Positions 1 through 64,000 of a stretch of 64,000 nucleotides of DNA are shown in pieces; the stretch's first letter is position 1; every line of letters begins with the position of its first letter. The notes beneath the pieces are model-generated. The model did not search any database, had not been told where the DNA came from, and was given only the letters and a program-made list of their open reading frames with translations. This stretch comes from Circinella umbellata (Eukaryota; Mucoromycota; Mucoromycetes; Mucorales; Lichtheimiaceae). The position numbers and the translations under genes are program-made. The DNA lies in NCBI GenBank assembly GCA_025093555.1, contig JAIWNF010000105.1:1-64000 (forward strand), written 5' to 3'.

Positions 1-1
1 G

Positions 2-997
2 AAATTACGTAAATCTGATGAGACATTTGGTATCACACCTTTTCCTCAGGAGATTGCTAGTAATATACACATCGATACTGTTAGCACGGAGAACAACAAT
101 AATCATGGTTTAGATCCATTATTACCAATCAGATTAAGTACGCGATTAGTGTTGCCAATTGGAGCTACAAGTAACCAAAAAGGAAAAATGTACAAGTATA
201 TTGCTTCAAGGTTAAAAACCAGATATGCTGTAACTCCTATTCATACCCGCCAGGAACTCGTTTTATTTTCAAATATAATGCCCAGAAGCACAGATATACC
301 AATTGATTGGAAGCAAAAAGCCCAACAATGGAATAGTAACCATGCTAATGGTAATGATATATTCTATAAAACACCTGAAATTCTCAAATCACACCACAAA
401 TCTTGGTTTTCTGGTCAAGTAATAGACCGTACAATTACCAGAAATAGCACCGAATTGATAACCATGAGGGAACAGTTGCAATCTCCTAGTCGAAGCAATA
501 ATATCAATTTACCACCACCTCCAAATATACCAACTGATGCAACAATTACTTTATCGAATACCAACTCCTTTGTGCTTCCACCTCCTATATTATCCAATGG
601 CGTATCAAATTCTTCTTTATCAATAATTCCAGCTCAACGACCCCATTCAACATCTACACGCCAACAACAGCACGAGCCTTTCGTTCCGCAGTGTATACAG
701 CCTTACATTCCACAAAATATACGATACTATCCGGCACCAACTTTCAGGCCACTTCAACCACCCCCCTCATTTACACCGCCAATACCACCCTCAGTGCCAC
801 CAGCAACGCTAATACTCCCACAACATTCGCATATATCTTTATCACCTAATGTACTCACACATCGCTCATCGTCAACAGCAGTCCCTATTTCGACATGGGA
901 ATTACCACGAAAACGTACACGTACTTGTAGATGTGGCATTGCAAACTGTAAAGGGCGCGCACAATCAAAGCTATGCCAAAATCGCAATCCTTCATAA
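2..997 (+). CDS. 3' part of uncharacterised protein with C-terminal Cys motif (5' end outside window)
   Basis: The frame is open from base 2 to the TAA at 995-997, with no ATG that must be the start, so this is the C-terminal ~331 codons of a longer gene. The first ~150 residues look globular (an Arg/Leu/Trp-bearing stretch with IFYKTPEIL). A Ser/Pro/Asn-rich low-complexity linker follows, with several Pro runs. The last ~30 residues are basic and carry a C-x-C-G-x4-C-K-G-R motif plus one more Cys, like a small zinc knuckle. Tails of this kind are familiar to me from fungal transposon-encoded or very repetitive proteins, but I cannot name the family. A transposon origin fits the repeat-rich surroundings and is inference only. 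Confidence 0.6.
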   Translation, partial: KLRKSDETFGITPFPQEIASNIHIDTVSTENNNNHGLDPLLPIRLSTRLVLPIGATSNQKGKMYKYIASRLKTRYAVTPIHTRQELVLFSNIMPRSTDIPIDWKQKAQQWNSNHANGNDIFYKTPEILKSHHKSWFSGQVIDRTITRNSTELITMREQLQSPSRSNNINLPPPPNIPTDATITLSNTNSFVLPPPILSNGVSNSSLSIIPAQRPHSTSTRQQQHEPFVPQCIQPYIPQNIRYYPAPTFRPLQPPPSFTPPIPPSVPPATLILPQHSHISLSPNVLTHRSSSTAVPISTWELPRKRTRTCRCGIANCKGRAQSKLCQNRNPS

Positions 998-1290
998 CCC
1001 CCAAAAAAAATATTTTTATATTTTTTATAATCAAACATATATACCAATAACATTCTGTGCTTCTGTTCTTTCAAAAATAATCTATTCAATTTTCCTTTTA
1101 TATCGTTACATCACCATATAATTACTCTTTCTTTTGTACTTGATAAAAAAGCTTTGATTTGCTTAGCTCAAATATAATAAATTAAACTCGCAGTAGTAAT
1201 ATCAATTACGTATATATTTCTTTATTTTTCCATACATAATGACATGCTTAGCTACTGTGTGTATATCATGGAATTTTTAAAAGTTGAATA

Positions 1291-2138
1291 CAGAGGGTCC
1301 CCGTTAATTTCATATCCGTTAATTTTCACACCTCAATAATTTCACCAAAAATCAAGGATTGGTAAAAATAACATAAGAAAATTTTCACATCCCCCTTAAT
1401 TTCACTTTCACACCACTAAGCGGCATTGAATTCTTAACGGGTATGTAAGTCAAAAAAAAATTATGTGATAAATATAAGGATTATAATTAAATTTGTATAC
1501 AGGATGGGTTACTTTTTTTTTATTACGCCATTTGCATGTTTTTTTAAGAGTTTATTCAATGTTTATTCTCTTCTAGGTTTTCTCGCTTTAAGCCTTTAGA
1601 TATCGTACTAATATCAGGTGCCTTAAACAACTTGAATTCATTTTTAGCCCATAATGCTAGTGATCGGTTTGTCATGGTTCGCGGGTTAAGTCTTTTTTTT
1701 CTCAGCCAGAATACTATACTGTTCAGCTGTCAAGCCAACGTTAGATTTGGTTACTGTCATTTTGTTTTAGTATATATAGAGCAGAGATATAGAAAGATGG
1801 AAAAAAAATGAAAAAATGGAATAATATAATAGATAAATTATTTCTGCATCTCTTAGGGACTATATATAGCTTTTATTTTTTCAAAAAAAAGTCATTGATA
1901 TGCTCAAATAAAAAAAGAAATAGTTCCAAAAATGCATTAAGAGCGATCGTATAGAAATAAGTTATTAATTAATACGTATTTTGATACATTAAAAGATACT
2001 GTATACAGTAGTAAGCTGAAGTATTCAATATATGCACATTCTTGGAAAAAAATTTCATAGTATCCGTTAATTTTCACACCCCTTTATTTTCACAAAAAAA
2101 TTGGGAAATGGCCCTATGAAATTAACGGGGACCCTCTG
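1291..2138 (-). mobile_element. Family A copy 1: pogo-derived short element (MITE-like)
   Basis: Terminal inverted repeats begin CAGAGGGTCCCCGTTAATTT at 1291 and end with the complementary sequence at 2138; TA flanks both ends, as expected of a Tc1/mariner-pogo TA duplication. Subterminal sequence (TCCGTTAATTTTCACACC) is also inverted. On the minus strand the interior (about 1763 to 1575) still reads as a CENP-B-type N-terminal helix-turn-helix: an LTAEQ start, then LALWAKNEF, then STISKGLKRE, interrupted by a frame change. Only the first ~70 residues of a transposase survive, so it is non-autonomous. Related copies lie at 17817-18620 and 54476-55264. Confidence 0.8.
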
Positions 2139-2204
2139 TATCAATGTTCGTTACTACACATCAATAATTTTTTACAAGGGTATCCTTGGTTATAGATATT
2201 CTGG

Positions 2205-2345
2205 TCATCCTCCTTTTGATATAGTTGAAACCCATTATTCTGACGAACCCCATATATAAAGTAAGAGGTCTTGATGACGCTTGATATTTTCGCCATGATA
2301 CTTTTGATTTATCTAAAACCCATTATTCTAACGAACACCATTAAC
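2205..2345. repeat. Imperfect direct duplication
   Basis: A segment containing AACCCATTATTCTGACGAAC near 2230 recurs about 90 bp later as AACCCATTATTCTAACGAAC, each preceded by CTTTTGAT-like sequence. It is short and diverged, and no coding function is apparent. Confidence 0.5.
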
Positions 2346-2686
2346 AAAAAGAAGGATTAATTCCATCAGGCCCAGACATGTCACACGGGCCAAAAATTGA
2401 GCGAACGCTTATGTTCTGATGAAGCGTCCCAAGCACAAGTGGATTATAGAAACAGCCTTCAGCGAGAACTCCAATTCGAAAAAACGAGCAAAGATAAAGA
2501 AAAAAAACAAAATTGCGCCAAATCCAACACCAATATATTGATTACTACAACTATTCTTCTTTTGCATCATCCATATTTATTGTAAACCCCCGTTTTTTGC
2601 AATCTCTATGTTTGCACACACCCTGGTTTATTTTGCGTTACATTTCAAACAAATTCCTATCTGTCCAAAAATAAGGTTTGACCGTA

Positions 2687-3456
2687 AGGTGCACACTGAA
2701 CTAAATCGTCCATTTATCCAAAATTTGGGGTGTTTTCAAATATCAACGGGTACCAATATTGCCACAAGTGAGCCTGTCAAATTTCACTGATCATAGTTAA
2801 AGTCCGCGAAATACTATAGAAAGTTAATTTATATTTCATGAAAAAATATGACAGTGTATATGTTTGTAGTATTAAGAAGCACCCTACGTTTTTTTTCTTT
2901 TTCACTGTTGTTTGGTTTTCATAGTGTCATTTGATATTCCTGCTATTTCCCCAGTATTTTCTGCGGAAGCCTGGTTCTATTTCTTTATTTAAAAATCCCA
3001 GATCCAATTATTATTATTATTTTTTTTTTTTTGGTAAAGATGATAGTAACTTAATGCAAGCACTATTTAGAAAATGTTATTTTTCGAGTTTATTCTTGTT
3101 CTTATATCTATTTGTTTTTTTATGAGTGAAAAAAATATATAATGGTAAGCGTCAGAAGCTTCATATAATCCACAGCACGAACCTTATGTAACTATAAATC
3201 ATCCACTTTTATAGATTACGTACACACTGCTTATTCCTTTTCTTGAAATATTGGGGTTTACTCAGTAAAATAGCATATTTTGACGATATTTTGAAATGTT
3301 TTTTCAAAAAATGGTTTCGTAACATCTCTTCATAATACTTTAATTAGCATATATAACGGCTTAAAAGTATTTATAAATTCATTTCTGACAACTTTTTGTA
3401 AATTCTTATTCCATTCCATATTTTGACGGTTTAAGTCACGATACGTACGTACACCT
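2687..3456. mobile_element. Family D copy 1: TA-flanked inverted-repeat element
   Basis: The left end AGGTGCACACTGAACTAAAT pairs with the right end, whose complement begins AGGTGTACG and continues TGACTTAAACCGTC; TA lies just outside both ends. Homologous copies lie at 37023-38276, 53007-53811 and 57485-58404, with a fragment at 61075-61373. No intact ORF. Transposase class is inferred from TA flanks and from a transposase-like tail in the 57 kb copy. Confidence 0.65.
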
Positions 3457-3857
3457 TAATCAAGACTTAAACCAAATAGCAACATACTACTGCAGTATGA
3501 TAATGTATCTCACAACAGCGTCTATCGCTAAGACTTTCCTTTCTATGTACTTCTTTGATCAGACATTTTATGTTAATTTACGTATGCTATTTTTGTTTAT
3601 ATTTTTTGTATAAATGATGCGCTTTATATATGTGTGATAACATTTTGCAATGCATAACTTCTATTTATTTACGTATATAATATTGATTCATGCATTTTCA
3701 GGGGTTATAGTACAATACATTATAAGAAGAAATCAATTACTTTTTAACAGAAGTGTCAATAAAAGAACTAGTTGTAGATTAGATTCGACACTTTAGTATC
3801 AGTATAGTAACACTGCTCGGAAGGTCGCATGTTTCGAGCTACACCCATAGTAATCTC

Positions 3858-6218
3858 TTAATCAAAGATATCAAATTCGTCAATGGTTTTTACATATTTG
3901 ATTTTTCTACCTGTCCTATATACAGATGATATGATACTTTCAGAGCTAACATTACAACATTTCACAACCAAAGTATTCAACTTCTTTGCAGTATAGACCA
4001 ATTCTTCGATTTCTTCCTCAATTAACCAATCCATGCCATATAAATAAAGTTCCTCAAGCTCTTCCATTCTGCAAATTATATCCAAAATCGTATTATGAGT
4101 TAAAAATGTGTCACGCTCCGGAAATACTTCCATGTTTCCCAATATGAGCTTGGTTATATGCACGTTTTGTTTATATAGCTTGAGAAAAAAGTCCTTGAAG
4201 CCTCGACGCGTAATTTTACTACTACCTTTGAAACCCAGACATTTGATCGTCTTGATATTAGCAAGGGCATCAAGTACATCGTTCGAAAGATTATGGCAAC
4301 ATTCAAACATAACATTCTTTAGCTTTCTTGTTGTATTGGATCCAGGCAGTGATGTGGTAGCATATTCGTTGAATAATCGTATCCAACATTGTGTATCAAG
4401 AGTATTCTCCTGATCAGTGTGTCTCCGATAAACGCGTGAGAACGCAAGTGTCTCCAATGGTTGTTGAGAGTTTATCAATGTATCCACCACAGCGGATAAA
4501 TCGGACGTATTAACTGATTTAAAATACGTGAGCGACGGTGATACCATTCGGCAAAAGAGTGGCTCATATGCATCATAAATGTCTGGCCAGTACTTTAACC
4601 TTTTCAATCGATCCATATTCAGTACCATATTATCTGCTTTCATTGCGTAACCTGGACGAAAATTGTCAAAGGGTTCATCATCGTCCTTTTGCTGTTCTGT
4701 TGAACCCATGTTGGCATGTAGTATCTCCAACGTTTTTTGATTTTTTTGCAGAAGTCGCAAAAATGTATCCCCAGGTACACCCCATCCACCGTTACTGGAG
4801 TAGAATGCGCGTAACCGTCCTTGATGCTGCTTGGTATACATATTATCCATGTTGATCACTGGAATTATTGGCTCTTTGTTGTTATAGTCTTGATTTAATA
4901 TATCATGTGATGCTGGTAATTCCAACGAATTATCGTAGCCCAGTATTTCGACATTAGGAAAGTAATCGATTACGACGTCGAGTGCACTTGGTGTTGCTCC
5001 CAGCAATCTTAATCGTTGAACATATGGACACCATTTTGTTAACGGTTTGAGAGCATCACCAGACGTTGATGATGTTCTTAATGAAAGGTCGGTCAAAAAA
5101 CGGTGTGGTTTTTGTAAAGCTTCCGGTTCACCAAGTACATCTGCAAGGGAATCAGTCACATTGAACCGAAGCGTTTTGAGATTGGGAAGGTAGAATAGTA
5201 TATCCGTAATTGTTATTGGAGCTCCATATTCGTGAAATTCAAGGATGACCTTGGTCAAAGTGTAGCGTGTTCTCCAGAAACCGTTCGTTAATGATATTAT
5301 TGAATTTGTATGGAACGCATTAGACATATTAGCTGTAATAATAATAATAATAATAAAGTAGCAGGAACAAGAGCAAAATTATTACTAGTCAGTTTACTAT
5401 TTCATCACTATTCAATATCTTCCCTACTGTAAAATTACATTGTGTGTTTATGTTTTATAAGGAGTCTATTTACCTATCACTTCAAGTGACTTGAGTTTTC
5501 GAAAATAACCGTTTTCCAAATCTTCAAGATATCTCACCCATGCCTCCTCCATTGTTGTGTCAATGGTCAGATGGTGGATATGTTTCTCAATCTTTGGTAG
5601 CACACGTGCAATAGCCATAGTTCCAGCATAATAATGACCATTATATATATACTTCCACGCATTTTGACAATTTTCTAATCGTTGAGACCATATTCTCGAC
5701 ACATCAAATAAATTTGCTCTTTCTTCTTCTTTTGATAATAATACAATTTCATCCATTATTTCTATTGGAAGAGCGCTCACCAGGTCAAAATGTTGATTAG
5801 TTTTTTCATCCACCATCTTTTTGGCTTGTAACAATTGTCCATAAGCTAAATCATTCGATGCTACTTTTTCTAAACCTTCTTGATACACGTTGGAAGCTCT
5901 TTTTTGTTTTCCTTGCATAGACAATAATTGACCAAAGCACAAGTAACCCTGAGATAGAGTTGGTGCGTATTCTATCATGGCTTTAGCATCTTCTTCAGCA
6001 GCTTGAAATTGACTTTGCATACTGAGTGCAAGAGCGCGACGTTCAAATACCCATAAAAGCTCGAATTGTTCTATATATTTAATGGCATTTGTTGCTTGTT
6101 GAATGGCTGCGTCATATCCGCCATGGTCGTAGGCATTTGTGACTTTTTGGAGAGAAGGGATAGGTATAGCTGTATTCATGTTTGTAGTTGCTGTGGTAAC
6201 TGGTGATACAGTACTCAT
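3858..6218 (-). CDS. TPR / F-box / leucine-rich-repeat protein, probable SCF ubiquitin-ligase adaptor
   Basis: Two exons, 5474-6218 and 3858-5332, joined across a 141-nt intron (donor GTAAAT, acceptor ACAG, with an ATT-triplet microsatellite inside). They splice in frame to 739 aa. The ATG at 6216-6218 is the first in frame. Residues ~20-130 form two or three TPR-like helical pairs. Residues ~144-185 (LPIEIMDEIVLL and following helices) match an F-box. The remaining ~500 aa are leucine-rich repeats of the F-box/LRR type. This order (TPR, F-box, LRR) is that of Pof3/Dia2-type proteins, which recruit substrates to SCF E3 ligases in the nucleus. Large families with this layout are usual in mucoralean fungi, so orthology to Pof3 is not claimed. 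No frame breaks. Confidence 0.88.
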
Positions 6219-8119
6219 AGTCAATAATGGGACCCAATAAATGAAAAAGAAAACAGAGGGAGAAGGTGGGAGGAAAGATAAGAAAAGAAAAAAATAAATA
6301 CCTTTGTCTTTTTATATGGTCGTTACATATTTTATTTTTACATGTTTATTGATATGTAAAAAAAAGAAAGTTACCCAGGACTGGAAAGCGGGCACCATAT
6401 TAAAGCTTGTATCACAACAACGAGGCGCAAGCTCACAAGCTTATTCATAACAAGACGATTCCAAGGGCTACTTCCTCTTTTATAAAATACTTTATCCTGC
6501 AATAAGAAGGCGATTAATAATAGCAAGTGCTATGTTAATAAGGATAGAAAAATGCGTTATTGAAATCAAATTGCTAATGACCACGTCATATATACGAGAA
6601 GTTATAGGTGTCAATTAATAATAATTTGGTACATGGAAAGAAGATGGCGGAAAATCTCTGCTATGAAGGAAATGTAAAAATGTCCAAGGCTTAGGATAAT
6701 GCGAACCAACGTATCTCCATACAAGTGTTTAAGCTTGATACAAAAATGAACAAGAGCTTCTCAGATTGCTGGCATGTTCGACAAATCGGTGCTTGAATTA
6801 AAGCTGTGTAGTCATGATCATTTCTACAAAAAGAATTGCGCCAATGAAATCGTTTTAATCAAGTAACTTAAACGTATCACCTCTTTTTTGTGTATATTCA
6901 ACCAAGTCGATATCAATAACCATTAATAATCATTACATTTTTATCTTATATATTTAAGCAGACTAGTCTTTACACTATCAAACTAACTGTGACGAGAACT
7001 GAAGTAAAAAAACCGCACGGATAACGTGCGCTGTTAATGGAAAATCGGTGCAACCATGGAGATCGCCTGTAACTTCAACCACGAAACAAAAACAAAGTCG
7101 CAACAATAAAGCTGCTTTACGTAATCAAACAATTGAAAAATATTATGGCTGTTTTGTGGATGATAGGTATTCGAGCAAGTTAACACTAATGAGCAGTAAC
7201 AATTGATACATATTATATTGGTGGTTTTAATAATGTAAAATTGATTAAAACGAATATAATTCATAAAACGTTATTATAGAATAGTTTCTATATGTTGATG
7301 TATGTTTAGTAGGAGAAGTTGTACTGGTAATATTACAAGAAGATTAGCTATGAGTGTTGGCCCTTTACCACTGCATTTGAAAACCTGGAAACAAAAAAAT
7401 CGCATAGGTAGAACTATCCTAATATTTTAGCTTTTTGTAAAAAATTCTTTAACTTTAACGTAAAACTACCCCAAGTGGTGTGCATACAGCTACGTGTCAC
7501 AAAAGCAGTATAACAAAAAAAAATTACGAGTCAAGATGTGTCATCATAAAAAGAACAATTTAGATGATATTGGATGAACATATATTTCGTATTAAGAACT
7601 CACTTTTTTATTATTATCAAAATTCAGCAGTAGTACGTATGAATACTATGAGTATATCAATGGAGACGCACAAAGAAATGATTGTTTGTTTACGTACATA
7701 CATGTATTTGGTTAGTTTTTTTTATATGGAAAAGTAGTAGATTCTAATTAGACTCGGTGATCACCAGTACAAGTTACTGTAAATATAATAGGATTAATTA
7801 ATACATCATAAACAACTTTTCAAATGATGAAAATTTCTTTGAGAAACGAACACTATCATACCTGAATTCTCTTATATATAAAAGAATAATACTTGTTGAA
7901 AGTGATAATAATATAAACAGACTTTAATCTTTGCACGTGTACAAATGGAATTTTTATTGTGCTTAATATGCCAAGTGATACTGAAACCTGGGAGCTGACA
8001 ATACATATATTTTGATTAAAGTAGAATGTAATGTATAGAGTATAGTGTATCATATCAAAATACAATTGTCTAGATCCACCACTAAAATTATGCAAATGAC
8101 AAGCGAAGGAGTGCATGAG
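6219..8119. other. Gene-poor AT-rich interval
   Basis: No ORF here shows codon structure, homology or splice-site support; short ORFs such as the one at 7034-7264 (-) are low complexity. The first ~200 bp upstream of 6218 presumably hold the promoter of the F-box gene. I see no RNA gene or inverted repeat. Confidence 0.5.
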
Positions 8120-9050
8120 TGACCAATCTGATTTGACCCTCATAAAATGCACCATTCATAAGAAGGGTTAAAAAACATGTTGTTATAAAGGCTCGAAAAA
8201 AATAATATTTTTGGATATAATAATCAGTCGACTTTTTCGTAAAAAATAGATTACTTTTTCTTTTTCCAGTAGAGCGTTGCAAGATAGCTGTAAATATAGA
8301 TGGCTTCAAACGCTTAATCCAAAATAGGGGGGGGTATGTGTAAATGAACCAATACGGGTGGGGGAATCGGAAATCGAACGACATTTTTTTTAATTGATTG
8401 GGACCCTTTTACTTTTCAATTATAGACTTTTTCTTCTACCGCCACCATGGCCACGTAAAAAAAATATGTTTCTCGATAAAGTAAAATAAAAATGTTATTT
8501 CCATGACGATGAGCCGTTATAAACTAGTTTTTCCTTTGACAGGGCACGTTTCAAAAAATCTAAATCAGATTTTTTTTTGTTTCTTTGAATGAATGAGTAA
8601 AAGCTCTAATCTTTCGTACGTAGTATCTCACCATAATAGTTTTGGCTTCACATTCACATGGCTTTGTTTTATGTAGATGCCGTTCGGTCGTTGCCTCCGA
8701 TGATAAAAAAAGAATTGAGCATTCCTATTTCAGTATTGTTCAATAAATATATATCATAAAGCTATTACCATGGGTCATGCATGATTGTAGAAAAGTAAAG
8801 ATAAAGTTAGTGTACCTTACAAATCTTTCATTTTATTTTTTCAACATCAAGAGAAGATAAAAGACCAAGACAAAATTTTATCTTTTAAATTTTTCATGTC
8901 ATTGATCGTGTTGATAAAAGTACTTCCTTTTAATTGTTTATTTATTTTATTTTGATCGTGCAACATAAAAATTTACTCTTTATCATTTGTATTATATTAG
9001 CATTGAGATAAAAGTGTTGCTCATAAGGGTTGGGTTATGTGGGTGAATTT
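8120..9050. repeat. Family F copy 1: ~0.9-kb dispersed repeat
   Basis: Collinear with 21860-22115 plus 23097-23870. Shared anchors include GACCAATCTGAT near the left end, GGCTTCAAACGCT, CGGAAATCGA, CTTTGAATGAATGAGTAAAA and GAGTTATGTGG-like sequence near the right. The copies are well diverged and have indels. No TIRs or coding frame recognised. Confidence 0.6.
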
Positions 9051-11380
9051 CTGTAGTAAGTATGGTGATTTAGTTTAATAGTAGTTGCCTTTTTTAATGA
9101 TATGATATACAATAATATTATTGATCCAACAAATACGTACAGTAAACCCACACAATATGGGATGTGGGACCCATACAGAGTTCTAAGCAGCACAATATTG
9201 ATGCTAGATCAAATAGACTCATTCCTATTAAAGATAATAATGCAAGTATATTTTGTTCTTGGAATTTTATGAAATGAAATGATAAAAAAAAAATTGAACA
9301 TAATAATGAAGATGTTTGTTCATGCGAACACTCAGTAGTATTATGTTTTACTGACTTTGATCGGAGAACGTATTGTATTCATGCAAAATAAAGAATAAAA
9401 TATCATGTCAGCTGAGTGAAAATGGGCCAATGTTTAGCTTATATAGTTTTACTTCTGTGAATATGTATACGGCTTCTTTATGTTTACGTAATTATATACT
9501 AAAAATAAATTACAATTATAAAAAAAAGTAAGGCTCTTTTTCCCCTTGCCAAACATCACCTTTCCAGAACAAAAAAAAGTCAACGAGTCCTTCATCCTGG
9601 CTTATAACACTCTCTTTATGGAAAATAAATCATGATGCTTCTTTAGAGAGGCAATCTATTTGTTAGCAGTATCTTTTAGCTTATATCAGGATTCACGATT
9701 GGATTTACGTACGAATGAAGAGTATGGGGGAAAGTAAATAATCTGAAACCGACGTTCTGTAACTCAATCCTCGACAATCGGTACCAGAATTACCTGAAAT
9801 AAGATATCAATATTGGATGTGGATGACTATTTGTTTAATGCACTTTATAAAATCACTGTTAGGAGTGGTTCCGTTTTTTGAAGGCTGGTCCATCACATTT
9901 TCTTTACTTAGCTGCTGGTACATAAATCTCTTTTACGGATAATAATAAAATAACAACATATGCGGGAACAACTCCTAATATGCTAATATTAAGTCCCTTC
10001 ATTTTTCTATCAATTTATCATGATTTATTGATAGTAGAATAACCATACAAGTGACATCTGCTTCTGTTGAATCCCACTTCATCGATAAAGACGGATGCTG
10101 AAAAAAAGTCGACTCCACAGTGATATCATCATCCCCGGCAACAAGTACGTTTATGGGTAAGGGGACATTTTTTGCGCGTATGATTATTGTACCGGAACCT
10201 GTATTAATAGTTACTATAAATTTTCACAGTGCTGGGAAAAGAGATTGGTAATATCACTGCGACTGTAATTGTTGCTTGTTCGTGTATTTTTTTCTTTCAA
10301 AGATAAAAGACATCACGTATGCTCGTCAGTACGTTTTAATTTGATACAAGTATTGTTATAGATGTCCTAGCAACCTCTTTTCACCAATTTTCGCATAATT
10401 TTATTTTATTAATGGTATATCGTTTCGCATCCGAAAACCCAATATTTTTAGTCCTGATTGTAGCTACTCGAGGCGATATATATACTTTCTGGTAGATCCT
10501 TTGGAGATTCTGTCTATCTTTTATTTTTTTGCCTTCTATATTTCATATCCCAAGCTGCGTTCGGGGTTCATAATTGTGAGTATCTTTGTTCTGCTGTGTT
10601 TAGTGGCAAGTCAACCTTTGCATAAAATAATAATTTCTAACATGAGTAATGACATTATAAAAAACAACACGTTTATTTCTGTTTTATTCTTGCTTTAGTA
10701 GTATGATGATAAAGTGAAAGTAACCTATTCAATTGATTGAATTTACATAACAACAAATTGAAAATAAGTATACCGTACATTTATATTAAATATACAAAAG
10801 TAATTATTTACGTAACATAATTGCAATAAAAATTATACGAAAGTTGATTATAAATCAATTTATTCATTTTCCAAAGAAGACAATATAAATGTTAGGAGTA
10901 CAGCAGTAAAAACTTACGCACAATAACTACGTATTAAAAAAAAATATAAAGAAAAGCTATTTTTAAATCATATTCGAAATCATAACAATGTATAATATAC
11001 CATCAATATAACATGTATTGTGTACTTCCATTAAACCAAAAGTATTACTTATTCAAGTGAATACCTAGGGAGGGGGGGGCTAGGTTATTTACAAGCTACC
11101 TAGTATTTATAAGAATAATATCACTTATATACACATATATAATTAGTTTTATCATTATTAACTTCTCATATCATATTATCAGGTAAACAAGAATAATTAA
11201 AGAAATCACTAAATCATAGAGAGGATTTCAATTCATTCTCAGTTGGGTTTAAACCTTCTATAGCGCACATGAAAAAAAAAAAAAAAGAAAAAGCGCGTTT
11301 CTTTTTTTTAGTTTTTAGTTTTTGACATCAACCCATTAAAACCTATCTTTTTTTTTTTATATATATAAATAAAACAAAAC
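9051..11380. other. Gene-poor interval with one possible exon relic
   Basis: Mostly AT-rich sequence without supported genes. The exception is a 74-codon open frame on the minus strand (9999-10223) that lacks a start ATG but is not low complexity and contains an AATACAG acceptor-like site near its 5' end. It may be an orphan or decayed exon. A G-run lies at 11070-11078. The last ~100 bp before 11381 contain GCGCG and a T-rich tract, plausibly the core promoter of the HP1-like gene. Confidence 0.4.
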
Positions 11381-12533
11381 ATGAGTCATTCACCTCAACG
11401 TGAGGAAGAAAAAAGTGGAAGTGAGGGTGAGAACGAATATGAAGTAGAAAAGTTAGTGGCTCATCGACGAATTAACCAACGTGGTGGAGTATGTTTTTTT
11501 TTTCTTTTAATATATATTTATATATGTTAAGATCTTGAATAGAAAGATCTATCCTTTTTATAATTAAAGAATCAATGGTATTAATGAAATGTATTTTTAT
11601 TTATTTATATTAGTCTAAAGTCATGTATTTGGTGAAATGGAAAAATTATAGTGATGAAGATAATACTTGGGAAAAAGAAGAAGATATGTATGTATTTTAT
11701 AGTTTCATTGTCTTACAAGTCTTTTTTTTTTTCAGAAAAAGAAAAACTAATATAATTTATATAATTTTTAATTTTCAGTTTTTCTCAAGAACTGATTGAT
11801 GCTTATTGGAAGCAACAAGATGAGAAGAAAAAAGGAAAACGTACAGCACAAACTAAAAAACGATCAACTTTGGAAAACGATGATGATAAAAATACTACGA
11901 CTACTGCTCCAAAATCGAAACAACGCCGTACTTTGGCCAGTTCCCCTAATAATAAACGTCGAAAAATATCAAGACAATCAAGTCAAAATGATAATAATGA
12001 TTCAAATTCAAGTAATAGTTATAGTAGCAGTAGCAGTAGTGCAGACGAAGAAGAGGATGTGGATATGGAAAATGAACAAGCTCAAAAAACCCCAGTAATC
12101 ACACGAGATATCAATGTCAGACCACCAGAGGGTTATCAATGGTCGGATGCAACAGTGGTATCTCATATTTTTATTGACACTGCTGGCAATTTATTAGCAA
12201 AAATAACTTGGTAAATAATACTATCGAGTAATAATAAATGGGATACAGAGATGAATGGGAGTATAATATTCGTGAGAAGGTATTAATTGAATTATTATTT
12301 TTCTATCATGCTATAGGCCGAATGGAGAAGAAACTTTTTCATCAACAAATCTTGTACGAGCAACGGCACCTCATCTTGTAAGTTACTTTATTTTTGCATA
12401 ATAATATATGCTTACAATAATAATAATGACAAATGGATTATTCATTATATTAAATATGTCTTTGTTATCTATTATTACGTAGTTGCTTGATTTCTATGAA
12501 GCACACCTTAAATTTGGTCCTATTGAAGAATGA
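11381..12533 (+). CDS. HP1-like heterochromatin protein (chromodomain + chromoshadow domain)
   Basis: Five exons: 11381-11488, 11614-11687, 11779-12210, 12317-12377, 12483-12533, all with GT..AG introns, splicing in frame to 241 aa. Residues ~20-72 are a chromodomain (EYEVEKLVAHR, then YLVKWKNYSDEDNTWEKEED). The methyl-lysine cage aromatics appear present as Y20, W45 and Y48. Residues ~75-165 are a basic then Ser/Asp-rich hinge. Residues ~180-237 are a chromoshadow domain (HIFIDTAGNLLAKITWPNGE through LLDFYEAHL). This two-domain form is the HP1/Swi6 class, which reads H3K9 methylation and dimerises through the shadow domain. The acceptor before the last exon is ACGTAG. Repeat-rich DNA surrounds it. 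Confidence 0.93.
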
Positions 12534-13690
12534 TTTTAAAGAACCAAATACTTTGTTTTTTTTTTTTAATTCTTTTTTTCTTCTGCACATATCATCAATT
12601 ATTCAATAACAAACAAATAATAATAAAAAAAAACAGAATAACAATGGATGACTGTCCTGTTTATTTCGTCCAAAATGATTCTCGGCTTCGAAAAGATAAC
12701 ACACTAATCCCTCATATCTAATTTAATTAAAAAAAATGGTTGAAGTGCATACGCACTGAATGTTTTTATAGGGGTCTAAAGGGCCTTTTTTTTAAAAAAA
12801 AAAAAAATTATTTTAATCACACGTTCGCAATTCCACTAACTTTAATGGTGGAAGCAGAAGTGAAAGAGAAAGAGAGAACAGTAGACAACATCGATTGGAA
12901 CATATTAGACTTGCCAGATTGTAATTGTTGTTAGTCTATTATTTTCACTATTGAAATGTGCACTAGAGTGATTTATATGTAAGTTGTGCTATTTAGAGAG
13001 CATCTGACCTACATATATCACTGCTTATAGTAATCCTGTCACACAAAAGAAAGTGCATAAAAATTAAGCCCCAATGAATACTCTAAATTCCATACAGAAT
13101 ACACACAACAATAGTACGGTTGCTAATTCGAGATTGCGTACGTATTGGGAAAAGAGTGAAAAAAATTATCATAGTGAGCAACTTCAGGAATAAGAATGGA
13201 CCTAAACAACTCTTACCAATGAAAGACCATACTATATGGGCGATTTAGAGGGACATGTATAAAAAAAAATAAAGAAGGGTGTTAGGTTTTGGTATTAGGA
13301 GTCATACAAATATAAGAAAAATAAAATTATGGTAGAGTAGTAGGCAGAATGACTTTTCATGAGAGTGACTGATATAAAGCATGATACTAAAGACTTCTTG
13401 CTGTGATAATAGAGCCTCGGTCTAAAAATGTTGGCACTGTTTTCTTTTCAAAATGTCGTCATCCCAACCCACGCAGCAGCTTATATTTTAAGTGTGATGA
13501 TTTTATTTTTTAGCGTAGGGTTAGAATACCACTATTTTTTATATGTATATTAATTAATATTTAGTGAACAGATCAATTTATGATGTGATTGTGCTTTCTG
13601 TTAACTAAATTGTTTTTTCTTGTACTGAATGTTCTTCTTTGTAATTGTTACGTAATTGTCTTTTACGTACGAATGGGGTATAATGAGTTA

Positions 13691-14485
13691 CAGTGAGTAT
13701 TCGTTAAACCGGTACTCAATATATGTGAGGGTTTGTACCGGTTTAACGAATTGAAACGCAACTGGTACTAATATGTAGAATATACTGAAAAAACAACTAA
13801 GCTGTATGGATAAGATAAAAAAATGATAGCTGATATAATGTATCTATGCCATTATGAGCTAATATTTTAGTGATAAAAATGATTTTAGTGTACAGTATTC
13901 ATCGAATAGTGATAGTTAACCAGAGACAGGATTAATAGTGAATGTACAACAAAGTGTGTTTAAAATATGGACCATGGTTATCGGTTGAATAAATGAGTAA
14001 AAATGAATTGTATCAACAACATAATTACATACAGTACTCAATGGTAATAAACAAGTACGTGACAAAGTTGAAAAAAAATACATACATACCCAGATAAGAA
14101 AGAAGAAAAAGCATCTGTGTGAAGTTGGTGAAGAAGAGACACTGTTATAAACAAGGTGTTGAGAAGGTTTCTTTTGACGGCAAGAATGATTTGTGTATTT
14201 TCAATTTCTATGGAAACAAAGTAGCCAACTGAAAACAAAGGGAAGAGTTTTGATGACGTTAAAGGAAGGCCGTGTCAATAATGTTACCAATAAAAGATTG
14301 ATATTATATGATATAAGATAGAATAATACTATTATAAACCCGGTAAATATTTAAGAAAGCTCACCAGATACCGGTTTTTTAGCGAATCACCGGTATTTTA
14401 CTAAGTATATATAAGATATTTAAGAGATACTACCGGTTTAGCGAAATACCGGTTTAACGAGCACCGGTTTAGCTAATACTCACTG
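13691..14485. mobile_element. Family B copy 1: TA-flanked inverted-repeat element
   Basis: Left end CAGTGAGTATTCGTTAAACC, right end complementary to CAGTGAGTATTAGCTAAACC, with TA outside both ends. ACCGGT-rich subterminal repeats (ACCGGTTTAGCG-like units) occur at each end. Its interior matches the 38351-39161 copy in reverse orientation. No transposase recognised; non-autonomous. Confidence 0.8.
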
Positions 14486-14827
14486 TATATAAACATATTG
14501 TAACCATATTTGATGTTCGTTTTATCCATTCCCAAAGTGTCGAAAAAGTCAAAATCGAATCGTATATTGATTCTTGTCCCTATGAACAACGTTTCACAAT
14601 AATTGAAACAAAGAGTTTATTACAGAGACCCATGTATTATTTTTGTTTATTTACACTTTTTATATATAGAATATGAAACCACATTTTTCTTTTTTTTTTC
14701 TTTTTTAGAGGTACGTATGTACAGCGTGGTTATCAAAATAATAAAAGCTAGCTATTATAATAAGATAGAAATATAGAGTATTATGTATACTATTTCACAT
14801 GGGTAGTACTATGTGGTAAATTATAGT

Positions 14828-17381
14828 TTATAAAATGTTAATATTGTCCATATGGACTGGTGAAGGATCGATCTTAATAATAAGTACACCATTTTCAAAA
14901 GATGATGAACAATCAGATGCCCGTGCAAATACAGGTAAAATGACTTCGCGTTGAAAATGACGTTTGTTACATTCTTGAACAAGGATCTTGATGGTGTCTT
15001 CGTAAAATGATCGGTTTTTTGCCTCGATTGATAGGACGTTTCCTTTTATTCCAAGTTTAATGTCTTTCTTTTCAATACCAGGAAGTTCTACTTTCACGGT
15101 TAACGCCCCTGATTTTTCCTCTACCAGATCGATTTTCGGTTCATCATATGCTACTTTAGTTTTTATATCGCAAGGATTTACAATAATATCACAGAGTTTA
15201 CTTGGAGCAAGAAAACTCCTCTTGAAGTTAATATTGGCATTGTAAATTGCATCTTCCATGTATGCTTGCTTTTCATCTGGTGGGCATGGGAGCTTGTCAA
15301 GTAATTCTTTTAAATCTTTTTCATCGAACTCAAACGAGTCATCCTTGCTACTATTTGGAAGCATATGGACAGATGGAGACTCTAGTGATAAATCGAAGAT
15401 AGCATGGTTGATTGCTTCAAGCTGCTCATATACTTTGATTGATTGCCTCTGGAAAATGACAAAAACAAAATTAAAAATACGTATTAGAATAAAAGCATAA
15501 ATTTCGCTTAAAACATACATCCGGGCCCTCATTTTCATACCTTGATCGATAAAATAATTATCATAAGCTTCACCAAACCTTTAAAATCCCCCGCAACACG
15601 AGATAGACATACACGAGCAGCTTCGTAATGAATATCAATACCGCGAATCCGCCTGGTACCACATATTGTTAAATCGGTTCCATGCCAAAATGCAGTATAC
15701 TCGTCAAATTCGCTGATTAAATTTTTAAATGGTAACTTTCTTTGTAAAACATCAAGTGCAGCTACTCTAACACGCTTGTTTTTTGTAATGGTATCGCTGA
15801 TATCTTTATGCGTTGTACGTGATGGCTTGTCTTCACCGATCATTACATCCAACCCGCAATTTATATCACGGAGCGCAAAGTCTACCTTGTGTTTCTGATG
15901 TTTAGACGGTAATGGGGTTGATGGTGATGATAAAGATAATAGCTCATTATAAGCTTCAATAGCAGTCGATGCACATTCAGTCCTTTAATTGGAGATACGT
16001 ACGACAAGTTAATCAGCGGTTATCAACAAAATAATAGCAAATAAAATTGTGCAAAATCGTTGTACCTTTTTGTATCATACTTTTTTTCTTGCAAAAATAC
16101 ATCATCGAACAAAGGACCATAAAGATTGATTTGATACCACCCTTCGTTATTTTGTCTGGATAACTTGGCAGACTCCCATAAAAGTAATCTTTAAGTTTTA
16201 TTAGTTAGTTAAGTAATATCATTTTTGTTTAAAAATAATAAAAAATAGACATACACTTTATGAAGAGCAGATCGAATATACTCCCGACCAGGAGAAACGT
16301 GAGTTTGCTTGAAAAAATCTTGTTTTACCATGTACAATTCTTCTAGACCTTCACAACCACGAATCATACTGAGCCACTCGGCCTCATCTTGAACAATATA
16401 ATAAGGAAGACGAAGAAAGGTAACTAACTGAGAAATATGGGTCCAGTATCGAGATTGGAACACTTGTTCGGTCAAGTCAAGACTGTTTTCTTTTCCACTA
16501 AAAATAGTATCATACGTATATTGCGGAATGAATTTTTAATATCTGATGTCAAGTTCATGGACTTTTAAAGAAGAAAAACAATGCTTACAACTTTTCATAA
16601 ATAAATAAAAGTTTGTTTTCATCGGAAAGGCTGTGTAGTTTTTGAATCCATTGTACCGTTTGTTCTTGATTAACATTCTTCTCCATCTCTCCATCACTTT
16701 CTTCCGCTATTTCTTCTGTTGATAATGCTTCTTTGGCAGTAAATTGTTTTCGCTTTTTTTTTATCATTATCAAATAGATATATTGTTAGAGAAAGATCAA
16801 CCAATACAGCTTGGAAAGTTTTGGACTCAAATACCTACCCTTTTATTAATATCTTGCTCCGGATAGCTACTTTGATCTATAAACGACAAATTTTATAGTA
16901 TTAGGAAATGAGTTATAAGCTCTTTCAGCACAGTATCTTTTGAGTTTAATTACCGTGAGACCGTTTGGCAGAATCTTTACGAGTTTTGTAATATGATCTT
17001 GTTTCTGCTGCTTCTGCTTCTTTACGCGCCATATCAATCTCTATTCTACACCAGTATTCCTTGTATTCTTTGCTTGACAATATCTGGCGTACGAAAAAAA
17101 AAAAAAACTGTTAGATGAAAAAATATAATAGCTACCTAATAACATAAAAACAAAACAAAACATACCGGATAATCACTCTCAAATTGTTGTTGAGCCCATT
17201 GTTGAATTCTACTTGGATTCCAATTTGAGATACTTTTTACTTCGTCTTTAAATTGTGCTTCGGCTATTGAGCGTTGAGCTAAATTTGCTTCCTGGAAGCA
17301 CGAAACAATATCAACTTGATCGAAATCATTTAAGTTTTTAAATTGAATTTTAAGGTTTTTTGTAAAAGGACGCCAAGACAT
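14828..17381 (-). CDS. Multi-exon protein with nuclease-like middle region and C-terminal HSP20 domain
   Basis: Eight exons (17166-17381, 16954-17083, 16839-16876, 16589-16752, 16255-16497, 16066-16188, 15541-15982, 14828-15448) splice in frame to 658 aa. All introns are GT..AG; the acceptor of exon 4 (A-rich AAAG) is the weakest join. Residues ~556-647 are an alpha-crystallin/HSP20 domain: VKVELPGIEKKDI, then GIKGNVLSIEAKN, then the FENGVLIIKI strand. Residues ~305-450 contain VDFALRD...GEDKP, where D339 and E355-x-K357 have the spacing of a PD-(D/E)XK nuclease core; similar GE-x-KP proteins are abundant in mucoralean genomes (recall, not searched). The N-terminal 300 aa are unrecognised. 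A broken paralogue lies at 27780-31110 with the same layout, so the fusion is not an annotation accident. Role unknown. Confidence 0.8.
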
Positions 17382-17647
17382 TATATAAGTTTTTGAAAAG
17401 AAAAAAAAAGTGAAAGAATAGATGGTATGTTAAAAGTTATTTATTTTATAGATGACGAAATAAAGTGAACATGCGCATTTTTCAGCTGAAAAATATGCGG
17501 GCAACAGGAAAACGAGGTAGGTAAAATGACAGTAAATAGATAATCAATGAAGGGAATGAGATAGGGGGGATTAAAAGTAGTGAAGTAATAATGGTAGCAT
17601 GATAGAGAATAACTTGTTTATTTTGTTTGTTTGTTTGTTTTTTCATA

Positions 17648-18780
17648 CAGTGATTTTCGTTAAACCGGTATTCCGGTACGTAAACGGTAGTATCTCTCAA
17701 ATAGATTTTATGTACTTGGTAAAATACAGGTAATTCGATAAACCAATATCCAGTGGATTTTCCTAAATATTTACCAGATTCATAATAATAGTTCTTTATT
17801 TTTATTTTGAATAATACAGAGGATCCCCGTTAATTTCATAGGCCATTTTCCATTTTTTTGTGAAAATAAAGGGGTGTGAAAATTAACGGATACTATGAAA
17901 TTTTTCTTCAAGAATGTGCATCTATTGAATACTTCAGCTCACTACTGTATATCTTATATTGTATCAAAATACGTACGTATCAATTAATAAATTATTTTTA
18001 TACGATTGTTCTTGATGCATTTTTGTAACTATTTCTTTTTTTTATTTGAGCACGTCTATAACACTTTTTTTTCTTTTGAAAACACTTATATATAGTGCAG
18101 AGATAATTTATTTTTTATATTATTACATTTTTTCATTATTTTCTTTTCATCTTTCTATATTTTTGCTTTATGTATACCAAAACAGAATGACAGTAACCAA
18201 ATCTAACGTTGGCTTGACAGCTGAACAGTATAATATTCTGGATGAAAAAAAAAATTTACCCACGAACCATGACAAACCAATCGCTAGCATTATGGGCTAA
18301 AAATTTATTTTAGTTGTTTAAGGCACTTGATATAGTTCTATATGCAAAGGCTTGAATTGAGAAAAACAGGAAGAGAATAAACATTGAATAAACTCTTCAG
18401 AAAAAACATGCAAATGACGTAATAAAAAAAGTAACCCATCCTGTATACTAATTTAATTACAATCCTTATATTTATCACATAATTTACATACCCGTTAAAA
18501 ATTCAATGCCGCTAAGTGCTGTGAAATTGGAAATTAAGGGGGATGTGAAAAATTTCTTATTTTTTGTGAAGTTATTGAGGTGTGAAAATTAACAGATATG
18601 AAATTAACGGGGATCCTCTGTATTACTTTTTTGATTGGTAAAATCAGTATGACAGAATACGTAAACGTCATATTAGCTCTTTCCTTTGTTTCTAAGTAGT
18701 TAATTCGTTCGCGCAGCAAATTAAAACATTAGTTCCTTCTAGTCGTTAAGAGACAATTCGTCAACAAATTTTTGGTACGT
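17648..18780. mobile_element. Family B copy 2, interrupted by a family A element
   Basis: The left end CAGTGATTTTCGTTAAACCG follows TA at 17646-17647. B-type sequence runs to 17816 and resumes at 18621 with TTTGATTGGTAAAATCAGTA, matching 38540 onward. The right terminus is lost near 18780. It lies ~270 bp upstream of the HSP20-fusion gene start. Confidence 0.65.
17817..18620 (+). mobile_element. Family A copy 2: pogo-derived element nested in family B
   Basis: TIR CAGAGGATCCCCGTTAATTT at 17817 and its complement ending at 18620, TA at both junctions. The ATG at 18187 opens MTVTKSNVGLTAEQ, the start of a CENP-B-type HTH, which loses frame at an A-run near 18250 and stops at 18298-18300. Sequence downstream of the frameshift still resembles the HTH in another frame. 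Confidence 0.8.
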
Positions 18781-20701
18781 ATTGCAATATTTTTTAAAAA
18801 AATTATGGAATCATAAATTTATGAATAATATACATTTCATAATCAATTGCTTAATATTTAGTACTAATCTCTTAAATTTTGAGCTTTATCAGTTCAGCAA
18901 ATACATTAATTATGAAATTACTTTTTTAAAAAGTACTATCCCCCACATCCTTAGTAAAAAAAGAAAGTGACATATAATCACTACGTAAAATCGTTAGAAG
19001 TAACTCCGCCTTTTCTTTTATACTATCGTGATATACTCACCAGCTTTAAGGCTCTTACTATTATCAAATTAATTAGCTTCTAGAAAACACACACACAAAT
19101 ATAGATATAATTGAATACATCTACTATGTACTTTTCTATTATATGTAGACAAAGTATTCTAATAAGCAAATAGTTTGTTGATTTTTCTTATATTTTTAGA
19201 TTCCATTTTAAGAGCATATATTATTATAGAAGAGGAGAAGCATGAGAAAAAAAGCCCGGTATCAATGATCCGATAAAATAAATTAAAATCAAACGTTCAA
19301 ATGGCTTAATGAGTAAAGCGTTTGCCTAATCCATTGCCTTGTTGAGTAGTTAAATGATTGGATCCGATAGAGAGAAAGGCTTTGCCTAAAAACTTTAATT
19401 TTTTTTTTACTTGTGCTACTTTTGTTTATGCCACTTTATATATTGAGATTCTTTTTCATCATATAGCAACATGATTGATTATTCAATTAAGTTAATAATA
19501 AAATATTAATAATATTAGTATTGTACTGTATACTGCTCAATATATGTATTTAAGGCAATAATATAGTGACTTTAGATCTAATAACTTGTGAATTAAGATG
19601 TATTAAAAAATTAATTTATTTATTTTTAAAAACAAATTGGGAAGAAGAACAAAATAATATATATAATGTTCTACCTAAAATCAAACTATTTTAAACCAAG
19701 GCGATAGCAAAGAAACACTGGATATAGTTATTATTATTACTGGCTAAAAAAAGGTTTAAATAGAATGATCGAAAATGACGAGAAAAAATTGATAGAGTTT
19801 TTTTTTCTTCAGCATATTTGTAAACTACTGCAAGACTAGTACCGCAAAGCACCTTTCATAGTAATACTCAATAAAATCCGGTCAATTGTGCGGAAAATCG
19901 CCGGTCTTATCCGACTACTACTGCAAAAAAGTACTGCATTTGCAGTACTGCAAAATTAAAGGTACCCATCACTATGTATGTATTAATAAGAATAATCAGT
20001 TAATGCACTCATTGATATTATATTCGTATAGCCAAATGTTACATGCTTACCATAATTTATCATTCGTATATGGATTACATTTTGTGTGTTTTGAAATAGA
20101 TTCACAGGCCATTTCTAGTGTTACTATTATTAAATGAAACATGTACTTACTTATTAGTTGGAAGACCTATTAGTATGTTATTAAGTTAATACTAAATAAT
20201 TACACTTACCTGCTGTAGTTGTATATGATACAGAAAATAAACCTTATTATGTACATTTTTTTTTATCTTTTGTTTTTAAACATATTTTGTAATACGTAGC
20301 ATTCACACGGGCTCTGGAAATCTCTCATTCTGATGTAGGTTCTAGAAGGTCCTGCGCATGATTTGCCAAAGTATTTTTCGGATGTTATATATTTAGATGT
20401 ACTTTTCTTCATTTTCTCCATACCTAATTAATAATGCTGAAATATTTGACTTATTGTTTTGAAAGATATATTTGAAAGACCACTTGGGTGGTTTTTTGTT
20501 CTTGATTGTTATGTACTTGATTGTTATGTACTTGATTGTTTTGTTTTTGATTGTTTTGTGTGTGGTTTTTTATATTGTTTTTTTTTTTACATTGTTTTTT
20601 GTATATTTTTTTCTTTGTGTTTTTTAATATATTATAATGGAATGAAATAACTTGATTAAAGTTCCAATACCCCCATGTTGTTGAGCCTTCAATAATAGAT
20701 A
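18781..20701. other. Gene-poor AT-rich interval
   Basis: No supported gene. 19290-19390 has an A-box-like TGGCTTAATGAGT followed by GCGTTTGCCTAA but no foldable tRNA. ORFs at 18782-18970 and 19886-20137 lack coding features. A 15-bp tandem tract is listed separately. Confidence 0.5.
20498..20560. repeat. Short tandem repeat of TTGATTGTTATGTAC
   Basis: The 15-bp unit TTGATTGTTATGTAC occurs twice in tandem, followed by degenerate TTGATTGTTTTG units. It generates an Asn/Gln-rich open frame on the minus strand, which I regard as non-coding. Confidence 0.6.
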
Positions 20702-21485
20702 CAGTCACCGCTCGATATAACAATACACCCCGTCAGACCAAAAGTGCATCGTTATATCGAATTATCGTTATATCGAATTCATGATCCGAGCTGCAATGAT
20801 CGGGTAAAATTCTATCCTTATGTACTTGGCCTCACATGTATATATATTACAAAAAGAAGAGAACCCTAAACACATTATATCATTCGTACTGTAACTAAGC
20901 TATAAAAATAAAATAGATCTTTTTTTCTTTGTACGTACAGTGTTTATTTTCAAATATTCCTTAAGATATTCCTTCTAACTGAATTAAAATCATATCGTCA
21001 CATATAATTAATGTCAATCCCTTATAAGAAAAAAAATGCGAGTGTTGTACTTCTATAATCAGCATCAAAAAACTGTCTATTGTTTATAAAGACATTCAAA
21101 ATGACAAGAACAAGTTCGACTTGCAAAGTTAGTATAATAAAAAAAATCTGATTTTGAAAAGAAAGAAGCAGCATATCACTGGCTTTTCTTTTTTTGGAAA
21201 AGGCGATGCCTGAAGATAAATTTGATGTTCAAACTCTTCACAAAAATATTTAAAAACTAAAGTAAAAACATAAAAAATTGCCCATCAAACTAGTATTGTT
21301 TCCTTTTAAAAAAAATAAAGATATGATTTGTCCGCTCGATATAACGATATTTTTGCCAAAACTCTATCGGATATCGTTATATAAAATTAACGATATTTCC
21401 CCGCTTAATCTGTCTTGAACCCCAAAACCCTATCGTTATATCGAAATATCGTTATATCGAATATCGTTATAGCGAGCGGTGACTG
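20702..21485. mobile_element. Family C copy 1: Tigger/pogo-like inverted-repeat element
   Basis: Left end CAGTCACCGCTCGATATAAC after TA, right end complementary to CAGTCACCGCTCGCTATAAC before TA. ATCGTTATATCGA motifs are repeated just inside both ends. Ends of the CAGTC...CTCGATATAACGA kind are typical of Tigger-like pogo elements. No transposase ORF remains. A truncated relative lies at 42770-43155. Confidence 0.78.
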
Positions 21486-21859
21486 TATTGCCACAACCCC
21501 AATATCACCTTGTAAATATTATTATTCTTTTCATTCTGTACCGCAAGGAAGCGACCATATACCCATAGATGCAGGTCAATCTAGTCTTCCATAATAAATA
21601 TAAATTTTAAACTATACGTACTATTTACCTCCAACAGCACCGATTAAAAAAAAAAAAGAAAAAGAAGGAAAACGGAAAATGCAAAGGATAATGTACCTAT
21701 AAATAAAGAAGGGGAATTGTTATATTAAATACCCAGTAGCTTAATATGTGCATTATACAATCCGTATAACGATATAAAAGCTACTTACGTAATAGAATCA
21801 TTCAAAAAGAAAAGAGAAGAAGTGCATAAGAGAAAGTAAAAAGACAAATGTATTAGATC

Positions 21860-23870
21860 TAACCAACGTTTTGACCAATCTGATCTGAACCCTTTTAAAC
21901 GGATTTTTTATTCATTCATTGGAAAGGGCCAAAGACCATGTTGTTACAAAGGCGCGAAAAAAATATATTTTGTGAAGTAAAAATCAGATTACGTTTTCGA
22001 AAAGAATACGTAGATTCGTTTTTCTTTTTAAATTGTTAATCTAGTAGAGTGTTGCAACTGGCTTCAAACGCTCAATGGGTATGCGTAAATAAAGGAACAC
22101 AAGTAGGAATCTTGAATTATCTATAATAAAAAGACAACACGTTTTTTTTAAAATCATGAAGTCCTTTATATATATGTCCGATATCAATAATCAACATCTT
22201 TCTCTTGAATATTATTGTTTATACGTATTTTTATATTTAACTGGCTGGTCTGCTCAACCATGATATTCTTTTTACGTAGTTGCCTGTGGACGTACACATG
22301 TTTAATCAACAAACTTTTTTGACTACGTACAGTCTAAGATTATTATACTTATGTTCTATGAACATTTATTATTCACACATCAAATATAAAAAGATATATA
22401 TTTCTTATAGATAAAACAAATCAAAAGTTTATTATGGACATATAAAAAGCTTTTTATTACGTAAAGAAAGTGATTTTTTATTATTGTTTAATCGGACTTG
22501 ATTATTTCATGCCATAATACACATATTGGCAAAGGTTTAATATCATCATTTTAAACAACTACTACTACTCTTCTTCTCATCCCCTCCTTGCTTCCCCCTT
22601 CCATTTCTCAAGACGAGAAAGTGAGGGAACAGCAGGGTAATTTTTCTTGTGCCTTGATGATGACTCTGTCGCCATCATGTTCTCTTGTCGCAACGAAAGA
22701 AGTAAGAAAAAAAAATAAAAAGAAAAGGACGCATCATGGGTACCCCAACCACTCCCCACCCGTGTTGAGGATATGGCGTTGTAGTCCCACACACTCGCAG
22801 TCGCTCCAATCCAGGACCTAAAGTACACTAAAGACCAGAGCTTGTGCTAATAAGAAAATCGACATGGAATTAAGGTAGGATCACAAGAAATGATCAGTAC
22901 ACGGTATATTGTAAGTGAGGTATACAAAATACATAACCCATTCGATGTGCAGACGCCGCTATCGATGACTGCGATACCCCAAGTGACACTACCTCTATAT
23001 CAAAGGAGCCTACAGATCAAGGTAGGACTTTCTACACAAGAAAGAAGAGACAAGGTTAAAAGAAAGAGAAAGAAAAAGAAAAACATGGAACTTATCTTGG
23101 GGATTCGGAAATCGACCGACAAGTTTTTTTTTTTTTTGACCGTGTGATCCAATTGCTCGGGACTTACTCTTTTTACCACTGTTTCTTTAGCGCTACTATT
23201 GCGAAATAAAAAAAAAGGGATGTTCGTCTTTAAAGTAAAATAAAATCGTTGTTAAGGCATTATTTCCATGACAATAAATCGTTTATTACAACGTATTTTT
23301 CCTTTAACACGGAACGTTTCAAGAAATCTAAATTGTATTGTTTTTTTCTTTGAATGAATGAGTAAAAGTTCTATTCTTTTCTATGCCTCGCGCTTTTTTT
23401 TTTGACGACAGTACGGACCCCAACATAATATTGTCAGTTCCGCATGATATTGCTTTATGCACATGTCGTTCGATCAACATTGCTACCAGTGATAAAAAAA
23501 AAATTAAAGTGAACTATTCCTATTTAGTATGGCTGCGTAAATATATGAAAGCATCTTATAAAACCATTACCATTACCATCGATTGTAGATAAAAAAAAAG
23601 ATAGAATACTTTCAAGTAGTGTACCTTATAAATGATTCCTTTTAACACCATGAGGAGATAAAAGACTACGTAAGATAATAGTTTAGCTTTTACTTTTTTA
23701 ATGTCTTTGATTGTGTACTATGAAAGTACTTTTTTATTGTTATTTTTTCAAATATGCAAAAAAAAACTGTTTACTTGTTGATTGTGTAACATAAAGATTC
23801 ACTCTCTATTATTCGCAATACAATAAAAATGTTGATATAGAGCGTTGAGTTATGTGGCTGATTTTTTTTC
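21860..23870. repeat. Family F copy 2, split by ~1 kb of unrelated sequence
   Basis: 21860-22115 and 23097-23870 align in order with 8120-9050. The intervening ~980 bp (22116-23096) has no counterpart there and includes a C-rich tract near 22575 and AAGAAAAAG-rich DNA. No TIR or target duplication was clear, so the nature of the inserted block is unresolved. Confidence 0.55.
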
Positions 23871-26082
23871 AATGGCCAAGAGCAAAGAAAAAAAAACCGG
23901 TTTACTGGCTCATGAAAATGAACCTTATTTTTGTTGCTTTTCAATGATAATGCGATCGGTTACCAACAATAGTTGATCAAAAATATATATACAAGATTCA
24001 AGTCTTAGGAAGTATGTCAGTTGTGATAGAGACTTGTTTAAATTTGTAAATGTTTGTATATGACATCATATGTATATGAATGAGAACTTTTTCTTTATAT
24101 TATAGGGAAGGATTTAATGCCTTTATGCCCCAAGTATTCTGATTAATTATGAAATTCGAGATTACTATCTGTGTTTTATATGAATATCTTGTTTTAAGAA
24201 AAATAGCCAACAAAACAACATAATAATTGGATTATATCATGTTGTTGTGGAGTGATATTCTTTTGATTAAAATTAAACATATAATATGATAGACTTATAG
24301 AGCTTTAGATGAGCCAAAGAAAAACAAAGACTTTACCTGTGAGAAAAAACACACTACATTTTGTCTCCCTTTCAACCTGCATATATCCATCTGCTGAATG
24401 ATTCGTTCCATCAGACATCTACTTAAAAATCGTATACGAATATATGATACAAAACTGTCTTTGTTTGTTATACCGAAGGATTGAATAAAAAGAATAGAAG
24501 GGTAACAGTGTATATTGATTTGTATAGATGTGAACGTGGTGGAACGACGTGTTTGAATAAGAGTAATAAAATAGCGATGTCTTATAATTTTATTTGACTT
24601 ACTATGATATACGTGGTACTAAACGTTAGCTTTTAACAGCCTAATTTGAACGGACCACAATTTTACTATACAACCGAAACCTTGAAGGACGAATGTTAGA
24701 CGATCCTGGTCATTATAATTATAGCTGAATATAAAATTTTCTTTTGTTCTATTGATCTCTCTCATAATTGTTTTCCTACGTACATCTATCTACTTTACCA
24801 CTTCCTTCAAATAATATCCAACATATAGCTTGTTATTTTATTTTGCTACATTTTATCCATCCTCCACTACCATAACTTCTTTTGCTGTCCCTTCTTCCTT
24901 TGTTTCAATTTTGAAAAGAGGGATTTTCACTGACTACTTTTCTTTCAGAGCGAACTAGGAATAAAAGACGTTCACTCGAGTACCGGATTTAATATGCGAG
25001 TCGGTAAACTTAAAGGTCTGATGTATATATGGATACCGTAGTTTATTAGAGGGGGTAAACGCAACGTAATTAGAGAAACTTGAATATTACCGTTTTTATT
25101 CAGTTGATAGCTGACTTCTTATCTACAACTGTGTTACTGCTAGATAGCTCTTTTGCATTTACACATTTACTTCTAGCGGGCGTCATTTCTTGAATATATA
25201 TATATATATATATATTTTCATTAATATAACAAGTATATTATATTATAGTATTACGTATCATTATCTTAAATAAAACGGTGCTGTAAGTTTCTTTTATTAC
25301 AAGGAGTAATAATTTAGTTCTTCTTCATGCAATAAAAACAGGGAATTGCTGCGGACACCCCACAAATAGAAAATTATCAAATAAGTTCTTAGACTGCATA
25401 AATTATAATAACAGCGTTATTAACACCGATACTGTAGCTCTTATTGGACTGCCCATATGTAACATTAAAAGCATACGTACATTATTCCTTGGTTGTCTCG
25501 TCTTCATGAGGGTTACAACTCCCACTTGTGTATAAAATAATATAGTGAGAAAAATAAAGAAGTATTGACTGTTTTCATAATGAGCTGAGCTTCTAATATA
25601 AGTTTCATGAACATCTTAAAGTTATATAATAATAATAAATGTGTGGGTAGTGTTTAAATGTTTGGATACGATGTAATTATATCAGAATGTTGCTTGTCTT
25701 TGGATTATTATAAAAGTGCGCTGTCTGTAAGAGTTGAAATATCCTAATATAGAATATTTTTGGAATGTCCATAGCAACTCCCATAAAAATATATGCACAA
25801 TAACAACCAACTAAAATCTCGCAAAAGAATCAACAACAAGTTGAAAGTGATTATCTGGAATGTTTTTGTTTTCTTTTATATCGCATGGCGTATATTGTCT
25901 AGCAAAAAGAATGAAGAGCGTATCACAAATTGATAAAAAAGAAATATCAATCATGTTGATGTATATTTTATTAGTTATGAAGCAAAATACCATGTGACAC
26001 ATTGAAAACTATTGACTTTTAAAATCCGCAAATTTGAGCTTTGGCAATAAATAAATGAATGAGCATAACACGTCATCGTTTC
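23871..26082. other. Gene-poor interval with AT microsatellite
   Basis: No supported gene. A (TA)n run of about 22 bp lies at 25194-25215. The short ORF at 25811-26002 (-) shows no domain. Nothing else recognised. Confidence 0.5.
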
Positions 26083-27310
26083 CTTGTTCCCAACTGCTCT
26101 TTTTAGTGATTGGGGTTTCCGTGATTCCACAGAAAAGTATTGCAGTGCATGCTCTTCTCACTCTCTCTGGTGGTGGAAGTTGGTTCTGCATGTATTTGAC
26201 GAGCGATGGTATGTTTGTGTGTGTTTTAGTGTTAAAGTTGCCCAGCGATTTAATACTCACAATAGTTTTTTAATTCAATTTTTATAATAGATTCTTGCTT
26301 CCTAACCGTTCCCTTTCAGTGATTGGGTGCACATGTGTGTATGAGAGGGGGTTTCAGTGATTCCAGAGAAAAGTATTGCAGTGCATGCTCTTCTCACTCT
26401 CTCTGGCGGTGGAAGTTGGTTCTGCATGTATTTGACGAACGATGGTATGTTTGTGTGTGTTTTAGTGTTAAAGTTGTCCAGCGATTTAATACTCACAATA
26501 GTTTTTCAATTTAATTATTATAATAGATTCTTGCTTCCTAACCGTTCCCTTTCAGTGATTGGGTGCACTTGTGTGTATGAGAGGGGGTTTCAGTGATTCC
26601 AGAGAAAAGTATTGCAGTGCATGCTCTTCTCACTCTCTCTGGCGGTGGAAGTTGGTTCTGCATGTATTTGACGAACGATGGTATGTTTGTGTGTGTTTTA
26701 GTGTTAAAGTTGTCCAGCGATTTAATACTCACAATAGTTTTTCAATTTAATTATTATAATAGATTCTTGCTTCCTAACCGTTCCCTTTCAGTGATTGGGT
26801 GCACTTGTGTGTATGAGAGGGGGTTTCAGTGATTCCAGAGAAAAGTATTGCAGTGCATGCTCTTCTCACTCTCTCTGGCGGTGGAAGTTGGTTCTGCATG
26901 TGTTTGACGAACGATGGTATGTTTGTGTGTGTTTTAATGTTAAAGTTGTCCAGTGATTTAATACTCACAATAGTTTTTTAATTGAATTTCTATAATAGAT
27001 CCTTGCTCCTAACCGTTCCCTTTCAGTGATTGGGTGCACATGTGTGTATGAGGGGGGGGTTTCAGTGATTCCAGAGAAAAGTATTGCAGTGCATGCTCTT
27101 CTCACTCTCTCTGACGGTAGAAGTTGGTTCTGCATGTATTTGACGAACGATGGTATGTTTGTGTGTGTTTTAGTGTTAAAGTTGTCCAGTGATTTAATAT
27201 TCACAATAGTTTTTCAATTTAATTATTATAATAGATCCTTGCTCCTAACCGTTCCCTTTCAGTGATTGGGTGCACTTGTGTGTATGAGAGGGAGTTTCAG
27301 TGATTTCATG
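26083..27310. repeat. Tandem array, ~236-bp unit, five copies plus a partial sixth
   Basis: Using GTGATTGGG as the unit start, copies begin at 26106, 26319, 26555, 26791, 27026 and 27262; spacings are 213, 236, 236, 235 and 236 bp. The middle copies are nearly identical; the first has lost ~23 bp and the sixth stops after ~45 bp. Each unit contains TATTGCAGTGCATGC, CACTCTCTCTGG and TGTGTGTGTTTTAGTG. The frames that appear open in each unit shift between units (236 is not a multiple of 3), which argues against a repeat protein. Confidence 0.9.
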
Positions 27311-27779
27311 CGAGAAGGAAAATCCTGTTATGCGCTCGGTTTTTCGAGCTTCAGATAATATTCTGAGGTTTCTTGATTGTCAAAGGTTTGAAGTGGGGAT
27401 GAAATATAAAAGTAATAGATAATGGTCATGTTAAAATGTGGCACCAAGAGAGAGGTAAAGTCGTATATTTTGTATGGGTATGGAAAAAAATAGAAGGAAA
27501 AACTGAAGGGCAAATATGATAATATTGTTTATTTTTATTCTTTAATTTGGCGTCTATAGTATAGTTTAATTGATGACGTGCTAGTAATAGTAATAATATA
27601 AATTGAAAAAATACGATTAATACTTATAAAAATATTGTTTGCTTTCTTGTTATCTTTGAAATAATTTTATTCAATGAAAAATCTCAACTAATATATTGTA
27701 TAAGGAAATAGAAATTTATTGGGCGATTGAAAAAGGGGTGTAACAATATTGTTTGGTAAATAAGTGCTTATGAAATTCT

Positions 27780-30700
27780 AATACTGTCTATATCGAATGG
27801 TGGAGGGCTGTTATTGATAATAAGTACACAATCTTCAAAATATGAAAAGCAATCACATGCGGGTACAAATATAGGTAAGGTTCGCGTTGAAAATGATGCT
27901 TGTTACATTCTTGAAAAAGGATCTTGGTAGTATCTTCGTAAACCCATCGGTTCTTTGCCTCGATCGATAGGACGTTTCCTTTTATTCCAATTTTAATGTC
28001 TTTTTTTTTCAATGCCAGGAAGTTCTACTTTCACGGTGAACGCCCCTGATTTTTCCTCTACCAGATCGATTTTCGGTTCAACATATGCTACTTTAGTTTT
28101 TATATCGCAAGGATTTATAATAATATCGTGGAGTTTACTTGGAACAAGAAAACCCTTCTTGAAGTTGATATTGGCATTATATATTGCATCTTCCATGTAT
28201 GCTTGCTTATCATCTGGTGGGCATGGAAGCTTGTCAATCAATTTTTTAACTCTTTGTCATCGAACTCAAATGGTTGTCCTTGCTACTACTTGAAAGCATA
28301 TGGAGAGATGGATGCTCCAATGATAAATCGAAGATAGCATGGTTGATTGCTTCAAGCTGCTTATATACTTTGATTGATTGCCTCTGGAAAAATGACAAAA
28401 ACAAAATTAAAAATACGTATTAGAATAAAAGCATAAATTTCGCTTAAAACATACATCCGGGCCCCCATTTTCATACCTTGATCGATAAAATAATTATCAT
28501 AAGCTTCACCAAACCTTTAAAATCCCCCGCAACACGAGATAGACATACACGAGCAGCTTCGTAATGAATATCAATACCGCGAATCCGCCTGGTACCACAT
28601 ATTGTTAAATCAGTTCCATGCCAAAATGCAGTATACTCGTCAAATTCGCTGATTAAAGTTTTAAATGGTAACTTTCTTTGTAAAACATTAAGTGCAGCTA
28701 CCCTAACACGCTTGTTTTTTGTAATGGTATCGCTGATAGCTTTATGCGTTGTACGTGATGGCTTGTCTTCACCGATCATTACATCCAACCCGCAATTTAT
28801 ATCACGGAGCGCAAAGTCTACCTTGTGTTTCTGATGTTTAGATGGTAATGGGGTTGATGGTGATGATAATGATAATAGCTCATCGTAGGCTTCAAATGCA
28901 GTCGATGCACATTCAGTCCTTTAATTGGAGATACGTACGACACGTTAATCAGCGGTTATCAACAAAATAATAGCAAATAAAATTGTGCAAAATCGTTGTA
29001 CCTTTTTGTATCATACTTTTTTTCTTGCAAAAATACATCTTCGAACAAAGGACCATAAAGATTGAGTTGATACCACCCTTCATCATTTTGTCTGGATAAC
29101 TTGGCAGACTCCCATAAAAGTAATCTTTAAGTTTTATTAGTCAATTAAGTAATATAATTTTTGTTTAAAAAGAATAACAAAAAAATAGACATACATTTTA
29201 TGAAGAGCAGATCGAATATACTCCCGACCGGGAGAAACGTGAGTTTGCTTGAAAAGATGTTGCTTTATCATGCACAATTCTTGCAGACCTTTACATCCAC
29301 GAATCCTGCTGAGCCACTCGGCCTCATCTTGAGGAAGACAAAGAAAGGTAACTAACTGGTTTGCATGTTCGTGAAAACATTTGGCTGATAACAAGCTGCC
29401 CATCGAGTATAACCTTTGCCTTGTAAACTATCTACCCAATGACGACAAAAATATGTTGAGAAGACTGGTTGCGTTCGTGCAATTTCATCAAGGGATGGGT
29501 GGAAGATACTGTAAAAGGTAGACATGGGATATATGAGTCCAGTATCGAGAATGGAACACTTGTTCGGTCAAGTCAAGACTGTTTTCTTTTCCACTAAAAT
29601 AGTATCATACGTATATTGCGGAATGAATTTTTAATATCTGATGTCAAGTTCATGGATTTTTAAACAGGAAAAACAGTGCTTACAACTTTTCATAAATAAA
29701 TAAAAGTTTGTTTTCATCGGAAAGGCTTTGTAATTTTTGGATCCATTGTGCCGCTTGTTCTTGATTAACATTCTTCTCCATCTCTCCATAAAGGGGATCC
29801 TCACTTTCTTCCGCTATTTCTTCTGTTGATAATGTTTCTTTGCTAGTAAATTGTTTTCGCTTTTTTTTTATCATTATCAAATATATATATTGTTAGAGAA
29901 AGATCAACCAATACAGCTTGGAAAGTGTTGGACTCAAATACCTACCCTTTTATTAATAACTTGCTCCTGATAGCTACTTTGATCTATAAACAACAAATTT
30001 ATAGTATTAGGAAATGAGTTATACTTTAAGCTCTTTCACGCATCATCTGCACCACTATTAAATTCAAAAAGAAAGAAACAAAAACCAAGTGCTTCATTTT
30101 CTCTAACCATGTTTCCACTCCACCTTAGTTGAGATACTTCTTCCTCCCACTTTATTTTATTTCAATTTTTCCCTTTTATTAATTTGTACCTCATATAACT
30201 TCACTTCGCCCCCCTGCTGTCTAGCAGGTTTTTCAGTACCTCTCTTTGTGAGCTGACGAGAGCAATAAGCTGAAATCAGCGTGTGTTCAATTCATTTCGT
30301 CATTGATAAAACAAATAATTTCAACGTAAGCTCTTTCAGCACAGGCATCTTTTGGGTTTAGTTACCATAAGGCCGTTTAAGGAGACGTTTTACGAGTTTG
30401 GTAGTACGATCTTGTTTCTGCTGCTTCTGCTTCTTTACACGCCATATCAATCTCCATTCCATGCCAGTATTTCTCGTATTCTTTGGGGTTGACACTATCT
30501 GTAATACGATATAAAAAAAACCAGTTAGACGAGAAAATATAATAGTTAATTACTGAATAACATAAAAGCAAAACAAAACATACCAGATTGTCGATGTCAA
30601 CCGGTTTTTGAGCCTATTGCTAAATTTTTCTAGGTGTTGTATCCAACTTATAATGGGTTCACAAAGACAGATAGTTATTAATAGCAGTATATCATCAACT

Positions 30701-31110
30701 ATGTTTCGCTCGCATTTTAGTATTTCTTGGCTGAGACAATTTTGATAATAAAGAAGCCCGTCTTTTTCATTGGTACAACTTGACAACTGCGTTGATATAG
30801 CATCTTGTCAAGAGCAAAAGGCATAGAATAAAAATCATATATATCTGGCCTATGATAAGGATCTAGGTGATATAAATAGAAAGAATAATTTTTTTTAATA
30901 AACTTCTCAGTTTTCATTGATATAACGCTACTACTTGGATTCCAATTCGTCATATTCTTTACCTCGTCTTTAAATTGCGCTTCTGTTCTTGCGCGTTGAA
31001 CTATATTGCTTTTTTTTTTGAACATGAAACAATATCAATTTCGCGGACCTCACGCACCATAGTTTTTAAAATGAGTTTTAAGGCTTTTTGTGAATGGAAG
31101 CCAAGACATT
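27780..31110 (-). pseudogene. Broken paralogue of the nuclease-like/HSP20 fusion gene
   Basis: Collinear with 14828-17381, same orientation, ~13 kb apart. The exon-7 equivalent (about 28471-28930) is nearly identical, with only three differences in 105 residues from 28788 down to 28471, and the flanking intron is also nearly identical. Breaks: a stop after ~19 codons of exon 1 (31110 end) with local rearrangement; a one-base T-run expansion near 28000-28010 shifting the HSP20 frame just after PGIEKK; a ~4-nt deletion near 27880; small indels near 28240. It also carries a ~170-bp extra block (29360-29531) and a ~290-bp insertion (30039-30326). A full product is unlikely; a truncated transcript is possible. 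Confidence 0.85.
30027..30338. mobile_element. SINE-like insertion flanked by 12-bp direct repeats
   Basis: TAAGCTCTTTCA occurs at 30027-30038 and again exactly 300 bp later at 30327-30338. The intact paralogue has this sequence once (near 16916-16927), giving an empty-site comparison. The inserted ~288 bp has no ORF, ends with GATAAAACAAATAATT-like A-rich sequence, and contains GTTCAATTC, loosely like a Pol III B box. SINE identity is inference; the insertion itself is well supported. Confidence 0.6.
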
Positions 31111-31192
31111 TTGAAAATAAAGACAACAGGGGTTGAAAAAAAATGGTGTGAAAAACGGCTTCTTTTATACGTGGACGAAAAAAAAACTATTG

Positions 31193-32302
31193 CAATGAAT
31201 TTATTATGCTAAACCAGTATCCTCCATATATGAAAACCTGTTTAACTTTTGAACTTGAACTGGTAGCTAGAAAATAAGATTAAATATTCACAAGATGAAA
31301 AATATATTTGATAGATTATATAAATAGTTAGTTGAGATGACTCTTACTATATATTGAGGGTTTACCTTTTAGTGATAAAAATACAGTGATTGAGTCATTT
31401 GTTCATTCAATCAATCAAGAAGAAAAAAGAAGAAATGTACCTATATAAAATGATACAATGATGAGTAAATATGTATCAATATTATAACTTATATATTTGA
31501 TGATAAATAACAAGTACATGGCGTGAAGCCGAGAAAGAAGAAAAAAAAATATTGGGGTGATGTGAAGTTGATGTCATTCCCAACAATTTGTTTTATCTAT
31601 TGCACACGTAAAAGACTAAAACCAAAACTAAAAAAAAGATCATACTACTGAATCTAACATACATAACGGGTGATTTAATAAACTGATATTTGGATAAACT
31701 TGCTCAAATATTTAAGAGACTAATAATACAAGTATTTTTACTTTATTGTATATAATACTTATTCATTTCATTGTTAAAATTAGTAATATGATCTTTTTTT
31801 TTCTATTTTGGTTTTAGTCTTTTACGTGTGTAATTGATAAAACAAATTGTTGGGATTGACATCAACTTCACATCACCCCAATATTTTTTTTTCTTCTTTC
31901 TCAGCTTCACGTCATGTACTTGTTATTTATCATCAAATATGTATATTGTGCTATTGATACAACCCATGTCTATATATACATATATATACGCTCACATTCA
32001 CTCATTGTATTATTCTATATAATACATTATTTATTTATCTCGTTGCTTAATTGAATGAACAAATAACTGAGATTCACTTTATACACTAGACAAATCAAAC
32101 TCTCAATAGTAAAAACTGTCTTAGCCAACTAGTTATATAATCTATCAAATATATTTTTCAATTTTGTACGTAAATATTCAATCTAACTCTATCTCAAATT
32201 TAAAGCATGTTTTTTCAGCTACTGGCTTAACCTACGGATATTCCGTTAAACTACTTGAGGTTTCCATATATGGAAGGATATCGGTTTAACGGGAGATTAC
32301 TG
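31193..32302. mobile_element. Family B copy 3: ~1.1-kb palindromic (inverted-duplicated) element
   Basis: The right end is complementary to CAGTAATCTCCCGTTAAACC, next to TA at 32303; the left end near 31193 is degenerate. The two halves are inverted copies: AACAAGTACATGGCGTGAAG near 31509 is mirrored by its complement near 31900, and CAACAATTTGTTTTATC near 31583 by its complement near 31840. Arms are ~400-500 bp, centre near 31715. Confidence 0.7.
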
Positions 32303-32513
32303 TAAAAATCAGTCTTCTTTTGAACAAAAATGAATAAAAAGGATAACTCTTCTCGTTAAGAGACAAAATATATAAATAAAATTCATCCATCTAAAAAACT
32401 CAAACTGAAAAATATGTCATGATATTAACGTTTTGGACGGTTGGTTACTTTATTACCTTTCATAATTGTTATATGGAGAAAAAAGAAAAATCGAGAGAAT
32501 AGGTGTGTGACAC

Positions 32514-32519
32514 ACGCGT
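32514..32519. promoter_or_regulatory. MCB-like element (ACGCGT) upstream of rad21
   Basis: ACGCGT lies 133 bp before the ATG of the kleisin gene; a second CGCGT lies ~10 bp further on and ACGCGC at ~32600. ACGCGT is the MluI cell-cycle box bound by MBF, and budding-yeast MCD1 and fission-yeast G1/S genes use it. Function here is inference. Confidence 0.45.
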
Positions 32520-32651
32520 ATTCGCGTGGAACCTAAAAAATCAAAAATTGAAAAAAAAAACTGCGCACATATAAAAAAACCATAGTAACCAAAAAAAAAA
32601 CGCGCACCTTTTTTTTTTATCGTTTACTTTTCTTTCCTTGTTTGAATCAAT

Positions 32652-34994
32652 ATGACAGAACTATTAATTGGTGGAACAGGACCTTTAGCACGCGTTTGGC
32701 TTGCTTCTCATTGGGAACGAAAAATATCTAAATCACAATTCTTACAAACCAATCTAGAAAAAACAATCGGTAATAATAATAATATTTGATTCAGGAGCAC
32801 AGGACATGTTTTATTTATTTCATTTATGTTTTAAAAAATAGATGCCATAACAACCAACGATCATGAACCTTTAACATTACGAATGTCAGGACAATTATTA
32901 TTAGGTGTTGTTCGTATTTATTCACGTAAAACACGTTATTTACTTGAAGATTGTAATGAAGCACTCGGAAAGATCAAACTGGTAAAAAAAAAGAAAAAAA
33001 AAAAGATTTAATTCAAAAAGAACTACCCCATCCTAATAATAATAACTCAAACTTGGGAAAAAAGAATAACATCCGTATTCTACATTTACATACTTATAAA
33101 ATATTATTGTTATTACTTTTAGTCATTCAAAAAGGGCAATGTCAATATGCCTGATATTCAACACACTGTCGCTAGTATTAAAAGTATCACTTTACCAGAA
33201 AAATTGACCGAATTTGATATTCTTTTACCAAACGAATCTTTATTTGATTTGTAAGTATTATTTTTTTCTTTAACTAAACAACAATTTATTTGCCATCCAT
33301 GGCAACCATCCACAAGAACAACATACATACTATACATACATGTACGACATGGATAAAAACAGATGAAAGAGAATATATTTATATACTAAATCATCTATCT
33401 TTTTTTTTTTTGAATTACGATTTATTTTAGGGAAATAGATGCAATTGATGCTGTATTAGATAGTTCATCCCAAATTGCATCATCACAAGATATTACATTA
33501 AGTGATATTCAAGATATTTCATTCGGTTTCGATTGGGATATCAATGCCGATGGAGCTATGACTGAACAAGGACGACGACATTTGAATAACGATGATGAAG
33601 ATCAAAATGGACAAGTGGATCAATTAGATATCGGCAGTGTTGAAATGGGTCGTCGTGATAATGAAATGCCATTTGATCGTGAACCTTCTTTTACAGAAGA
33701 TATTAATGGACCTTTAAGTAAAATGAATCTTCAAGAACAACAACCTGATGATTATGTTGATTTTGATGATTTCGATTTCGGTGATGAAGGAGGTGTCTTT
33801 GCTCAAACTAATAATGATGAAGACCTTCAACAAAGAAGACGAGAAGAAGACGAACAGTTTCATCGTCTAGATGACTCTGAATTTAATGATGCTAGTTCCC
33901 TTATGCATTCCGGTAACACATTATTATTATTATTACTAATTGTCATATATGTATATATATATATAATCCGTGTCTAACATTTTGTATATATATATATATA
34001 TTAGGTTTGGTTCCTGATGATGATGATAGTCAAGTCATGATGTTCGATACAGAAAATATGGATACAGCTGAACCTACTCAACCTCGTCGTCGTCGTCGTC
34101 GTTTGGTGATGGATCGAGTTACTGAAATTCCTCATGAACAATTACGTACCAATATTTCTAATACTTCTTCTCTTATTAATCGGGTAAAGAGATATAAAAA
34201 AAAACAAAATTCAGCTGTACCTTATAAAATGAAAAATGCTGCTTTGTAATAGCTTGATCTAACGAATGTGTTTTTTTTTCATATTGCATATCAATATTGA
34301 TGGTGAATTGATTAGAATGCCAATATATTACAAAATAAGGGTAAAACAAATGCTCGATCTGATTGGAAACGACCTATTGCTATTTCCAACAATACCAAGA
34401 TTGGTCAATTATATAGTCGATTAAACACAAAAACAACTATTCAAGACAATGAAATTGATATGGGTCGTATGCAATCACCTGAATTAATTAATAATGAACA
34501 ACAAGGAGAAGGAGGATTAACATATCAACAAGCTGATGATTATATGGATTTTGATGATTACGACGTAAGTGTGAACATATAAAAGTGTATATTGAGAAAG
34601 GACAGGATTGGTTTTTTTTTTTTTGAAAAATATAAGGGATAACTCATAAAAAAAATACTTATTCATTTAGTTTGGAGATACTGCACCTGTTGTTCAAAAT
34701 GAAAACAACGAATTGACAACAGCAGCAAGAACAGACTATGAAAATGATGATAGTATAAATACACAAAATACGCAATCAACCATGAGTAAAAGTACACATG
34801 AAACTTTGGAAAAAATTCAATCTCGAATAATTGATAATAATACACAATTAACATTTGGTGAATTAGCACCTACTCATCAATCTAATAAATCTGAAGCAGC
34901 ACGACACTTTTACGATGTATTGCTCTTGACAACAAAAGATTTAATCAAGGTTCAACAACAAGAAGCATTTGGTGAAATTCGAATTACAGCTTAA
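32652..34994 (+). CDS. rad21: Cohesin kleisin subunit, Rad21/Scc1 (Rad21/Rec8 family)
   Basis: Seven exons: 32652-32769, 32842-32981, 33123-33250, 33431-33912, 34005-34183, 34316-34564, 34671-34994, all GT..AG, splicing in frame to 539 aa. Residues 1-~100 are the Rad21/Rec8 N-terminal domain ([20 protein letters not shown], then TNLEKTI and [14 protein letters not shown]), which binds SMC3. The last ~70 residues are the winged-helix that binds SMC1 ([20 protein letters not shown] and GEIRI). The middle is acidic and disordered, with [14 protein letters not shown] and a similar second stretch. S198-V-E-x-x-R203 fits the separase consensus [DS]xExxR; a six-Arg run follows at ~317. The mitotic form is favoured over Rec8 on the N-terminal match and upstream MCB-like site, but this is not certain. 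Convergent with the inhibitor gene 208 bp downstream. Confidence 0.93.
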
Positions 34995-35202
34995 TTTTTT
35001 TTTCTCTTTTTTTTTTTTTTCTTCTTTTAAATTAGGAAAAATTATATAGTAATTTGGATATTGCGTTGTGTAAAATTATCTTTTACCACTTTGCACATTA
35101 TATAAATAAATATTTTTTATTATCATTATTCATATAAGAAAAAAAAATTACTTTATTTATCCATCCTATTATATTTTTCAACTATTTGAAAGCTAATTAT
35201 GC

Positions 35203-35698
35203 TTATACGCCAAAGGCATGCACTAAATTATAAAATATGTAAAAGATATTAAGTTATTTTATCAAGTTATTTAATTCTCCCTTTCTCCCTCTCTCTCTCT
35301 TTTTTTTTTACCTTCTCGGTCTTGTTCCATAAAGTCAACATAATCTTTCTTATCCATTGCCATGATTTGGTCATTAGGAAGACTGCATACAATGGCATGA
35401 AGTCCTAACGTGATAACATTAGTTACTTCACCTCCAGCTGCTACAATATCACTTTTAGCTTGTTCAATGGTAGCATCAGTAACAGGTTCTTTTAAGGCCA
35501 TAATATAATCCGTATAACCAGCTATCATTATATTTGTTTATTTTTCAAATTGCATAAAATAGAGGTATTATTAAATGAATCTTTTTTTTTTTTCAGAATT
35601 GAATGAAAGGGTATTTATTATTATTATTATTATTTACGTTTTGCTGCAGCAGCCATAAGTGCGAATAAAGAAATAATAAATGGTGTCAACAAACGCAT
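35203..35698 (-). CDS. Secreted I9-type proteinase inhibitor (PBI2-like)
   Basis: Three exons (35638-35698, 35312-35521, 35203-35222) splice in frame to 96 aa. Residues 1-19 are a signal peptide (hydrophobic core IISLFALMAAAA). Residues ~21-92 match the inhibitor I9 fold: YTDYIMALKEPVTDATIEQA, GGEVTNVITLGLHAIVCSLP, and the DYVDFMEQDREV end. The last exon adds only VHAFGV. The usual yeast proteinase B inhibitor is cytosolic/vacuolar and has no signal peptide, so secretion or vacuolar delivery is a notable difference. If intron 2 is retained, the protein would instead end in a basic KKKRER-type tail. Intron 1 contains an ATT microsatellite. Confidence 0.88.
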
Positions 35699-36466
35699 GG
35701 TAAAGTTAATTAATATTTAGTGAATTGAAAGAAAGAAAAAGAAAAAGAGTTAGATAAAATGAAAAAAAAAAAAAGTGAAACCAAAAAGATGAAGCGTACA
35801 TTTTTTTTTTTTTTGTCACGAGATTTTTTTGTTTTAGGTATTTTATTGCATTAAAAGAAAATAGACTTTACCTTTTTTGGTTACATAAAGGTTAAAAAGA
35901 TTGTTTATTAATGAGGGTCTACCATATCAACCAAAGAAGAAAATGGATATAATTTCTATATTTTATAAAGTTGTTATTTAACACAAATCATATTACTTTC
36001 TGTGCATTGTGCAACATAGAATCAAAAGAACAAGAAAGAAGGTATTTATACAGTATTCTACTTGTTCTACAATTATAAGATAGAACAAGAACTCTGACAA
36101 TATACTATAGTACCTTCTATAGGATATCTAATTAATTAAGAATAATTCGGTTGCTTATTCATGCACCGACATATATAGCGTCCATTGAGAGATTATGATT
36201 ATAAAGGTCAAAGAATATAAATTTTCTTTGTGTTTCTTATAAAAACAATGAAATTATTGTACGTAGCATGCATTTAAAATAGTCGTAACATTTTTTGAAA
36301 CCTTTACGTAATACATATTGATTAAGAAGAAAGGAAGATATTGATTAATCCAATATTTTGGTTTTCTTCTACTGTTAATACCTTTTGGCTTATCAAAAAG
36401 CAGACAGCTTGTTCACGACTATGAGGAAATTGTTAGTGAGCATTTGACTGAGTGATATAGTAACTA
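35699..36466. other. Gene-poor interval upstream of the inhibitor gene
   Basis: Contains the presumed promoter of the I9 gene (T/A runs at 35760-35835). No ORF or RNA gene supported. Confidence 0.45.
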
Positions 36467-36960
36467 CACTATTTTTGCGTTTAACCAGGGCTCATATAAC
36501 TCGTATTTCACTAAACAAGTAGTATCTCTTAATTATTTTTAATATACGTACTTGGTATTATATCAATGAGTTCATAATCGAGTTTATTTTATGTTACATA
36601 TAGGTGTTACTCTTTTGCTTAGTAGAATCAGTAATACCTGGTTGCTCAAATGTCATCTCAGATAGCTTAATTCTTAGTTATGTGCACCAATTAAAAATAA
36701 TCAATTGCTTCTTGTCGCCAAGAGAAAGTCTGTCACTAAATAAAGTGTTGATAAAGTGTTTCTCTTTCACCCGTTTCATATGTATGCTTTTTTCTTCTTC
36801 GTCTTTCTAAGCTTCTTGGTGTACTTGTTCATTATAATCAAACATGTAATTGTGCTGTTGGTATAATTTATCTCTATACATTTATTTAACCAAGTCACTG
36901 ATTATTTGCTCTCGTTTTAATCAATGATATTGTAATATAAAATACATAACTTATAAGTAG
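36467..36960. mobile_element. Family B copy 4: degenerate fragment
   Basis: The left part (TTGCGTTTAACC, then AGTAGTATCTCTTAATTATT) and the interior (CTTGTCGCCAAGAGAAAG, GTACTTGTTCATTATAATC) match 38351-38900 at reduced identity. TA precedes the left end; the right TIR is lost. Confidence 0.6.
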
Positions 36961-37022
36961 TATATATGCATCATAAATAGGCTACTGAAAGATTTTAAAG
37001 TTTTACCGTAATATTTGAAATA

Positions 37023-38276
37023 CATGGATGTTCACAACCAAACCTAATTTGATTAAGTTATCAGACCAAAAATTGAGATATTTTAAACATACGTATGCCA
37101 GATGATAATACCTGTCCTCTACGATACTGTCAAAATTCAACTAATCATGGATAAATCTATGACATACTATAGCTATTTACGTATTATACGTATATTTTAT
37201 AAATATATAGGAAAAACAATATAAAAGGAGATACAATCCACCCACGCTTTTTTCAAATCTCTTCGTTATGCACCCTTTGGTTTTTTGGAAAGTTTTAAAA
37301 ATACTTTATGGAAAAGCAACTTGCAACTTCCATCGAGGCTTTTTTTTGGAGGGAGTTGCGCTTATCTGGAGTAAACTATATTATACTTTGATAATTGTGT
37401 ATAGCATTCTTATAAAGCATTATCCAATAAAGAAATACGAAAATGTCAGCAAAGAATAATTGATGAGATGCTGTATATAAAATATTTATATGGACTCTCG
37501 CTTGTTGCGACGCTTCATCAGGAAATATGAAATCAGGTGAGCAAATAACCGGAGGGTTGCATGTAAAAAATGGTATATGTGCGTATAATGTTGAGAATGT
37601 TACAGTAATTTCCCTACTTTTTTCTTTCTTTTTCTCTGTTGCTTGGTTTTCATACGTAGTACCATTTCACACTTCTGTTATCTCCCAGTATTTCCTACGA
37701 GGCCCGTTCTATCTATGTATTTATTAAGAATGGCAAGGAAATTATATTTTTTATACTTGGTTGCTGCGTATTCTTCAACACGAGCCTGCAAATCATTTAA
37801 ATATTATTTTATATACGTACGTACGTAGATGATGTATCTACATAAAAGCAATCTTTGGAACAATTATTTTGCAAGTTTTACTCTTGTATTTATATATAAT
37901 TTGTGTTTTTTTTTATTGAGACTTCCCAAATTTCAACAAAAAAACAATGGAACAGCACAAATCAGAAGCTATAATCAAAATCAAGAACCTTGGTAACCAT
38001 AGATCATCCACTTTTATAAGTTACACACTGCTTACATATCCCTTACTTTCTCCATAAATTGCCGTTATTTGGTAAAATATCATATTTTGATAATGAACTT
38101 GGAAGTCACAAATCTCGATCGAAAATTAAAAGCTACTTTATAAGATATCTTCAGATTGGTTAAATTAACATATTGTATTACGACTCAAATAGTTGATAAT
38201 TTCGTTTCTGATAATTTTTTGCGAGTTCGTATTTTAACTTATATTTTAACAGCTTACCTCAGTATATATGCACCTT
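37023..38276. mobile_element. Family D copy 2, interrupted by family E
   Basis: 37030-37230 aligns with 2690-2840 and 37563-38276 with 2845-3456. The right end complement begins AGGTGCATATATACTGAGG. The left end (GATGTTCACAACC) is decayed. The 329-bp family E element sits between the two parts. Confidence 0.6.
37234..37562. mobile_element. Family E copy 1: ~330-bp MITE
   Basis: Left end CAATCCACCCACGCTTTTTT, right end complementary to CATGCAACCCTCCGGTTATT; interior shared with 56215-56527 (GCAACTTGCAA and GAGTTGCGCTTATC). No ORF. Confidence 0.65.
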
Positions 38277-38350
38277 TTATTATCTCGATCAATAACGTAA
38301 ACGTAAGATAAATACAGTAGTATCTTTTTTTTTTAACTTTTCATTGTATA

Positions 38351-39161
38351 CGGTGAGTATTCGCTAAACCGGTACTCGTTAAAACCGGTATTTCGGTAAG
38401 CCGGTAGTATCTCTCAATTATTTTTTTATATATATTTAGTAAAATACCGGTAATTCGCTACACCAGTATCCGGTGAACTTTCCTAAATATTTACCGGGTT
38501 TATAATAGTATTATTTTATCTTATATAATTCAATATTAGTCTTTTTAATGGTAAAATCAGTAATACAGTCTTCCTTTAATCTTATCCCAGCTCTTCCCTT
38601 TGTTTTCAGCTGGCTACTTTGTTTTCATAGCAATTAAAAATACACAAATAATTCTTGTCGTCAAGAGAAAGCTTCCCAACATCTTGTTGATAACAGTGTC
38701 TCTTTTTCGCCAACTTCACACAGATGTTTTTTTCTTCTTCCTCATCTGCCTACTTACGTACTTCTTTTCACTTTTGTCACGTACTTGTTCATTACCATTG
38801 AATACTGTATGTAATTATGTTGTTGATACAATTCGCTTTTACTCATTTATTCGACTGCTAACCAAGGTCCATATTAAACACATTTTGTTGTAAATTCATT
38901 ATTTATCCAGTGTCTGATTAATTATTACTATTTGATGTATACACCAGTGTCATTTTTATCACTAAAAGATTAGCTCAAGTAAGTAGCATAGCTACATTAA
39001 GCAGCTAGCTACATTATATAAACTATTATTTTTTTTATCTTACGTATCAAGTATATTCTACATATTAGTACCAGTTGCATTTCAATTCGCTAAACCGGTA
39101 ATTCGCTAAACCGGTACAAACCCTCACATATATCGAGTACCGGTTTAGCGAATACCCACTG
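38351..39161. mobile_element. Family B copy 5
   Basis: Left end CGGTGAGTATTCGCTAAACC after TA, right end complementary to CAGTGGGTATTCGCTAAACC before TA. ACCGGTAATTCGCTA motifs recur near both ends. This is the reverse-orientation match of 13691-14485 and the best-preserved copy with that one. Confidence 0.8.
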
Positions 39162-39247
39162 TATATATATATATATATTATTTATTTGAAATCATTTCTT
39201 ATATTCTGATACTAACACGAATCTCATTTAATCTCATTTACAGAGTA

Positions 39248-39755
39248 TTATATTGGTCCACTGGCTGATACAGAGCATGCTCCAGCACAACTCCAACTTG
39301 GACAACATTCTTCATCGTTGGTACATCTTATATAATTAAAATCTTGACTTCTTCCTCTTGTTGTATAACACCATTCTTCCAGTTCTATAACACCAGGAGC
39401 ATCCCCAACGCCTAGACATTCCGACCAACAAAACCCTTCATAACACCCGTGTCTACCACATTGTTGAACAGCCGAGGTTCCACATTCTGGGCAATCTTTT
39501 GTAATACGTAAAAAAGTATTTTTTTTAAAAAAAAAATGAAAAGTAGCAATATTTTTATAATTGAGTAACCATTATATTAACCTTCAAAATCGTATTTATA
39601 TTTCGAATAAAAATAATATGGATAATAAAGTATAATTATTAAATATGGGACTCACCACCAGAATCTTGACGTTTAGCATTTGTTTGAGCGATACTAGAAT
39701 ATGCTATGGAAAGGACCAGAAAGCATGCAAATAACATAATAGTATAATATTTCAT
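39248..39755 (-). CDS. Small secreted cysteine-rich protein (12 Cys in mature region)
   Basis: Two exons (39656-39755, 39248-39495) splice in frame to 115 aa. The ATG at 39753-39755 is chosen because a hydrophobic signal peptide (MLFACFLVLSIAY core, residues ~5-23) follows at once. A Lys-Arg at residues 28-29 could be a Kex2 site. The mature part has 12 cysteines (35, 38, 46, 51, 56, 60, 76, 91, 97, 98, 103, 107), with HGCYEGFCWSEC, EEWCYTT and ECCPSWSCAGAC segments; an even number suggests six disulphides. The CC pair and tight spacing recall knottin-like extracellular proteins, and the GFCW/WCYTT pattern reminds me of arthropod Cys-rich proteins (recall, unverified). Effector, antimicrobial or wall-related roles are all possible. 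Confidence 0.85.
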
Positions 39756-39839
39756 GGATAATTTTATTACTAGAGAAGAAAAGATGGACGTAGTTGATTT
39801 GATAATACAAAAATTTAACTTCATATGGCTCTCAAATTG

Positions 39840-42769
39840 ATTTTTTTTCCTCGCCTGTATTTATATGTAAGTCTACTAATTTAGTAGTATAAATAACTAG
39901 CATGTACGATATGATCTTAAGTGTATTATGCTAATGGAATATCCTTTTATTTCTTTAAGGTTAATGCAAGTCGCCCCTTTTTTTATTCTACACATCGTAA
40001 TGTGTTGACATCACTACGTATGAAGCAACAATTTAGATCCGCGCAACATTATGCCCTCCATGATTCATTGTTCTGTATGCTTCATAGGTATCTTTCTTGG
40101 TTTTTATTTGGAGTCCTCTATAATTGAGTGTCTGTGAAGACATATTGATTGAGACGGAGCAAAAAAGAAACTAGAAAATAAAAAAAAAGCTTATTGGGAG
40201 ATAAGGAAAATGGGCGTAAAGAAGGGGTCTACTACATACTGAAAACTTCTTTATAAAGAATTGGAAAAGGTAACGAAGTGAGAATTTAGAGGAAAGGAGA
40301 CATATTGGGAATAAAGAATCAAGTCCAAATAGTAGAGTCAAGTTTAAAAAGAGAACAGAAGACGAAGAAAACATTTTGTGGAGAAAGAGGTAACAACCTT
40401 TTGATGCACTAGCTTTTAACTTTTTACCCCTTCGGGGGTTCCATTAACGCCACATATTGTTTTACATATTCTATATAATCGTCACTTAAATCACTACATA
40501 TGCTTAAAGCAGTAGATTAATTCCGTCTTCCACTAATAAGATAAAACATAGTTGTTTCCCGTCTCCTTCTGCTAACTTATGATTCTTTTTCTTGACGATT
40601 TCTGGACACGTACTCGAGAAAAATATTTAATACAGCTTATTCAGGATGGATATGAAAGCACCACCTTAACAACAGAAGAGATGGATTTTTCATGCATGCT
40701 GCGATATTTATGAGCACATTATTTCTACTCGCATATATTTTTAGGATTCAGAAGCATTGTCATTTGATGTTTAACAGTTCCGATCATTTTATGTGAGGTT
40801 AGTTTGAAATATCAAACAATAATATTATAAGCTTAACGCATTTTTATTTTGTTTAAAACAAAATTAACGAAAGGGATAGATACCGATGGGGTAATTTTTT
40901 TTAAAGAAATAGGTATACAACATGTCAAATAAAACGTTTCAACCAAATAATTACAGTTTACTGATAATTATAAAAAATAAACTGTGTACTCTAAGTAAAG
41001 AAAGAAGATTTTTTTGTAGCTCTCAAAATACGTATGACGGAGGTGTACTATCATATAAAAAGATTGGAAACATTATAATAGGGGTTCTCCTATTTTTGGG
41101 ATACTTCCCTTTTCCCTTTTCTAAGTTGTTCGTAGTTTTTTTTTCAATGAGACACGAGAATCTGAATCGTTTTTACCTCGAGATTGGGGTCAAGAATATG
41201 GTATGATTCTGTAATCATTCATAATCAGCTTCCCCATCATCAACATGATTCATCTTTCACTGAAATATTGGTAAACTCTAATTTATTATGCGTCATTGTG
41301 GCATTGTGGCCTTACCAATATGCAAAGATAAGTAACCAAGGCGCAAAGTTATACTTTATGATGCGTTAAAAAGAATGTAATCGCTATTAGTGATTGACTG
41401 AGCGGGCCAATGCTTTATACACTCGAGAGATGATTTTGTAATTTATATACGATACATATGATCATATTAATGAATATTTAGATGTTATAATGAGCCTCAA
41501 CAGCAATGCTTCAGCTAATAGAAAACGATAGCATTTTATCAGTTCTAGAAAGATAACATTAATATATCATAAATAAAAGATGGGCATTCATATTGAATTG
41601 TATGGTATTTGCTAAGCAAAACTTTAATTCTTTAATTTCAAGAAAAGGAAAAGAAGACGATCGACTGCTCTCATCTTGTCATACATAATGAAATATGCTT
41701 ATTAATGAAAATCCATATCCTTCACGGTTAATGATCAAAAACAATGTACCATTCAGCTGTTAGTCAAAGGATGCAAACGTGTAGAAAAAAACAAGTATCA
41801 CACGCTCTGCCAAACCAACAGATGCTAGCAACAAAAATCATAATCTTATAGGTATTTATCATGCACACTCCTTGTAATCTGCAATTTTTCCCAAATTGTT
41901 TTAAATCCCTACTACTTTTCCGTGTCATCATGAAGCATAAAAAACATCCACTACTATTGTTTTTAGGGTTTTTAAGAACAAATATATTGGATTACTTCTT
42001 CTTTTTTATCTTTTAAAAAAAATGTTTTAAGGCTTCAAAGTTGGGCACTTTTGGCTGGAAAAGAAAGAAAGAGGCTGAGACTTATAATTTTATGAGGGAA
42101 AAAATAATAAATGGGGGGGGGGCGCTTATTTTAGACTTATTCATGCCAAACCACAAAAGAGGAAATTTCACTTGTAAATATGAGTTGCATTAATTATTCA
42201 AAAAAGTGGATATAAAAGTATTGTTTAAAAAAAACGTAAAGATAAGAAGCTAAGCTAAAAGTATTTTGATCAATTCGATCCTATTTATACTATTTACTAT
42301 AATGCTTAATAATATTTAATAACTATAAAAACTATTTGATAACTTTTAATGTTTCTTGATATTATTAAAACTATTTAATTTTTTTTTATCATTAGCATCC
42401 ACCAATGAAATCTAACCTTAGTTTCAGCAATTTATAATATCCATTAATACTACGTATGGAATTATGAAATGAAAAGTTTCATTAAAATAATAATAAAAAA
42501 GAGAGATAGAGTAAGAGTATGTGTATATTCAAGTTATGAAAAAAGATATTCCAACGTCTATTTTACTTTTGCTGGATGAGCCTCATTGTTATCTCTAAAA
42601 AAGTCTAGGTTCGTCTACATAAAAATCCTACTCCTCTGTATGGATTACGCAACTGATAATTTTAGCTCTTGTCATGTCAGGCCTCAACCTTTGAAGCTAA
42701 TATTCCGAACAACCTGCGATATTGATGTTGAAGTTTAAGTTTATGCTTATCGCTCTCTACGTACTTATG
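39840..42769. other. Gene-poor interval; small UUCG-type hairpin
   Basis: No supported gene. A perfect ACCCC-TTCG-GGGGT stem-loop lies at 40426-40439, and a G-run at 42114-42122. Short ORFs at 40922-41206 and 41184-41369 show no domain or splice structure. Confidence 0.5.
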
Positions 42770-43155
42770 CATGCATTGAACTTCTATATGTAATAAGCAT
42801 AAAAAAATGTCTATTGTTTATAAACCCATGCAAAATAACGAGAATAAGTTCGACTTGCAAGAAAGAAGCAGAAGCAGAATATCACCACTGGCTTTTTTTT
42901 ATGGAAAAGGCGATGCATGAAGATAAATATAAAGTTTAATATTAAACTCTTGTCAAAAATGTTGAAAAACTAGTATTATTTCCTTCTAAAATAGAAAAGA
43001 TATTATTTGTACGTACTCTCGATATAACGATATATTTTCTAAAACCGTATCGGATATCGTTATATAAAATTAGCGATATTTCCCGCTTAATCTGTCTTGA
43101 ACCCCAGAACCCTATCGTTATATCGAAATATCGTTATATTGAATATCGTTATAGG
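42770..43155. mobile_element. Family C copy 2: truncated
   Basis: TGTCTATTGTTTATAAA, AGTTCGACTTGCAA and the CTCGATATAACGATAT...CGTTATATCGAAATATCG block match 21060-21470. Both TIR ends are missing; it stops at ATCGTTATAGG near 43155. Confidence 0.7.
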
Positions 43156-46100
43156 TACTTAAGAGATACGGTAGATACGTATAAAAAAAGATAATAAAGC
43201 CTGATTTAGATATTATTATCTGAATAAAAATTAAAGAAATTGTATCAATGATAATATATATGTATCCGCGTATATCAACTTTTATTATGTAACGGTTGTA
43301 TGATTTACCTGTGGTAATAAAAAACATCTTTTCATTGTAGGAATAAAAGTATCCAAAAAGTATATAGAAGATATACAAATATGTGGTAATACGAAAGCTG
43401 CCTCCAGGTTACATGATTCTTTTTTTACCCCCAAATGCAACAATGTAAGATTCAATCCAGTCAAGGTCGATTATGTTCACGTCTTTTTATACATATATTT
43501 TATTTCATGCTGTAAGATGCAAAATTATTTGTGAAATATAATAATTTTCAGTCCAATCCGATCCGATCTGTCTGTCAACAATCAAGATATATTGTCACCT
43601 TTGAGTTTGCGTGATGAGACAAGCAATATATCAGTTCAATATTACCAGGAAAGTAGTCATTACATTTGATCCTTCCTCAACAGATTTAGAGTATTTCAAT
43701 GTTGACAATGAAATTACAGTGGTTAACGACAAATTCCGCGTATAAGTCCAGTTATTCCAGCATCTTAAACTTTCCATCCATTTTTGCACGACACTTCCAA
43801 CCAAGTAGATTATCAGTATATGTGACCGAAACATTCAATATACCAACTTCGAAACGATATATCCACATTACAATTTTTCGTGCCAATATCCAAACATTTT
43901 ACTGATAATCATATTCGATTCATTATTGTCATTTGTGGATTAGCTGTCGAATATGGACCACCAAGAACATTATTCAATTAAATGATAGGCCACATCCACG
44001 GTTTCACGGATGTAAAATTGCTTTTGACTCTCAGTTATAGTCTTCAAACAACATCTTTGTGACTCATTCCCTTACAATCCAAACTATTTGTTCTAGTCAC
44101 CCTCTCAGAGATGAAAAAATCACTTACCAGATAAGAAGTTCAACGGATCGTGTACATTGTACAGCACTAGATATAGAGAAGAAGAGCTAGTCACCAAGCC
44201 GGCATAAAACAGTCATCAAAAGAGCAATTCCCATTACTGGAGTATCGATCCAAATACACTACCAAGCGCAACGTGATGGTGAATTATATAAACATATGGA
44301 GAATTTGTTCGAGAATAAAATAGCGATATATGATGGTTGTATAGCGATGACTACCTGCAGTTTCAATCCAATAAAAACTCCACGACAATTGTGTCTTTAG
44401 ACTATAAATCCAAAACATCAAATAGAGAACCCTTTTATGTTTACTTCCAAGATCCAATAAGCCGCAAGACGTAATTTCTTCGAGCCCTTACTGGACGATC
44501 CCAAACAACTTTCGAAATCCAGGTACCAGAGTTGAAACAGAACCTGATCCATTACATGTGTGTATCCAATTTTTATTTTGTGGTGGTAATATTTTGGCAG
44601 TTGCAAAATGACAAAGTTTACATTATCGCGGATGTAGGTTTTTGTTTGATTAGCGGTGAATTTATGTTGAACCGGATGACATTTCCTCCAAAATTATCAC
44701 AAGATCAAGAATAAAGAAACCGGACAATCATACATATCCATTTTCTATATCTCCATGGTGTGACCTTTTTTTCCTTTTAATTTGATGCCTTTGTTATCAG
44801 GAATCGGAAGCCAGCTTTGATCCATTGTTATTGGTGAATATGGTGAAAAAGAAAACGTTATATTTACCACCAAGAACGTGCCAAGACTTTTGTAGTCTTA
44901 TCGCACACCCATCCCAGTTGTCTGCAACCGTTGTCGGTAATTAATACAACACTTTTTTCTCATAGTGACCTTTTATAGATCGATCGGTTGAATTTGACTT
45001 TGTTATATACTTGTTGCGATCGTCATTGTTGAAGTATTAAGCAGACCAGAAGTACTTGTGAGGCGCTGATGACTTTTATAACTCCATTCAAGTACACTTT
45101 TAGTCTGGAATTGAACAAGGAAGACACCATTTTCTTACAGCAAGAAGTGGACGTGTGAAATAGTTGGCTGTTGATACAAGTCAATAATAATAAAAAAAAA
45201 CCTTTTAGAATTAGTGTTTACAATAAAACAGGAATATTTGTTGCATAACTACAAGTTGCTGAAGCGATTAGGATCGATGCCCCATTATGCCATGTTTTGT
45301 ATGAAAAGGAATTCATTCTGTACGAGATGCTGAAGTTGATTCGAGGATTGTCGCAGTCCAGATGGTAACTATTTGAAGAAGCAGAAACTGTTGTTTTAAC
45401 AATGGTCAACGGTCCTTTTTTCCAGAAAGTCCGCAAGAGATATGAAGTGTACAACCTTACTAAAAAAAACTTTTAAGCGATACACGGAAGCACGTACAGC
45501 ACCACCATCTACCAAAATCAAATACTAGAAACAGGTACAAGGCGTTACAAAAAAAATCGAACTGTGTATTGGTGATTAAAACTATATGTTCATCCGGATA
45601 TGATTGCGAAGGTCGACTCAGTTGGACCTGAATGTCGTGTTAGTATTTCGAAAAAATGGTTGGCTTATAAAAATAATGGCTGTCAAATTTTTTTTATAAT
45701 TTTTAATGTAGTTAAAACTGTTGAAAAGCACAGTTCATGGCCATACAGAACTATATCTACAATTGAGTAAAGAAAAGTATAGTTGGATTTTCGGGCCGTA
45801 TAATAAGGACATAAGTTTATATTGGTTTCAAGTCCTATCGTACAATAGAAAAATACCCATTACAGTAATTGATTACAGATTAAAGAGTATTTAGTTTAAT
45901 GCATATAAATAAATATAACGATATAAAAGATGAATATGATATAAAATTGGTTATCTGAACAGGGTGAAACCATATCTTTGTGTCCAATTGGTAATTTGTA
46001 CAATGGAGACATAATTACCATCAAATATGGGACTCGTTGTTATTATCGATTAGAGTATCTAAGCGACAAAATACTATATACCAGTGGTGGTTAATCTCAC

Positions 46101-46740
46101 GGTTCATATAAAGACCATGTGACAAAGTTAGTAAGCGAATTGATGAATATTAATACTACTTTTTCAAAATCATTGATAACAAAAATAGTTGAATGAGCAT
46201 AAACACGCCAGAAGGTCATACTTTTTAAGTTTCATATCGGATAGCTTTCAACTTGTGAAGCGTTTATATCTAACAGTTTGTATAATACTTGAAAACACGA
46301 AAGCTTTATTGTTAAGGTTTGTGGCTTTATATTTCCATACAGTAGTATATTATTTCTTGGTATAAATGGTCTGGTCATATCATAATAATTATATTATTGT
46401 TTGTCAATTTAGCTTTCTCTTGAAGGATTCCATTTCAGCTGTTAGTATCGATATCATTGAACCTGGGATCATTTAACTGAATTTTAATAACTCGATCAAA
46501 CTTCTTTTTCAAAAAAAAAAAAAAAAATTGTTGAGGCTCGGGTAAAATTATAGTGGTCCGTGCATTTTTTATAACTTTATTGGTTATAGATTAGTTAATC
46601 AGTGACATTCTTTCTCTGAAATGAAGAATGAGATTTTAAGAAGATTTCATTATTGTATAAAAAGCAACAATAATTTTATTATAGAATATGGGTATAGTGT
46701 GTATATGTGGAGATGATAATAAAAATAGGTGGTTCTAGAC
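43156..46740. other. Region of possible decayed coding sequence, no intact gene
   Basis: Composition is less AT-extreme and several short frames look protein-like (for example 43616-43750 +, and 44810-44945 + with LLLVNMVKKKTLYLPPRTCQ), but stops and frame changes break them and I cannot assemble an ORF with splice sites. Best read as one or more pseudogenes or transposon relics of unknown identity. Confidence 0.35.
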
Positions 46741-46759
46741 TGTGCGTGGGATCTAAGGA

Positions 46760-46790
46760 ACGCGTAACTGTAATGCAGCTATAAAATAAA
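46760..46790 (+). promoter_or_regulatory. MCB-like ACGCGT and TATA-like box
   Basis: ACGCGT at 46760-46765 and TATAAAATAAA at 46780-46790 lie 102 and 77 bp before the ATG at 46867. GGCGGCGCG follows at ~46804. Position and sequence suit a core promoter; regulation by MBF is inference. Confidence 0.45.
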
Positions 46791-46866
46791 AATTCATTTC
46801 CATGGCGGCGCGTTTTTTTCTTTTTCTTTTTGTTTCACCTTTTACCCCCTTATTTTTTTTAACAGT

Positions 46867-47583
46867 ATGACTCGCTCTACTTCTCTCACTGCTCCTGCTT
46901 CTACTTATAAACCAAACAAATCACGCATTCGCGTTCGTTTCAATCGTCCTCCGCCACCTCCTCGCCGCATCTCCATTCCCAAGTGTGTATTCAGCTACGG
47001 CTGGGTACAGACAGGTTTGGGTTCGGTAATCAAGAAAATCCAAAGATGTATAATCTCTAAAAAAGAGATTGCCCCACGCCGGCGCCTACAACCTTCCCAT
47101 ATGTCATTTTCCCGCGTCGGCTCGACCCTCAATGCCGCTTCACCTCTTTCTTCTCCGCCGCTTTTCCCTGTCGGCTCTGACAGCTCCCTATCAAGCCTCT
47201 CGAGCCTCTCGACTCTTTCCCTCGGCTCTTCTTCTCCTCCGCATTCTCCTACTCTATCACTCGCATCCGTATTTTCTGGTTCCTCTGGTTCCAATGCTTC
47301 TGTCGCTGATGATGTTGGTTCTTATGTCGGTGTTAATGGTGTTGATGGTGTAGGAAGAGAACAAGAAGAAGAAGATGAAGAAGAAGAAGAAGAATATGTA
47401 GGTGAACCTGAACGTGAAGAAGTTGATGAAGAAGAAGATGATGATGATGAAGAAGAAGAGGGTGGTGACCCTATGGAAATAGACTGGCGATTTGGCGATG
47501 GTGAGGAAATGGATGTGGATTGGTGGGAGGGGGATATGGAGGTGGATATCCTCCCCCCCAATGCCACATCGTTATGGTTTTAG
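46867..47583 (+). CDS. Uncharacterised Ser-rich protein with acidic tail
   Basis: Single open frame of 238 aa. Residues 1-~80 are basic with a PPPPPRR run. Residues ~85-140 are a Ser/Pro/Leu-rich tract. Residues ~165-200 are almost pure Glu/Asp. The last ~40 residues hold three acidic-Trp segments (MEIDWRF, EMDVDWWEGDMEVDI). No known domain; disordered and acidic, like a transcription or chromatin cofactor, though that is only composition. GC content is well above the surroundings. The stop codon lies three bases before a strong donor (TAGGAG|GTAAGT), so this is exon 1 of the spliced transcript described next, or alternative splicing skips the stop. An AACAG just before the ATG could be an acceptor of a 5' UTR intron. 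Confidence 0.65.
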   Translation: MTRSTSLTAPASTYKPNKSRIRVRFNRPPPPPRRISIPKCVFSYGWVQTGLGSVIKKIQRCIISKKEIAPRRRLQPSHMSFSRVGSTLNAASPLSSPPLFPVGSDSSLSSLSSLSTLSLGSSSPPHSPTLSLASVFSGSSGSNASVADDVGSYVGVNGVDGVGREQEEEDEEEEEEYVGEPEREEVDEEEDDDDEEEEGGDPMEIDWRFGDGEEMDVDWWEGDMEVDILPPNATSLWF

Positions 47584-49064
47584 GAGGTAAGTTCTGTCTT
47601 GAATTGTATACAAAAATAACTATTTTATCGTGTCTCTAATTATCAAAGGTCTATTTTGTAATAGTAGATTTTATAACCTTGAAAAACAAAAAAGTAAGTT
47701 GCAAAATACCTGTTTGAAGCATGTTTTTTTACTCGTCAAAAAATAAATAACTTGTTGCTGACATGTTTTTTTCTTAACAATTTAGAAAATATAAAACCAA
47801 CAAAAATCAAAAAAAAGTATAAAAACCTTAAAACCCAAAAAAAAATCGAAAAACACATAAAAACCCAAAAAAAACATTCTTTTCTTTTCTTTTCTTTTTT
47901 TATTGGTAAGTGACCTTTTTAAATTGTTCTCTGAATTAGATATAAAACATGTTAAGATATTGAATACTAATACAACAATCTTCTTCTTCTTTGTAGGCTC
48001 GTTCTCCCTTTGCATTTTACTTTTTTTTTATCTTTTTCTATTGGCGTCGTTGGTTAGTCGGTGTATTTTTTTTTAATAGAGGTAATTATTTGATCGGTTG
48101 GAGACAAATTGATGGCAGTAGTTAAATTTAAAGTATACTAATATCTTATGTTTATTGCTATCCATATATATAGGTCGATTTAACTCCCTCTCACTTTTTT
48201 TATCTTTCAAGATACCCTATTTCTTTCATATACCCATTTTTATTCAAGGTAAGTATTTTATAAATATATTATGAATATTGGATACGGACAAGGTGATAAA
48301 TTAAAATGATAGTGTAGTTACAGTACTAATCATATTTATCATAACTCATACTCATATATGTAGGTCGAGCTGGCTCTCTTTTCGTTTTTTCAATATACCC
48401 CATTTATAGACCATACCCTATTTATTTAATATTTTTGCTGTTGTTTTTGAGGTAAATATTCCAAATATATAATATGAATATGAATTATCGATAGAGTGAG
48501 AAATGAATATGAAACTATAGGTACTAACCATGCTTTACATAATCCACATTCTTACATATATATAGGTCGAGGTCGGGCTGGTTCCCGTTCCTCCCTCTGT
48601 TATTTATTATTTATTTTTAAGGGTACGTACTTATAAATGTGCTTAAATACATATATCGATTATATATAATGATAATCAGCTAGATTTGAGTTACTAATCT
48701 CCATGTCTTTATGACATTTAATATATAGGTCGACCAAGTCTCCCTCATTTTTGTTTTCTACCTATTTATTTATCCAGTTTTGATATTTATTTATTAGAGG
48801 TATGTTAAATTAATTATACGGAGAAACAAGTGTTAATGCTAGTGATTTATGCTATAACAACTAATAAAACATTTATTATATATTTTATTAACACTTAGGT
48901 GGAGGCGACTCCCTCTAGAGTTTCGCCATTTTTTATTGGCGTAGTAAATGGTTTTTGAACCATTGAGGTATGTAAAATATAATCATGTCAACGTGTAAAT
49001 AATACAGGATTATAAGAATGCACGATGTATAATTAATATCTAATTGGTTTTTTTATTTAAATAG
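47584..49064 (+). other. Chain of tiny exon-like units with strong splice signals
   Basis: Predicted exons: 47650-47691 (least sure), 47786-47905, 47997-48081, 48174-48248, 48364-48451, 48566-48622, 48729-48799, 48899-48967, then a last exon from 49065. Most introns are ~90-115 nt, begin GTAAGT, GTAAAT, GTATGT or GTACGT, contain TACTAAT/TACTAAC-like branch sites, and most end ATATATAG. Exons at 48174, 48364, 48566 and 48729 all start GTCGA, that at 48899 starts GTGGA, and most contain CTCCCTC or a variant, so they appear to be duplicated exons. They are T-rich. One frame reads GR-x-x-SL-type hydrophobic peptides across 47997-48451 and again across 48566-48799 but does not stay open throughout. 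Coding status is undecided. Confidence 0.55.
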
Positions 49065-50110
49065 ACCCGTAGTGGTGTTACGGGTAGGTTGATCCCGCTT
49101 GGTAGGGCAGAGGAGGATGGCATCTCGGCGGATGGCTTGGTGGAGAGAAGGCAGGGTAGTGTATGTTCATACTATGGTTGGTAGAAAGGTGAAGGGGTGC
49201 TTACTCTGTGGCTACCCCGTGGTTGGTGACTGTGGGTGTGGGTAAGGGGGGAAGCAGAGTAAGAGAACTTCAGGAACACTCGGGCTTTTATAGGTTACTT
49301 GGGAATACGCCACCTTCGATCTGGAACAGATGTAATGCTGATGACAACAAGCGTTTATCTTTTCGATATAAAGACCGTAAGTTATTTTTCCTTTTTTCTT
49401 GTTCTTGAAAAAAAAAATAATAAATGCAATTTGTTGATGGAATTTTACTAACTATTAAAAGAGTTAATTTATAGACCTTTAGATACTCCATTATAACAGT
49501 TGCAAGCTTGTTGTAATGGAAGCAGAATAACGAATTCCTAGTTTCAATCTTGTCATCAGCCTTATATCTGTTATGGATCGAAGGTAGTGGATTGCCAAGT
49601 AACCTATAAAAGCCCGAGTGTTCCTGAAGTTCCCTTACTTCTGTGGACTTCCGAACCTACATTCATGGTCATCGGCCATGGGTGTTAGCCATGGAGTAAG
49701 TCCCTGAATCCTAGTACACCAGCTGTAGTGTGGACTGCACTGCCTGTAAGCCCTTTTCTTCATCAAGTCCATTCGTTGAGGTGTCATCCTAGGGTGTGTG
49801 CTCGGTGCGCAGAGGCGTCTGTCTTTCTGGCGCTTTGTGATTTTGGCGTGTGGCGTACGAGAGGCGTCGCAGAGGGTTTCCCACGTGAGTGCGATCACCT
49901 ACCTCTCGTAGGTGCAGTTTCCGGTTTATTTGCTGGAATAGTACTCAGCACTATTTTTTGGTGTTGCGGTGCTGCCTGTTTCGCTTTTTCGGTTGGCGAA
50001 GAATCCTTGTATTAGGATGTAGGTTCATCGTGCGTTGACGCAGATGAACTTGGAGACATTGGTATGAATTCTGGTTAAGGGTAGCTGGAATATCAACCTC
50101 AGGGTATTCT
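49065..50110 (+). ncRNA. GC-richer, hairpin-dense terminal exon; candidate structured RNA
   Basis: It begins exactly at the acceptor AAATAG|ACCCGT with a perfect stem ACCCGTA-GTGGTGT-TACGGGT (49065-49085). Other perfect stems are CACCTAC-CTCTC-GTAGGTG (49896-49914), a CAGCAC...GTGCTG pair near 49950-49975, and a long stem at 50021-50050 (GTTCATC...GATGAAC enclosing TGCG-TTGA-CGCA). GC content is near 50% against ~30% around it. No convincing long ORF. It may be a lncRNA, a structured 3' UTR, or part of an unrecognised retroelement. Confidence 0.35.
49205..49695. repeat. Inverted repeat, ~150-bp arms
   Basis: 49205-49355 and 49543-49695 are inverted copies. The best-conserved core reads TTCAGGAACACTCGGGCTTT and continues through TATAGGTTACTTGG in both. 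The loop is ~187 bp. On the plus strand the second arm contains CCTATAAAAGCCC, a TATA-like motif. A transcript across it would form a long hairpin. Confidence 0.75.
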
Positions 50111-53006
50111 TTGGGGTATTTGCAAACTTCTACTATAACAAGAACGCAAGTAACTCGATAATGATTTATTTGGGCCAACACAAACTTAAGGAAATGGTCA
50201 TTGGTATCAATTATGTCTTCTTCTTGGTATCGAATCGAAGTCATCGTAGTGAATCAACCAATCAGGGGTCGAACTCTATATGTCTCACTCAAGAATGTTT
50301 TGTAAGGCAACAAACCATATTTTTTATGCGCACTACCAACAATACCACGATAAAAAAAACAAGGAATGAACATTGGAACCAAAAAGAAGAAAAGCACCTA
50401 TCAATATTTCAATATTGCTCAATTTTTTTTTTCGACACCAAAAAAAAACAACTGAACAAGAGCCATTCAACACTCTACATTATCGAAAATACAACACCAA
50501 GTCAGAAAACAAATGACAACGCTATCAGTCAATTTATCACCTTTGATTATCAAATTAACAGTACTTTTATTATATATCGAAAAAGAACATCGATCAAAAA
50601 CAAACACTCACAACTTGTGTTTTGGCGACGAACAACAATCTTTTAATTCAAACCAAACATACACCATTTTCCAGCGTGAAGCAGCAAATGTATTTAAACA
50701 TATGACAATAGTAGCAGAAGCGGAATGTTTATTACGACACATAGTCTTCAAGTCACCTAAAAAGAAAAATATATTGGGGTTTTCAGATAGACGAATAACA
50801 AGTATTTAAAAGAGCAAAGAATATTTCAATTATCAAAAATAAGATCTGTATCTTCTTGCGGAGCGGTCATCGTCATTATCACAATTCATCATCAAATATA
50901 AAACTCCATCAAACAACATATGGGAATTTAACATTTTGTTACCAAGAAAAAGGAGAAGCAAATTAAAAAAAGGATTACTAAAATCAATCGCTATGATATA
51001 TATGCACCATTTATCGTATCAGAACGGAATTAAATGTCAAATACCAAATCATAATGTTCAAGAACAGCGACTATTGTGGATCATTAATATCATCCAAGAT
51101 CTGAGTAAATTGTCATATTGGGGTTGTGACATCAGAGAGCAAACATATACAAGCACACTATTACACTTTTTGAATTGAAAACCAACAAGTACCAATAATT
51201 ACATGCAGCTATATTTATAATAACAGTAAAATTGTTATCAAAAAGAAGGAGCAGAATGTTATACTTTAAGCAGCATATAATCTTAAACACCGTCATGGTC
51301 ACCATCTTCATCAAAAAACAAAGATCAAGCAATTCATTATCGATACACCAAGAAAACTACCATCTTTTATCATATTGGGAACTCAAGAGAGCGATATTTT
51401 GAAAACGAACATGCGAACTCTATAGATGGAATTCGTTTTGGTCTTTCAATTCGAATTAGGAAGCCACTTTTTTCTTTCAAACAACACAATGTTATGAAAA
51501 ATGATCAAGAACATCCGAGGGACGCCATCAAAATACCACCAACTATATATGAAAATAGTTACAGTATAAAAAAAGTGCTATAACTAGAAACACAGTATTT
51601 ATCACACATATAGCAGCAACAGCATCATCATCATCATCACAACAATAAGATGAAACAACTATCATTCAATTGAGAAATAAAATCAAGAACACCACTTGAG
51701 CTATTTGTTACATATACAGCCTTTGAGGAGAATAAATACCTTCACTCATAAATATTCAGGAAGAGTAGCACCAGTCATATTATACAAAAACACTCTACAT
51801 TCAATATATAACAACAGGAAGAACAACAGCATCACCATCACCTAAAATCCGTATACCTTTCTACAATCGCAATCAACGATTAATTGCCACGAGACAAACT
51901 ATACGTACAACCAACTCTATATATATTATATTGACACGTATGAGTAAAGAACATGCGGTAACCCAGAACTAAAAAAAAGAACAGCCTGATATTCCTGGAA
52001 AAACGCGGCAGAAAAAAGAGTGTTTATTCGAGCTAGCAAATATACTGTGGAGTATTCCATTTTGTGATCATCAAAACTTTACGGGAGCAATATTGTCATT
52101 TTACTGAAGGAAATCTACAATATGAAAAGAACTATGATAAAATTTCTCACTCACGGAATCAAAAACCCACGAGCAACAAGAATAAGAAGACGCCAATTAT
52201 TACCGAAGGCTCAAGAACATGGGGGTTTATTGGGACTTAATCAAGTTATCCCATACCATTATAATTTATATAAAAAAAAGTAATATAAAAAAACCAACAC
52301 GTATAAAAAAAATCAATTAAAAAACAAAACAATCAAGAACAACAAAAAAGCCATCAAAGTGGTTTTTCAAAAAGATATTTTAAAAGAGTAAGTTAAATAT
52401 TTCATTAGAAAGTAGTTCGAATTTCTTCTCTTTCACCCTCCAAAGCAAATGGCAACAATAATAGTAATAATGCGATTAAGAACCCGATAATAATATAAAA
52501 TTAATAAACTATGATATAGGACGTTCTACCATCAATCGCAAGAACAAGAAGAAGAACAAGAACAAATGGTGATACTAATATCAATAGTGCGATGAAAAAA
52601 AAGACCGGATAATAATATGATAGTAAATAAAATATAATCTAGGACGTCTCACTACCACACAAACACAAATACAAGGACACCACAACGACAAGGACAAGGT
52701 CAAGTACAATAACAATAATTTTTATTTTATTTTTTTAATAAAAATTAAATGAACAAAATCATAGTTTCTTTTTTTTGTAATTGTGTTAAGTTGTACTAAA
52801 TAATAAGCAAAGGGATATAGTGCACTTGGTTGATTGTTAAGGTTCTGTGAGAGGTTTTTCTTTCTTTTTCTACAAATACGTATAATGAATTCAATTATAT
52901 AGGTATTCATGTTTTATATAATTGCAAGTTGAATACACAATTAATTCATACGTAATAAACACAAAACCAACAATCTACAAAGTATCATGTGGTAATTTTA
53001 TCAATA
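50111..53006. other. A/C-skewed interval without recognised genes
   Basis: From ~50200 to ~52720 the plus strand is conspicuously rich in A and C (runs such as AACAAGAAGAAGAACAAG, CATCATCATCATCAC) and poor in G and T. A ~115-bp unit is duplicated at ~52450-52540 and ~52565-52650 (anchors AATAATGCGAT/CAATAGTGCGAT, GATAATAATAT and AGGACGT). The longest open frame, 50161-50646, is low complexity and has no domain. Confidence 0.45.
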
Positions 53007-53811
53007 CGACGCATGCTGATTTAAATAGTCAATTGTCGAAAATTGAAAACCTGTCGGATAATACGTATTACATCCACATTTAGAGGTATTAAATCCCATA
53101 TTTAGCATATAATAATAGTGAGCTACCTACTTTCACTTATTGAATAATTTGAAGGAAATAAAAAAATACATATATAATGTATAATGTATAATAAAGTGAG
53201 AAAAAGAAAATTATATGAAAAAAATTATTAAAGTATGAATACGTAACAAAGAGATACATATAAAGAAAAAGAAGAAAAAAAGCAAGTTGATAATCATGTA
53301 AAAGCTGTGAAACTGTTCTGAATAAAGACGTAAAGAATATTTATTTTTAAAATAAAATAACAACTCTTTTATATCTTTTCTTATTTTATTCTATTTCATT
53401 ATGGATAAACTGTATTTCATACATAAAACTAGATAAATAAAAGGTCCTACGTATTATATTTTATTACTACATCATTATTACTAAATCATTCTTCCCTCCT
53501 AAAACTATTTATCACAGTTGTTACTATATTATCTCCTTTTTCCTATAAAGTAACTCTTTCTCGAGATTCATGTACTGATAGATAATTTATCAAACATAAG
53601 CTGTATTCAGCTACACACTGGTTTTGCCTTCACAATCCTTATGCAACATTTCATATTCCGACAAAACTTTGAACGTTATTAACTCGATATTTTTAATAAG
53701 CACATTGTAGGTGATAAAAAATTAATTACTTCATGTCAAAAATATTTCATGGGGTTCACCTTTTTATGCCGGTATTCAAATTATTTTGACGGTTTAAGAT
53801 AGAATGCACCA
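53007..53811. mobile_element. Family D copy 3
   Basis: Left end CGACGCATGCTGATTTAAAT after TA, right end complementary to TGGTGCATTCTATCTTAAAC before TA. The left 150 bp are nearly the same as 57485-57640 (TAGTCAATTGTCGAAAATTG). Internally deleted; no ORF. Confidence 0.75.
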
Positions 53812-53816
53812 TAGCA

Positions 53817-54011
53817 ATGACTTTGGAAAGAACAGAGAGAAATCTCTTTATTGAATCAGGTGAGAATCATTATCTTATTTATAAAGCTATATTACTTTAG
53901 TTTTCTTTATATTGAATTACTCCAATTGTAGATGACGAAGAGATTTTTGCAATGGTGTCAAAATTATTGCATGCTACAACCGTGTCAATGAATAGAACCA
54001 TCTCTTTTTAA
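53817..54011 (+). CDS. Possible two-exon micro-protein or gene fragment
   Basis: ATG at 53817, five bases after the end of the family D element; exon 53817-53859, donor GTGAGAAT; acceptor ATTGTAG; exon 53932-54011. They join in frame to 40 aa, with ERTERNLFIES followed by DDEEIFAMVSKLL. No known family. A well-formed small intron argues for a real gene remnant, but the size and position argue for a fragment cut by the transposon. Confidence 0.3.
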
Positions 54012-54475
54012 TAAAATACATCAGTCAAAAAGTATCAATTCGATTATTCAGAAAAGATGAACTATACAATGACCACGTCACTTTCTACGTTCTGGAGAGA
54101 AAAGGGCATAAGGAAACTGGACTCAATAGTTGCACGAAAAAAGGCGCAAGTACTATTTTATTGTGTGGATGGTGTTATCAAAAGTGTTCTGTATTGGTTT
54201 TTGTTAGAGGAAAACATAAAAAAAAGGTTGGCAATTCTTTTTGATACCTCTATTACGTATACATGAGCAGAATATAACAAAATAGATAATAATAACAGTA
54301 ACGATATTATTATTTTGTATCAGCAAAATGACCCCTTATATGATTTAAATATCTCAAGTTCGCTTACTATGAAGATTGTTATCAAATTAATGTATTTGGA
54401 GATATTTATGCTAAAAGGTAACTACAGCGAAATCCTTTATATCACTGGAACATTCTGGATAAGCTACATCTGATA

Positions 54476-55264
54476 CAAAGGATCCTCGTTAAATTTCATA
54501 GGGCTATTTCTCATTTTTTCCGTGTGAAAATTAACCGATACTATGAAATATTTTCCCAAGAATGTACACACATTGAATACTTCAGCTCACTACTGTATAT
54601 CTTTTTCAATGTATTAAAATAGGTATTCATTACTAAATTATTTCCATGCGCTTGTTCTTAATGTATTTTTGTAACTATTTCCTTCTCTTATTTGAGCACG
54701 TCTATACGTACCTTTTTTATTCTGAAAAAAAAAGTCATATATACTTCCAAGAGACTTATTTTTTATATTATTCCATTTTTTCATATTTTCGCTCTATACA
54801 TACACAAAAACGTTGACAGTAACCAAATCTAACGTGGGATTGACATCTGAACAATATAGTATTCGGAGTGAGAAGAAAAAACGTAGCCCACGAACCATGA
54901 CAAGCTGATCACTAGCATTATAGGCTAAAAATGAGTTCCACTTGTTAAAGGGACCTGATATCAGTACGATATCCAAAGGCTTAAAGAGAGAAAAACAAGA
55001 AAAAAACATCCAATAAACTCTTATGGAAAAACATGTAAGTGGCGTAATAAAAAAGCAATCCATCCTGTATACTGATTTAATTGCGACCCTTAAATTTATC
55101 ATATGAATAATTCCTTTTATTATATCCATTAGAGATTCGGTGCTGCTCGGTGCCCATGAAAGTGGAATAAGAGGGGATCTGAAAATTTTGTTATGGTACG
55201 TATTTTTACTATTTCTTAATTTTGGTGAACTTTTTGAGGTGTGAAAATTAGCAGATATTGTCTG
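54476..55264 (+). mobile_element. Family A copy 3: decayed pogo-derived element
   Basis: Left TIR CAAAGGATCCTCGTTAAATT after TA; the right TIR is partly deleted, ending TGTCTG before TA. Plus-strand interior from ~54817 reads VTKSNVGLTSEQYSI, then, across in-frame stops, AKNEFHLLKGPDISTISKGL: the CENP-B-type HTH again. Confidence 0.72.
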
Positions 55265-56214
55265 TAACTAATTATTATTATCTTTGATATAAACATAGAT
55301 CGAAATGTCATTTTTCGATGATAAAAGCACACAAGTCAATCAAGTTACTCCCTGACAATAATCACCAGAATATAAAACTTGATTTTATTGTTGAAGCTCT
55401 TGGTGATCGGAAACAAATTGGAGGATTTGTTTATCGATAAAGATAAAGGAAAACTTGAAACGAGCACTTTGTTGATGAAAGGCCACACTAAAGGAGACTT
55501 TTGTCATGTTCAATCTTTAAAATATTGATTGTCACTCATTCCACCATATATTAAAATCCCTTATTTTGAAACGATCTCGAGACAAAACACACTGCTTGGA
55601 ATTTGATATTATTAGTACCACAATGCTCAGCTCCGGAGAACTTATCCATTGCAACAAGCATCACATTTCAGTTCCAAAAACCTTGATATCAAAGCATCAG
55701 AATTGCTAATCTTGTCTTGACTATGATTTCTCTCAAAGTTAGTATTTATTTTATTTGGCAAAGATTGAGTGACATATAAATTCTCTCACTAATCATAATA
55801 TAAAAATATAAAAATAGCGCAACATTATAAAGAACAATCGCCGAATACAAAGGGTATTTGAAATCATTCAAAAGGATGCAGTGGAATATCTTGAGAGTTG
55901 TCCTAATATCTGCCAAACACCTCAACTTTTACGCTCTGACTCCACCTCTACATCTCAACAATCAAATTCAAGTGTATCTGACAGTTTATTTAAGCTCATC
56001 TGGAAAATCGTATTCGTCTTAAAAGCCACCAACTACTTCATCCGTATCAACCCTGTTAAGAAACGAGAATTATAACAGCAAGGCTATGGATTGGATGGAG
56101 ATGAACGTAAAAGAAGAATAAATCAATAAGTATTGGATGAATTCAATAATCTAACTTTTGAGGATGACGCGCTTACTGGTAATAATTGGGAACAGTTATC
56201 TTTTGGAATTGAAA
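55265..56214. other. Possible decayed coding sequence
   Basis: Frames with ordinary amino-acid composition (for example 55881-56075 +, Ser/Thr-rich) are broken by stops and lack supported splice sites. No identity assigned. Confidence 0.3.
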
Positions 56215-56527
56215 CAGTCAACTCCCGCTTTTGCGCCTCCCGCTTTTGCGCCTCCCACTTTTGCAAATCTCCCAGGTCTGCACCTTATGTTTTTGGAAAT
56301 GTTAAAAACACCCAACGGAACCGCAACTTGCAATTTGCATCAAGATTTTTGGGCGAGTTGCGCTAATCGGGAATAATCTGTACAAACATAGTAATTGTAT
56401 ATAAATCATTATGCAAATAAGAAAATACCGTATTTGAATATATATCAAGTCTCACTTGTTGCAAGTCTTCGGTTTTGCAACAAAAAAATAAGGAAATCTC
56501 AGGTGTGCAAAAACCGGGGGTTGACTG
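56215..56527. mobile_element. Family E copy 2: 313-bp MITE
   Basis: Left end CAGTCAACTCCCGCTTTTGC, right end complementary to CAGTCAACCCCCGGTTTTTG. A TTTTGCGCCTCCC unit is repeated at the left. Flanks are not TA, unlike families A-D. A similar end (CCCCCGTTTTTTGCA) occurs alone at ~2586. Confidence 0.72.
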
Positions 56528-57484
56528 GCTAATACTTTTTTATTTCTTTCATTTAATTAACACCCTTTCTTGTTTTTTCCTTTATTTTACAATTGAAGTT
56601 ATGATACTGTGCTCAATACTTATATTACCATATATACTTAAGCGGAATCATTATTTTTATACAGCTGTCTCAATCATGATATGTAATGTTTCTTTAGTCA
56701 ATAATATTATAAGCTGTCGTCAAACTGCATCGTCTTTTTTTTTATTTACGTATATACAAATTTAACAAGAACATTAATAATGAATCACCATTCTTTGCTA
56801 TGAGTAAAAATAAGTACAGGAAGGGGTTTGATAAAAGAAACATATGTATGTATAGCTGCTATACGTACAAGTCTTTTTTTTTATAACGATATTATTTCTG
56901 TCAATTCTTTATAGAATCAGTACGTGTATAACACAAAATAGCACTACCATTACACATGATCGATGATCAAATACTACATAATATTTTTATTATTATTTTT
57001 CTTCCTTGATAATACAGTAATACGTCTTGCGGCTAATAATTAAATATAATCAATTTAATAGTAATACTGGAAATAACATTTGAGTCTATTTCAGAAAACA
57101 CAAAATAAAATCCATACGTACAGGAATAATCAAGCACGGTAAGCATATAACATCCAACTATACGAGCACCACATTAATAACCACGGTAACTATCAATTGC
57201 ATTTGTTGAATTATATTATTATTAACACATAATAATGGGTTCTGAATCTACGAATAGTTTAAAAAAGTAGTAGTTCGACGAGGAGACATAATAGTCACTG
57301 TACATAGGAAAAAAAGATCAAGCAAAAGAAAATCTACGTGCGTAGTAAAATAAGTCAACAAGTACTAATACTAGTAGCTTATAACTTATTAACTATCTAG
57401 TTATCATTTATCATAATAAAAAAATGCTTTTCTTTGAGTCATCTTCAATTTTTGCCTGGTGCTATTTTTTTTCCTTATAAAGTA
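56528..57484. other. Gene-poor AT-rich interval
   Basis: No supported gene; the hydrophobic ORF at 56475-56765 overlaps the MITE end and is AT-driven. Nothing further recognised. Confidence 0.45.
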
Positions 57485-58404
57485 TGGTGCATACTGATTT
57501 AAATAGTCAATTGTCGAAAATTGAAATCCTGTTGGATAATATTACATCCACAGTTAAAGGTATTAAATCCCATATTTAGCAGATAGGTAGTAGTAATATA
57601 ATGGCCAAAAAAGTTTGAGCTACTTTTATTGTTTGAGAGAATTTTAGAGAAGTAAAAAAATAATAAATATATATATATAGGGAATGTATAAATAATATAA
57701 AAAGAAAAAAAGAAAAATCACATAAAAAAATATCAAAGTGAGGATGTGAGGATGTATAATCAGCAAATAAAAAAATAAGAAAAGCAATTTAATCATGAAC
57801 ACCTGGTTTACGATGTAAGAGGAATCTTTTGAAGGTGAATTTTTCAACAATTTTAAAGGCTTCATTGCCATCTTTCATATTATTGTATGCGTAAATATAA
57901 TGCCAACAGCGATTGTAATATCTTCTGATTTCAACAGGTATTTCATCAGGTGGAGATAATACTTAATCGAGAAAGTTATCAATATTTTGTTGTAATGATG
58001 CTTTGAATGAGTGATCACATTCTTTTCATGCAATTCTTTTAGCTGAACTCCAATACCTCTCAATCCAATTAGTTTCATAATGATACTTTGGATAAAGAGT
58101 ATAGAGGTGTCCTGATTTTACAAGTTCTTCCAATGCTGTTTTTTTTTGTTGACAAAGAGGTACTAACGGATACTTTATTACCCATAAGCTGTCTACTGTT
58201 ACACACCATCTTATCTCCCTCAGAATCCCTATGTCGATTTCTTTGCTTTACTTACTAAACTTGCACATTCCGACAAAACTTTGAAGTCTATGAACTCAAT
58301 GAAAAATAAGTTTTTTCAAAAAAGAAAACGAGCGATAGATTTAGAATACAAAAATAAACACGTTCCATATGCCAGAATATGACGGTTTAAGACAGAATGC
58401 ACAG
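57485..58404 (-). mobile_element. Family D copy 4, with transposase-like C-terminal remnant
   Basis: Left end TGGTGCATACTGATTTAAAT after TA, right end complementary to CTGTGCATTCTGTCTTAAAC before TA. On the minus strand 57951-57789 reads DEIPVEIRRYYNRCWHYIYA and ends KRFLLHRKPGVHD before TAA. A basic-aromatic RRY..RCW..Y.AY tail is, to my recollection, typical of IS630/Tc1-like transposases in these fungi. The rest of the enzyme is missing or frameshifted. Confidence 0.75.
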
Positions 58405-58784
58405 TACGGAGATTAACACTGGCTTTTTGCGCTCATTGCCTATGAAGATGTTTTTTATTGTGGTATTTTCCCCAAGGCATTTAACAGGTTTTCCTAGCAT
58501 CGATGTATATAACAGGAACTTATTAATATGTTGCTGTATAAATTGATTTACACTGTATGTATTAAAAGATAGCATAAATTTGGAGTAAGTAACGTGTATC
58601 CTTTTTATAATAGCATGTGAGTACGTCGATATAACATATGCACTCATCCTTATAATGCAAAACATAGCATAGAACGAATAAAACGTATGATGACCGCATA
58701 AATAAACAAGTATATAATGATAATATAAAGATATAGGTGTTTTATTTATATATTTTTATAGATCACAATGACTTTCGGTATGTT

Positions 58785-60794
58785 TTATTCAATAATAAAT
58801 TCCTTTAGTACATCGTGAGCATCATCTTCAAATAAAATATTCAATATTTCCTTTGGATCCTCAGTACAAATATCATCTCTTCCAATATAATGATTCCATT
58901 GAAACGTTGGCTGCTCTGAAATCTTGTTGCCTTCTCCGATATAATAGACACCTATTGCTCTATATCGTCCAGTACCCCTAGTACATTCTCGCACCACAGG
59001 AAGACAATAATCCTTGTCATGCCTTTGGATGATAAAGTTGGACACATTCTCGTCAACTTGTGCCAACACTGCTGTATGCAATTTAAGTAAAATTGGCAAT
59101 ATTATACATTCTTCACAATCTTCAGTCAATGTAAGTGGTCTGATTTGTGTAAATAAACCACCTTGAGGCTGATGGTAGTGTGTCATATTACAATTTGTTA
59201 CAGCATTTAAATTCACGAGCCATTCCAATAATATATCATTCTTGTTCGCTGAAGTTAAATCGTTAATATAGTCTTCGCGACATCTGTTCTTATTAATACG
59301 ATCCATTTCTTGGGCGTGAAAAACAACTTCTTCACGACTAATCTTTGGGAAAGTATAGCAGCCATGGTCATATGGTTCAATAGATATTTTCCAGTAGTGT
59401 TTAGTTGTTACATGCATCCACATAGTGTCGTCGATATGATACTTCAGTTGTGGGTGAAGTGTGGTACTAACACGGTTACTTGCGTGGGATCCACTAACAC
59501 CAGTCCATGAAGGTAAATTATAACTATCCATGGTACTTTTCAAACGTACAACTCCATCTAAACGAAGGCTGGATCCAAAACACAATATCGAAAGATCGTT
59601 TGTTACAATGTGTCGATAAAAATCATTAAATGCATTTTTTATATGGGTTGAATAGCTGGTTTCCATATCATCAAACATATAGTAAAAGGTGTTCTTCAAG
59701 GCATATATCATATCGTGTGGTTTAGTACTTGTTCGGAAATGAGCGTACGCAAGTGCCTGATTGACACTACCCTTATTCTGCTTTGTTCTTCCTCCAAAAT
59801 CAATTAAATTACTGGAAATAAAGTCATTTGTTGCTGGTATGTCTGTTGTGTGCAAACTATGTTTGAACATATTTGTATTGGCTCCGACTATTAAGATGCG
59901 TCTAGCCATCATTACTTCTTCGAGTGTCCAGCTCCGTTTAAACCAGCACGACTCCCAGACGTAAGTTAGTAACATGTCATGTGCTCTGTGTCCAGTAGCA
60001 AAAACGTTATGCTCAAAGTCTTTTGGATCGTTGAGGGCAGCTTCAGGTATCATAGCAATTGTATAACAAGCATTGTGATAAATTCTGTGCATCTGTTTGA
60101 TTTCTTTTGACTTGGCTTTATTGTCTTTCTGATCAATACAAACTTTATCATACCACACATACTCGACTTGAAAATCCTTGCATACTTGTTGTAAGAGTTC
60201 GTCGTATGTAACATATCGTATTCTTGTTGTTTCTGACTGTGGTACACAGAATAACACATGGTCTTTAAAATCCATCATATATTCTTCGTGACTGTCAGAA
60301 ACAACCTCGGAAGCGTCTTCTTTATCCCTCTCTTCCTCGTTTTTTTGTTTGTCTTCTTGATGTTCTTCTTTGTGATGTAGCTTCATTTTCATTTTGGTTA
60401 TCCCCTTTTTAATTGGATTGATTATCTTCTTACGGAGTTTCCTCTCACCGGCGTTTTTATCAGCTTCTTGGATTTCGCTTAATGCCTTACGAAATTCCTC
60501 CCATTGTAAAATACTATCTTTAAATGGTTCGAAGTTTTCGACAATACAGTGTTTACCGTTATCAACTAAGCTATATTCCTCATTGGTTTCATTTTTAACA
60601 ACTTCGCCTGATTGTTCCCAACAATATGAGATAGTGTGATATCCATTCACTGCTTCTGTGCCAGGTACCTTTTCCCAATCAGAAACACGGACAAGCCAAG
60701 TAGGACGATAGTCTCCTCCAGTCACACTAAGTCGATAATTGGTTTGATCCTCAAGATCGACTGTTTTTTGATTTCGACAATATGTTATATACAT
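58785..60794 (-). CDS. HET (heterokaryon incompatibility)-domain protein 1
   Basis: Single exon, 669 aa, ATG at 60792-60794. HET motifs are in order: GYHTISYCWE (51-60), VEYVWYDKVCIDQ (210-222), IKQMHRIYHNACYTIAM (232-248) and WFKRSWTLEEVMMARR (284-299). Downstream are PHDMIYALKN and NLPSWTG, both usual after the HET core. Residues ~97-172 are a Lys/Glu-rich insert absent from the paralogue at 61667-63481. In ascomycetes HET proteins trigger cell death after non-self recognition; HET alone does not prove that role here. No NACHT, WD40 or transmembrane part is seen. A family D element follows the 3' end. Confidence 0.85.
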   Translation of the reverse strand: MYITYCRNQKTVDLEDQTNYRLSVTGGDYRPTWLVRVSDWEKVPGTEAVNGYHTISYCWEQSGEVVKNETNEEYSLVDNGKHCIVENFEPFKDSILQWEEFRKALSEIQEADKNAGERKLRKKIINPIKKGITKMKMKLHHKEEHQEDKQKNEEERDKEDASEVVSDSHEEYMMDFKDHVLFCVPQSETTRIRYVTYDELLQQVCKDFQVEYVWYDKVCIDQKDNKAKSKEIKQMHRIYHNACYTIAMIPEAALNDPKDFEHNVFATGHRAHDMLLTYVWESCWFKRSWTLEEVMMARRILIVGANTNMFKHSLHTTDIPATNDFISSNLIDFGGRTKQNKGSVNQALAYAHFRTSTKPHDMIYALKNTFYYMFDDMETSYSTHIKNAFNDFYRHIVTNDLSILCFGSSLRLDGVVRLKSTMDSYNLPSWTGVSGSHASNRVSTTLHPQLKYHIDDTMWMHVTTKHYWKISIEPYDHGCYTFPKISREEVVFHAQEMDRINKNRCREDYINDLTSANKNDILLEWLVNLNAVTNCNMTHYHQPQGGLFTQIRPLTLTEDCEECIILPILLKLHTAVLAQVDENVSNFIIQRHDKDYCLPVVRECTRGTGRYRAIGVYYIGEGNKISEQPTFQWNHYIGRDDICTEDPKEILNILFEDDAHDVLKEFIIE

Positions 60795-61074
60795 TATTTC
60801 TAATTTTTTTATTCTATTAGCACTGTATTTGATTATATCTTTTTAGTTTTTAATTAAAAAATTATACAAATTTAATTATTTCAGATACGTACCTTGACAA
60901 CAGAGTGAAAAAATAACAAAGAGTTTCCCACTAGTATAAGTTTTCTTTTCTGGTAAAAAAAAAAAGAAAGAAGGCAAAAGGACATCTAAGATTATGTAGT
61001 GTTATATATATGCAAAAGGGAAAAAAGCAATAGTTTGTGTAATCGCAACCTAAATCTAATTCCATTTATGTAAA

Positions 61075-61373
61075 TGTTGGAAGTTGATTACACAACATGA
61101 GCTGATATAGAAAGAGCTTCAGCCACCTCTTGTCGCAAGTTGTAATATTTTTAATACATAATAACACTTGAACTATTTCTCTAAAGGATGAAAGACGACC
61201 ATGACAGAGTTTGTGTAATAGATATTTTATAATTACACTACCATTCAATTACCAAATGTATGCATCTGTTGTCATATCCCATCTCCTTTTAAGGAAATCG
61301 AACGGCAAAAAAATTATAAAAAGAATAAATTGTAGTTCAAATTATTTTGACGGTTTAAGTCAGTATGCACCGT
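61075..61373. mobile_element. Family D copy 5: right-end fragment between the HET genes
   Basis: TTATTTTGACGGTTTAAGTC and then CAGTATGCACC near 61340-61371 match the right end of family D; upstream sequence matches only loosely to ~61075. The left end is missing. A run of about 22 T follows at 61381. Confidence 0.55.
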
Positions 61374-61666
61374 CGAGATTTCTTTTTTTTTTTTTTTTTT
61401 TTGGTCTGGTAAAAGGTTATACTTGAAACATTCTTCTGTTCCTCATGTGTACAAATACAGTTTATCTAAACATGGTATTCTAGTCAATTCATAATTATAC
61501 CATTAAGACACATGCTGAATGGATGCAGATACGTGAGCAAAAGCGTATTCGCATTTGAAGCTCAAAGGAAGGGGAGACGTAAGATACAGAAATTGGATGA
61601 TACGTATAGAGAAAAGTTGATTTTATTTACATATTTTTATAGATTAGAATATGTTTCTGGATTTAT

Positions 61667-63481
61667 TTATTCAATAATGAACTTTTTTACTGTATTATGA
61701 TCGTCATTTTCAAATAAAGCATTAACTATTTCTTTGGGGTCATCGGTATGGATATCCTCAACTCCAATAAGATGGTTCCATTTAAATGTTGGCTCACATA
61801 GATTATCATGGTCTCCAACATAATAGATACCTATCATTTTATACCGCCCGGTGCCCTTAGTACATTCACGCAACACAGGAAGACAGTAGCTTTGGTCATA
61901 GTCAGTAATAAGAAAGTTGGATACATTAGGATCAGGTTGTGCGTTCATTGGTGCATGTGATTGAAGTAAAATCGGTAATATTATACAGTCTTCACAGTCT
62001 TCAGTCAATGTAAGCGGTCTAATTTGTGTAAGTGAACTATCATGACTTTGATGGTAATGTGTCATAAACAAAGATGTAGCATTTTTTAGATTCAGAAACC
62101 ATTCCATCAATAAAGAATCCTTGTCTGCTTTAGTCATATCAATCCATTCATCATTGAATCTAGTACTACTCATACGATTAATTTTCTCCAAATAAGCGTC
62201 AGTATCTTTAATACCATCTTTTGATGAAGAATAACACCCGTTATCATAGGGTGTAATAGATATTTTCCAATAACGAGGAGTGGTTATGTGCAAGCACATA
62301 GCCTCGTCAATATGATATTCCAATTGTGCGTGAGTCGTACTGGTGACCCGATTTTCTATATGTCTTCCAGCAACACCAGTCCATGAAGGTAAATTATAAT
62401 CATCCATGGTACTTTTAAGATATATACTTCCATCAATATACCGAGTGGATCCAAAACACAATATAGAAAAGTCTTTTGTTGCAACATGTCGATAAAAATT
62501 GTTGAATGTTGTTTTTATATCCATTGAATAGCTTGTTTCCATATCGTCAAACATATAAAAAAAAGTATTTTTTAAAGCAAATATCATATCATGTGGTTTT
62601 GTACTTGTTCGTAAATGAGCGAAAGCAAGTGCTTGATTGACACTACCCCTCTTGTGTTCTGTTCCTCCAAAATCGAGCAATGTTTTAGAAAAAACATCCA
62701 CTGTTGTTGGTATGTCAGATGTATTCAAACTATGCTGGAACATATTTGTATCGGTACCGACTATCAAGATACGTCTAGTCATCATTACTTCTTCAAGTGT
62801 CCAGCTTCTTTTCCACCAGAAAGAACTCCAGACGTCATCTGCCACAGAGTCCTGTGCTTTGTGACCGCTACCATAAACTGCATGGTCAAAATCTTTTGGA
62901 TCGTAAAGACGAACTTCAGGCACCATGGCAATCGCATAACGAGCATTGCGGTATATCTTGTGCATTTGTTTAATTTCGCGGGATTTGGCTTTGGGATCTG
63001 ACTGATCGATACATATTTTATCATACCACACATACTCGACTTGGAAATCCTTGCATACTTGTTGCAAGAGTTCCTCATATGTAACATATCGTATACTTGC
63101 TGATTCTGATTTTGGTTCGCACCATGAGATATACTCAGTATAGTAATCCTCCTCGTCTTCTGGATGTGAAATGTTAACCATTCGGTAAGTGTCATCTTGG
63201 TATAATTTGTATCCTTCGACGATACAGTGATAACCATTATCAACTAAGCTATATTCATTGTTATTGCCATCAGTTTCGTTCCTAACCACTTCGCCTGATT
63301 GTTCCCGACAATATGAAATAGTGTGATATCCATCCACTGCTGCTGTTCCTGGTACTTTTTCCCAGTCAGAAACACGAAGAAGCCAAGTGGGTCGATAGTC
63401 TCCTCCAGTCACACTCAGTCGATAATTGGTTTTATCCTCAAGATCTACTGTTTTTTGATTTCGACAATATGTTATATACAT
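61667..63481 (-). CDS. HET-domain protein 2 (tandem paralogue)
   Basis: Single exon, 604 aa. The start is the ATG at 63479-63481 because MYITYCRNQKTVDLED matches the start of the paralogue at 60794; the frame extends upstream only through a non-ATG codon. Motifs: GYHTISYCRE (51-60), VEYVWYDKICIDQ (148-160), IKQMHKIYRNARYAIAM (170-186), WWKRSWTLEEVMMTRR (222-237). The Trp that normally follows SY-x in the first HET motif is Arg here (R59), while the neighbour keeps Trp. The two proteins are collinear apart from the charged insert in the first. Same strand and ~0.87 kb between them, consistent with tandem duplication followed by divergence. Confidence 0.85.
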   Translation of the reverse strand: MYITYCRNQKTVDLEDKTNYRLSVTGGDYRPTWLLRVSDWEKVPGTAAVDGYHTISYCREQSGEVVRNETDGNNNEYSLVDNGYHCIVEGYKLYQDDTYRMVNISHPEDEEDYYTEYISWCEPKSESASIRYVTYEELLQQVCKDFQVEYVWYDKICIDQSDPKAKSREIKQMHKIYRNARYAIAMVPEVRLYDPKDFDHAVYGSGHKAQDSVADDVWSSFWWKRSWTLEEVMMTRRILIVGTDTNMFQHSLNTSDIPTTVDVFSKTLLDFGGTEHKRGSVNQALAFAHLRTSTKPHDMIFALKNTFFYMFDDMETSYSMDIKTTFNNFYRHVATKDFSILCFGSTRYIDGSIYLKSTMDDYNLPSWTGVAGRHIENRVTSTTHAQLEYHIDEAMCLHITTPRYWKISITPYDNGCYSSSKDGIKDTDAYLEKINRMSSTRFNDEWIDMTKADKDSLLMEWFLNLKNATSLFMTHYHQSHDSSLTQIRPLTLTEDCEDCIILPILLQSHAPMNAQPDPNVSNFLITDYDQSYCLPVLRECTKGTGRYKMIGIYYVGDHDNLCEPTFKWNHLIGVEDIHTDDPKEIVNALFENDDHNTVKKFIIE

Positions 63482-63942
63482 TATCTTCTTTCTGCTCTGT
63501 AATTTTTCTGAGGTAGAAAAAGATATAAGACGCAACCGAAACAAAAAAGTAGTTTATTAGCCCAGATGTCTTTTGTTATTTGAATAAACATATTATTATA
63601 TGATGCACTACCTCACAGTTAATTATGGGTTTCTTTATTTTTTTTAAAAGAGAAAAAAGAGAGGGAAGAGAAATAAAAGCTCCAGTTTTTAAAGAATTCT
63701 AGATATTCCCCACCGAAAATACGTCTAAACCAATAACTGAATACAGTACACAATAAGAATAGTACTAAAAATAAAACATGTTGCTGTTACAAAGTAGAGG
63801 GTTACACAATTGTCAACTTTGTTCCTGGGCCTATCTCCAGAAATCCACACTTCACAAAACTAACGAGTTAAAAGCTATCAATATTTCAGATTCAATTATA
63901 CAACTAATAAACAAGAAGAAATTCGATAAATGTAAAGAAAAT

Positions 63943-63975
63943 ATGAAGAAAATATCATTGCTATGTTTTTTACTT
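63943..63975 (+). CDS. Possible first exon of a secreted-protein gene (continues past the window)
   Basis: ATG at 63943 opens MKKISLLCFLL, a signal-peptide-like start, followed directly by GTAAGT at 63976. The frame is also open upstream to 63778. Only 11 codons are visible, so this is a suggestion. Confidence 0.25.
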
Positions 63976-64000
63976 GTAAGTTAAACGTTTCTGATTCAAT

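Follow-up and report, generated by a model that had tools for sequence, protein, structure and literature searches.

Open reading frame and intron array

The stretch of Circinella umbellata DNA analysed here (64 kb, referred to as the window) carries on its + strand an open reading frame (ORF) followed by an array of short introns and exons, a long hairpin and an A-rich tail. Further copies of this locus, designated by L numbers, are dispersed in the genome and were used for comparison. The ORF (46867-47583, +) encodes 238 amino acids, with a low-complexity, variable middle and a near-invariant C-terminus that reads ...DWRFGD..MDVDWWEGDMEVDILPPNATSLWF before the stop codon. In its last two 100-nt bins, 150 third-position changes were counted vs. 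63 and 78 at the other positions, and 121 vs. 36 and 29, respectively, and pN/pS at the ORF end ranged between 0.21 and 0.35 (windows starting at 47390-47450). Judged by these substitution patterns, the ORF is under coding constraint. The end PPNATSLWF-stop was found in all 15 hairpin-bearing copies. ORF ends were mapped at 17 loci, 16 of which have TSLWF, L023 being the exception; L024, L025 and L028 have no aligned ORF end and fall outside this count. The full-length ORF is present in 12 of the 15 hairpin copies, whereas L019 has a 138-aa form and L015 and L020 have broken remnants.

The protein encoded by the ORF had no Pfam match over the cut-off and is predicted to be disordered (mean pLDDT of 51). 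Annotated relatives are present in C. umbellata and C. minor. The ORF is 100% identical to C. umbellata BDC45DRAFT_578419 over 89% of its length; it must be noted that this public gene model omits the conserved C-terminus. Among the C. minor relatives, the tryptophan motif is largely present in P0003 and partly in P0007, both of which end without the last residues, and P0004 is devoid of the motif. In addition, the NCBI model of the window copy (P0001) splices differently, into array sequence and a hairpin exon, and reads parts of the array as coding; it was taken as a probable gene-prediction artefact.

An earlier note on this DNA had proposed an array of micro-exons behind the ORF, and its existence was confirmed. 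Between 47587 and 49064 there are nine introns (78, 92, 91, 92, 115, 114, 106, 99 and 97 nt) and eight internal exons (29, 120, 85, 75, 88, 57, 71 and 69 nt), all on the + strand, and every intron begins with a GTANNT donor and ends with a TAG acceptor, shortly before which there is a branch-like site (CTRAY or TTAAY). The ORF stop sits 3 nt ahead of the donor of intron 1 (47587-47664; its counterpart in oriented L012 is 3840-3909); the donor lies 3-13 nt past the stop in most copies and is lost in L019. The 29-nt exon and intron 2 (47694-47785) are followed by a 120-nt exon that is A-rich and then T-rich (47786-47905, unit class C), intron 3 (47906-47996), an 85-nt exon (47997-48081, class D) and intron 4 (48082-48173). 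As the note had stated, the next four exons start with GTCGA, at 48174, 48364, 48566 and 48729, and the last one starts with GTGGA, at 48899. These are the exons of 75 nt (48174-48248, class A), 88 nt (48364-48451, class E), 57 nt (48566-48622, class G), 71 nt (48729-48799, class B) and 69 nt (48899-48967, class I), separated by intron 5 (48249-48363), intron 6 (48452-48565), which is 70% identical to intron 5, intron 7 (48623-48728) and intron 8 (48800-48898). Intron 9 (48968-49064; 15-copy alignment) provides the acceptor that opens the hairpin exon. In the unit classification, no class F unit was found in the array of the window copy. The statement that the introns mostly end in ATATATAG was too strong, as this end was found in three of the nine (ending at 48173, 48565 and 48728).

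The strength of this pattern was evaluated with a script that seeks, in a given stretch, the longest chain of introns with donor, branch site and acceptor. The best chain had eight members on the + strand of the array and none on the reverse strand; intron 1 is missed because the 29-nt exon behind it falls under the length limit of the script. In 300 dinucleotide shuffles of the array the chain had a mean of 0.97 members and a maximum of 4, and in 130 overlapping, array-sized control windows, taken on both strands from the rest of the 64 kb outside the element, the mean was 0.68 and the maximum 5 (reached once). The chain of introns in the array is thus longer than expected by chance. Splice sites follow one another without a break in the window, from the ORF through to the hairpin.

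With respect to the coding potential of the array, the note had found no single clean ORF over the concatenated exons, and this agrees with the family comparison, in which, of the 443 indels in 47900-49099, 361 have a length that is not divisible by three, and a consistent codon phase could not be detected. A role of the array as protein-coding exons was therefore rejected, given these frame-breaking indels between copies and the lack of a consistent phase. The GR-x-x-SL peptides reported in the note can be read on paper, but there is no sign of their frame being kept. The pN/pS scan revealed four weak 120-nt windows at the array start (starting at 47600, 47630, 47720 and 47750; pN/pS 0.47-0.54), none that passed the filter within 47780-49064 and, as further coding regions in 47.6-52.4 kb, weak windows only. 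Two ORFs located beyond the array, at 49689-50012 (+) and 49291-49656 (-), had no Pfam match at an E value of 0.1. The first one has a relative, P0008, on an ENA contig of 1536 nt, with 66% identity at 98% coverage. The sequence of 49689-50012 therefore exists elsewhere, which does not indicate its nature, so that a protein might still be encoded there.

Hairpin fold and base pairing

Hairpin exon 1 (49065-49376, +) contains a G-rich left arm at about 49114-49349 and is separated by a loop intron of 98 nt (49377-49474, +) from the start of hairpin exon 2 (49475-49798, +), which contains the right arm at about 49550-49798. The splice signals of the loop intron were compared across 15 copies: the donor GTAAGT is present in all 15, the branch site CTAAC in 14 (TTAAC in L017) and the acceptor TAG in 14 (TAT in L018). 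These signals place a putative spliceosomal intron between the hairpin arms, as in the architecture of ihpRNA. Downstream there are a conserved G/T-rich stretch with short predicted hairpins (49799-50090, +) and an exonic tail (50091-52387, +) that is A-rich (42% A), has more C than G and is weakly structured on the + strand; of the two strands of the tail, the - strand has the stronger fold, both in the window and in 11 further copies (first 1400 nt compared). A conserved GTAAGT donor lies behind the tail at 52388, and other copies continue past it. In the window, homology with these copies picks up again at about 57000-57471, and the interval in between (52410-57005) is read as an insertion that splits the window copy; it holds a multicopy genomic repeat (about 54473-55258).

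The computed fold of the spliced window hairpin (638 nt) has 217 interarm pairs and a minimum free energy of -371.7 kcal/mol, while 60 shuffles gave -201.6 +/- 6.9 kcal/mol (z of -24.5 for the window). The number of interarm pairs was 215-228 in 14 copies and 183 in L022, so that an extended, near-perfect inverted repeat is found at RNA level in the computed folds of all 15 copies. The hairpin and the ORF end co-occur in each of these copies. In each of the 15 copies, folding was more stable for the + strand (-308 to -401 kcal/mol) than for the - strand (-188 to -289 kcal/mol), a gap that fits the presence of G.U pairs. The hairpin had been overlooked in the earlier note because its detection needs other copies and RNA folding.

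Several other explanations for the folded region were examined and rejected. Extension of the left arm by pairing of array exons with the A-rich tail produced only short scattered helices and no clear stem extension, in a spliced fold of array plus tail in which several exon ends were 1-9 nt off. A snoRNA host gene or a known RNA family was discarded, since Rfam gave no matches over the gathering threshold in the 64 kb and intronic snoRNAs received no support; at E values up to 5 there were only MIR5048, a long-hairpin model (38.9 bits vs. a cut-off of 160), and one weak lncRNA match. The stem, of about 217 bp, is too long for a short-precursor fungal milRNA. In addition, a viral origin of a conserved 41-mer was rejected, with no exact matches in viral_contigs.

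Aligned as DNA, without credit for G.U, the arms share 66-77% identity across the copies (about 75% in the window). When their transition mismatches are read as RNA, the window arms have 37 G.U vs. 3 A.C, and this bias is present in every copy (33-40 G.U vs. 1-5 A.C in the same type of alignment, with 14-45 transversion mismatches per copy); it must be considered that the 15 G.U counts are not independent, because the copies are related. G.U makes up 16-20% of the stem pairs and occurs in both orientations, with 19-26 G-U and 12-18 U-G per copy.

A second foldback of the window, at 31258-32200, is unrelated to the hairpin; its arms are 81% identical, and its two strands fold equally well (-280.5 and -278.6 kcal/mol, computed over 640 nt). 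Used as a control, it has 22 G.U vs. 24 A.C, whereas the same script applied to the hairpin region gave 47 G.U vs. 5 A.C. This contrast is the main evidence that an RNA duplex of the + strand has been maintained and not a DNA repeat. It thus seems, from the mismatch counts, that the RNA duplex rather than the DNA palindrome was kept, with wobble pairs apparently preserving the duplex despite the imperfect DNA repeat, which is the principle of G:U hpRNA.

Recent variation among the copies supports pairing weakly. In the 15-copy alignment 97.0% of the cells pair, against 40-44% when the arms are slid, and six pairs changed on both sides, against 1.5 in shuffles (as many in none of 500) and 0-4 when slid. 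Further pair types were as frequent as in shuffles (60 vs. 59.1). Of the one-sided changes (n = 67, L022 left out), 34 keep the pair and 33 break it, where 26.3 kept would be expected (z of 2.0); with all 15 copies included, there were 55 changes of each kind. Given these near-even counts, selection may nowadays be weak or, in some copies, relaxed. Variable columns are about half as common in the stem as elsewhere (71 of 434 vs. 212 of 587, with the loop intron counted as outside and L022 left out). L022 was excluded from the one-sided and column tests and from the mutation rates because its left arm is partly lost, and was included in the fold, arm-alignment, all-copy and pair-counting analyses.

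Family copies and proposed mechanism

A genome search with the array showed that it recurs elsewhere in the C. umbellata genome. Against the 50.8 Mb assembly the array had at least 65 matches and a wider-region query at least 125, several of which can fall in one copy; 20 regions were extracted for family comparison. The alignment ends examined for the family copies are not the ends of the repeat. The hairpin stretch is near-complete at 15 places on 7 contigs, in addition to a half on contig C46 and a fragment on C145, and the own-genome search with this stretch, in which short matches could be missed, gave nothing beyond the family and these two fragments. The C145 fragment (L030:1996-2262) corresponds to the right arm, is 76% identical and lies about 1.8 kb upstream of an ORF, which we take to resemble the N-terminus of a DEAH-box helicase. 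The hairpin stretch of the other copies is 93-94% identical to that of the window (82% in one copy). We read the copies as three putative subfamilies, namely C101, C1 with C126, and C8 (the contig of the window) with C174, C199 and C5.

Intron chains were determined in 15 further copies, L024-L028 not being part of this count. There were 8-10 introns in 11 of them, 6 in the truncated L023 and 4 in each of three C101 copies, which score low because many of their branch sites are TTAAC and fail the strict rule. The order of the units is H-C-D-F-A-E-A-B-I in L012, H-C-D-F-E-A-B-I in L014 and C-D-A-E-G-B-I in the window copy. Since array architectures differ between copies, units must have been gained, lost or replaced, and the class A unit occurs twice within one array in 8 of 16 copies, which bears out the repeated exon-plus-intron duplication suggested in the note. 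In the four copies compared, identity reaches 70-73% for introns of the central units and 73% for exons; most other intron pairs have 42-67%. Taken together, the array probably belongs to a multicopy gene with a long-hairpin transcript, and the whole is likely one transcription unit.

The anatomy of the array and hairpin locus, as deduced from these comparisons, is well supported. With regard to its function, on balance we lean towards a natural intron-looped, G.U-tolerant long hairpin RNA locus that would feed Dicer and Argonaute. Transcription would start upstream of 46867, the ORF would yield a disordered acidic protein, and splicing would remove the nine array introns and the inter-arm intron. 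The spliced RNA is predicted to fold into a stem of about 217 bp (computed in 15 of 15 copies, reduced in one), which Dicer would cut into small RNAs that would load on Argonaute. In this regard, searches of the own genome found four Piwi-domain loci and three RNase III loci, two of them with paired domains and the third with a single one. Given that the other hairpin copies are so similar to the window's (93-94%, one 82%), silencing would in the first place act on the family itself, in trans, as dosage control or repeat-family silencing, and other targets are possible. With G.U pairs, the duplex would persist in the RNA even as the palindrome decays in the DNA, to about 75% identity. The role of the array is not accounted for by the hairpin; speculatively, it may, through splicing, help the transcript to enter RNAi or to be exported, or turn it into a substrate of NMD. 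It counts against this mechanism that L018 is devoid of the loop acceptor TAG and L019 of the donor behind the stop, that the ORFs of L015 and L020 are broken, that the arms differ by transversions as well, that the public model P0001 has other splice junctions, and that the own-genome search, which could overlook short matches, gave no target beyond the family.

Alternatively, the locus may be a gene for a protein, with an exceptionally long 3' UTR that contains multiple introns; the introns past the stop would mark the mRNA for NMD, and the hairpin would be a control element of stability or translation and no Dicer substrate. The constraint on the ORF, the conserved position of the stop with a donor 3-13 nt behind it in most copies, and the location of every array intron past the stop agree with such a gene. 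However, the hairpin is about 94% identical to the window in 6 of 7 100-nt bins (49100-49799) and the ORF end only 75 and 89%, and the 217-bp duplex is larger than the UTR stem-loops known to us. We consider this explanation possible but unlikely. It is also rather doubtful that the locus is a selfish or transposon-like non-autonomous repeat, in which the hairpin and introns are incidental or a defence of the element. No transposase or reverse transcriptase domain was found among the few element ORFs scanned (one ORF, then six proteins), and coding and pairing constraint speak against it, even though at least 15 dispersed copies on 7 contigs in three subfamilies, many fragments and the apparent insertion in the window copy are what such a repeat would leave.

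The repeated T-rich exons, and the strongly folded core adjoining a weakly folded tail, could be thought of as a structural non-coding RNA scaffold, with the repeated exons as binding sites and an undiced duplex bound by dsRNA-binding proteins. This is improbable, given that the genome has Dicer-like genes, that the stem, long and regular and of about 20 helical turns, is a classic Dicer substrate, and that no repeat-binding factor was identified. Finally, strand-biased mutation of an ordinary DNA palindrome, by which + strand C-to-T and A-to-G changes would give G.U without selection, is very improbable: although the neighbouring 49800-50090 is likewise G/T-rich and C-to-T is 1.4 times as frequent per site as G-to-A outside the stem (L022 left out), the four transition rates predict a ratio of roughly 1.2:1 instead of 12:1, the skew is reversed in the tail of the same transcript, and the control foldback is balanced.

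Returning to the hairpin RNA locus as the favoured reading, long hairpin RNAs are a standard RNAi tool, and RNAi in Mucorales has been well studied in Mucor. The intron-spliced hairpin constructs for RNAi of Smith et al., from the year 2000, reportedly have their arms separated by a spliceable intron; those constructs are engineered, whereas the intron-looped hairpin of Circinella is natural and multicopy. Endogenous hpRNA loci have been described in Drosophila, among them hp-CG4068 and, in D. simulans, the suppressors of X-linked drivers (PMC10317233, PMC10292708), and the Circinella family resembles them in its long inverted-repeat RNA and in its several copies, dispersed or tandem, with rapid change in copy number (PMC10317233). 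Most novel D. simulans hpRNA loci also give discrete spliced RNAs (PMC10317233). However, Dicer-dependent siRNAs and targets have been demonstrated for Drosophila hpRNAs, whereas the Circinella family is known from its sequence alone; moreover, unlike in those, its hairpin is preceded by an ORF and an intron array and carries an intron in the loop. In G:U hpRNA transgenes, the inverted repeat is broken at DNA level and wobble pairs hold the RNA duplex together, a design that prevents self-silencing in plants (PMC9263138). The G:U content of two such constructs (21.5 and 18.2%) compares with 16-20% in the Circinella stems, although they were designed with C-to-T changes of the sense strand only, while the G.U of Circinella runs in both orientations (PMC9263138). 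Fungal milRNA hairpins likewise lie near or in gene transcripts but tend to be short, and the natural action of fungal long hairpin RNAs is said there to need exploration (PMC9757828).

As for the array, an intron in the centromeric RNA of S. pombe has been linked to RNAi and silencing (PMC5322907), and by analogy the array may tie splicing to silencing as in fission yeast, although one intron is reported for that RNA and an array of nine is predicted for the Circinella transcript. The Mucor R3B2, an atypical RNase III, degrades transposon RNAs, and its targets have hairpin-capable CAG repeats (PMC11943222); by the same kind of analogy, an R3B2-type pathway is another possible reader of the hairpin. 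The earlier note knew of no described fungal locus of this form, and neither such a locus nor a description of this family is apparent among the matches listed from the open-licence PMC literature, judged by titles and abstract openings. We know of no other locus that combines an ORF and an array of this kind with a loop intron and wobble bias.

A bolder version of the favoured reading, conceivable but unlikely as a whole, is a self-contained fungal RNAi cassette. One transcript would give both a disordered acidic protein with the Trp motif, possibly a candidate Argonaute- or chromatin-binding peptide, and a G.U-disguised, intron-looped long dsRNA, with the expandable non-coding exon/intron array as a splicing-linked entry into silencing. 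The copies would silence each other and be kept since the RNA duplex is selected and the DNA palindrome is free to decay. If the hairpin reading is true, the locus would be a multicopy natural case of long hairpin RNA in an early-diverging fungus, and its layout would converge with two engineering tricks, the intron as loop and the wobble pairs, thanks to which the DNA need not be a palindrome. In addition, the G.U vs. A.C count together with a DNA foldback control offers a simple sequence-only test for RNA-level hairpin selection in any genome, and the exon array is a tractable example of how exons are duplicated repeatedly, together with their introns, in RNA that is apparently non-coding.

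Other features of the window

Several further repeats and related ORFs were observed in the 64 kb. A tandem repeat of 236 bp at 26112-27305 has five copies that match at 96% and contains a repeated open frame of 83 aa. The open frames at 14828-15984 and 27993-28920 are similar by eye; the first matches HSP20 and the second looks shortened. On the minus strand there are two related long ORFs, 58785-60842 and 61667-63553, with 74% DNA identity, the former of which matches the HET (heterokaryon incompatibility) domain; further copies of this pair are present in the genome. The repeat at 38347-39163 is found in at least about 39 other genomic places (among 40 scored), at 80-91% identity. Finally, short tandem units of TATCGTTATATCGAA occur at 20748, 21431 and 43113 and are present too in the right flank of L021.
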